From: Tubulanus polymorphus
Lineage: Eukaryota; Nemertea; Palaeonemertea; Tubulaniformes; Tubulanidae
NCBI RefSeq assembly: GCF_964204645.1
Contig: NC_134029.1
Span: 1,025,501 to 1,089,500, forward strand
Direction: 5' to 3'
Length of the DNA stretch: 64,000 nt
Shown piece by piece: positions 1 to 64,000 of this stretch. The stretch's first letter is position 1. Every line of letters begins with the position of its first letter. The notes below the pieces were generated by a model, which was given only the letters and a program-made list of their open reading frames with translations, did not search any database and was not told where the DNA came from. Made by a program: the position numbers and the translations under genes.

Positions 1-2424
1 TAAGTCTCATTAGGATTAAGAAAGGCAATAAACCAATTGACGGGGGGGGGGGTGCTGGTTCATTGGATTTGAGTTAGATTTGGAATGAGCAGGTATATTT
101 GTGGGCACTGGTTAAAATGATGGCAGCATTATTACATAGAGTTAGTAGCTCCAACCAGATGATTCTTCAGTTCATACATTCTTCCTGTGTTTATCAATGA
201 AATATAGAAATGATAGAATTCAACTCAGATATTTCATTATCAGTGAGATTTGTAACTGATCAATAGTGAGATGAAGTAATTAACAGTAAACACGTGTTAA
301 ACCTGTGTAAGAACACGGCATTACGCACTGGTGTGGTCTAGTTTTACTATTTGATTTATCCGCTGTGTCTGGTTCCTCTGACAGCCCCTCAACAACAACA
401 ACTGTTTCTTCCGAATTCATTATATCATTATTATCAACTCTCGAATCCACGCTGTACATTTATTCCTGCAGTTGTAGACACTTTAAGTAAAGATGAGAGT
501 AAAATCTATACAGTAAAAGTTCTTCTCATCTCGAGTATAATTTGTAGGGAACAATATTCTCTGTGTGGTTGTTTTGAGATTCTGGTTTACTTTAGAATGT
601 GAATGACTGAACTGTGAGCAAGTATTGACCACCGAGCTACAGCTGTTTGAGGGTAGAGAATTCATCTTGTTTTTATGTCAATAACTGATGTTGTTCTGTT
701 CCCATCGTGACTACGACGAAACTTTTAACCCAAAAATGTGTTAGACAGAACTCTGGAACTTGGAACCACTTCAACATTTAAAAAAAGCCAAAAATGTGTC
801 AAATATTCTATTGACTTTGTCCTTACATTTTTAAACATCTAAGAAGAAAAAACTAAAGTATTTCATGCCGAGTAGATGAGAGGAAAGAGGAACTTAGAGT
901 GGATAAACGTTGGTTTATGAGAAGTGAAAGTAACATTAACAGTTTATATGGTTGATTCTTTACTCCGTGGTTCCCGTGGTTTGTGTGTACAAACATTGGA
1001 TTTGTACATACACCGTTACACAACGGGAGGTAAAAAATACTTCTAACACGCAGCATCGTGAGGATTTCAACACCAGGTGTTTCACAAAACTGCTAACGTT
1101 GTTTCTGTGATTGAAGAAAGATTGAATCTTTAACTGTAGTTCGTTGAAGAAAGATCAGATCTTTTGGCCGACATTTCTTCTCAAACTTCTCGAAATAGAA
1201 ATTCTAAGATACGCATGCAGATAGGAGGGCTAGGTGTTGATTTCTATTCACCACTGAGTTTGGGTTTGTTTTAAGTAAAGCGTAACAAATATTTATGGAA
1301 TGAATCTTTGTGAGACAAAAAAAGAGGGGAAGAAAGCGTCCATTTTTAAGACAATCTATTTTAATTTCATGCAAAAATTGTGTCTTTGATTTTACCCAAA
1401 CGAGACTTAGATAGTTCAGCACTAATGTAGTGATCTATGTGATGAAATTCAGAGATGCCTTCCTCTCTCTCCCTCCTCTCTCTCCCTTGCTCTCTCCCCC
1501 TCCCCATCTCTCTATCTCTGTGAAGTCATTCTACTAACTGATTACTGTCTAATTTGATGTGACATCTCTGACTATGAGTTGTGATCTCCTCTCCGACACT
1601 TCGATTCCATTAACCAGAAAATATTACAAAATTGTGGCTATATTTTTACGATGAATCGGGGCAGAGCTAATGGCGCAAAATGATTATCATTCGTGAGGCT
1701 TAATTAAATAAAAGCTTGTGTTGGATTTTGTTATTGCGGACACTGGATTGAGAAACACACATTGAATACTGATCAATATTTGAACCCAGATCTCATCTGA
1801 TATTTGACCTTTGTTTTAAATGAGATAATGATAATTTCATGTCAGTAATTAGTGATGATTCTCTTCGTACAAACTCTGATCCAGTTTCTGAGCGGATACA
1901 TTCAGTGTCTCAAGCTGTTTTACATCAATGCTGTTAATTTCTTCCATCCTCTGATAATTGCTGATGCTCTGATTCAGATAATGAATAATACCCTTTACAA
2001 GGATCAGGATAATTCTTAATGATAATTGGTGCCGTAAACATCAGACACCACAGATAACATCTCAGAGCGTATTGCTGTATATTACACCATCATTCATAAT
2101 CTAATTTCATATGGCGTTTATGAAATACTAGTCATCTCTAAGAGGAGGTTGTTTCTTTCTGCCCCGGGGAACAAGAATCTGGCTCCTAGATAACCATTAA
2201 TGAAACTCTGAATTCTTGTTGTAGAATGATATCAAATCCCACACCAAAAGACTGAATCCTTCTCTGTGTGGGATTTGATATCTGGACTGCTCTAAACCAA
2301 TCTATTTCATCCCGATAAAAACGACATTTTGTATATATTATATATGTTTATTAGATATTCTAACATATTAAAACATCATGATTATGAGAGATACTGATTG
2401 TCTGTATATGTGTTATATTTGCAG
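1..2424. other. No exon recognised; probably intron upstream of NBEA exons
   Basis: The first supported NBEA exon begins at an AG acceptor at 2425 in the middle of a conserved domain, so the coding sequence must continue further left. I found no conserved exon in this stretch. It contains a run of G (about 43-52), a CT-rich tract (about 1460-1515) and a perfect 17-bp hairpin with arms at 2228-2244 and 2266-2282. Short open frames here have no recognisable content. The whole stretch is therefore most likely intron. Confidence 0.6.
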
Positions 2425-9968
<7,544 letters not shown>

Positions 9969-10553
9969 TTCTAATCGAGGATCCTTCACTCAACGTAACA
10001 TAAAACATTATAAATCATTCCATACTTGTGTAAAACATGAATATCGCTTATTTGTAGAAAGATGAATTGAAGCAGAGAGAGTTCAATCTATTTCTCCTCT
10101 ACGTAATATATGTATCTTATAGTGTTATAGACAGATATTGTCCATGAAACAGAAAATACCTGATGAAAAAGAGACATATTTAGATTATTATTATGATTAT
10201 GATTATTATTATGATTAATATTATAATATGTATATGCTGATGTGTATAATATATGAATACAGAAGGTTTAGATATTAGTAATTAATTTATACATAGATGA
10301 TAGAAAAGGTTCCTGTACTGTACTGTTCTATATAGGGCCTGTTATTTATATAAAGAGAGTGAGCACTTTACATTATGAGGTGCAGGTTTAAAACTATTTA
10401 TAGCGCTTTGCACTGCGAAACATAAAGTGTTGTTTATTTATTTGTTTTTTTTTTCGATGTTCAGTTTTTGGTTTCAGATTTAAACGCCGTTTTGCTGCAG
10501 TTGAGGAAAATTTGTAACATTAATTTGTTGAAATCATGACCGTTTGATATTCA

Positions 10554-10559
10554 AATAAA
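10554..10559 (+). terminator. Candidate NBEA polyadenylation signal
   Basis: AATAAA lies 586 bp past the NBEA stop codon, with no other gene in between. The 3' UTR holds AT-rich and ATT/ATG-rich low-complexity sequence at about 10180-10240. The next AATAAA cluster is near 12360, so a longer 3' UTR is possible. Confidence 0.45.
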
Positions 10560-13500
10560 AGTCGAATCAAAACATGGCCGTCTGACACCGAATCACCTCG
10601 ATTCAAACATCAGAATTTTGGATTCAACTCAAATAGGTTGAAATTATTATAATTAGTAACATATTAAAGAATAAGTGAATTATTAATTGAATCTTGTATA
10701 AAAGAAAACTACAGTAAAAACTTGCACGTTGTAAGCTGGGGATGATTTATGACTTACACTTGATTGATACAAATTTGGACTGGAAAATAGTGACGACTTA
10801 TCCAACTGAGTTTCGCTGTATTTGATGTAAATTTTTGTTATCCGCCTGGAATAGATTTTGACCGTGTATATTAATCTCCTAGAAACACTTTTTATTTTAT
10901 CTTTTGTTAATATTTTCTTCACACGATTTTCATTATCATAGATAGATTTAAATAGAACAAGTTTGTTGAATTCTGATCAGAATTTTCATAATATTGAAGA
11001 CACATCTAGTCATTCGAGTATTACGTAACGTATTTAGAATGTAGTTTGTCATTATCCACCGCGGGTGTAGGTCGACTTGTGACAGGATTGGTCGCAGTAG
11101 GTCGACTTGTGACAGGATTGGTCGCAGTAGGTCGACTGCGATGCAACTGGTCGCAAAATGGCGAGAAATTCAGTCGCAAGACCAACCTAACCCGGCTTAA
11201 GATTATACAATTTAATTGATTGAATTTGCTGTGTTCTGATTCTTGATATCATTTTCTGATTTGAATGTATTTTATTGATGTTTTTGGCGAATTGAATGTG
11301 ATGCATTTTCTCAGTTTTTGAAATTATTTAAATTTTTGCTTCAATGCTTTTTGTCGATGATTCAAAATGTGTGTTATTTAAAATTCTGGTATTTTTTAGC
11401 AGTTTATATAAAACGACAGAAACTCTTCACACTTCTGTGGTCAGTTTATTCATTACATTGAAATGGAAATATTTGAAAAATGAAATCCTCTTCTGGCGGT
11501 TACAGAGTGTGCTCTTTATCTATTAACTATATCCCAAATCAAGTGATTGAGTGAACTGATCAACATGCACAGTTGAGTTTAGATGTTTCTTTGCTCTATC
11601 ATTACATTTGCGAAGTCAAGAGAATCTAACGTGGTCAAAGACCAACCCTTATCAAAAAATGTCTTAAGATTTGCATAAGTCTGGAAGGTTGGTTGTAATT
11701 GATGAACTTGGACAGTGAACAGTGAATTCAAGTGATTGTATATAACATGAATTTTGCTACTGTTATTGTACATATCAACTCTAACTAGATATAATACATA
11801 TATATCATATTAACACTGGTAGAATCAATGATATTGATTATTATCTAATTCATTATCGGAATTTTGATTATTATGATAATTATTAATGAATTAATGATTC
11901 TTCTAAGTTAGAGAGTGATACTGTGTGGTTTTCATGTAGATTTCAGTAACCCCTGTTTCACGTTCCTCAGTCATCTTTCCGAGTCACATTCCGCTGATAT
12001 GTTGACTGCTTCAAGTCATCAACAATCCATTGTATAAAAGAACATCATCTACTTGAAAAAATAACATGTAAACAGCATTAGTTTCCTTGTGCGGTGAAGA
12101 TTTTAATAATGGTTTTGCCGTTTGTCTTTATTGACCTTATAATATGTAATCTGATAACAGTTAAACAAACGCCACACCCAGAGATGTCTGGCTCGTCTGG
12201 AGGACTTTAGTAATAGACACTGCTAATTATGTATCATGTGATCGTGTTGTTATACTTCTGTTTGAATGATATAAGATAAATTTGTTTTATTGATAATAAT
12301 AGAGACCCATTATTCCAGATTCTGTAGAAAGTATGTATGTTTTCATGTTGTGGCAAGCAAAAAATAAATATAAACAACACTGAACTATTACTCTGTCTGG
12401 TTGGTTTTAATCTGATTCCTCTCGGGGTTTAGTTCTCATCCTTCTTGTATCACCTTTTGTAGTTCTTAAAAAAATCCTGTATCAGTTTTGTTTTATGATA
12501 GTACCTATAAGATCAGCCTCAAATCAGAAGAATATAATCTCGTAGTCATTATATTACTCGACAGGCAACCAGTCTAAATTAACTTCATATATGAAACATT
12601 AATCGTAGTTTATTACGTATGAGATATATTCAATATTTATATCGATAAAAACGAAAAAAAAAGTTATTTTTTTCAAGTTTAAAGAAAAAGATGCGAACAA
12701 ACATCGATAAATATCACAGGAATAATTTAACAATATCATATCGTTTATAATAAGCAACAATCGATGGTATTTATTTTGTACAGAATTTGGAACAGATACT
12801 CGCTCTGTACAACTCAAAATACCGCAGTGGGTCCTTCTACCCCCACGGACGAGGCTCAGGAGCTCTGGCAATCGACTTGCTGCCTCACTACACCGTGAGG
12901 TGCTGCCGCTATGCTCATCGTTGGCGGGATTTTTATACACTAACTTGAAGCGACTGTGGCAATCAATGAGCATCGATTGCCACAGTCAGCCACTTATAGG
13001 TCTGATTTGGCATGCTCACAATTCTGGACCTGGCGTTCCACATTTCTGAGAAAAAGTTTCGATCAGTTCATTTTCAGAATGCAAACTTAACGCAAAACTG
13101 TGGAACTGAGTCCTGTAATAAAAGGCCACAGATGTGCAATTAATTAACATGAACAATAATATATCGCCGTATAAATGTTGTTGAATTTGAATGCACTAGA
13201 GGCTGCAGTTCTAACTGGTGCGTGTCGAATTAGATTTATAATTGTGATAGCATTAGTTCTATTTACAGAAGTCGTGATAAATGTGTGTAATTAGTCTCAC
13301 ATTTCAACAAGACATGAATTTTTCAAATCATAAATACATGTACACCACCTTCTCTCATCAATGATATAAAGATTTGTCATATACCAACTATGCATAATGT
13401 TAACCAAATATAGCTTTACCTGTATGGTGTGCAAGTCCTAAAGCAGCCAGATATTGGCTCTTCCTCCCCCTCCTCCCCCTCCCCTCTCCCTCTCCTTTCA

Positions 13501-14054
13501 CCTTCTCCCTCCCCTCTGTATCAGCCCCATCCCCCTCCCCTCCCCACCGATCTCTCGTCAATCGATGCTTATGATATTCTATAAATAGATAGAACGCAGT
13601 TAGTAGTTAAACGATCGTTTTTCTATAAACACAGTTTGAATTAGGGTGTGTCCAGTAATTGCTTATTCAGCTTATACCACACCACTGTATCTCACAGCAT
13701 TAATATACACCATATAATGATAATATATACTTACCTTAATCATTTAATATAAACACTATTAACACTAAGTGAAAAGCTAATATCATTAATCATAATGATG
13801 TGTTATGTCGTTCAATAATACCAGAAAAAAACTTTCAAACAAAACAAACGTAAAGCTTTAACGATTTATACATAATTTCTGAACATGGTTTTTTTTTCAA
13901 GCAGCAAAATCTTCGAATAATTGCATAAAACATTTCAGTAAATCATAATTATGAGATTAAAACTCAAGCAGTAAAATAACAATTGATAATTTGACATATA
14001 ATTGAAGTGTTTAAGCCGTATATATGCATCTAATGAAATTCAACTAACTATATG

Positions 14055-14060
14055 TTTATT
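14055..14060 (-). terminator. Candidate polyadenylation signal of the four-pass membrane gene
   Basis: AATAAA on the minus strand about 400 bp past the stop codon at 14457. Confidence 0.35.
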
Positions 14061-14456
14061 TCATCATGTCATCGTTTTTTGGGGGGAATTAATGGAAATC
14101 AATTCGTGTCAACGCGGGCCCCATGGCGGATCAGGGGTGAACGATTGGTCCGGGTCATAAACGCTCGTTTGATACGTTTAAAAGGGGAGGGTGCAGGAGG
14201 TGCTCACCCCTGAAAATGACAAATTACCCAGAAATTCTACGGCAAAATGAAATGAAATATATTAAACTGAGACGTAAAGAAGTCTAGATTCATTAGCTTT
14301 TCCAAAAATGAGTTTCCGATTAGCTTTCGGGTGCCCTTATGGATTATATGATATACCCTATTGTGAGGGTGCACCCCTCTCTGAATCAGACCCTAGATCC
14401 ACTCTTCTGTTATTCAAGATGATAAACATTGCTCTGATCCACAATGAACTAAAGTG

Positions 14457-15194
14457 TTAGGTTTCTGGATATCTATTTGTTTTTTCTTCATCGGTTTTCT
14501 GTGGTTCGACGACGACACTCGGTTCATCATCAGCTGCGACCTGTGCTGATAGTTCATCCTGTTTCTCTAACTGGCCATTCTGATCGGTGGTTCCTGCGGC
14601 TGATTCGACGCTTTTTATCGCTAAAGCGAGCTTCGTCTTCAGAATATCGCCGTACTTTCTCAAAGTCAAATTCGATATCATTTGCACAACGGAGACGCCT
14701 AACTCGACTAGACCGACCATCGCAGCAACGGCTAAACATCCGACCAGAACGTGATGTCTCTTCTTACCTAGCACCATCACGCTGGGCAGATACTGGGCTA
14801 AAGCGACGTTCAAGACAAAATTTGTCGTCGAGACAAACGTAGTTATAACTCCGGCTAGTTCGCAGATATCGATACATAAATGGGGACTATCTTTTCCTCG
14901 TTTCATCAATACCAAACCGCTACACGCAGAAATTAGATAAATAATCGCGCCTATTATGATAAACGACATGGCCGCGGTATGTCTGGTGGCTGTGGACGTG
15001 TCTGTTAAATTCGTCATGTTATAATCATTATCAAGAGTGGGTTCGGGTAGCGGTTCTGTAACTCGAAACGGTATAAATACAAACATTGATATGATTTGTA
15101 ATCCTGTCAATGAGAATTGAAGAAATGCGATATATCGGCGTCTCTCCGTAAGAATCGTGTCCCGATCCTTCAACTCGGGTTTCTCATCCGGCAT
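14457..15194 (-). CDS. Unidentified four-pass membrane protein
   Basis: A 245-residue open frame in one exon. The exon begins at an acceptor (TTTCCAG, exon from 15205) 11 bp before the ATG, so the 5' UTR is spliced. Four hydrophobic segments are visible: about residues 20-45 (FLQFSLTGLQIISMFVFIPF), 75-98, 112-135 and 145-175. The first loop carries two N-glycosylation sequons (NMT, NLT). A basic turn (GKKRHH) precedes the fourth segment, and the charged C-terminal tail of about 60 residues is rich in E, D, K and Q. Four helices, a sequon-bearing first loop and cytosolic ends resemble MS4A/TMEM/tetraspanin-like proteins in layout only. I see no CCG motif of tetraspanins and do not assign a family. 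Codon use and the lack of stops support a real gene. Confidence 0.7.
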   Translation of the reverse strand: MPDEKPELKDRDTILTERRRYIAFLQFSLTGLQIISMFVFIPFRVTEPLPEPTLDNDYNMTNLTDTSTATRHTAAMSFIIIGAIIYLISACSGLVLMKRGKDSPHLCIDICELAGVITTFVSTTNFVLNVALAQYLPSVMVLGKKRHHVLVGCLAVAAMVGLVELGVSVVQMISNLTLRKYGDILKTKLALAIKSVESAAGTTDQNGQLEKQDELSAQVAADDEPSVVVEPQKTDEEKTNRYPET

Positions 15195-15205
15195 CGTGTG
15201 TCTTC

Positions 15206-18190
15206 CTGGAAAGAAAACACATATATTCACGTGTATTTCTTATTAGAAGGTAATTTCGTGGGTGATGACAAAATCTGAGACTCAAGGCGTCTGTTTAACA
15301 AGTGTATGCGTTAATACGTAAATACCATCCCCAACCATCGTTGCTGGGTGATCCCTTATGATCAGGGTCCAGTCCCACAACTGTGAGTTAAGATTTTACT
15401 CTGAGTAAACTCATTGAAAATTAACTCATTCAAACTCTATAACTCACAACTGTGGAACTGGATCCAGATGAAATGTGTTCGGTATCATTGCAATATCAAT
15501 CGAATGAGATTGGCTGAAAAAAATGAGGAACCATCATGGTAATAACTGGTCAACAAATTTCAAAAGATAATTTGCAAATGAACAAATGAAAGTGTCTAGT
15601 CAGATTGAACCCGATGGAATTGGATCTAGATGCGGGTGTAGATGGAGATGGATATACGTACTAACGCGCTGTTCTATAAAACACGGTTATTGCCGATCAA
15701 TTCTTCTCTGTTTACAATATTTGACTACTGGCAAAATATCTCTTTGGTGTTTCAACTAGGCGTGGTATATTTCTAACTAAACATACCCTTGAGACGGATA
15801 TACACCGTGTATGGAATATAGAACACGCAATAATCGTTGTCATTGGGAGGGAATTATATCGGAACTTTGAAGAAAAGAAATGTTATTCTGTCATATCGTT
15901 ATCGATATTTAGATGGTCAAAATATTGATTGCCAATATTCAGTCAAGTCTGATTTGGTGAACCAATGAAAGAACCCCAGTCACTATATTATCATTCGGAG
16001 TATTTGGAGGGGTGGAGAGCTTAGCGAAACGGTCTCCGTCAGGGGATTCAAACGCCCAAGAGAGGCTCAAAGGTCAACGAAAAGAAACAATACTTTACAT
16101 TTAATGAAGATATACTAGTAATAGAAATAGAAAACTTTATGAAAATAAATCTCCAACGAGAATCTAATTGAAACACTGTTCCCGCGTGAGAACCTGAAGG
16201 TATAGTGTTATCTAATGGTGACCCGACGTTACTCGGCGCTGAAGTTAGAACTGACACGTACAACTCTAGGAGTCATTTCTTTAAACTTGAAAGTCTTAAG
16301 AAAAGTCAAGTGCTAAAAAGTGTGTTAAGTAATGAGGTCGGATTACGGTTAAAGAATATGAATACGGTCATAGTGTCAAGGGGATGTTTTTAAGATCGTT
16401 GACCCTATGATTATTTGTGCTAAATAGAGGTAGTTTGTAAATTAGTTGCTAGTTCTATGAATATTAGCCCTACAAGTGCGCAATATTACATCATACTGTT
16501 TTAAGTGATCTGAAGTGCGCTACGTTTAAACTATCATTAATTATGTTGTCTGCATATCGAGTCTCAAGAGGCTGATAAAGCATGACGCGTCTGATTTGAT
16601 ACACAGTTAAACATTTACGAATTTGAAATCATTACAAAATCATCATTTTCATAAATCCTTATTAATTTCTAAATAGATGTGTTGTAAAATACTTACAGAA
16701 AATTACGGATAATCCAAAAAAGATTCGTAAATCTAAAACGAAAGCTGCCGTCGCTAGTCTTGATTTTACTGACTTTCAGAATGTGTACATGTATCAGGCG
16801 CCGCCCTTCTGAGGCTGTCGCGATGCGCGTCAAACTAAATGTGCGTGGTACGTGTATCTATACATTGACGACAACTGCAAACTGTAATTTCATCCTGGTT
16901 CAGACACGAGCGTCTAGAGGGATGGATAGATCATTCTAAACCGATGAAAGATGACCAGAGTGCAAAACTGTCTGAGAGTAGAGAGATTTCGACAACATTA
17001 TACCCTTATCTAACCTTTCCCTAATCCTTCGTCGTATTCAAGTCGTTGAGATGATTTTTCATCCCATATAAAACCGACAGGTTCAGAGAATTGGTATGGT
17101 CTAGCGACGGCTGGGGTATATGTAGTAAAGTGTGTAGTCTAGGCAGGGACGGCGTTTAATACACAAAATTATCACCTATAAAACTGATGGGGGTGTATGG
17201 TTTGAGAATCTGTTATAAGTCCGGCCGGGTAATTGCTGTCTGGTATTTAGACTTATATATACCGATGTCTGGGAGATGCTATTCTCACTTCAGATTGTGT
17301 CAGTAAATTCCCGCCCACGTTACAACCACTTGTCTCTCATGAAGGACGAACACGTTTGACATTCAAGCTGACATCATCTCTTCACGCGAGTCGCCTTTAT
17401 TAAATTATCTTCCTCCACCCGGGAACATTTCCAAAAATAGTGATTTATTTCCGTCACTGTGGGTTAAAGACAAGTCATCGCGACTATGGGTTTTCCACTG
17501 GTAAACGTGCAGTAGCGAATCCTGATAACTGACAAGGAGCACGTGTGTCTACACGCTCCTGAATCCGTCTGTATTTTGTCTGATCTAGATATTTGCGATG
17601 TTAACATTAGTTTCGGATTTTACTCTAGTCGTAAAAGAATTGTTACTTAGAGAAAAAGACTACATGTTCACTCCTCTTGCATTGGTCCAAATGCAATGCC
17701 GTACTCAGTGGCGGATCGGCTGAGTGACCTTGGAATTTTCTCCTTAAGATTTTTTGAAATTTTGAGCACATGATCAACCAGGAAAGTGCTCAGAATGCAT
17801 CTAATTTTTCAAAGTTTTCTGGGGGGACCCTCCCACTTTGGGGGACTGATAAGCATTTTGTCACGGGCCTGAGTTTGTGTTAGGTCCTACAAGAGAGTCG
17901 TTATATCGAGGTTCGTTCCTCAAGGTAAACTGTCCTTTTTATGGTTCTCTTGGCATCGGTTAAAATCCATGTGACACTTGCTGATGATCATTAGAGAAAG
18001 AAAACCAAAACAACAGGTTCTCATAACAATTAACAAATTTATTGATCAACATAAACAAATAAGGCAAGGTTGATGGAGAGAAAGAGATTAGATGGAATAG
18101 ATTGATGTGAGATTGGTTCTAACTAGTGACAATGACTTCTCTTCTTCTCTACAAAATAGACAATAAAACAAAACAGTTCATATTTTCACA
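15206..18190. other. Upstream region of the four-pass gene and intergenic DNA
   Basis: No conserved protein recognised. A minus-strand GTAAGT donor at 16696-16691 could end a noncoding first exon (starting somewhere above 16697) that splices to 15205. A copy of the dispersed palindromic repeat lies at about 15368-15467. Small open frames at 16048-16393 on both strands show no recognisable content. Confidence 0.45.
18038..18043 (-). terminator. Polyadenylation signal of FANCF-like gene
   Basis: AATAAA on the minus strand, about 150 bp downstream of the FANCF stop codon. Confidence 0.55.
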
Positions 18191-20442
18191 TCAAACAGCA
18201 GCAGCAGCAAAGACTGTGAATAATGAAGCTGTTATTTCTTTACCTGTTTGCTGTTTATTGATGACAATGTTTTTACAATCTGTAAGTTGTTTATGAAGAT
18301 GAAACGGTGAAATATTCAATAAAGTCGACAAATCCCTAAAAATAATAACAAACAAACACATCTAAAATTCATATGATTCACTCAACTCTAACTCAAAGTG
18401 AATGATATTGTTTCTTACCAAAGGAAATTACTTTCAGAATCAAATGCTTTGTAAATGATGTAGTGGAGGAGTTTATCTTTACACAATGAACTCAATTCAT
18501 TACTGAAACTCTTAATACGCAAACATTCTACAACAACTGCCTGAAAAAAATAATCAGTTTAGATTTTTAGTTGACATGAGGAGGAAATAATTAAAATTTG
18601 TTCCGTAAGTAATATATCCAAGCTGTGTGTGTGAGTTAGGAGGACTAGAGGTTCACTGTTGTGATTGAATTGGAATCTTTTGACTTACGAGTCCATTCTC
18701 TTTATCTCCATCTATCACTTTATCAACTGCAGATTCAAATTCACCCGAGCTTAAGATAAATGTAACCATCTAGATTATTAACACAAAAAATCCTAGATCG
18801 GTAAGAAGAGGGCCAAGGTGAGAAACTTACTTGTGTTTTAAAAGTTGAATTAAATGTTGGTTGAATAGTTCAGCTTGTGTTTGTATTAAAGTCGTCATCC
18901 AGGGATCAGTATCCACCGCACTAATCACCGTCAGTTTATTCATTAATTGTCGAGTTGTTTGGAAATCTGACTTCAAACGAGCGCAACTAAATAGAATCTA
19001 TTAAATATAAAATAAATCGGGTTTATTAACAAACTTCTGCTGGGACCAGTTTTTCACAGTAAACTCCCTTGATTTTGAAACTTATCAAAGTCAATCAAGC
19101 ATAATATGATATTATATGATATAATAGTCAATCTATAACAACTCAAGACAAGTTTTCGGATTTTAGACTGAACTCAAGCCATCACTGCGTAACTGGACCC
19201 AACAGTTTGAGTGACGCAAAGTATAATCGAGATTAGTTTTATGTCGTTTGAATACCTCACAGTTGTCAGATTCATTCCTAGTTTGATCAAGCAATAATCC
19301 AAATAATAATTCAGGTAGATGTGGATTCTGTATTAAAACCTATGGAAAATTAAATCATTTAATGAAGAATTAGTTAAAACAAGCAACTACATATAATTCA
19401 AAGAAATATTCATGCAAATTCTCGAATTCACGAAACAACCTTTTTCATCATTTGTGACGCAGTTTTCAGGGAATCTAAATCTATTTCTGATGAGATATTT
19501 CGACTAAGAATCATGATTTGATGATTCAAATCAGTTCTATAGGGCTTATCTTTAATTTGATAATACATCTGAAATAAAAAACATAACCGTAATAGATAAA
19601 TAAGGTACATGTAAAGGTCTTTTGAGGACAAGTAGGTCGCAAGTCTTTTTCCCGCTTGAAATGTTTTAAGTAAATAAACTATTAAAATAGATTATTGAAG
19701 GTTTATCTGATAATTCAAACAATAACCTATATATGATATGTTTGTGCTTGTGACAGGAACATACAACAGTCAATACATGACATTTTTCAAGAGAGAATAA
19801 AAATTGACGCAGTATATTTCTATCAGGGACTAATTTGAAGTTCATTCTTCAAACACTCGACCATTTTCGAAATGGAGGTTTCTCACATGTAGAAGATTTC
19901 GAAAAGAGCCAGAGAAGCAGAAATGTCGTCGGCAAGGAAGGAACCAGAGCGCAGACTGCGGGAACCACAGCGGAAACCTATCAGTAAAGATAGATTAGAA
20001 ATACCTAGCGGTATGATACATTACAGACGAGGACTCAAACGAAATGAGTCTGAACTTTCGTTATTGAGTATCGCATCAACCAGTCAAAATATGGATTTTC
20101 ATTTCAAAGGTAAAGTACACAGTATGCTATACAGTGAAACTCACTACTTTTAAATTGCCCTAGTTGTGATGATAATTATGTTGATGACTTATCAAAATGA
20201 TAAATCACACTAGATAACTGAGTTGGAAATACAAAATTGGGACTAGAAAAGAAAACTTCAGCAGCGTGACAATTTAATTATAAGATTAAGAGAGATCCCT
20301 GACCTACATGTTGACAATACTTAGCCCAGGAGAGAGCGTTTTTAACATCATGCTCGTTCCATTCTGATACTATTTTTGATTTTGCTTGCTGCAAAATTTC
20401 GATGAAAGAATAAATAGACTTTAGAATCGCTGCTACAGCCAT
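18191..20442 (-). CDS. FANCF: Fanconi anaemia group F protein (FANCF) homologue
   Basis: Seven minus-strand exons: 20442-20308, 19568-19440, 19339-19256, 18997-18831, 18749-18689, 18540-18419 and 18335-18191. Phases agree and give 280 residues, against 374 in human. FANCF is an adaptor that joins FANCC-FANCE to the rest of the core complex that ubiquitinates FANCD2-FANCI at DNA crosslinks. Two blocks support the call. Residues 27-46 (SEWNEHDVKNALSWAKYCQH) match the human WDPATVRRALQWARYLRH segment, and DPWMTTLIQTQAEL matches the human NPNLQEDSLMKTQAEL segment. The rest is helical and leucine-rich, as expected for this fast-evolving protein. Weak points are the donor after exon 2 (GTTGTT) and the acceptor of exon 5 (CTTAAG, chosen because it alone keeps the frame). 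Human FANCF has a single coding exon, so the intron-rich structure is notable. Exon 1 starts at an acceptor near 20508, so the 5' UTR is spliced. Confidence 0.72.
19923..20111 (+). CDS. Candidate upstream first exon (63 codons), possibly alternative start of the channel gene
   Basis: ATG followed by 63 open codons, rich in R, K, E and S (MSSARKEPERRLREPQRKP at the start), ending at a GTAAAG donor. It lies in FANCF intron 1 on the opposite strand. It ends one base into a codon, which is the phase the channel exon at 25185 needs, and joining the two would give the channel a basic, serine-rich N-terminal extension. The better candidate first exon is at 22779. I recognise no homologue, so this is a hypothesis from frame and composition only. 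Confidence 0.25.
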
Positions 20443-22778
20443 TCAGGGCAGTGAGGGAGTGAGTCCTGGTCACTGGCGGTCGACTCGAGGAGGAGCTTCA
20501 CTTCAATCCTGAAATAAATACACATCACAAGATGTCAGTTTATTTTTGATGAACCCTCATAATCTTAACACTACTACTTAACATGCATACTTTATCTACC
20601 TCTCATTAACTCATCAGAAACTATGAAAATATACTTTTAATCGCTTGAATCGAACTGAATCGACAAAACTGTCACCGATTTGCTGGCTCCATCCTGTTCA
20701 TATATCGCGCGCACGAAGTTGATACAGTGCAATAAAGAATGAATTGAATTTAAATTACAATTAAAGTTTATTTTACAATCACATAAAGCGTCCATGCAAA
20801 CATGCTAAAAAGAAGACATTGATTTAAAGTATGATATCCGGTGTAATTTATTTGTCATGTATATTGGGGGTAACAACTCCGTACCGACTGGTACTAATTG
20901 AGGATGGCTCCGGTAAATCTACCGTCATGCATTCCCGATTCACTATTTTACTCACTTGCCACAGGTAAACACCGGAGCCCATGCGATTGAGGGTTTTGGA
21001 CCAGATTGAATTTTTGGCCCCGTTGCATTGAATGGAAAAATAAGAGATTGCCGTACCCCGAAAATTCTGATTTGGCCCTACAGCAGCACACCGCGGGTCA
21101 CGGCAGGATCCACGGGGCCCTTTCCGTCCCCGAGGCCACACAGGCACCCGCCCCCGGCCCAACAATTGTTTATACGACATTTCTGTAGTTATAATTAAAC
21201 GATGACTAAAAGCCGGGCACATCCTCCGCCGCGCGGTCGGCACGGCAGTCGATATCGCGCTATAAAATACAAAACTACTTCACTGTCCTATTTTATACAA
21301 CTAACATGAATTTTATATAACCTTTGTATAATTCAATATATGACAGAGTAGTCACTTCCCGTGACTGGGTAATATCCGGTGAAAAGCGGAAGATAAACAT
21401 TGAACGAATTAATGAGTCAAACTGCGAGTGGGAAAACAATAAGACAATAGGATACTGTTAAGACATCCGTACTTAGAAACTACGCGCAATGCCGGGAATA
21501 GAAAGTATTTAGCGGTAAGCAATTAATTCATTATCACGGCCCAAACACGTTGAGTATTCTAAAATAAAACAATTACCAAAGTCATTTTGTTGCGTAGATG
21601 AATTCTTTTTCGGAAAAGTTATTCTCAAACTTAGCTCCAAACGCGCGATAGGGCGTCGACCTAAGAACGGAAGCGCGAACCCGGGATCGTCATTTACCAG
21701 AACTTATCAATCTTATCATTGTTGTGAAGACACGTAAATCATCGCGAAACTTGGCACGGTGCCGACTATTGATTCCGAAGATGTTTTTAATAAATGATTT
21801 ATTGATAATTCATGATTTCACGATTCTAATTATATCTCAATCGGTGACAAGTGTGACGACGTCTCGTTCTCGTATCATGTGTTCTGCTGGTCAAATCAAT
21901 GATAATTCTACAATCAATTCCGCTCATCATCCATTATAACTACGATATCCTTACTCACTGAGTATTACTTGTCACTACGGTTTCTTGAAATGGGTAAATA
22001 TTTCTAAAGCCTTCTATTGAGTTGTTCCAGGTCTGCCTGGTGTCTTAGTGTGACTGGACTCAATATAGTTGGTTTCAACGTCAAATCTAGACAATCTTTA
22101 ATGTATCAAACTTTAATAATGTTTCTCGCTAAGTTAAGTACAGTTCACACCTGTCCTGTCCATTAATCGGGCTCTGTCTGTTTTGAATATTTCTCATGAA
22201 ACTGTATATTTTATACACGTACTTGAGTCTGAAATCATGTCAATGGGTACGAAAACAAATAAAAACTAGACCAGTAATCGACGAGAAATAGCCTCAACAC
22301 AGACGACTTAATATCTTTATTCGTAGAAATAAAAAGTCTTGTATCGTTTCCGTGTCTGGGCGTTGTTTGGACCGAAAGTGATCGTGAGTTCATACTCCCC
22401 GTAAACTTTAGCCTACCCGTCGGTGGTTGTTTTTTTTAAACCTACCGTTGATCTTTAAAACAACTGGATTATCATGACACTGATTTCCTCTTCGTCTGTT
22501 GTTACCAGTAGGTAGAGAATCTACACACTACAATCTATATGATAAACTATGTAGAATTTAGGTCTGTCTAATGTGTACAAAGAGAATGATTCAGTTATAA
22601 GTCAACATGAAGTGAATTAGCTCATAGCGTCTGTCAGTCGGGAGAGGATACAACATAATTAAAAAAAAATACGAATATTCATATCTGCTTCCCCTGCGGT
22701 GGTGAGCAGCTGGGGTTGCTTTAGATCGATCCGATTTGTGAAGATTCTTCTTGTCGCAGAGTTTTGGAGTTTATCACA

Positions 22779-25700
22779 ATGGCGGTTTCAAAAGGTAAAC
22801 TTTTAAAGATAAGTCAGTTATTGATCGAAGTTCCTTGGTCGAAGGTTCTTCTCTGGTCTCTACCCCATTGGGAAAAAGAGACATCGAACCCCTGCTTATA
22901 ATGCCCTGCGTGGCGCTTAGCGAGTTGAGGGTGTTAAAAAAGATAGTCACAGTGAAAGGTTGGAATTTGAGTGCCGAAATCAAATATTTGAAAGATTGAT
23001 TCAAAATGAAATATTCCGAGGAGCTTAAAAATGTAATGAGACCAGGACACTGGAAGAGTAAGTAGTTCATGGCATGGACACTAACACAGCAATTAAATAT
23101 TCTAATATTGTCCAGTGATGCCAATTGTTAGGGAAGGAATCATCTTTAGAATGTTAGGACAAACATTTGTCGCTAGAATACATCGTACAAATTCCATTTA
23201 TAAACCAGTGAATCATAGGCTACTTATACTTACTACTGAATATGGACAATGAGAAAAATAGGACACCCACCTCTGACCCGTTTTAATCCTCCAACGCAGT
23301 GTATCACTAATTCAGAAAAAAAGACAAGGCGGTTTCAATGTACGTAATGTGAGTTGTTTACAGACGTGGAAATACATAGTTTAAAAGTGCATTCGGTACG
23401 TGAATTGTCAGGAATGTTTTCGTCGTGATTTTTTAGTTAGATTTGGATGTTTTTCATGACGAAGATTCGTGACTATTTGAACGAATGAGGTCAGTGTGAA
23501 TGTTGTTAGCCCTCTTCACAAGTATTTGCACACGCACTTTCGCTATTGCAGTTAAAAGCGTTTAGAGAAGAATCATAAGTAAACATTTCAATTCGGTTGA
23601 AATTCACACAAAGGGCTTAAAGCCTTACGATAGACACTTATTCTAAACAAGGCATAGACAAATTACTTTCTGCAAACAGGTGGGAAATCTTGATGGTAGG
23701 TTTTACCGCTTCAACTGATGAGAACAGCTCTGAACCTTACCCCTGACTGAAATATAAACACATTCTCCGCACGGTTCAAAAACTGATTAAATTAATTGCT
23801 ACCAAATTTAAAAACGTAATATTTTGTCGTGAGAACAAACAATATTGGCAACATTACAGATTCAGGTTCCTAGCGCCGCGTCTTGTAGAAAGAGGGTAAT
23901 CAAAAACTTCATTCTTACAATATTGAGATGAACGAGGTTTACACCACGGAACTCGTCCATCGTCTGCGAGTAATTGTGTCGGTTAAATTTAAACTCAAGG
24001 CCGGTGAAATTAACAATCTCGTAAACTAACGCCGCTGGAAATCAGTATAACAAAAGAGGAAAATTTAAAAAAGGTTAGTTAGCTATTTCACAGTATGCGT
24101 GTGTGTATATATATAGCTTACAGTCACTCGGTCTATAGATGGGGAAAATATAATACACAATCTCGCGATATCGGATGTATGTATCTGCTTAGTAGATAAC
24201 AGGTAAATTGTTTAAATTATTTATAACATCATCGATAAACTAAATATTTATTTCGGAGATCTACAAACTCGCTTACGACGCAGTTTGGTAAATATCAAAA
24301 ATGTAATAAAGTTGCCAATTGAGAGTGGAGTGCCTTCATCTTCTGACTCGAGACTCTCAACTGAATCGACAAAACCATTCTGAAAATATTGATGAATTTC
24401 GTAGTTGGATACTTGTACTCGCGAGATGAAGATCACATTTATAGCTCGATGAACATATATTATTAGATTCGATAGGTTCTCGTTAGTTCATTTCCGACGA
24501 TGTCAAATCTTAACCGTGAACTCGATGTAACTTGACGCCTCGCGGAGGTCATTATCGCAGCCATACGTGATTTCATTGCGAATAGATTAAAAACGAAGCG
24601 CCCGAAAATGTTCCGTACGATCTTATACAGAAAAAACAAAATGCATTCTTGTTTAACTTTGATGTGAACCAGCAACTGACTGAACACCTACGAAAACGCT
24701 TCAGACCACCGAAGTGAAATTTATATTTCACTCAGTCTTTACATTTCGCATTCAAACTATTTTTTTTCTAAAACGCAAAGCAAACTGTATTTTTTAAATG
24801 TATATATTTGAATTGTGAAACATTGCGGAAATACTTCGATAATCATTTGATAAAAATCCCATACCCCATATATGCGTGTGGCATTCTACAGATATCTATA
24901 AACTCCGTCTGGTCGGTTCCAGGAGACAGTAGTATTTATGGTATCTATCATCCCAGAATTAGATTAAATGAAAAGCCTCGAGGTGTTCAAACTTCAAAAT
25001 TCCATTGTGCTGTGTAGTTTTGTGTATAAGTTTAGATTTGTCATTTCATCATGTTATGATATGAAAAAAGGAAACTTTGGATATCAAGGGTTTTCTGCCA
25101 ATTCGACAGAAGCAGAAAATCGTATTGTTAAACTCAATCTCTTCATTAATATTAGTTTAAATATTTATAATTGTAAAATTTCAGGAACCAAGATTACGAG
25201 TATGGGAGATTTTCTATGTATCGGTGACTATGTCAGTTTGTATTGTGTAGAGACGGATGGATTCGTGTTCGGATGTCAATCGACTTCGCTTCATAACGGA
25301 CTTACAATCTATCAAAAACAGGACAGGGATACGCCTCAAAGCATTCCCAATCCACACGGTAGGTTTAAACAAACGATTCAAGGGAAATTTCTAGGGAACA
25401 AAACGTTTATAAGTTGTTCTGAAGTTTGTTACGTTTTTCAAATTCAAATTTCTAAGTCGACTATCACCATCAATATCCATGATCACAACAGCTGGAGGAA
25501 TATGAATAACTAGGGTTCAGTCTCTTAACGAAGAAAAAGACCCCGCAATATGATGAAAACCTACAGTTACGTTTCGACTCTTTAAAAAACTGTTTTGAAA
25601 ATGTCTTATTGAATTTGGTCTAAAAGTTTTTCTTCGATTGAATTAGACAGACACTTAAATAAACCATGAATATGTAGTTGTCTGTGGTGAGGGGGTTAAC

Positions 25701-28700
25701 AAGTAAAACACTAGTCACAGAGTGACTTAAACCACACAGTTAATGATAACCGTCATATAGACATTTTTCATACCGGATTCGATGTAGAAAATTGTTCCAT
25801 ATATTATTCATTGATATATTAAGAATAAAAAATTCTACCGCCGTTTTCAATGTTAGTTGTTTGTTCAAACGCTTCGTCTCTTTTATTTATTGCCCTAGTA
25901 CAGTTTGCAGCGTGCAATCATGTAATTTATCAAAAACGAATAAATTGACATATCCTCTTTCACAATTGTGCGCTATTTAAATTCTTATCTAGGTAATTAT
26001 CCTTTCAGAATTCTGTGAACAAACGTGATGAATACAATTTGCTTGTCAGATGTATTTATGAGAATATCCGCTCGATGCGAAAACTTGTTTCATAAGCGAG
26101 CGGTCAAAATAACAATTTATACTGGGGTTTGAGATAGAAACCGGTTAAAACAGCCATCTATATGGGTACGGGTTCGAGGGGGTTCTTCCATTCATCCTTA
26201 GTCTACGGCATTGTCAGTTCACGGATAAACCCGGTGTCATAGAATCAGATGCCCCGATTTCAGATGCCCCCCTCCCCCCAAAAACAAAAAATAGATTAAC
26301 GGATTAAGTGGAGAGACATAATGGGCCTGTGGCTGACCCTACCGCTAATCCTTAATCCTGAGATCTATTAGGGGGGATTAATAAGGGGACGAATTTCATT
26401 CAATGACACCGGTCTCCGTTTGCTCGTTCGTGATATCTTGACCACCGTATTCATAAAACTATAATCTATCGGACGAAATGTCACAAACAATTCCTAGTAG
26501 CGATTAGATACATTGACCGACAATCTAGGTTTCCTAGGATAGAATAGGCATTACTAAAACGGAAATGAATATCATTAATTACAGTTTGCGTATTTCAAGT
26601 TTGTATACAAAATCGTTACAAACTGAACAAAAAATATCGAAAATGTTTGGCGAAAAGTGAGAACGATAAAAATGACTTACAAACGAAAGCGCTTCTGCCA
26701 CAAGTCAAGGTAAAATATTTTAAAAAAAAACCTAAATGCTTTCCTCTTCTGATCACGATTGGTAGAACACTATATCCGTGTTGACGCGATGAGGAGAGAA
26801 TCCCACAATGATAATAAAAAGTCCGAAAATGAAACTTCGAGATAGTAGTTTATTTCAACGTTTCGACTATATCCTAATAGTCATCTATTCCCGAAGATGA
26901 CTATTAGGATATAGTCGAAACGTTGAAATAAACTACTATCTCGAAGTTTCATTTTCGGACTTTTTATTATCATTGTGGGATTCTCTCCTCATTTCCTCTT
27001 CTGAAGTTGGCGTTGAGACAACATGCTTTGATATAAGTAGATATTATCTTGTAGATGTCTGCAGATGCTGAAAATGCCGACAACATTGCTGAGCAAAAAC
27101 GACAACAAGGAAAACGAGTTCGGTATGGTGAAATAATTCAGGTACAGGTCAATGAGTGCTCCTGAACTAATTAATCATATTATTGTCTCCGTGGTTTTAC
27201 GCGTTTTAAATTACCCTGTCAGTTGTTGCCGTAACCCCCGCAGGATCCAGTTCCATAGTCGTGTGTGCGTTAGATCTGTTTTGTGGCTGATAAAAATATT
27301 TCTTGAAAAAAAAATGATTTCGTCGTCATAGAAAATAATTATCCTTCGAAATATATTCGTTAGTGAGAATAATTCCGCTATGAAAAATAAATCGCCCCTA
27401 AAATATATTAGTACCTAAAAACAATGTCGTTATGTGAAAATAAAAATTTGCAATGTGTCCAGAATCAGTTACAGTAATTATGTCCAGAATCACTAACAAT
27501 CAACTGTTTTCGTTTCGGTTTTCCATTCCTAGATGACTTCAGTATCGCTATGTTTGAATTGCATGGTTTCCAAAATTAAGATATCAATGTTCCTACTTGG
27601 TACAAATAAGACAAGATGGCTAGTATAAAAATCCCACAATAAGAAAGAAACAAAGAGTCCGAAATGTTTCTTTGAGCAACGAGGCTTTAATTTCATCCTA
27701 ATTACTAATGCATCATCTGGGAAACTTATTGTGGGATTTAGTATCATCGTTGGATTCAGAGTGTTTGATTGATTCAAAGATTAAAGATGACTCCTTGCTT
27801 GTTGACTTGTCAGATTTAGAATTTGAATTTAACTCTTTCAGTTGAAACACGTGTTTACAGGAAAATACATTCACGTCAGTACAACACAAGGGAGCGTTAG
27901 GGATAAAAACAATATGCTCGTAAGTAGCAGACGATCGCATCTAATTATACACTCATTAATCACTTCATTCTGATTCTGTAGTACTCGCTTCGAGTCCCTG
28001 CGATCATTTTTATATCGTAATCGCGAGGAAAAACATCTAGCGAGAAATCGTTGAAGCCGCGGGTATCAGCGTGAACACTCCAACTACTTTCTCGACCTAA
28101 TTCTAGCTGGGATATTGTATTTTTGATTTCACCCAGCCCTGGCAGTGGTCGTCTCCACAGTAATCTCCGTCGCTCTACGATCCTAGTGTAACCAATCTTT
28201 GGTGACATCAGACACTAAGGTTCTCGGTGAATTTTTAGGTCCAGCGTTTCCTTTCCATTGCTTATGTTCACGCATCAATTGTCCGCAATTCAATTCGTTT
28301 TGTTTGTTACTGTTTTTATGCCGTATTCCAAGATTGTATCACATTTATTCTCTGGACTGCATCTCGAGAGCGAATTTGGTTAGGCCATTAGTATTCCTGA
28401 AGATGACTAAAGTCGAAACCTTGTATTAAAAACTATATCAATGAAACATGTCGGACCCATGTTTTGTTGTTTGATGAAAAAGATTTAAATGTTAAGAAAT
28501 ACGGATGATATCCTTCTGCCCTGAGACTATGTTGGGATAATTTCGAAATGCCCTGCCCCATATGTTAAAAAAAAAACAGAATTCGTATTGTGGATTTTTT
28601 TCTGAAATGTGATGCTATTTTAGTATATCAGTGGGGTGGGGTAAGGCTGTAATCTATCACATAGTGACTGAGGAGATTATAGTATCACGAACTGTAGATA

Positions 28701-31700
28701 AAATCAGGTTAATGAGATATTTAGAAATACGTTACTGACATTATGTAATAGAGCTTAAATACAATCGGGCGAAATTATTCCAACATCTTGATATAATATA
28801 TAAAACGTTGAACACTTTAAGTTACATCAGGCCCGCCGGCAACACATTTCAAAGGGAGTTCTTTATTCATTAAAAAAAAAATCGGATCGAATAAAGAAGT
28901 ATTCAATCTAAAAGTCAAGGTTCCCTATGAGTAGCTTCGAACCAGAGGGCTCGAGAGTAGGAATCCAGCGCGCTAACCACTAGACCACTGAACTCATGTG
29001 AATTACCGTGTTCAGAAGTGTGTCTAGTCAGTATGGTGACCAGTCAGATGTAGTGACCAGTCAGGTGTAGTGACTGATTGACAAAATGCTCCATTCGCCA
29101 TAAACAATAGCTGAGATGGGAATGGCTGGAATGTCTCAATTTCTCGAAGGGGTCTTTTGGGAAACTAGAACATGAACAGATTCTCCGAAATATGATTAAA
29201 TAAACTTAAGAATATAATATCTGATAATGTTCTTATCTATGAATTTATTTGGTAATCATAAATTCAAATTCTCCACATAGATTTATCATATATATATTTT
29301 TTATCGTCTATGATTTATTTCAGATATCGATTCATAAATTCAATGCTAAACACGCTCAATTCAGAGTTCAACCGAGATACAAGGTCAAATCAGAAGGTGA
29401 TAACGTAAGTATTCAATATTTATCCAAACCCTAATGATATTTAACAGTGGTTCCGTCGGTCGCTGGTTGGTACTGCGTGGTTGGTGCACGATAGTGTTGG
29501 ACATATTTGTGGTTGCCTAAAAAATTTACTTCGACCGAGAATTTACGAAGACGCGGAAATGATGATCTCAATATTGATATTTCATGAGTTCAGAGAAATC
29601 GTTTGGGTTTCTGTGTTTTGTCATTCAATCTTGAGCGATAAGAAAAAAAACCCCCAAATTTATATTTATTTCTTTAATCGTATGATAAAGGTGTTTATAT
29701 ATGAATCAGCGAGTCCAGGTTCCATAGTCGAAACCATTTTTTCAATTTTGTCTCCAATCACCTTATTCCAATTGATTTTGATCTGTACTGTGGATTCGGA
29801 CCCTTCGCCCATCAGTTGCACTGTCCAAAAATGATCTTAAATCGTAGTCTAATCATCATTGCCTATGTGCAACTAGAGTCTCTCTGGAGCTTCTGGGTTT
29901 CCACAACTATTGTCTCATGATTTCCCAGCCGCTATGTGGAGATCTTTCCAATGTCAGTGCTGTTGATAAAATGTCCATGAATTATTGATACATCGGACTC
30001 AGTAAATTCTAGGATCCAAGAATCTTCAGGGATCATTATAAATCGGGATTCGGACCAAGCAACCCGATTAGTGCTAGGCATGGAATCCCAAAATTGATTC
30101 ATATATTGTATTTTTCTGTTGTTTCTAGGTACAAATATATGATCAGATAGTGTTAGAAAGTGTGAAATCGGCTGGTCAATGTTTCCATGCTAGTATACCC
30201 TGGCAGATAGACCACTTTCACTACGGGTGAGTTCTCCACGACCTACTTCACTTCGAAAAACGATTTCAACAACTGAAACTAAACTATCATCCACGAATTC
30301 AACTATTTCAATTATCAATTATTTCGAGGGTTAGAAAAAAACGAACATTCAAGCCTCCGGGAGTGATAACATTTGACACTCACCGGCCAGGTAGCCCATC
30401 GAGAATTACCAGCTCAATTCGAGATACCTCAGTCAGTATCTATAGTACAGGGTGGGTTTCCATTGAATTATCAAAAATGTATATATCAATCTACTCGAAG
30501 AGGGAAAAATGTACAACTTATAAAAGCACAATAGTCGTAAAATTAGCTTCAGCTTCGTGCTTTCATTTCAGTTCTGAACTGAATCTAGGAATCGAACGAA
30601 CAGGATTCACTCTGATAAAGAGTTTTAAGCCGTTGCCGGGAGAACAAGAATTTCTACGGGTAAATATTCATCACTAGGCATAGGCCTAGTACTGACCTGA
30701 ATAAAGTATAACACAGCCATGGATTAGGTTTAAAACCAGTCTAAGACCATCTTAGTTCTATAGCTAATCTAGAAAATCAAGATCAGTCCTAAGAAGATTT
30801 AAGATGACTTTTGAACTTGAGCCACGATTGTGCGACTTGGTTCTGAGTTGTAGCAGTAAAACGGCAGGTTATAGAAATATATGTTAACCAAGTCCAATAA
30901 CTGGTGTGAGTTCAGTTCGTTCGTTTGAAGAGTCAGTGTTTTTTACTGTTCACAGAAATAGGATCAAATAACAATATCTGATATCTGATACTATTACCAG
31001 TAGTGAATAATGTCGTTTATCTGTTGTGTTGACTGTATGATGTATGTTTCTAGGGTGGCTCCGTAATACGGTTATTTCACCGTGAATTAGAAGCTTATCT
31101 CGTCACTGAAGGTTTATTCGATGATGCCGTTTTACAAGATGGTAATTATTTCATTACATTAAAATCCTTTTCCACCACGGGTTCCAGTACAACGAATAAT
31201 GTTGCAAAATCATCGAGAAGTTTCTGAAGATCAGAATTCTATTTTCAGTTCATCTGAGACTTCGTCCTATTGATCAGATCAATCGCCCTCAATCTCTGCT
31301 TCCATCTACGTCTGGTCTCACATACTGGCAGGTCGAGGCTGAAGACAATATTCTAAATGGTAAATTATTCGAAACATCAGATATGAAATTTATGAAAAGA
31401 TGAATCCAAAAGTGTTAGAAACCAATTGAAAAATATAGCTGCAAAGCAGCGATAACGGGTTTTCTGGATGCATGTGATCGAAAGGAAAAATTAATTACCG
31501 GGTATTCGATGGAAAAAATAAAATGAGATGATTTGGATATTATCGGAGCAATCCTCTTTTTGGTTGAATGGTTTAACCCCAGTATAGTCCCCGTGATTTG
31601 GAAATTCTCGGAGCCCTCCTTTATTTACTTACTAAATGACGTCACAAACTGTTATTTCGCCGGTGCTTGTTGTCTAACAATTCAATTCAATTCTTTATTT

Positions 31701-32428
31701 ACAGTAACCTAATAAGTAATTTTAAGTTTCAAATAGGATGGAAAGTACATTCAGACAATCTGTTGGTTCAGAGAGACCGTTATTACAGTATAAATTTATA
31801 CATTTCGTTTCGAAGCTGTCAGTTGTCGAATCTGAATGAAGATGAATTTTATTTGACGAAATCGGCGGAAATTATATAATAATAATAATCAACAGAATTT
31901 CAAGAGGGTTTTCGACGAAAGTCAGAAAACCCTAATGATATTCATCTTAAAAATCATCTTGTAAAATATCTGAAAGTGAAATATCTATAGAGACAGAGTT
32001 TATTGATATATGTATATCTGACTGTAGGTAATGTATTGAGATGGGGACAACAGATTCGGTTACGTCACATGGTCACTAGACAGTATCTATGCGTTAATGC
32101 TGATCACGATGTTGATTTGACGAATAATGAAAGAGATCCCAGAGCTGTTTTCAGACTTCATCCAGTAAAAAAGGTCTCCGAATCTTCATGTCAATTCTTC
32201 TCTTTATTTTTCATATGAACAGTTCTTGATGTATTTTCTGTTTAATTTCTCTATTCTAAGGAAGTTGATGAAATAAAGTTGGGAAGTTACGCTCGAATTG
32301 AACACGAATTAACGGGACGATGGCTTCACGCGTTAAAGAATGACAAATACATTCACAAACAGAGGAAGCAATCGGCTTACGATCAGACTCTTAACGGGTT
32401 ACAGTGGGATGAAGCCGAACTGAGAAAG
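22779..32428 (+). CDS. Channel exons 1-11: N-terminal (suppressor and IP3-binding beta) region
   Basis: Exons 22779-22794, 25185-25358, 26585-26709, 27055-27141, 29324-29404, 30129-30226, 30572-30659, 31054-31141, 31249-31359, 32028-32173 and 32261-32428, about residues 1-394. [15 protein letters not shown] is the typical start of the IP3-receptor suppressor domain. [31 protein letters not shown] and [14 protein letters not shown] are MIR-type beta-trefoil strands. By alignment from memory with rat IP3R1, R241 is kept (R229) but K249 is alanine (A237). The T266-T267-G268 triad and R269 are replaced by PIDQ/INRP-like sequence. These residues contact the 4- and 5-phosphates in known IP3 receptors. 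Intron 3 (26710-27054) contains a perfect 204-bp foldback. Confidence 0.85.
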
Positions 32429-35400
32429 GTTTACATCAGTCTCATCGATAAGATTGTGGACCAAGTTCCCCAGTTCTAGATCCAGTTGCACAGCTCTGAG
32501 TTAAAATCTGATTAAACATTTGGAAATGAACTCATTTCAAATCAGAGCTAACTCAAACTCAGGATCCAGTTATACAGTTGTCTGATTCATTCTGGTTGAA
32601 ATCAGTTCATTTCCGATGTTTTAAACGTAAATTCAAGGATTACTATGGAACTGGATTCAGAACTGTGGACTAACACTGGGTCTTGAACAATAGAACTCAT
32701 CATTTTATGTTTCAATTCGCCGAAATTTAACCACCATCGGAAAATCATTTCTGAAATGTTTGTTTATAGATATCTACGGAGTGTGATCAACAATATGACG
32801 ATGCATTTTCATTGCAAGATGTTTCTGAAGAAGATTGTTATAATTTTAATTACATCGCCGGTTGTGTTCCGTTCATCAAAAACATGATTCTCGATGTAAA
32901 TATTGATGAAGATAATTTTCTCTAATGACTTAAAATCTATTAACATTTTTCGCTTAAAGATGTTTTTTTCCTTATTCAGTTACAATCGGGAAAATCATTG
33001 CTAGCAATGGAAGCTCATAAAGTGAATGCTGTAAGTAGTGATGATACTTGGAAATTGTCTCGTTGATTTTAGAATTTATTTGCGAGATTTTAGAATCTGA
33101 ATTTCTTTGTGTATCTTAGGGATTGAATCAGATAGTTCAGTTTCTTTACGTGAACGGGATTCCGGAGAAAAAACGTCAGAAATTGTTAAGAAATCTACGA
33201 GTTTTAGATTTGCTGATGGAAATACTGAAATTTCCTTTGCGTAATAAACGAGATCGAGTTTATTTGACGCCGATATTTCTGAACGCGTACGACGTATTAC
33301 ATACCTACATGGCCGGAAGTAGCCGCAAGAACGCTCTTTATATGGCTAAATATATGGGTTTCTTCTACACACAATTGCACCAGCGCGTAAGTCATCACAA
33401 ATACTCCTCTCGAAGTTGACCGATAAACTGGATCCAGTTCAACAGTTACATCTCAATCAGAGTAACAACTGTGGAACTGGGACCTGACGTATTCTCAATG
33501 AAGAAGATGATTAATTAGCAATCTCAGCATCGATGATATTAGAAATTAGTTTATCTGACAGTTTTGAGATTTATCTAAATCCCTTCTTCAGAAAGATAGA
33601 TAAACTTTGAAACATCGCCATTATGGGATCGGTCATCAACTCTCATCAGGGTTCATTAACGGGAAAGAAAAATTCATAATGAACGAAAGAGATGAACGGA
33701 CGTGTATTAATTTTCAGGGGCAGATCGGGTTGAACGTCGCTCAGATGATAATGGAATTGATCAAAGACAATAGAAAAGTCGTGGATCGACTCGGTCAAAC
33801 AGATATCGATATATTTGTGTCGCTTCTCAAGAAACATAAGGTGAATTTACATTTAAAAATCTGATAGTTAACCTGGTATCGTCGAACAAAATGTATCAGG
33901 TCAACTGATGCTCCCACATTTAGATCATAGGCCGTTTCAGATGAACTTGTAAAGTCAATGGAGAAATAAAGATGCTAACCTCCTCAATAGTACAAGATCT
34001 TAACACTGTCACTTGTTCTTCTGTGCTATATTGAATAAGTTTGAATTTTAATAACGGATATTTCTAGAATTATCGCTATTTGGATATGTTGAATGTACTG
34101 TGTGTTTGTGACGGAGTTGCGCTGCCTCATAATCAGAATTACATCGCTGATAAATGGCTGTCTGGTGACTTGGTAAATATACTTAATAAACCTATAAAAT
34201 ACTCTATATTTTGATAGATAATTTACTCTCTAAACTCTTGCGTTTTTCAAGTCTGGTTTATTCCTCACTGATTCTGGTTTAAACATTTGTCGTGAGACAA
34301 GAAGAGACATTATATACATTTCAACTAATGTCGGTAAAACCTGGAATCTTCTCTCGGAATTCTGTGATGTAAGTTCGCATTCACTAAAATACTTTCAGAA
34401 CAATTTCTGAAATGAAAATCTTAACAAATATTAATGATATTTTACAGAGAACGAATGTAATTTATTGTGAAGAAGAATATGAATTTCTAGTTCATCAGCT
34501 TCATTTACTAGTGAAACTCTGTTATGTAAGTTTTCTCTGGTTACTCTCAGTCTTAAAAACTTGATGGCACCAGAAAGTCTGATATATCTAATGAATATTT
34601 CATTTGTTCCAGAGGTTCCGTTGTAACTGTTTTATTTTGTGAAGCTGATTAAATGTTATGTTATTGTGTATAATAGGGCGGTAATCAGTACGTGATACAG
34701 AAAGTGACACAAGAAATGAAATTACTAACTTGGGAACAGGTTTTCTATTCGATGCGTTCTCCGTGTTTAACCGAGGCTTTACGTGCACAGTATTGCAGTC
34801 TGATGATTGGTTAGTATAATCTCTCATTCCGGCTTCCTGAAACCTGAAATAGTAAAATAACTAAAGCTGCACTTACGCATTTATCGGTTCAAATTAGTTC
34901 ATCATCGACGCTCAAATGATAACATTTTAACTGATACTTGGAACTGGATCCAGTTTTACTGTTGGTTGAGTTTGAGTATTGATTGTTGATATTAGTTCAT
35001 TTTCAATGTTTTAACTTCATATAATTCTAATCGGGAACTGTTGAACTGGATCCTGATGTGTTGCATATATTTGTAGGTTTGTTCATTGATGTGGGATTAA
35101 CAAGAAAAATGACCGATCATATCAGTTTAACATTTATCTATGATGAAGTGGATAATGTTGGATTCATGAACAGATTCATTGATATGGTAAGAAAAGAGTC
35201 GCCTGCCTGAGCTAGTTTCACACCCCTCAGCCATCAAACTGGTCATTATTCGATTTTACATGCCTATAACTGTTATATCAAACCCTGACCATCCCTTCAT
35301 AGTCGTGGAACAAACCTATTGCACACAAACACATGTCTCACACAAGATTCTATCATATAGATATTATTAATTTGAAGATTAACTATAATTTCAGGCTCGA

Positions 35401-38400
35401 AAGGAACTCGCTGATTTGTTCCCGGAATTAAAAGAATGGATAACTGGATTTCTAATTGATAATCAAGGATTGGTGGCTTCCAATCCCGAACACAACCAGC
35501 TCATTGCTCAAGTATTACGCCTGGTCCAGTATCTCATCGAGTACGGCTACTACGGCGATATGAATGACGTCAGAATGTTGTTACACCCGTTGTTGAATTT
35601 GTTGGACGGTCGTCAGGATAAACCTGTGCCGTTTACTAGATCTAAAGGACTTTCAGAGGATGAACTTCAACTGTTGGTTCATTATCAGCAAACTGCCAGA
35701 TATGAGCAATCGTTAGAGACTAAAGCAATAGTAGATGTGAAATTACAGTGAGTGAACAATATAATCATGATTCATAGAGATTTAATTTATTCACTTTCGA
35801 AATGGATTTACGATCTTTTTCAGAGCGATGGAAGTGATGGATCTTCTGTTAACCTATCAACATCATTCTGCATTAGAGGTGAGTTTAGAATCAGGAATTC
35901 CGTGGTCATTTTATAGATGACACTTTCAACACCAGGAACCCAATTTTCGGTGCTCAAATACTATTTGACTGTAGAGTTAAAATATTGGACCGGATCCTGG
36001 TTTTTACCCAATTATAAACACTGAGTATAAAGTGGCTCCAGGGGTATTGTTTAAGAGTCTGTTAATTACCCAGTATTAAACCAGAGAGATTGTGTTTTTC
36101 ATTTTTTAGGGATTCACATCATTATTCAAATCGGTAGAAAGACGAACTCAAATGAAACGTAATCACAGTTCATTGACTCCAATGTTGTACGAGACATTTC
36201 AGATGAAAAATGATATGATGTAAGTATAAAGTGAATTGATATTACATGTTCTCTCTCTATCTGTGTTTGTGTCACTGACTTCTCTTGAAGGCTCTGCAAA
36301 AAAGCGGCCCGAAAAGTTGAAGAGATATTTGAAAGAGTGACGTATTTTGATACGGGACAAATCACTGAGATATTGATGGTAAGTAATATGCGACATTAAC
36401 TGCATTCAATGAAGAGAGTTCTGAATAAGATTATATTTGAATATAATTTCAGGATTTGTCAAACTATAAATATGATCAGATGGTCACAAGATCGATGGCT
36501 CTATTGAACAGATTCTATTGTGGTCGTGCCAACCTATTCAAACGAGCTGTGCGCAGTCAGGTATTTATAATACAGCATTCAGTTCCACTGTTCATTTTTG
36601 AAACATTGAAATGAACTCATAATTACAACTCTAGGGTGAAAGGTAACTCACAAACCGAGAGTCTGAGAATCTGATAGAATACAGTTTGACTCATAAGTTC
36701 CCGAGACCAATTTGATCATTGCATTTTCCCCTTCATTGGACTGGAATTTTCTAAGTTCTTGATCTTACTAGAAATCAAAGATTCCTATTTACGTATAATA
36801 AAGAAGCTGAGTCCATACCATTTTACCAATATGGCTTTGGGATTCTCTACGTTCTTGACGTTGCTAGAAATCGTAGACTCGTTGGAACAAAAGACCGATA
36901 CTATTTCACTGTGATGTTTGTATAGGTGCTATTCACTGAGAAGTCTTGTAAAGTTCATCGTGAAGCTCTACTCTATATCCCTCAACTCAGGCGCTTGACT
37001 AAAACACGACTCGAGAATGAACAACTCCAACAGATGGGTGACATGTTCGATAAACTAGCGGAGTAAGTATCAATCAAACTCGAGATGATTTCAAGCAGAA
37101 ATACAGTTTTTCACAGTCAGTCCGATTTGTTTTGCAGTTTTTGTTATTATGAAAATAAGAAGGATCAGCCTCATCCTACTAACCAAACCATTCTGATCAA
37201 TAATGGTAAGTTAAAACAACAGTAACAGATTCTGCTGGGACCAGTTCCACAAACAAGAATTGCATGATAACCTTCCATCATCAATAACATCATTAATGTG
37301 TACCTTTGTGAGACCGGGTACCGACGGGTTAACTGTTTATCCAATGGCTAATGATATGAGATATTTGTAGAATTAATCTCTTTGTATATCGTGTTTTTAT
37401 AGGTATTTTATCTGTGATATTTGATTTGTTGTCTCAACAAACTCATCGCGATCTATCGAAAGACAGCGTCGAATATTGTAATGTGATCAGTAAATGTTTG
37501 CGTTGTTTGATGTTTCTGGCGAGTGGAAATAATCGCGTCCAGAAGCGCATATTTGAACGTCTCGATAGTTTGATCAGTATCGTCGGCGTTGAGCAGGAAC
37601 TATCATTATGTCTGAAACAGGTATCGGAACCGAGGAACCCTCGTTATTCCTAATTCGATTCATTTTCTGCCCTGTGCGTCTCGTCTCGAGTCCAGCGTGA
37701 TTAGGATTAAGTTGTCAGTAAAGAACTTAGAACTTACCTGGGCCAGCTTCATCTGTTAACTCAATATAGTTATCATTTATCAATTAGTTATTGATTTACT
37801 ATCTTTGAGTCTACAGTCAAAATAATCTGAAGGTTTTGAAATATTTTCAGGCATTTGTTGGAAGTGAATCACTATGTTTGAAAGTCAGCACTCAGACGAT
37901 AGAAAAACTCGTTAAAATCGCAGCCGATCAAAGAGAAAAAGCTCCCGGATTATTAGAGTTATTACACGCGTTAGTGAAAGTGGAAGATTTAGATTTACCG
38001 TTAAAACGTAATCAGATGTACGTCATGAAACATATAATGCATAATTATCATCGAGTTGCTTACGTCATCGATCAACCTACAGAAACCAGGTAATAATAAC
38101 TGTTCATTTCTGAACAGATTAAATCCTTTACTGCAGTGTTCTTACAGATATTCACCCAAGCCAAGTCCAAAGATTTTCCGATTAAATCTTTAGGATATCT
38201 TAAGGGAGGGCTGTTTCTTATCAAAAGGTAACTCGTGCCACTCGTCACCAGCAAGAACAACATTACACTGAAAATTCAAATTCCCTGACATTGGACAATA
38301 TAAATGTTGGCCTGGATCCACAGTATTCGGATAAAATTTCAACATTTACAGTGACTATTTTGACTATAGGGTAAAACTTACCAAGAACTGTGGAACTGAG

Positions 38401-41400
38401 TCCAGCCTACTACAAGGTCCTTAGATTAGAAGTTTTGAGTTGAACCCTTGATTATCAATTTTCACTTTTAGAGAGCAGATATTGACAAATGAATACGGAG
38501 CGGCGCATCTCAGATATATGGTATCATTAGTCGATCTTCTCGCAACCTGTGCTGAGGTGAATAACTTCCCAAACAAATATGGGATTGGTCATCAACTCTC
38601 ATCAGGGTTCATTAACGGAAAAGAAAAATTCATTATGAACGAAAGAGATGAACGGACGTGTATTAATTTTCAGGGGCAGATCGGGTTGAACGTCGCTCAG
38701 ATGATAATGCACTAATAGAATCAATGATATACCTCTAAATATTCATCGAGGATTTGTTTTATTTCATGTCAAGGGTGAAAATCGATTCATTGAATCGTTA
38801 TGTCAGAAGTTTATTCGAATTGAAGATCTGTTCTGGGTTTTAAACCACCAAGCCGTCGATAACAATCTGAAGAGTCCGTTTTTACGGTACATGTTATGGG
38901 TTTATATGAACACAGCTGGGAGTATCATAGAAAGTGGAGCTGCAGAACTGCCTCATGAAAGGTACCGAGTTTATTACCCCAAAAAACTAAAACTGAAATT
39001 ACAACTATCTTGAAGGAAATAAGCCACAGTCAAATTCTAAACGAAATACTCATCACAATTTAAAATCATCTCTTTTTGAGAGTCGTCACCATGATAATGA
39101 TCCCAACTACTATGACTTGACTATCTGAATACTATAATGAAGAGTTTTCATTTTTCAGTTCAACCTGGGAATACATGGCGACACTCGTTACTGATATCAA
39201 CTGTTTAACAGTTTTCATCATTGAAAACAAGGATTCAATTGAACATCTATTATCGAAACCTCCTGCAATCAGGTCAGTTTCATAATCATCATCATCGATT
39301 CCTGTGTGAAAAATCAGGCTATTAATCATACGTTTTCACTTTGTTTTATTTCAGTCAAATCGGTAACAATCAGGCTGAGAAAATGAGGTGCAATATGCAT
39401 TATCTGTTTGACGGAGTGATGCCATTCCTTACAGTCAGTATTCAATCTATCAATTGAAGATTTCTTCAGTTCATATATCTGACCATTTCGAGATTTACTT
39501 TAAAATTTCATCGTCAGAGAAACAGCAGTTATTTTTGGATACTGATTCTCTGAAGACAAGATTTAGATAAATCTTGATAATTTCAGAAAAATAGACTGTA
39601 GAAATGATCAAATGTGTGATTGCTAATTATCTTTTACACTGAGAATACATTAGTTTATCTGTTAATGATCAATCTCTCTCCCTTAATCTCTCTCCCTCTT
39701 TCCTGATATATTTTGATGCATCAGTCACATTCAGTACGGTACTGTCTGTCTTTATGGTTTTAGGTTTTCTTCAGAAAGTTCTATTCTATTGATAAAGAGC
39801 TTTACCCGGATGAAGGACCAATAGTTGATAAACTCGCTCATGCATTGATGGTACGAACATTTTTAATAAGCGAAAAAAACAATTCATACTACTATAAAAT
39901 GAGATGTTGTTATGTCTTTTATGGATTTTTGGTTCACTGAACTCACTTAGGATTTACTATAGTTATTTGTTTGTTTACAGGTATTTGCAGAAGCAATTGG
40001 ATTTCTAATCACAAATCCAACACATTTGAGAATCATTATCAGTTGTGCGTTGTCAATAGTTCCACAATCTACTCTTCCTTCAAGGGTAAATCATTATCCG
40101 AACTATCTCGAACACAACTTCTGAAAACCCTTCTATACAGTGTCTTCTTATTTCATGCAGGTTCTGGAGGAGTTCTTGGAGAAGTTTGGAGCCGGAAATT
40201 CAAAACTGAAAGACTCAATTAACGATGCTTTGTACAATGTACGTATGAGGACCACGGTGCTCAAAGTGAAGTTTGTATGACCTCATTCTAATCTTCCTTG
40301 ATTTATTTGATGTTTAGGATTATCGTGAATATTATGCCGAGGAAGAGGAAATGAACGCTAAATTGCACGCGTTTGCTGGTAATTTCCGTGGCGCTTACGG
40401 AGGAGAGAACACAGTGGCGGCTCAACTGAAACATGCTCCGAAATGTGCCCTGAACAGAGGTTAGTAGTTGATCGAGTCTGAAGGCTTTAAATGCTACAAC
40501 CATAACATCGCTTTCTTCTGGTTTCCGTTGACAAATGACTGGCTATAATTCATTTGAAGTAAAAACAATAATACTAAAGAAAAGTTAAGAGTGTATGTTG
40601 ACAGAATACGATCAGGATCAGAATCTAACATGTTAAGACCAGATTATTGAGAAGAAGGATGGTCTATATTTTGACAGAATACACAGAAATAGGTGGTGAT
40701 GAAGAACTGCCTTTAGGAGAAGAATTCCAGAGTTTTGTCCAATGTTTTATCAATCCACAAGCGAAAACACTTGATGAGCAGTATGAGACAGCAGGCAAAT
40801 TACTGCAGCAACTTGTGTACGTATCCCAAAAAACCTCATTCTTGGTTCATGTATATTGCCTACTTCGTGTTTTCAAAGAGGACAACAATTCAAAATTAAC
40901 CATTTTAAGCTTAAACCTTTTCATGAAACTGAACTCTGCAATCTGAACAAATATCTGATGTTTAAACAATGATTTTCTCTTGTGACAATAAGGATCTCAT
41001 TCCTGAATTCACGAAGCACGGAACAGAAACGTTTAGATCAAGAGGAGTTGGATTTACGATGTCTACAATTACTGAGAGCAATGATTCACAACGAGGAACG
41101 AAAACTACCGGATAAATGGGACGAGAACAAGAAATCAACGAAAGAGTAAATATACAGTTTATACATCAAACTCATTACAGAGTCTCAGCAGAAAGTAGTT
41201 GACAATGTGTTTATATTGTTTGTAGACAACTAGAGAGAATAAGAGAACTGCAGGATGTGTTCAATCGAATGGAAGCTTTGTGTAAAGTTCTTCCTCACGT
41301 CGCCAGGCAGAACGATACACTGGTCAGAGAAGTGTTGAGTTTCATCTCGGATATGTTGTTTAATGCCAACAAAGTTTCGCAGGTCGCTAGAATGAAACCT

Positions 41401-44400
41401 TCTCTGTCGGAATGATACCGCATTTAAGCGCTCTCGGTGATCTTAATTTTCATGGTTTGATTTCAGGATTCTTTGTATGATTATTTTATGAGTACAAGAG
41501 AAGAAAATTTCTTCTTCGCAATCAAGAACAGAATGCATATGTCGGCTATAGCCACAAAAGAGAAGTAAGATAAGCGACTCTTCTACGAAAGTTCGTGATA
41601 TTTCTGGTAGATGACGTTGATGTCACTGAAATTCTTTAATTCATAGGCGGGCGCTACTCTCTCAGCATCGGGCGAGGACCGAGGAAAACATGGCCCACGC
41701 AAAGAGTCTCCAAGCGACCATGACAGCGGGCCGAGTCGCCCTGCAGCGATTACAAAACCTCGAAAATACCAAACGAACGAAGCTACTCAGACAAATCAGT
41801 ATCTTCAACAAATCGCCGGATAAAAAACAACCGAAAAAGGGCATCCACTTGCGAAAATTCAAAAAGTCAAACCGCGCCCAGCTGTACGCGGACAGTGAGA
41901 CAGGTTCTAATGGAATGCTCGTATCAAATGGAAAGACGGGAATTGAAAACAGCGCGATGACGCCTGAGGATTCGATAGAGATGACTGCTATTAAAGTTGA
42001 CACTCAGGTATAGCGAAACAGAAACAGCAGATTGATCCAATAGTTTTGCCAGCAATTTACCTTGATATCTATTGAATTTATCTCGCAGGCTCCACCGGCA
42101 GAAGTAGCTACAGCAGCAGCATCATCCAATCAGCCAAAACCAGAAGATGATCAAGATCTACAATACAGAGATGATGGATATATTCAACTGGTATTAAAGG
42201 TTCTAGCAAGAATTTGTGATGGTCAATTTACTCCTATGCAGGTAAGAGAAATGTATGATTAAACACTTTGTTCATCAAATCAGAAATGTTATCCAAGTAT
42301 CGGAAATGTCATCTTAGTTCTTCGCATATTTTCAGGATTATCTTCGAGAACAGCCTGATAACATCAAATCATTCAATCTGATCGCTGAAACTGTACAATA
42401 CATGTGTCAAGTTTATGCGAATATTAACCCGTCAACGATTGACTTGATAAATCAGTTGTTAGAAAGTCTCAATGAATGCGTTAGTGTAAGTATCACTGGA
42501 AATCATCTAGCTGAAAATATCCAACATTTGAAGCTTATCGTGGTTACAGTTTAATGGTTTATTTTTAGGGAAATGAAGAGAACCGAATCGCTATATTTGA
42601 CAATAAGATCGTCGATTATATAAATTTCATCTTGCGAACTGGACAATTTGCGAAGTGCATGCTTCCTAAAGCTCTCGAACTGCTGGAGAATATCGGAAAT
42701 TTATTGATGAGTTTAATCGAAGAAAATCATCCCGACGCATTAGAGATCGCTAAGGTATAATTCAGCTGACATTTCAGCATCTCAGCGTTTCCCCAAGAAC
42801 CATCTCAGTGTCTGATGTACCACAGGATCGTAGAGCCACAGCCCAACCACTTCCAGGGCTGGGTGAACTCAACGATACTTTCATTTACAACGTTTTCATA
42901 TACATTTGATCTGAATTTCAGGAAGTCGCTGATTGTCTGGATAAAGATGCCTTACTGCGGTTTATGAGTGAATGCTATGTGCTTTCAAGGGTATGATCTG
43001 GACTCTTGTCACCTGTAGTCTGTCTGAGCCTCATAGAGCTATTTACAAAGTTGATGAATCAATTCTTTTTTCAGCCTTCAGAAAAATCCAGTTTTGTCAA
43101 AGCCAAGAAACTACGCGAAAAGGCGCTGAAACAAACTAAAAAGTTGTCGAGTTTGAAAAAACCGGTTGTCGATCAACCCGAAGAACTTCCAACGAATAAA
43201 ATCGTTCTTCCGAAGCGAGACGATGAAATCTTAATGCCAGGAATCAGAGAACACCTCGTTACCGTCGGATTCAAATATTTCTTCTTGTTCCGAAGAATAA
43301 CGGATATAGCACCAAAATATAACAAACGAATCAGTAAGTGACAGTCAAACAGTTACCGAGAGAGTTCATTGCTACATCTGAGTTTACCTTATCTATCGAT
43401 ATTTATAGAACTGACAGAACAACAAGCTATTGCTTACAACTTCTTCGATAAAAACTCGATGTCTGTTGAAATATTGAAAGAAGGCCATTTACAACGAATG
43501 CGTTTCCCGGTTGAAAATAAGGTCAGTGAAATTGACACATGCAGCCAGTTTCACGGTTTCAGGGTTTACAAATTTGATTCTGAGAACTGTAAAACTGTGT
43601 TCTGTATTTGACAGAAGTAGATCTAGTGCCCAATGTAATTGATCGATTGTTTGTTGTTGATGTTATAGAACGTATTACGTGATGAAGTGAAGGAGAAATT
43701 AAAGTGGTCCGTCGATAGATCGAGTCCCAGCAGTAAAATACGTGATTTAATGATCTGGTCTAAAGACATCCTGAAAGATATTTACTATCAGAGAAAGGTT
43801 CTATCAAACAAACTGGCATTCTTCTTCATGAAGTTCTGGTAAGAATAAACTTGACATTTACTACCTTTGAGTTTGTTCCTTTTCGCATGAAAAGTAAGAA
43901 TTCAGCTTTCAAAATGTCGAGTTTTAATAATCCATTGCTGGGAATTCAAGGGGAAATTGTAGACCCAGAACATTTACCCTGCCCAAATGCATGCGCTCCT
44001 ATGAGGAAACTGATATCTATCACAAGTCCTATAAGACACATGTCATATAGAAACTATAAGTGTTTTTTGTTAATAGGTTGTTGTGGAATTATATGTGTAT
44101 ATTCATGAGTTTATGCATAAACATAATGATGCTCGTAACGTGGAACGCGAAAGCAACGATTGATGAAACACCGGAGAATGCAACTTCATTACCGGTCGGA
44201 CTTTACGAGTAAGTGGTATATACCTCACTCACACTGCTTAATAGTTCCATGAATCTTGGAGTAATCATGTGATCACTCCAATTAAGCATTATCGACTGAG
44301 ATTTGAAGCAGTTTCACAGTTAACTCACCAACAGAATTCATCTTCCTCACAGAAATCTGATTAACACTGTATGATTTTTTCAGTCCTCGGCCGCTGATAA

Positions 44401-47394
44401 ACTTCAAGTATTACATGGTGACACTTTATGCATTTGCTGGAATTCACAATGTGTTATCATTGTTTGTTGTGATCAGTTACTTTTTGCTCAATCATCCGTT
44501 GTTTCCAACATTCTCGTGGTTACGGTAAGTTGATTTTCACATTTTGCGGCCGATCCGTGAAGCAACTGAGCCTCGGTTTCTGTACGGTTTCTCTCTGATT
44601 ATTTTAGAAAATGCTGCTGTAAAAGAACTGACGACGAAGCTCGAAATGTTCAAGAAACTCAGAGCAAAAAGATGAAAAAGAAATCGAAACTTGACACTCA
44701 ATTCCTGAGTTTCAAAACTCTGTATTACTTGGTAAGTATAATGGAGACATCAGGTGATGGTCTCAGGTCTTAGAATCCAGAACATGATTTCATTTTCTGA
44801 ATTGTCTATTTTCAAACAGTTATATCTGAGTCATTTGAGTTAAAGCGTTTTTGATAATTCTGTATATAATAGATCGCTGGTTGATTCGTAAGTATCTGAT
44901 AATTACTGCAGTATTACGTAGATCTATTTCTATCTGGGAAATTAAGGGTTTATGTTAAGGTGGAAGAAAGCTATAACGTTCGTACTATATGAATAGTTAT
45001 AAGCTGGAAATGCTTGTTCTCAGAGTGGTGAATATGGGACTGAATTTATATCTTACGTATTCTAACTCTCAAAGCTGATATGGAACGGTGGTGTTGTAGG
45101 ATACGCGTGATGGGTTCTTTCAGTATTAGCCTCTAAGTTTGATCTTTTATTCCTTCTCATGTGATATATTTATGTTTGTAGGTATTCCTTGGTTTCTCGA
45201 TAGCTGGAACGGCGTTCAGTGAATATTTCTTCTGTTTTCACTTACTAAACATTGTCAACAACAATCAACTTCTTGCTAGAGTTATTTCGGCAGTGACTCT
45301 GAACGGTCGGTACCAATAACTCCATTCCTCTCATTGAGAATACATCTAAATTCTGTACTGTTTTTCTGTTGAATATTTCAGGTAAATCTCTGTTATGGGT
45401 CGGAGTTCTCGGAATTGTGATATTTTATATCTACGCGCTAATAGCGTTTGCATTTTTCCGTTCACTCTTCAACCCTGCTGATAACTGGTACTGTAAAAAC
45501 TTGTTCCAGTGTTCAATCACTATTATCAGATACGGACTCGTCGGAGACATGTTTGAGGTCACTATTACAGCTTTTTCCTCATCGTCTTGTCCCGGTTGCC
45601 TAATCACGGTTTTCTGAATGGTTTTATTCTCTGTTTTAGAATATGCCTATAACGGACAGTGAAAAGTACTTTGCTCGGTTTGGAATGTACGTGATTTTCA
45701 ACATTTCATTCTTCATATTCATTACGACAATCGGATTGAACATAATCTTCGGTATAATTGTCGACACATTCTCAGAACTGAGAGATTTGAAGGTAAGAAT
45801 TCATAAAATGAAGCGACAGAGAGAAGACAGTGAAGAGGATGGACTGATGATATATGTTTCTATATTGCAGTGGACTGCAGAACGCGATATGAGAGACAGC
45901 TGTTTTGTTTGTAGTCGCAGTAGTTATGACTTTGAACATTATGGAAAGGTAAGCATTGAGAAAACTGTATCTGTATTAAAACTTTGTCCCTTTTTGGGGA
46001 AAATAAGCAATTGCTCAAAATATGCAATGTAACAGCTTTTTGGATCAGAATCGTTCAGGGGCAATTGCATATAGCCATGGCTTGAGCCCAACAGTGGTCA
46101 TGTGGTATAGGTTATGAGCTTGGCTAACCAAGATTGGTGGACTGGTCTTAAATTTAAGTCATGACTGTGCAACTGGCTCCTGGATACTCACGTGCTTTAG
46201 GCTGAAGCCTCAGCAGATGCCTATGTAATTACCTAATGTTCATGGATGTTTGGTTTATTCCTAGGGATTTCAACATCACATCAGACATGAACACAATATG
46301 TGGGCGTATATATTCTTCTTTATTCACCTGGCTGACACTAAACCAACCGATTATACCGCTTTAGAGTTATACGTCTATAAACTGGTTAGTCTACCAACAC
46401 TTACAATGCATGACACAACTCTTAACGAATTGATTGTCACAAACATTTCACTTTCAGCTTGAAAAAGAAAACTATGATTTCTTTCCGCTGAATCGAGCTT
46501 TGTGTTTGACCGATATGGAAAACGATCAACAAGAAACAAAATTCGATGAATTATTGCATTACGTGTCGTCTATATTTCATAAACAAAAGGAAGAGGTAAA
46601 ACTTGTTAGCGAAACCCTTTACTAACCAGTCTGGCTGTGTATAGCCCAACATAAACTGGCAAAGGGGCATTGTCGTTGTTGCACTTAGCTCACAAAAGCC
46701 CCCTAATAAACAGCCCCGCTCACGACAGCAGCAGCAGTGGAATACCATAAGATTCAAAATAACGAGTTTTTTTCTTTTCTCTTTTTAGGAGCTGAAAAAG
46801 AAACACGAAGCTGAACGATTGAAACAAGAGAAATGGGAAGAAGAGCATCGTCTGATCTTCTACAACAATACCGCTGGCGGTAACCATAGCGATTATCATT
46901 TATCGGCGTCAGTGGACGAACACGTGTCGTTACCGCTTCCTCCTCCGCCTCCTCCGGTGATGATGATAATGACATCGGATGATGATGGTGATGATGAAGT
47001 TGACGGGAAACCGAAAGCTGCCCATATTGAGATTTCGTACGACGACGGGAATGAATCGTTAGATCCGTACAAACCGGAACCGAAATATGATTCATCTGAT
47101 TCCGACGAGGATCAGGAGGGGCTTCATGAACTCGGGGTAACGCCACCTGGTGGTGGTGTAGCTGCGCCTGCTGCAGACGACCAGATACCTGCTGCAGCTG
47201 CTGCTGATGTTTATTCAGAAACGACCGGTCCGGCTAGTAGTACTCCCGATATCCACGCAGCTGATTCAGATTCTGATTCAGATTCTGATTCAGATGTGCG
47301 GAGTGATCAAACTCAAAGTACGTTCTCTTTAGCGACGGAAGACGCTGAAATAGATCCGAATGAACTTCCAATCGGGCAACAAACTAAACTATAA
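22779..47394 (+). CDS. Divergent IP3-receptor/ryanodine-receptor family channel, complete
   Basis: About 59 exons give 2781 residues, close to the roughly 2700 of animal IP3 receptors; exon coordinates are in the block entries below. Every internal exon has AG and GT borders and all phases agree. Order: N-terminal MIR/suppressor and IP3-binding region, two RIH-type helical repeat regions, long alpha-helical solenoid, six-helix pore region, and a CxxC...HxxxxH zinc-binding tail. The family releases calcium from the endoplasmic reticulum as tetramers. It is not a ryanodine receptor in the strict sense, because it lacks SPRY domains and is half the size. It is also not an ordinary IP3 receptor: key ligand residues and the GGGVGD filter are missing. 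Exon 1 (22779-22794, ATG in good context, GTAAAC donor) encodes only MAVSK plus one base and is the least certain part. The gene is divergent from FANCF, with starts about 2.3 kb apart. No in-frame stops were found. Confidence 0.9.
26789..26992. repeat. Near-perfect 204-bp foldback element in channel intron 3
   Basis: Left arm 26789-26885 and right arm about 26896-26992 are reverse complements (about 97 bp each) around a loop of about 10 bp. The right arm reads GAAGATGAC...GTCGAAACG...GTGGGATTC, a tract shared with the hammerhead locus at 8.0 kb and with 28.39 kb. The right arm has a degenerate hammerhead core, where CUGANGA is changed to CCGAAGA. It looks like a head-to-head pair of retroelement termini. 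Confidence 0.88.
28391..28425 (+). repeat. Decayed hammerhead-like terminal fragment
   Basis: CTGAAGA (28397-28403) is followed by GACT/AGTC (stem II with only a 2-base loop) and GAAAC, in channel intron 4. The cleavage triplet GUC is replaced by CTT and stem I does not close well. It is therefore a relic of the family seen intact at 8011-8068. Confidence 0.55.
28929..28995 (-). repeat. tRNA-derived sequence, probably a SINE head or pseudo-tRNA
   Basis: On the minus strand the A box (GTGGTCTAGTGGTTAGCGCG) and B box (GGTTCGAAGC) of RNA polymerase III promoters are spaced as in a tRNA. The A-box side closely resembles tRNA-Glu/Asp. The acceptor stem pairs over only four of seven positions, so an intact tRNA is unlikely. 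It lies in channel intron 4, opposite strand. Confidence 0.7.
32770..34172 (+). CDS. Channel exons 12-16: IP3-binding alpha region / first RIH domain
   Basis: Exons 32770-32895, 32980-33030, 33120-33386, 33718-33840 and 34068-34172, about residues 395-618. [13 protein letters not shown] aligns with the basic helix that binds IP3: R506, K508 and R511 of rat IP3R1 correspond to R472, K474 and R477, while R504 is K470. [16 protein letters not shown] aligns with the YRK segment; R568 and K569 are kept and Y567 is serine. [19 protein letters not shown] and [15 protein letters not shown] are standard family blocks. So the alpha side of the ligand pocket stays basic while the beta side has lost its signature. 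Confidence 0.87.
34252..42241 (+). CDS. Channel exons 17-43: helical regulatory solenoid
   Basis: Exons 34252-34368, 34448-34525, 34677-34809, 35077-35186, 35395-35747, 35824-35878, 36110-36219, 36291-36378, 36453-36560, 36926-37062, 37138-37205, 37403-37620, 37851-38089, 38472-38556, 38774-38961, 39159-39272, 39355-39433, 39764-39850, 39981-40085, 40161-40238, 40318-40459, 40678-40816, 40993-41145, 41226-41382, 41467-41564, 41647-42007 and 42089-42241. About 1250 residues, mostly helical. Family blocks include [29 protein letters not shown] and [21 protein letters not shown]. The last resembles the region of animal IP3 receptors around the LETLREMM segment. Exon 41647-42007 encodes a long basic stretch ([22 protein letters not shown]), likely a disordered regulatory loop. 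This block is the least conserved part of the protein. Confidence 0.85.
38578..38709 (+). pseudogene. 132-bp copy of an intron/exon boundary from the same gene
   Basis: This segment matches 33622-33753 with three substitutions and no gaps. The source is the last 96 bp of channel intron 14, its TTTTCAG acceptor and the first 36 bp of exon 15. The copy starts 21 bp after the donor of exon 38472-38556. Reading through it from that exon meets a stop just after the copy (TAA at 38713-38715). The real next exon at 38774 joins in phase, so the copy is most likely nonfunctional, although it carries a working-looking acceptor. Confidence 0.9.
42336..43838 (+). CDS. Channel exons 44-49: RIH-associated and coupling region
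   Basis: Exons 42336-42485, 42569-42754, 42922-42990, 43075-43333, 43409-43521 and 43669-43838, about residues 1870-2185. [20 protein letters not shown] corresponds to the [20 protein letters not shown] block of IP3 receptors (RIH-associated domain), followed by [21 protein letters not shown]. Exon 43075-43333 begins with a lysine-rich stretch ([15 protein letters not shown]). [15 protein letters not shown] and KLKWSVDRS lead into the pore region, as the YTTERDEQGSKINDFF linker does in IP3 receptors. Confidence 0.85.
44077..45792 (+). CDS. Channel exons 50-55: transmembrane pore domain with atypical filter
   Basis: Exons 44077-44208, 44384-44524, 44608-44731, 45182-45305, 45382-45557 and 45640-45792, about residues 2186-2468. 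Hydrophobic helices are visible at [69 protein letters not shown] and [19 protein letters not shown], the last being the pore-lining TM6. The TM5 region (SAVTLNGKSLLW...AFAFFR) is closer to ryanodine receptors (SSVTHNGKQL...AFNFFRK) than to IP3 receptors. The pore loop reads [13 protein letters not shown], where IP3 receptors have a GGGVGD and ryanodine receptors a GGGIGD filter. It is about five residues shorter and has no GGG. The cytosolic loop between TM2 and TM3 carries KKMKKKSK. Confidence 0.88.
45871..47394 (+). CDS. Channel exons 56-59: zinc-binding C-terminal domain and acidic tail
   Basis: Exons 45871-45948, 46265-46384, 46458-46595 and 46789-47394, about residues 2469-2781, stop TAA 47392-47394. 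[19 protein letters not shown] and [10 protein letters not shown] give the CxxC...HxxxxH zinc site that links TM6 to the cytosolic ring in IP3 and ryanodine receptors. Then come a charged helix ([15 protein letters not shown]) and, all in the last exon, about 170 residues of low-complexity sequence: a run of seven prolines, aspartate runs and an SDSDSDSD tract. Human IP3 receptors end in a coiled coil without such a tail. The purine-rich tail exon makes shadow open frames on the other strand. Confidence 0.88.
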
Positions 47395-47752
47395 ACTGAG
47401 GAGAATCCGCAACTCATCCAGCTTCATAGCGTTTCGGTATTAAAATATTGAAAACGAACTGATTTTTAGGAGTCAAACTGAACCGAACTATCTGGAACTG
47501 GAGCGAGGTTCATGAAGTATATATACATATGCAAATTCAACTATTCGTGTCCCTCCCACCATCTATATTTGCATATGTACCAGTATTTGAAGGTTGTCTG
47601 TAGTTCATCTCAAAGATGACTCGATTATTATAGACTTTCACTTTAGCGAAGTCCATTTTGCTATCGCACATGAAACGTTCTTCATTTTATAAAAAATAAC
47701 TTCCGAACGAAGCTTAGTTTCTCTTCGGAACTTGAAAAACATTCAATGCAGT

Positions 47753-47758
47753 AATAAA
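47753..47758 (+). terminator. Candidate polyadenylation signal of the channel gene
   Basis: AATAAA about 360 bp past the stop codon. A second AATAAA lies at 48059-48064. Either would give a plausible 3' UTR. Confidence 0.5.
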
Positions 47759-48494
47759 ATCTATCCCTATTGAATTTCATCGGAATGCGTTGCTTATTTA
47801 TCAATTTAGTAATTTATTTGTCTTTGAACTACATTTTGTTTCGGAAGAATACATGCACCGTCACGTATATTCATGCTTCACACACGTGCGCGCACATAAG
47901 ACTTATCATCCTCCCCCGCAGGGACTCGAACCTGATAGCGTCGAGATTGCCACGAGTCGTTTTTTAGTCATGCATAGTTTTAGTTTTGAAAATAATGTAT
48001 TATAGTCACAACAACGTAGTATGATGATGACAGTTTGTGTACCATTGCAATCGAATATAATAAAATCGCACATTTATTAAAAAAAATTAAAACTTAGCTT
48101 TATTCGCCGCAACTACGTTCAGTCAGGATAGCCGTAAACTGGAGCTGGTTGCTCGAAGTAGTTCCGTTAATAATTCCATGTTTGAAGTAAGTTTTGTGGA
48201 ACTCTGATATGAGCCCCTGTGGAATAAAAAATACCATTGGGATCCATGGGTGAAACCGATTGGTCAACACCAACGGCCATGAACCAGTTTCATAACTCTT
48301 AAATTCGATTTAATGTCTTCATTAATTCAGTTTATATTAAATCGATTTATATTAAATCGATTTAGGCCTTAGAGTTGTTAAATTAAACTTAACTCAACGA
48401 ATGACAAATTTCAAAATCATATTTATTCTCATACAACAATTATACGAAATGCCAGGAGTGCTCGAGGAATTATAATGTAAGCTCCTCAAACACG

Positions 48495-48636
48495 TGGACT
48501 TTCAAAAAACAACTAGTCCAACCACCATAGGCGTATAAACTATAAACTTTAAACAAGAGTTTATACGCCCATGGTCCAACCATAGACTCTAAAACCAAAA
48601 AGTCTATGGCCCAACCATGGACGCAATAGTCCATGG
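48495..48636. repeat. Cluster of four consecutive hairpins
   Basis: Arms: TGGACT/AGTCCA (near 48495 and 48515); a 12-bp GGCGTATAAACT stem (48530-48541 with 48558-48569); a 9-bp CCATAGACT stem (48580-48588 with 48601-48609); and an 8-bp CCATGGAC stem (48615-48622 with 48629-48636). All the larger stems are perfect and lie in line, separated by a few bases. Confidence 0.85.
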
Positions 48637-49029
48637 CCCCCGCACTAAAACCAGAGATAAACCTGGCCAAATACTCTGGAAAGCGTTGGATTAAGTAATC
48701 AATCTTATAATAATTTACATTTTTTACATCATTTTATTTTCACATATCAATTTATTAACTTTTAGCTTATTTTTCACAAATTTCAATAGTAATTTTATTT
48801 CTATTACTATATATGTAATTGTGCTAACTTTAAAACCACAACAAAAGTTACATGTAAGGTATTTATCTAAGTCTTTATCTACGATACATTTCCACTACAG
48901 CTGATGATGCAATGATTTAAAGAAGATATCCTGTAATGACAAATATTTCATTTGGAATTTATCATAACAATTTCCATCAAAAATGAACTTACATTTCAAG
49001 TTTGCTGGGTTCAGTATCGGTTCTTTCTT

Positions 49030-49335
49030 TCTGCCTTTTTCAAAACATCTAGTATATCTATATTAGAAGATTAACTTTTTTCTGCCTATTTCAATATATC
49101 TAGATTTTGGATATCTATATTAGAAGATTAACTTTTTTTCTGCCTATTTGAATACATCTAGATTTTGGATATCTATATTACAAGGTTAACTTTTTTTTCT
49201 GCCTATTTGAATACATCTAGATTTTGGATATCTATATTACAAGGTTAACTTTTTTTCTGCCTATTTCAAAACATCTGGATTTTGGATATCTATATTGCAA
49301 GGTTAACTGTTTTCTGCCTATTTCAAATCATCTAG
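49030..49335. repeat. Minisatellite, about 60-bp period
   Basis: Five copies of a unit containing TCTGCCTATTT, an ACATCTAGATTTTGGATATC block and TTAACTTTTTTT, spaced 58-60 bp apart. Confidence 0.9.
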
Positions 49336-51399
49336 CGTCTTAGTCTTCTAGATATCTAAAGCAATCCGTTAATTAGTAATCATACTAGCTACATTTTAAT
49401 TGTCAGTTGAATTCATCACTATTTGAATTCATCAGAAATTAAGATAGAAGCACATTTAAGTGCTAAATTAGAAATTCCCTTAAAGCCGAATTGCTATATA
49501 ATTTTTATTTCCCTTTTACAGTACACTGTGTATAAGGACCGAAAGACCTTGTTATGACTGGACCTCCCTGGTGCGGTGCAAGTCATGATGCTTGAATATA
49601 GATTGAAGGAGAGGGGTTAGTAAAAGATAGCTATTAGCAAGAGGAATAAGACCTAAGTTTAGGACATCCTGTCAAAATAAGGCTCTCAATCTGACATACA
49701 CAGTGAAATTGAAATATTCCCCCTTCCAAATTCAGGAATGTATTTTGCACAGATTTGTTTTATCTCCCTTCGATCGGAGGTAAATCTGCGTTAAATGATT
49801 TTGGCAATATGTATCAAAACTAATACAGCTGTATGACAACACAATAGGTTCACTTTAGATACAGATAAATAAATGTGCTCAGATACACATGTATCAGCTT
49901 TAAATGTCCATGGACCTGAATTAAAAGATAATTTTACATAACATATTGAATTTACCTTAATCGTAGATATCTAAGTAATACGTTAATGAGTAAATCATCT
50001 TAGATTCTAATTGTCAGTTAAACAATATCTATTATGCGTCACTTGACACACAGTAATGCTTTTATTTGAATCAGTTAGGTTTTGGTAAATTTTGGCAATA
50101 TTGAAGCGCACGAACAGTCGCGGTAAGCACGGCAGTTGGAGATGTAAATACTGATCAGTCGATGAGACTGATTCATATATCAGCTATGTTTAAATTTTTA
50201 GTTTAATGACATTTATATTATGGACCTGTATTATGTACCGTATAAATAGTTTTTGATCATAGAAATATTGAATTCATCTATTATTGAATATCAAATTTTT
50301 ACATCTACAAATCAGCAAATAGTTAATATTTGTACATCAACACTGGTCTAACGTTATGTTCTATGTTTCCTAACTATGTGATATCTACACGGACAAATAG
50401 CCACAGTTGACTATGTTTAACTATGGTAAGTTGGAAGATTAAACTCACAATTCATGTTGAAACTATATCTCAGTTTAGGTTAACTCAACAGACCTATGAG
50501 TCCAAACAAGGCACTCAACACAACCATTTACCCCTAGTGACAAACCTAACTTGTCTTATCTATCGACCAAGGATCGAAGACCAAAATCGTGCATTAATGG
50601 AGCTTAGCTTTTATTCGACTCTCACATTGCATAAACATTATCAAATAGTTTCCTCGAGAACACTATATCATCCATCAGACTGGTTTGAAAAAGGTGATAA
50701 GCAAAAAAATCAATACTTTACTACAGAAGTCCACTATTGTCTTCGCCGCTCCTGGATCTCAGTGTTTATAACATGCACTATTATCTATGCTGCTCCTAAT
50801 AAGATACACTATTGTCTTTGCTGCTTTTAAAACAGTGTTTATCCTGAATCAGTGTTCATGAGATAATCCATTAGCTTTGTCGCTTGAATCAGTGTTTATA
50901 AGATTCACTATTGTCTCTGCTGCTCCTGATATTTAATGTTTTATAGAAATCAACCGCCGATTGTAGAAGAATCCATCATTGAGTGATTAATCCGTTGCTG
51001 GTTCCTCAACTTTTCATCTGGGCTTCTGCAGTTTCCATCAGCAAATGGGTCGATCAGTATTCATCTACTTGTAAGTGTCTTCTTCAGGCCAATTTTTCCG
51101 AGATGTAGTTTGGCTGAAACAAAGTGAAGAAAGCAAAACATTTCAGACAGATTTATCATAATTTACATGTCATTTAAAATTACAAGCCACCCTGTTTTTC
51201 ACAAAGTAAAATTCATTGACGTCAATTGCTGATTTAAACCCCAATAATTAATTGCAGTAGTAGGACTAGTTCATCACTGTTTAAGACTAGTGAAGATAAA
51301 AGCCATGTGGACCGGTAAATAGATTTTGATGATAGCCACTTATGAAATGATGTTCATATGAGGACTGAAATTTCTATATACAGGTAATTTCATGTATAT

Positions 51400-52740
51400 C
51401 AATTTACCTTTAAAGATTGCTGGGTTCAGTTCTGGTCTTTTCTGTGCACCGTTCCAGTTTGTAGATTTTGGACGAGTAGTTGATCTCAAGCTGGGTTTTT
51501 TCTTATAGTTGAAATTCAGCTGCAATGATTAAAAGAAGATATCCAGTAATGACAAAATATTTAATTTAGAATTTATCATAATAATTTCCATAAAAAATCG
51601 ACTTACATTTCAAGTTTGCTGGGTTCAGTATCGGTTAGAACAATTGGTTGATGCATTTGATTCAAGCTTGGATTGTTCATTGGGCGGAGCTTATCTGTAG
51701 ATATTTGATGAGTCGTTGATTTAAAGCTGGGCAGTTAGATAGGATTTAGCTGAAATGAGCAAACAAAGATATCCTGTAATGACAAAATATTTCATTTAGA
51801 ATTTATCGACATAAATCCACATATATCCAGTTACCTTTTATGCTTGGGTCGTTATCAGCGATTATCTTATTAGTTTGTTAGTTAGTTGGCCTCATCTGTG
51901 CGCTGTTCCAGTTGGTCAATTTTGGAAGATTAGTTGATCTCAAGCTGGGTTTTTCTCATAGTTGAAATTTAGCTGCAATGATTAAAAGAAGATATCCTGT
52001 AATTACAAAATATTTCATTTAGAATTTATTGAAATAATTTCATGTATATTAAGTTACCTTTAATGATTGCTTGGTCCATAATCGGCGTGGATCATCTTAA
52101 GTTTGTTTGTTGATAAATTGGATTCTAGTTGGCCTCATCTGTGCACTGTTCCAGTTGGTCGATTTTGGATGAGTAGTTGATCTCAAGCTGGGTTTTTTCT
52201 TATAGTTGAAATTTAGCTGCAATGATTAAAAGAAGATATCCTGTAATGAAAAAATATTTCATTTAGAATTTATCGAAATAATTCCATGTATATCAAGTTA
52301 CCTTTAATGATTGCTTGGTTATCGGGGATTATCCTATTAGTTGGTTAGTTAGTTGGCCTCATCTGTGCCCTGTTCCAGTTGGTCGATTTTGGACGAGTAG
52401 TTGATCTCAAACTGGGTTTTTCTCATTGTTGAAATTTAGCTGCAATGATTAAAAGAAGATATCCTGTAATGACAAAATATTTCATTTAGAATTTATCGAA
52501 ATAATTCCATGTATATCAAGTTACCTTTAATGATTGCTTGGTTATCGGGGATTATCCTATTAGTTGGTTAGTTAGTTGGCCTCATCTGTGCCCTGTTCCA
52601 GTTGGTCGATTTTGGAGTAGTTGATCTCAAGCTGGGTTTTTTTCTTATAGTTGAAATTTAGCTGCAATGATTAAAAGAAGATATCCTGTAATGACAAAAT
52701 ATTTCATTTAGAATTTATCATAATAATTTCCATAAATAAT
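51400..52740. repeat. Tandem array of about 225-240-bp units with splice-site-like borders
   Basis: About six units with a shared CTGTTCCAGTTGGTCGATTT block near 51446 (variant), 51908, 52148, 52370 and 52596. On the minus strand each unit has a polypyrimidine tract plus ATTGCAG, an exon-sized segment, and ATTAAAGGTAAC. A related subfamily ending TTGAAATGTAAGTTCA is found near 48990, 51600 and 53370, so the family spreads over 4.5 kb. Confidence 0.88.
51408..51519 (-). CDS. Exon-like cassette with an open frame (unsupported by homology)
   Basis: Minus strand: an acceptor (ATTGCAG) precedes 112 bp of open frame that ends at AAAG/GTAAATT. It encodes 37 residues rich in N, K, P and T (starts LNFNYKKKPS, ends RPELNPAIFK). 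It is one of about six related units; the others carry stops or frameshifts in this frame. I recognise no domain. It could be one exon of a fast-evolving or noncoding transcript, or a coincidence of repeat sequence. Confidence 0.25.
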
Positions 52741-52904
52741 ATACCTAGAATAGCCTACTCGGTTATATTCGTAACACCGAACAAATTATAAGCGAACATA
52801 CGATACCTAGTCAAATGAAATGCTCGCCATTTTGTTTTGGGTTCCACATTGGGTTTTCCCAATGGGCTTTCCCAATTACATCAGAAATTCCCGGAATTTC
52901 CAAC

Positions 52905-53052
52905 AAACAGCCAATCACATTCAATGTAGCTCAGGTAATGAGGTCAACTCAGATAAACAGAAGCGAGAAAATTTAGGGGGTTTATAAAGTGAGGACCCGT
53001 AGGTCGAAAAGTACATCGAGATGAGTCGCACAAAAAACGGCAACACTTCCAG
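52905..53052 (+). promoter_or_regulatory. Candidate CCAAT/TATA promoter with a short first exon
   Basis: AGCCAATCAC near 52911, TATAAA at 52983-52988, then an ATG at 53021 starting MSRTKNGNTS and a GTAGGA donor at 53053, all on the plus strand with normal promoter spacing. No downstream exon was identified, so the gene, if any, is unknown. Confidence 0.3.
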
Positions 53053-54061
53053 GTAGGATTGAACTTTTATATCTTTCAATTCCAAGTATGCAAATTCTCA
53101 TGTATGAAAACGTGCCATTACTTAGTGCTAAAAAGCAGGGTTTTTACGTGTTTTTCAAGAATAATTCCCCTAAAAATAACTTGATCACTATGAAATTTTG
53201 TGGGCTCGAGAACTCATTATAAGCCAAACAATGACACCAAAAATCAACACTATTGGTTCAACAGCCAATGTTTGTGCCTTGTTGACACACCGGTACTCTA
53301 TTCATTTTCAATGAAAACTGCTTCTTCAGACCATTTGCATAGGCGAACCTACGGTTCACCAAAAATCAACTCACATTTCACGTTTGCTGGGTTTAGTATC
53401 GGTTAAAATGTTCTAAGTTCGTATCAAATATCAAATTACCTTTTATGATGGCTGGGTTCATTATCGGAGGATCTCCTAAGTTGGTTGGTTGAGTTTCATC
53501 CAAATTGGACCCTTCTGTGCACTGTCCTCTAATCGGCAGATCTTAGTTGATGAGCTCGCGTTTGACTTTTGAGTTGGTGTCCCTTACGATCGTGACACAC
53601 CTGCCAGGAGCGAAACAGGCGGAAATCGAAGTACAGATATAGTTGTGTGATCGTCAGTCGAATCTACATCATTTTTTTTCGATAATTTTACAATATTTGG
53701 TCTTTTTTTTCATATAAGTAGTCCGAAAGTTTACAAGGATGAAGATAATTTTGTCTAATTTTTTTTTGGAAATCGAAGTACAGATATAGTTGCGTGATCG
53801 TCGGTCGATTTTACTTAATCTTTTTTCAAAATCGAAGTACTTCTTTGTCTTCTTGGGTGTCGTCGAAGCTGAAATTGAGTATAAGAAAAAACATTTTGTA
53901 GTCACACATTTCTTCATCATTAATCCTAATTTATATGTGAATCAACTTAACTTTCAAGATTGCGGAGTTCACTATTCTTTTTTCGGCATCTTCTGTAGTC
54001 GCCTTCTACCATCTTCTTCTTCTTCAACTTCTTGGGAGTCCTGAAATGAAAAAAAAGAGAA

Positions 54062-54260
54062 GAGCGATGAAAACCTGGTACGGAACAAAACTAATGTTCG
54101 AAAGCTTTTCAGCTCTCCGTCGCCGGTCACATGCCGAGAACACCAGACAAAGAGCCAGCCAGGAATATACTGCCCTCTACACGCCCTCACACAGAACGCG
54201 AAAACTAGGATGACGACGCCTCACATTCCCCATCTAACTGCAGGATGTACTGGGCGACAT
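54062..54260 (+). mobile_element. LINE reverse-transcriptase C-terminal fragment, plus orientation
   Basis: Broken frames read ALYTPSHRTRKLG and LGDISNGHTRKIARNTN, which parallel the fragment in the opposite orientation at 54.7 kb. The pattern (aromatic-basic GHxxRM, then a GTRKxGRP-like block and an IARDT block) is that of the region after the palm domain of many LINE reverse transcriptases. Stops and frameshifts show that it is dead. Confidence 0.6.
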
Positions 54261-54339
54261 CAGTAACGGACACACCCGTAAAATTGCACGAAACACAAAT
54301 AGCGCAGTACAACCAGCTTGACCGGGTTGAGATTCAGGA

Positions 54340-54660
54340 TCTCAACTAGCACTCAAAAGCGTGACAAGAGACTTCATCCACTGACCGAGGTTGTCACAAG
54401 GACACAATGAAACTAGCACTCACAAGCCGACGAGAGACTTCATCCACTGACCGAGGTTGTCACAAGGACACAATGAAAACTAGCACTCAAACTAGAAATC
54501 AAAGAGCGTGACAGTAGAATCATCCCTCAGCCGACTCAGAATACCAGAAACAAAGAGCGTGACAGTAGAATCATCCCTTATCCGGGCGGTCACAAGGACA
54601 CAATGAATGCTAGTAGCGTGACAATCCAGTATAACCGCTCCATTTGTATCCCGTGCAATC
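54340..54660. repeat. Short tandem repeats beside LINE fragments
   Basis: Two copies of an ACTAGCACTCA...GACCGAGGTTGTCACAAG unit (about 75 bp), then two copies of GAGCGTGACAGTAGAATCAT (54504 and 54558 regions). They lie between the two inverted LINE fragments. Confidence 0.75.
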
Positions 54661-54684
54661 TCACAGATATGCCCGTCATTGACA

Positions 54685-55074
54685 TCACTCAGCACACTTT
54701 GTAGATAGGTGGGGGCAGTGAGGCCTCGTCATCCTGGTTTTCGTGTTCCGTATGAGGGCGCGTAGAGGGCAGAATTTCCTGACCGACTCTTTGTCTGACA
54801 TCCTCGACACGTGACCGGCGAAGGAGAGCTGATGCTTTCGGACATAGGTTTTGTTCCAGCAAACGTTGAAATTCGACAGAGAAATCGGCCCTGAAAAATA
54901 AAACGGGTTAGAACCTGCAAAAAAGAACGGGTTAATAAACACGGAACAGTACAGGACAGCACAGAGACGAACAGTAACACATAAAACATAAAGACGTCGT
55001 TCCTCAGGAAGCAGGAACAGGAGCAGGAGCGGGAGCGCAGCGAAAATCGCCAGGAGGAGAATCCACGGTAGCAT
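54685..55074 (-). CDS. Open frame with hydrophobic N-terminus fused to LINE sequence
   Basis: ATG at 55074 opens 129 codons. The first 22 residues (MLPWILLLAIFAALPLLLLF) look like a signal peptide or membrane anchor, followed by EERR and about 30 further residues. The frame then enters the dead LINE fragment through TTTTTGCAG and TTTTTCAG, which could act as acceptors. A TATATAA box (minus strand, 55230-55224) lies about 150 bp upstream. This may be a real small transcript that has captured a LINE fragment, or a chance frame. I do not assign a function. Confidence 0.3.
   Translation of the reverse strand: MLPWILLLAIFAALPLLLLFLLPEERRLYVLCVTVRLCAVLYCSVFINPFFFAGSNPFYFSGPISLSNFNVCWNKTYVRKHQLSFAGHVSRMSDKESVRKFCPLRALIRNTKTRMTRPHCPHLSTKCAE
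54690..54870 (-). mobile_element. LINE reverse-transcriptase C-terminal fragment, minus orientation
   Basis: The minus strand reads KHQLSFAGHVSRMSDKESV and, in a shifted frame, ALYAPSYGTRKPG, then SVLSDVNDGHICEIARDTNG. These are the conserved post-palm blocks of LINE reverse transcriptases. It is an inverted relative of 54062-54260 (about 75-80% similar by eye) and carries frameshifts. Confidence 0.65.
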
Positions 55075-55223
55075 GTTCACAGTGTGAGTAAGCTGAGGTG
55101 AATGGTCTATGCTTGTGTACACCGTGGTCAGCCGGTGACGTATTCAATAGCCCGTATAAATGATATCGACAACTCTTGAAAAGCCGCAATTGTGTCTCTG
55201 TTGAATGGATTTACATTGAGAGC

Positions 55224-55230
55224 TTATATA
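55224..55230 (-). promoter_or_regulatory. Candidate TATA box
   Basis: TATATAAG on the minus strand, about 150 bp upstream of the ATG at 55074. A start site 25-35 bp downstream would give a 5' UTR of about 120 bp. Confidence 0.35.
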
Positions 55231-55615
55231 GAAGGTTCCACTGGGTTGAATACGCGCCAGTGTAGCCAGCTATACAATATCGTGGAACTTTATTAAGGCC
55301 ATAAAATAAATTACTTGATTCCCAACAGCTCCCCTATCCGAATTTAGCCGCCGCCTGGCAAAAAAACGTGTAGTTCACACCATGCACGTGGAAAGTGCTA
55401 TTTGAGTCATTAGGGAAAACCCCGGCACTACCATCTCGTGATTAATCATCATTCATACGGTTATCACGGAGATCCCGGATTTCAATTAAAAAACTTCTTG
55501 ATTCAATTAGGGAAGTGTGTAATGAGACACTGTGACTTCCCTGATTCCATTGAGGCCGGGCTGTTTTTAATTACTTGAAGCATCCTCCGAAATTCTGCCA
55601 AAAACTTTATGATTG

Positions 55616-55725
55616 TACGGAAGCCCCTAGGTGACATACGAGAAAATTTTTTCACAATTTCGACTTATTATGTCGAAATTCGACTGTGAAAAAATTTTCT
55701 CGTATGTCACCTAGGGGCTTCCGTA
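55616..55725. mobile_element. 110-bp foldback element with 41-bp perfect arms
   Basis: Arms 55616-55656 and 55685-55725 are perfect reverse complements. The element is flanked directly by TGATTG at 55610-55615 and 55726-55731, a 6-bp target-site duplication. The 28-bp middle contains a second small hairpin (TTTCGAC/GTCGAAA). The size and duplication indicate a nonautonomous DNA transposon (MITE). Confidence 0.85.
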
Positions 55726-55783
55726 TGATTGCCATTCATAATTAATTTGAAAAAGCACATTTTTTTCTTAAATTTTGATACCG

Positions 55784-55927
55784 GTACTTACGAAAGCCTC
55801 TAGGTGACATGTACGAGATAATTTTTTCACAATTTCGACTTATTATGTCAAATTTCGACATTCTTACTTTCATAATAAGTCGAAATTGTGAAAAAAATTA
55901 TCTCATGTCACCTAGGGGCTTCAGTAC
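55784..55927. mobile_element. Second, diverged copy of the foldback element
   Basis: About 144 bp with long imperfect arms sharing TAGGTGACAT, ATTTTTTCACAATTTCGAC and CACCTAGGGGCTTC with the copy at 55616-55725. The core is longer. No clear target duplication seen. Confidence 0.8.
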
Positions 55928-56302
55928 TGGATTTAACGGTACATCATCGTGTAAATTTAGGAAAGTCCATACTAAGAATATCGTTTCTTGTTATCAATGC
56001 AGTGCCTATAATCGCGTATATTGTATTACAAGCTTGATTTTCGTGTAAATTATGTCATAACTGTTTGTATTGTATTGCTACGATATAAAGTCTAATTATT
56101 CTGTGATTGAAATGATTATTATGAATATGATATTCCTAAATAACTTGCACAGACATATACTTTATAGAAATAAATCATGCGTGACCTCTGAACTCTGGTG
56201 GAATTTTCATTTCTGGTGGAATTTCTCCTCTCATCTCTGGTGGAATTTCTCCTGACCTAAATATAACCAACTCATCACAATTCAATTCAATTCATTTATG
56301 GA

Positions 56303-56316
56303 TTTATTCATTTATT
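56303..56316 (-). terminator. Candidate INTS3 polyadenylation signals
   Basis: Two overlapping-region AATAAA motifs on the minus strand (56316-56311 and 56308-56303), about 570 bp past the INTS3 stop codon. Confidence 0.4.
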
Positions 56317-56689
56317 TATAAGTATTGTACAAAGTTTATATACAAGTTTTTACAATTGTCACTTCATCTTTAACAGACAATTAACAGACAGACACCAACA
56401 ACTCGGAATGAGTTCTCTCGTTAACTCATGCAATTCATTGAGTACTCTCATAATAACCGCAAAGACTCCAAGAGAGCTCTCCCACATCAGGTTTTCTTTT
56501 AACTCCGAGACTTCTCGTGAACTCAGAAGGACTCTTAAGAGAGATATTTAACTAAGCGAGAGTTCTTTAGTTTAAGTTCGTACAATTGTTGAATATTCTT
56601 GCGATGATGACAGATCACAGCCTGCACTTCGCTAGTAAAATGCATCGACATTGAAATGCAGCACTGATTCACACACAGCTGACTTGAAC

Positions 56690-56892
56690 ACAATCTGGTT
56701 TCTAGATCCTCATTCATCGATCATAATCTGGTTTCTAGATACTCATTCATCGACGACCACAATCTGGTTTCTAGATCCTCATTCATCGACCACAATCTGG
56801 TTTCTAGATCCTCATTCATCGACCACAATCTGGTTTCTAGATCTTCATTCATCTATCACAATCTGGTTTCTAGATCATCATCTATCAATCAC
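56690..56892. repeat. 33-bp minisatellite overlapping the INTS3 stop codon
   Basis: Six to seven copies of a CAATCTGGTTTCTAGATCCTC unit at 33-36-bp spacing. Its right end meets the last codons of INTS3, so the array occupies the start of the INTS3 3' UTR. The plus-strand open frame through it is a by-product of the 11-codon period. Confidence 0.9.
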
Positions 56893-57770
56893 TATTGTCG
56901 TCTAAAGGATTTGTCGTTTTCCGTTTTTTCGACTTTGGCGGTTTGATTATTTCTTCATTCTGCGATGAAACGAAACGAATTCAATTCTTATTAAAATCAT
57001 TTTAAGAATGAATAGGAGTTTAAAATACGAATTCATTAAACTCACATCACTGCTGTCTGATGAACTATCTGATTCTTCAGTTATTGCTTTCCTCGGTTTG
57101 GAACCACCTTTAGGACTCGCGCACGATGCTTTCCGTCCGCGTAGAACTCGTGTCTGTTTTAAATCTTCAACATCTTCGACTAACGCGAGTAGATCACCGT
57201 ATCTGTGAGATATATACGAGAAATTAAACAACTCTTCAGATCAATGCAGGGTCCGATCTAAAGAATGAAAGCCACTCGTCCGGGGGGCAAGCATATCTGA
57301 AATTTCGCTTGCCCCCTCCAAAAGCTACTTGCCCTACCCACTTGCCCTACCCAGGCAGTCCTGATTGGTGTTACTATCATCCGTTGTATCGAGTGGGAAA
57401 AAAGCTTTTGTGACATGAAATTTCACTAGCCCGGTGGACAAGTGATAATGATAACCTACTTGCCCTGATGAGAATATACTTGTCCCGGGCAATCGGACAA
57501 GTGTTTAGATCGAACCCTGCAATGTGTTATAGGTGGATAATTGGACCCAGTTCCACAATTATGAGTTGAGAATGAACTAATTTCATCACCGAGTAAATTC
57601 TAACTGTGGAAATGGTTCTTGAACATCATTCTAATTGTTGAAAATAAGTTTGGCGAAAATAAGGGTGGCGAATAAGGTAGCTTTTTACTTACTTGGCTTT
57701 CAGTGATTCGCTCAGAGTTGATTGAACCTGTTGTAATCCTTGTTGAACCAATTCATGAGTTAAAACTACA

Positions 57771-57802
<32 letters not shown>

Positions 57803-60800
57803 GAAGATTAATACTTATAAATAGGGTAAATTCGTTTTCAGCGTAAATAGAAACTTACACGAGATATTACGACATGTTTGTCGTATATGATCCAAATGAG
57901 CTAAAATCTGCTCAATGTTTGGGTTCTCCTTTTTACCAGACGGATTTTGCTGCCTGAAAAAGGTTGCGTAATGACTTGAACAAAAAGGTTACGAGCTGTC
58001 CTTGGAATGCGAGGCGAGTGAATACCACCAAAGGGTTGGGTCCAAACTGTAAATTTCCCAAATGACTTAAGACAATTGATTGAACAAAGAGAAGTTTCTG
58101 TAACACAGCTGTAGGTCACAATGTGAACTAATAAATATGAACTCTACAACTGCAGAACCGACTCAAGTTTTGTAGATATTATTCAGATGCCTCGGCCCTA
58201 CACGCATGGTTTATTTCTAACCTTTGTCGTTTTCTGTTTGGCGTATTTGGAACGTTTTTTGTAAGTTGTGACAGTAATAATTCGGCCAACTTCTCTTCAC
58301 ATTCTTCAGCCCAATATTTCAATATCGAAACCGCGAAAAAATCATTCTTTTTACATTCGCGACACAAAATACATCTCAAAATCTCCGTATTCGGACTGAA
58401 ATTAGAAATTATACAAAATTAGATTCGATTCAGAAACGAGAATGAGTACAGAATACAGCATCGTGTGAATACAGAAATGTAAAATTTACCTGTTTCTTTT
58501 CAGTTGCAGTAGAATACATGAAAGTGCCTCGGCATGAGCTGAAAATACACAAATACGTTTAAAGATAGAATACGAAACGGTACTGTACATTAAATAGTAA
58601 AATACTCACCACCGAATTCCAGTTTTGGTAGAATCGGTAGAATATGTTCGACAGGAATGTTATGTGCAGCTATCAACTGCCACAGGAAATATTGTTCAAT
58701 AGTTTCCCATTCAAGACTATCATCTATAAAACATTAAACTATGTATCTTAGTATAATTGAGTTAGGGAGATTAATATGAGCTCAGAGTTTGTAAACTTAC
58801 TTAGAACAGCTAGAAATGAATCCTTCCTGAACATTATCAGATGACCCTGCAATATCTGACAGATTATATCCTGAAGCTGAAATAACAAAACACAAAATAC
58901 GAACTTCAAGCTCGCGTCGAAAACCGGCCGAATTTCAGCGAAGAGATGATTTATTACCTGAGGTCCGGCGATACTACCAACAATGAGATGTAGTAAATCA
59001 GTGTTGCCGATAGCGATATTAGGAAACTGCGTGTAAATATCCGGAATAAGAAACGTGAATAACCGAACGTCATCTTCTTGACACAACTACAAAAAAAAAA
59101 TACTTATAACTATATAGAAACACCTGACATAGTTCAGCAATGAAATGTGCGATTCAAACTTACATGCATATCTTCCATGAGAACAGTTGCTAAATCTTTA
59201 TCTAAACTTTTACAGAAATCGCGATAAGTCGACATTTTTTCATCATTCACTTTACTACAAAATACAACGTTTCAACCATTCATTAATTGTACCCTCCGTG
59301 AATATATCAGATAATCATTCGAAGCATTTTTAGATTAGAGATATTTTTCAACTCACCTGACTTTTAAAAAGTACAGTAAATTATAACCAATTCTTGGTTG
59401 TTTTTTATACATTTCGCTGAGTAGTAAAAGTAAAGGTTGTCGGCTGGGATCCTCTTCATGTGTCTGACTGAGATTTCTACAATATTCAAACCATTACATC
59501 TTACAACATCAGATCTCACTACTTTCAGAAATTATTCAGTCTATTCATCCGATTCTTACCTAAATAGTACAAACATTGGAGTTCCTATAGAATCTTCAAT
59601 TGATCTACAATTAAAATATCAAAACCATTTATATACAAAACTGCCAAAAATCATGCATCAAAAATCCCAACAACACCACAACAAATAATTTTGGTTCTGG
59701 GCAAACCGTTTGTAGTAGAGGTGTTCATCTATTTGAAGTTCACCACACTTTGAAAATTTGACTGACCACAAAAACAACTAGAACATTGTCAAATAACCAA
59801 TATCCTGAAATTCCAGTAGTTTTCCAGGCAAAGCCTTTTAAAATCCTGGAACTGATTTTACTCAAATTCCAGGAAATCCAGGTGTGCGAACCCTGTATCA
59901 TACCACCTCCCATTTATTAACTCAATAAGTACTACCTGGTATACAATAGAATCACCAGAATCCAGTTCCACAGTTGTGAGTTGAGATTTGACTAACTCAC
60001 GAGTTAACCCTAACTCATGACTGTGGAACTGGATCCTGTGATTTTAGTGCGCGAGTGAAACGGAATTGAAACGCTGTTTCTATCGAGCGATACTTACTCG
60101 TCGTCAATCTCAGGAGGAAACAGATTATTATTGAATTGACTAGATAAAATATGGCACAAACACAATCCGACAGGTTCAGCGGCGTCGATATCAAATATAT
60201 CGTCCTGAATAATCGACTGAACTAAAGAATCCATGAATTCACATTGCGTATCATTGTCTTTTTCCAACCACAATTGTTCGACATTGTTTTTAATATCGGG
60301 ACTATCGATCTGTTCGAGCACGTCACTGATATTCACGTCTGCTAACGTAGAAACACGAGTCGGACGATACTGTATCGATTCACTGGTTTTACCACCTGAA
60401 ACAACCATAAACATTATCATACATCATTTCACAATTCATCTGTTTAATATTACTCATCCAAAATTCCTCGATAATTCCCCAACCCTTGACCAAAAGTTCC
60501 CTGAATGAATGTTAAGATATCCTCACTGGGGCCAGTTTCTAATCAAAAAGTTCCTTGTGCCACTCGTCACCAACAAGAACAATTAGACACCAAAAATTCA
60601 AATTCTCTGATTAAATTTTGAGATATCCTCTGTGAGGGCTGTAAGAGTAACAGTTACCTATTAATGAAAGTGGTTCATCATCTTCATCGCTGAATTCAGC
60701 TTCTGTTCCGTTATTTGAATCATTTAAATGATTACCAATCAGAGCAGAACCCTGATCAACTACTAGTTCAATATCTTTACCATTAGTCGGTTCATCTTTA

Positions 60801-61664
60801 GCTGCAACACAATAACATAAAACGCTAATTAAACATAAACAGGGACGCAGCTGAGAGAGGAAAGAGTAGAGAGAAGATAGAACAGTCAGGTGGAAAGGGA
60901 AGAGAAAGGATTTATGGATAGGAAAGAAAGCAGGGAGAGGGAGCAGGAGAGTGAGAGGAAGGTCGGATCAGGGGAGAGGGATATGAACAGTTTTTCCAAA
61001 GAGATAGTGTTGTATTTTTTACCTTCCGGTGAACAGAATTCAGTAAAGTTTTCACGTATCATGTTGCGTAATTCACGATCAATTCGATTATTATCAAACA
61101 ATGGAGACAACGACCTAAATACAAATAAACAGATGAATCAGTTAAAACTGAACCGATGACCGACTCGGAGCCCGGAATAGACCAGTGGAACTGACCTGAT
61201 GACCGACTCAGAGAGTGGAGGAGACCAGTGGAACTGACCCAATGACCGACTCGGAGACCGGTGGGGACCAGTGGAACTGAACCGATGACCGACTCGGAGA
61301 CCGGAGGGGACCAGTGGAAATGACCCGATGACCGACTCGGAGAGTGGAGGGGACCGGTGGAACTGACCCGATGACCGACTCGGAGAGTGGAGGGGACCGG
61401 TGGAACTGACCCGATGACCGACTCGGAGACCGGAGGGGACCAGTGGAACTGACCCGATGACCGACTCGGAGAGTGGAGGGGACCAGTGGAACTGACCCGA
61501 TGACCGACTCGGAGACCGGAGGGGACCAGTGGAACTAACCCGATGACCGACTCGGAGAACGGTGGAACTTACTGTAAAACACGTTTATCTAAAATGGCGT
61601 AAAGAGCTGCATAGATTCCCTGTTTTACCTGACCAGCGAGTGGAGGGAAAAAATTACCCATTAT
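56885..61664 (-). CDS. INTS3: INTS3 exon block: acidic linker, C-terminal domain and basic tail
   Basis: Sixteen exons. Exons 60801-60658 and 60395-60098 encode the acidic linker ([11 protein letters not shown]) and the segment before CQEDDVRLF. The C-terminal domain follows: [27 protein letters not shown] and [18 protein letters not shown]. The last two exons end in a serine-acidic stretch ([11 protein letters not shown]) and [13 protein letters not shown], a likely nuclear localisation signal, as in human INTS3. The 15-codon exon 59604-59560 is small but supplies the conserved [14 protein letters not shown] block. Confidence 0.95.
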
Positions 61665-63683
61665 CTACAAAATAAAACAATATTCTCTCTCATATCAATC
61701 AACAAGTAGAGAGGATCGAGACTTAGATCTTCAACTGTTGACTTCTAAATTCCTTTCTAGTCTTTCATCAACAAGTCTTTTACACTAGCCTTCGAGGTTG
61801 GCTCAGGGGGGGGGGGTTATGGTTGAAAAGTTATTGTTTCCAGTTCTTGTCTAGCTGATTAGATTGTCTATCATGTATTTGATGATGATAGCAATAGAAA
61901 CATCGAGAGAATGAAAGAAACTGATACTTACTCTACACATAAAGTCTAATAATGTGGCTGTTATTGGTAAATGTTGACGCATTGAATGATACATCACTAG
62001 AATAGCAGGTTCTGTGAGTGAAATACAGAAATCAAAACAATTAGCACCGAATGAAACCAGAATATACGAATCTAACTCCAGATCAGATAAATCAGCTTAC
62101 CGATATTCATAATGTTGTCTTTATCTTTTTCGAAAAATAACCAATCATAAAACAGTGATAATTTAGCATTTGATGCGGCAACATTCGACTGAAGAAAGAG
62201 AAAATACAATAAACATTGATGAGACTGATTCACACATTGATGAGACCGATTCACACATTGATGAGACTGATTCACACATTGATGAGACCGATTCACACAT
62301 TGATGAGACAGAAAGCTGCGATTGAGGATACTTACAGTACACGTCGTGAGTAACCAACCAATGACAGCCCAACGCGGGATGATATCAGAACACAGCACCT
62401 CATTAGACGGGTGTATCACAGCACAAATATAACGTATCAAATCAAACCGTAACGATTGACTCTCAGGAGTGGCTAGATACTGAAATTAAACACAAACATC
62501 AATTCATATACATATATGACTGCGGTAAGTCGGGTAAGTTTGGGATTCTTACAGATCAGGGAATCCAAAGTTCTCTATTTCCCTGACCCTTTATTGACTA
62601 AAAATTCCCTGATCAAATTACAAGATATCATCAGTGGGGACTGTTTCTTATCAAGAGGTTCCTTGCGCCTAAGTCCCCGATCTATAAGATCCCTGTAAGA
62701 TAAAGATTCACTTACTTGTCGTTGGAACCACTCCTGGTAGCGTTTTTGTTGACCAAATTTCACTTTACTCGTCAGAAAACACAGTTTAGTTTCCATATCA
62801 GGAGTTAAACGAGATACGAAGAATTTTCGCGAAGTTCTCATTTTCATCAATTGTTGAACACCTTCAAAATATAAACAGAAATCAGGTCAGAAAGTGTTAT
62901 CAAAATCCAGTTCAATAGTTCTTAGTTTGACTTAACGCTTTCAGTGCTGGCTAATTAATACCCTATAGTGCTGAAGATAATTTGAAAAATTTTAAGAAAT
63001 TCCACCCTAGTGTGTTGAATAACGGGAATACCACTATAATAGTGCGTCTACACCGCGGCGCAGTGTATCGTTAGTTACTAATATTTCACTATGTTTGACT
63101 GGTGCTGCCATCTTTCAAGAGAGATAATTAGTAATTACTAATTACATCAATACATTGCAGTGCGGTGTACTAGCAAAATCCATCACTGATTTGTACACCG
63201 CACTGCGGTGTAGACGCACTGAAAGGGTTAAAGAGTTAGAATTAATTCATCACAAATGCTTCAAAATCTTAGAGAATTAAATTCAACGAAGAACTGTGAA
63301 AACTGAGACCATTTTGATAAAAGATTTATTATTTACCAGTAAATGTAGGTGACAATGATTCTGCGTTGTGTAAAATATCTCTCCATAATTTCTCGAATTC
63401 CGGAATTCTAGCCACGTACTGCAATAACCGCACCAAATCGCGTCCTATCTGCATACACTCAGTGAACTAGAATAAAACACACAGTATTACCGTAATAAAA
63501 CATTCCAGTTAGCGATTGAATTCAACGTCGAAATATTTTACCTTTTCTCGAAGTAACGAGACGCAGAAATCGACCTCTCTTTGTCGTAAACTGCTCAGAT
63601 TTGGACTTCCGTGATCTAGTATTACTCGGAGATATGTGTATAGAGCTACTGTCATCAGTTGAGGTGTTACATCTAACCAACTC
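56885..63683 (-). CDS. INTS3: Integrator complex subunit 3 (5' end outside window)
   Basis: Twenty-two minus-strand exons: 63683-63542, 63466-63337, 62861-62716, 62479-62336, 62188-62101, 62011-61932, 61664-61573, 61114-61023, 60801-60658, 60395-60098, 59604-59560, 59476-59357, 59254-59164, 59086-58958, 58876-58801, 58723-58610, 58538-58490, 58395-58222, 57953-57859, 57765-57693, 57202-57046 and 56959-56885. Phases agree and give 850 residues; human INTS3 has 1043, so about 190 N-terminal residues are missing. INTS3 is part of Integrator (snRNA processing, promoter-proximal termination) and scaffolds the SOSS complex with single-strand DNA-binding proteins. Near-identical blocks include [60 protein letters not shown] and [19 protein letters not shown]. 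Confidence 0.97.
57772..57802. repeat. CAAT tetranucleotide microsatellite
   Basis: About seven copies of ATCA/CAAT next to an INTS3 exon acceptor. Confidence 0.9.
61150..61565. repeat. 43-bp minisatellite in an INTS3 intron
   Basis: About ten copies of a unit with GATGACCGACTCGGAG and GACCAGTGGAACTGA at 43-bp spacing (for example 61158, 61201, 61244, 61287). It fills the intron between exons 61664-61573 and 61114-61023 and ends about 8 bp before the GTAAGT donor. Confidence 0.95.
61932..63683 (-). CDS. INTS3: INTS3 exon block: conserved helical-repeat N-terminal domain
   Basis: Six exons from 63683 down to 61932, about 243 residues (243 complete codons plus edge bases). This is the best conserved part: [21 protein letters not shown], then [33 protein letters not shown] and [11 protein letters not shown] align residue by residue with human INTS3 with few changes. 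The INTS3 N-terminal half forms a HEAT-like superhelix that binds the INIP and SSB subunits. The acceptor before 62861 (TTTTGAAG) is unusual but required by frame. Confidence 0.95.
62214..62312. repeat. 21-bp minisatellite in an INTS3 intron
   Basis: About four to five copies of ACATTGATGAGACTGATTCAC with alternating T/C. The array fills most of the intron between exons 62479-62336 and 62188-62101. The 7-codon period creates an open frame on the minus strand (repeated SHQCVNR/Q) that is not INTS3. Confidence 0.93.
62932..63231. mobile_element. TTAA-flanked MITE (piggyBac-like termini)
   Basis: A 300-bp element bounded by TTAA on both sides. Left end TTAACGCTTTCAGTGC and right end GCACTGAAAGGGTTAA are inverted repeats. 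The sequence GTGCGTCTACACCGC inside the left half recurs inverted at the right end. TTAA duplications and CCCTTTC-like ends are typical of piggyBac-type nonautonomous elements. It lies in an INTS3 intron. Confidence 0.8.
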
Positions 63684-63690
63684 CTAAATA

Positions 63691-63695
63691 TATAC

Positions 63696-63737
<42 letters not shown>

Positions 63738-63738
63738 T
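63691..63738. repeat. ATCA tetranucleotide microsatellite
   Basis: About eleven copies of CAAT/ATCA immediately upstream of the first INTS3 exon in the window. Confidence 0.92.
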
Positions 63739-63817
63739 AATCAAACAAACGATAATGAATCATGCAAATCATTGAAAATCAAGTAAAACCAGTTCAACGC
63801 GATCAATGTTAGTTTCA

Positions 63818-64000
63818 TTAACGCTTTCAGTGCTGACTAATTAATACCCTTTAGTCCTGAAGATAATTTGAAAATTCTGAAAAATTCCACCCTAGTGTGT
63901 TGAATAACGGGAATACCACTATAGTGCGTGTACACCGCGGCGCGGTATATCGATAGTTACTAATATTTCACTATGTTTGACAGGTGCTGCCATCTTTCAA
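63818..64000. mobile_element. Second TTAA-flanked MITE copy, cut by the window edge
   Basis: Starts with TTAACGCTTTCAGTGCTG and matches 62932-63115 closely over at least 180 bp, same orientation, with scattered substitutions. The right end is outside the window. Confidence 0.85.

Follow-up and report, generated by a model that had tools for sequence, protein, structure and literature searches.

The IP3 receptor (IP3R) and the ryanodine receptor (RyR) have in common the pore motif GxRxGGGxGD (PMC8301844, partial text), and GGG[VI]GD is treated as a signature of the calcium-release channel family. In IP3R1, the narrowest point of the filter is G2546 and the pore-dead mutant is D2551A (PMC8149723, partial text), and filter mutations of RyR1 were reported to give non-functional channels (PMC2668181, partial text). 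The filter of polycystin-2 (PKD2) is LGD (PMC7399828, partial text). The IP3R-B proteins have been called understudied and are enriched in leech touch neurons (PMC7992859, partial text). No account of an IP3R without GGGVGD was found in a literature search with most subscription journals beyond its reach; GGGVGD itself turned up in one paper.

The window, that is, the whole stretch of 64,000 nucleotides of Tubulanus polymorphus DNA analysed here, contains one gene for an IP3R-like channel, with an intact model of 2776 residues. The gene and its relevant parts are as follows.

25202-47394, + strand: IP3R-like channel gene, 58 coding exons, modelled by exon-by-exon similarity to two paralogues
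31249-31359, + strand: exon 9, loop aligned with RTTGR (265-269) of IP3R1 (alignment to PDB 5xa0)
33120-33386, + strand: exon 13, alpha-domain basic residues, with K508 and R511 retained in RQKLLR (33174-33191) and K569 in SRKNALY (33321-33341)
42089-42241, + strand: exon 42, Ca2+-sensor position E1978, Asp here (ARICDGQ, 42206-42226; alignment to PDB 3jav)
42336-42485, + strand: exon 43, Glu of the Ca2+ sensor, equivalent to E2042 (LNECV, 42468-42482; alignment to PDB 3jav)
45382-45557, + strand: exon 53, carrying S5, the pore helix, and the filter; five residues, RNGGG, are gapped in the alignment to ITPR2
45531-45548, + strand: filter codons YGLVGD, standing where GGGVGD is expected (pattern scan)
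45640-45792, + strand: exon 54, post-filter loop and S6 (paralogue dN 0.129 / 0.159)
45871-45948, + strand: exon 55, CFVC half of a C2H2 zinc finger (alignment)
46265-46384, + strand: exon 56, zinc-finger half with the His residues, plus Thr at the third Ca2+-sensor ligand (within TDYTALE, 46346-46366)

The splice sites of the model are AG at 57/57 acceptors and GT at 57/57 donors, and the only stop in the spliced 2776 codons is at the end. The original prediction had placed the exon at 45382-45557 correctly but had given a length of 2781 residues for the protein. Its description of this exon as unambiguous agrees with the AG/GT borders, the entry phase of 1, the exit phase of 0, and the spliced model. 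It had also stated that the three filter glycines are missing, and this was confirmed. The RxGGG part of the family motif is absent from the gene, the ordinary filter pattern G[GAS]G[VILA]G[DEN] had 0 matches in the six frames of window positions 18001-48500, and the sole filter-like match there was YGLVGD. An alternative exon carrying GGG[VI]GD, named beforehand as one of two findings that would overturn the prediction, was looked for in the same six frames and was not found. If the 82-nt intron that follows exon 53 were left in the transcript, it would supply no filter and would run into a stop (ORF 45303-45617).

The same filter change is present at three loci on three chromosome-scale contigs. 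The two other paralogues, on C1 and C6, read RFGLIGDLFE and RYGLIGDLLD, such that all three have GL-----[VI]GD in place of GxRxGGGxGD; the ordinary IP3R and the RyR of the same genome each retain GGGIGD. A local consensus error might yield a 15-nt loss, but an error of assembly or gene model, or a pseudogene, is a highly improbable explanation of the window gene: the same change in the two paralogues makes a chance event or a local slip in the assembly very unlikely, there are 0 internal stops in 2776 codons, and purifying selection is strong. The second finding named beforehand as overturning the prediction, a close orthologue with a normal filter that exposes an assembly error here, is likewise made very unlikely by the two paralogues. 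Assembly error, an alternative pore exon, and a pseudogene were rejected on the intact model, the filter scan, and the paralogue dN values.

The loop had further been described as about five residues shorter than in known receptors. This is true of the part before [VI]GD but not of the span from the pore-helix Cys to S6, which is 41 residues in all three paralogues and in IP3R; the filter is five residues short, and the post-filter loop is five residues longer. Judged by alignment, the pore loop is remodelled at constant length and not shortened. Replacement in place, without any deletion, is possible because the loop lengths match. However, the ungapped alignment that represents it scored below the best gapped alignment in 6/6 comparisons with two IP3R-A sequences (19 v 26, 29 v 40, 23 v 31, 22 v 31, 36 v 39, and 37 v 48). 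The best gapped alignment paired GL and [VI]GD in 4/6 comparisons and placed a smaller gap elsewhere in the remaining two (C1-ITPR2 and C6-C3), and therefore an exact five-residue loss at the filter is favoured but not proven. The Asp equivalent to D2551 and the gate Phe are retained in 3/3 paralogues, and the second gate Ile is replaced by Val in exon 54 (LNIIFGIIV).

Membership of the IP3R family, as originally proposed, was supported by five Pfam domains, arranged as expected and all above the curated cut-offs: Ins145_P3_rec (102.8 bits), MIR (60.6 bits), RIH (94.7 bits), RIH_assoc (81.0 bits), and Ion_trans (32.0 bits). The Ion_trans scores of IP3R-A and RyR from the same genome were 86.4 and 49.3 bits, and these values gave no support for the window protein fitting generic cation channels more closely. 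With IP3R-A (vertebrate ITPR1-3 and the C3 gene), the protein shares the domain order, the C2H2 zinc finger after S6 (CFVC...HxxxxH, present in 3/3 paralogues), the S6 gate Phe, the conduction Asp, and the 41-residue span, whereas it lacks RxGGG, has five more residues in the post-filter loop, has lost the RTTGR loop for IP3, and is 33-40% identical in the pore region. Its pore is about as similar to that of RyR (RyR1-3 and the gene at C1:24.3 Mb) as to that of IP3R (about 92 against 94 bits), but its N-terminal half is clearly nearer IP3R (166 against 74 bits), and its 2776 residues compare with about 5000 in RyR. No SPRY or RyR-repeat domain was found at E <= 0.01 when all 2776 residues were scanned in pieces. 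In a tree of seven sequences and 218 columns, a 99/99 branch divided the three paralogues from ITPR2 and the C3 gene, and the trio grouped with neither the vertebrate ITPRs nor RyR, which places it as a third lineage of IP3R type, apart from both IP3R-A and RyR. IP3R-B (leech ip3rb1/ip3rb2 and Capsaspora) is likewise a third lineage with IP3R architecture that is absent from vertebrates. The trio probably represents this invertebrate family, an assignment by elimination from a comparison with IP3R-A and RyR sequences. IP3R-B is duplicated in the leech as well, with two Helobdella IP3RB genes versus the three copies here (PMC7992859, partial text).

Chained tblastn matches gave 53.3% identity between the window protein and the C1 copy (2217/2776 residues) and 49.9% for the C6 copy (1967/2776 residues); for the pore exons, these chained values were set aside owing to intron read-through, and the C1 and C6 exons were compared directly. 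The dN values for the two paralogues were 0.367 / 0.432, with synonymous differences near 0.80 (2122 / 1915 codons). The synonymous sites of the three genes are saturated, and the protein is under strong constraint. S6 was the most conserved of the segments measured (dN 0.129 / 0.159 over 40 codons); the pore helix and filter were only mildly better conserved than the whole gene (0.268 / 0.361 over 23 codons), with 10/23 residues identical across all three. The trio, three old copies with a rebuilt filter, is 30-40% identical to both the ordinary IP3R and the RyR of its genome. Five RIH_assoc genes were counted in the genome (one IP3R-A, one RyR, and three of the filter-changed kind), such counts being lower bounds, as a genome search with PF08709 missed the short exons of the window gene itself. 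Pattern searches for relatives elsewhere gave 50 matches in genome contigs and 1 in viral contigs, none of which was confirmed. A weak match on C9 (E 0.0107, one stop) was examined as a further relative, and its reading showed nothing IP3R-like.

The residues that we take to form the IP3 pocket, with the roles and numbering assumed here, are R265-R269, R504, K508, R511, Y567, R568, and K569. The pocket is incomplete in the trio. R265, K508, R511, and K569 are retained in 3/3 paralogues, R504 is replaced by Lys, Y567 by Ser, and R568 by Gln in the C6 copy, and the RTTGR loop is lost in all three, with Arg265 retained and TTGR (T266-R269) replaced. With the four basic residues still present, IP3 or another anionic ligand may bind. 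At the Ca2+-sensor positions, Asp stands for E1978 and Glu for E2042 in 3/3 paralogues, and Thr occupies the third position in 2/3. Because most of the sensor is preserved while half of the IP3 pocket has been lost, cytosolic Ca2+ is probably the main gating signal of the channel, with a weak IP3 response or none.

We put the probability at about 0.5 that the window gene encodes an IP3R-family protein of a third animal lineage, most probably IP3R-B, that works as an endoplasmic reticulum (ER) cation channel with altered permeation, gated mainly by Ca2+. The protein would still assemble as a tetramer, with the pore helix leading straight into the short [YF]GL[VI]GD filter and the Asp ring remaining at the lumenal mouth. 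The narrowest point of the IP3R/RyR filter, a glycine there, would be occupied by bulkier residues, so that conductance and Ca2+/K+ preference are expected to differ. An ordinary IP3-gated channel, in which the filter change is neutral for permeation, would fit the several retained pocket residues and the unchanged loop length, but it is unlikely given the replacement of the RTTGR loop in 3/3 paralogues, the loss of the narrowest-point glycine, and the pore-region identity of ~35% to IP3R-A.

A stronger contender, although still not the leading one, is a non-conducting subunit or ER scaffold, its own permeation abolished with the glycine filter, that joins other release channels, or regulates them, in a modulatory or dominant-negative manner. 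Capsaspora IP3R-B reportedly neither binds IP3 nor releases Ca2+. The inability of IP3R-B to bind IP3 is also stated by a citing paper (PMC9113742, partial text), the glycine filter is otherwise the family motif (PMC8301844, partial text), and the RyR1 mutants described above point the same way (PMC2668181, partial text). On the other hand, a dead pore should drift, whereas S6 is strongly constrained and 3/3 paralogues retain GL[VI]GD together with the Asp needed for conduction and the Phe of the gate. The retained Asp and the conserved S6, set against a filter that is only mildly better conserved than the remainder of the protein, lean towards a conducting pore, and a working ER channel with altered permeation is favoured over a silent modulatory subunit. 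The small excess in conservation of the pore helix and filter over the whole gene, the low Ion_trans fit, the non-functional RyR1 filter mutants (PMC2668181, partial text), the retained pocket residues, and the assignment to IP3R-B by elimination sit less easily with this preferred reading.

Ion passage through the window protein probably differs from that of the calcium-release channels studied in mammals. Full-length, selected paralogues without GGG[VI]GD, beside a normal IP3R and RyR, amount to a natural experiment on the role of the glycine run, and the trio offers a concrete functional handle on IP3R-B. More tentatively, the trio may belong to an ancient subfamily, lost in vertebrates, that forms a third kind of release channel: Ca2+-gated, independent of IP3, and with permeation unlike that of IP3R or RyR through a short, polycystin-like [YF]GL[VI]GD filter compensated by a longer outer loop. 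Polycystin-2 and TRP channels also have a short filter right behind the pore helix, a likeness that is an analogy and not membership. If the Cys residues are assumed to be equivalent, the D of (L)GD follows the pore-helix Cys by 11 residues in PKD2, 12 in the window protein, and 17 in ITPR2, and the linker from GD to S6 (to LN) is 35 residues in the window protein versus 29 in PKD2 and 30 in ITPR2.

The gene model was built by matching open frames of the window against two similar regions of the source genome (G000). The resulting 65 and 61 BLASTP rows (E up to 0.01), a few of which were out of order or due to chance, gave exon-by-exon matches along the gene. All 57 acceptors have AG and all 57 donors have GT, and the pore exon of the original prediction was borne out at its stated position.

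25202–47394: channel gene (curated model), 58 exons, 2776 residues, one terminal stop
45382–45557, + strand: pore exon with proper splice sites, encoding S5, the pore helix, and [22 protein letters not shown]
46789–47394: last exon, encoding a proline-rich and acidic, low-complexity tail

The protein contains the Pfam domains Ins145_P3_rec, MIR, RIH, RIH_assoc, and Ion_trans. A Pfam scan of its remaining pieces found no SPRY or RyR-repeat type domains; its single hit, to an unrelated family, fell below the cut-off (19.2 bits against 27), and the last-exon tail had no Pfam match. The tail of the C1 paralogue is similarly long and proline-rich, but its sequence differs.

When G000, in which the window is C5:1025501–1089500, was searched with the pore-to-zinc-finger protein, 15 rows were obtained in all. 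The window gene on contig C5, C1 at ~7.95 Mb, and C6 at ~8.51 Mb accounted for four rows each, C3 at ~4.50 Mb for two, and C9 for a single weak one. RIH_assoc matches indicate five genes (C3, C1:7.94 Mb, C5, C6, and C1:24.3 Mb). Across the regions that were read, a single filter is seen in each of the C5, C1:7.95 Mb, and C6 genes (the trio): [20 protein letters not shown] and RYGLIGDLLD. The C3 and C1:24.3 Mb genes have one GGGIGD apiece. An intron in phase 0 lies directly past GD+3 in all three trio genes; in the C3 gene, the intron is placed after GD+8.

In a tree of the pore-to-zinc-finger region (seven sequences, 218 columns), a 99/99 branch separated the trio from the other four sequences. 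The C3 gene (IP3R-A) grouped with ITPR2 (79.3% identity, support 86/96), as did the C1:24.3 Mb gene (RyR) with RyR2 (79.1%, 100/99). The C6 row was long, and the tree supports the trio as a group whatever its internal order; because the tree has no outgroup, it ranks neither IP3R-A nor RyR as nearer to the trio. Identity was 58–70% inside the trio and 30–40% between it and the other four sequences. Since IP3R-A and RyR are themselves just 37–40% identical in this region, the trio is, by these comparisons, a third lineage and not a recent IP3R-A copy. The N-terminal 657 residues of the window protein scored 166 bits against IP3R1 and 74 bits against the best RyR. A leech paper recognizes three families in bilaterians, namely IP3RA, IP3RB (which vertebrates have lost), and RyR, and describes two IP3RB genes in Helobdella, with ip3rb2 enriched in touch neurons (PMC7992859). 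By elimination, the trio is probably IP3R-B. Within this probable known subfamily, the filter change departs unexpectedly from the family signature, and it is both real and conserved. A literature search that reached only a minority of subscription journals, and not the main paper on IP3R-B, found no description of such a glycine-filter loss.

The HMMER alignment of the pore exon with mammalian ITPR2 placed a five-residue gap exactly at RNGGG, where alignment confidence was low, and paired VGD with VGD. From the pore-helix Cys to the S6 FF/FY, there are 41 residues in all trio proteins, the C3 protein, and ITPR2, and 40 in RyR2; pairing [VI]GD leaves five residues missing upstream of it and five extra downstream. 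This pairing was the best alignment in four of six comparisons with IP3R-A, and an ungapped reading scored lower in all six. The claim that the loop is five residues shorter therefore tells half of the story, holding for the stretch before [VI]GD and failing for the whole loop, which is, on this alignment, remodelled at constant length. If the Cys residues are equivalent, as we assume, the front half of the filter region appears polycystin-like in spacing and the back half longer than in ITPR2 or polycystin-2, because Cys-to-D (of GD) spans 12 residues here, 17 in ITPR2, and 11 in polycystin-2, and GD-to-LN (S6) spans 35, 30, and 29, respectively.

Synonymous differences between the window gene and its C1 and C6 copies were saturated (0.801 and 0.798), with dN of 0.367 (2122 codons) and 0.432 (1915 codons). 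In S6, dN fell to 0.129 and 0.159 (40 codons), and 75% of 36 residues were identical across the trio, versus 36% of 1700 columns overall; judged from sequence, S6 is plainly under constraint. The pore helix and filter (dN 0.268 and 0.361, 23 codons; 10 of 23 residues identical) are constrained only mildly above average, despite the invariant G, L, G, and D; in S5 and the turret, 12 of 35 residues are identical across the trio.

Among the positions that we take to contact IP3, R265, K508, R511, and K569 are retained throughout the trio, R504 is replaced by Lys, and the T266–R269 loop and Y567 are gone. The Thr that is presumably the third Ca2+-sensor ligand is present in two of the three and is Asn in the C6 copy. 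Positions matching the Glu pair of this sensor, given as E1882 and E1946 of human IP3R3 in PMC10613215, hold Asp and Glu in all three. In IP3R1, G2546 is the narrowest point of the filter, D2551A is pore-dead, D2551E alters selectivity, and the gate consists of F2586 and I2590 (PMC8149723); the trio retains the conduction Asp and the gate Phe, with Val for I2590 in all three. In RyR1, Ca2+ collects around D4899, E4900, and D4903 (PMC7026163); each trio protein has an acidic residue at Asp+3, one position that may be similar.

Beyond being intact and selected, the channel, we infer, probably conducts and responds to Ca2+, with altered permeation and a weak or absent IP3 response. The alternative, a non-conducting modulatory or dominant-negative subunit or an ER scaffold, is favored by Capsaspora IP3R-B, which reportedly releases no Ca2+. 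Also counting against the inferred conducting channel are the lower Ion_trans score of the window protein (32.0 bits, versus 86.4 and 49.3 for the ordinary paralogues) and the non-functional channels reported for RyR1 filter mutations (PMC2668181). IP3R-B is described as unable to bind IP3 in a citing paper (PMC9113742), which agrees with IP3 independence, not with conduction.

The window also contains the following features.

26789–26992: perfect inverted repeat, 98 nt, 8 nt between arms, in intron 2 of the channel gene
38578–38709: 132-nt copy in intron 29 of the channel gene, 98% identical to 33622–33753
3622–9303, + strand: exons of a neurobeachin-like BEACH/WD40 gene (Beach, 77.9 bits)
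58751–62886, − strand: exons of Integrator complex subunit 3 (INTS3), with Ints3_N and Ints3 HEAT domains
51441–52738: tandem array, 223-nt unit, ~5.7 copies, between the channel and INTS3 genes
61146–61562: minisatellite, 43-nt unit, 9.7 copies, with all three − strand frames open

The inverted repeat resembles a recent insertion of the foldback or MITE type. The source segment of the 132-nt copy comprises the end of intron 13 and the start of exon 14 of the channel gene; the copy could serve as a cryptic exon, yet it runs into a stop.
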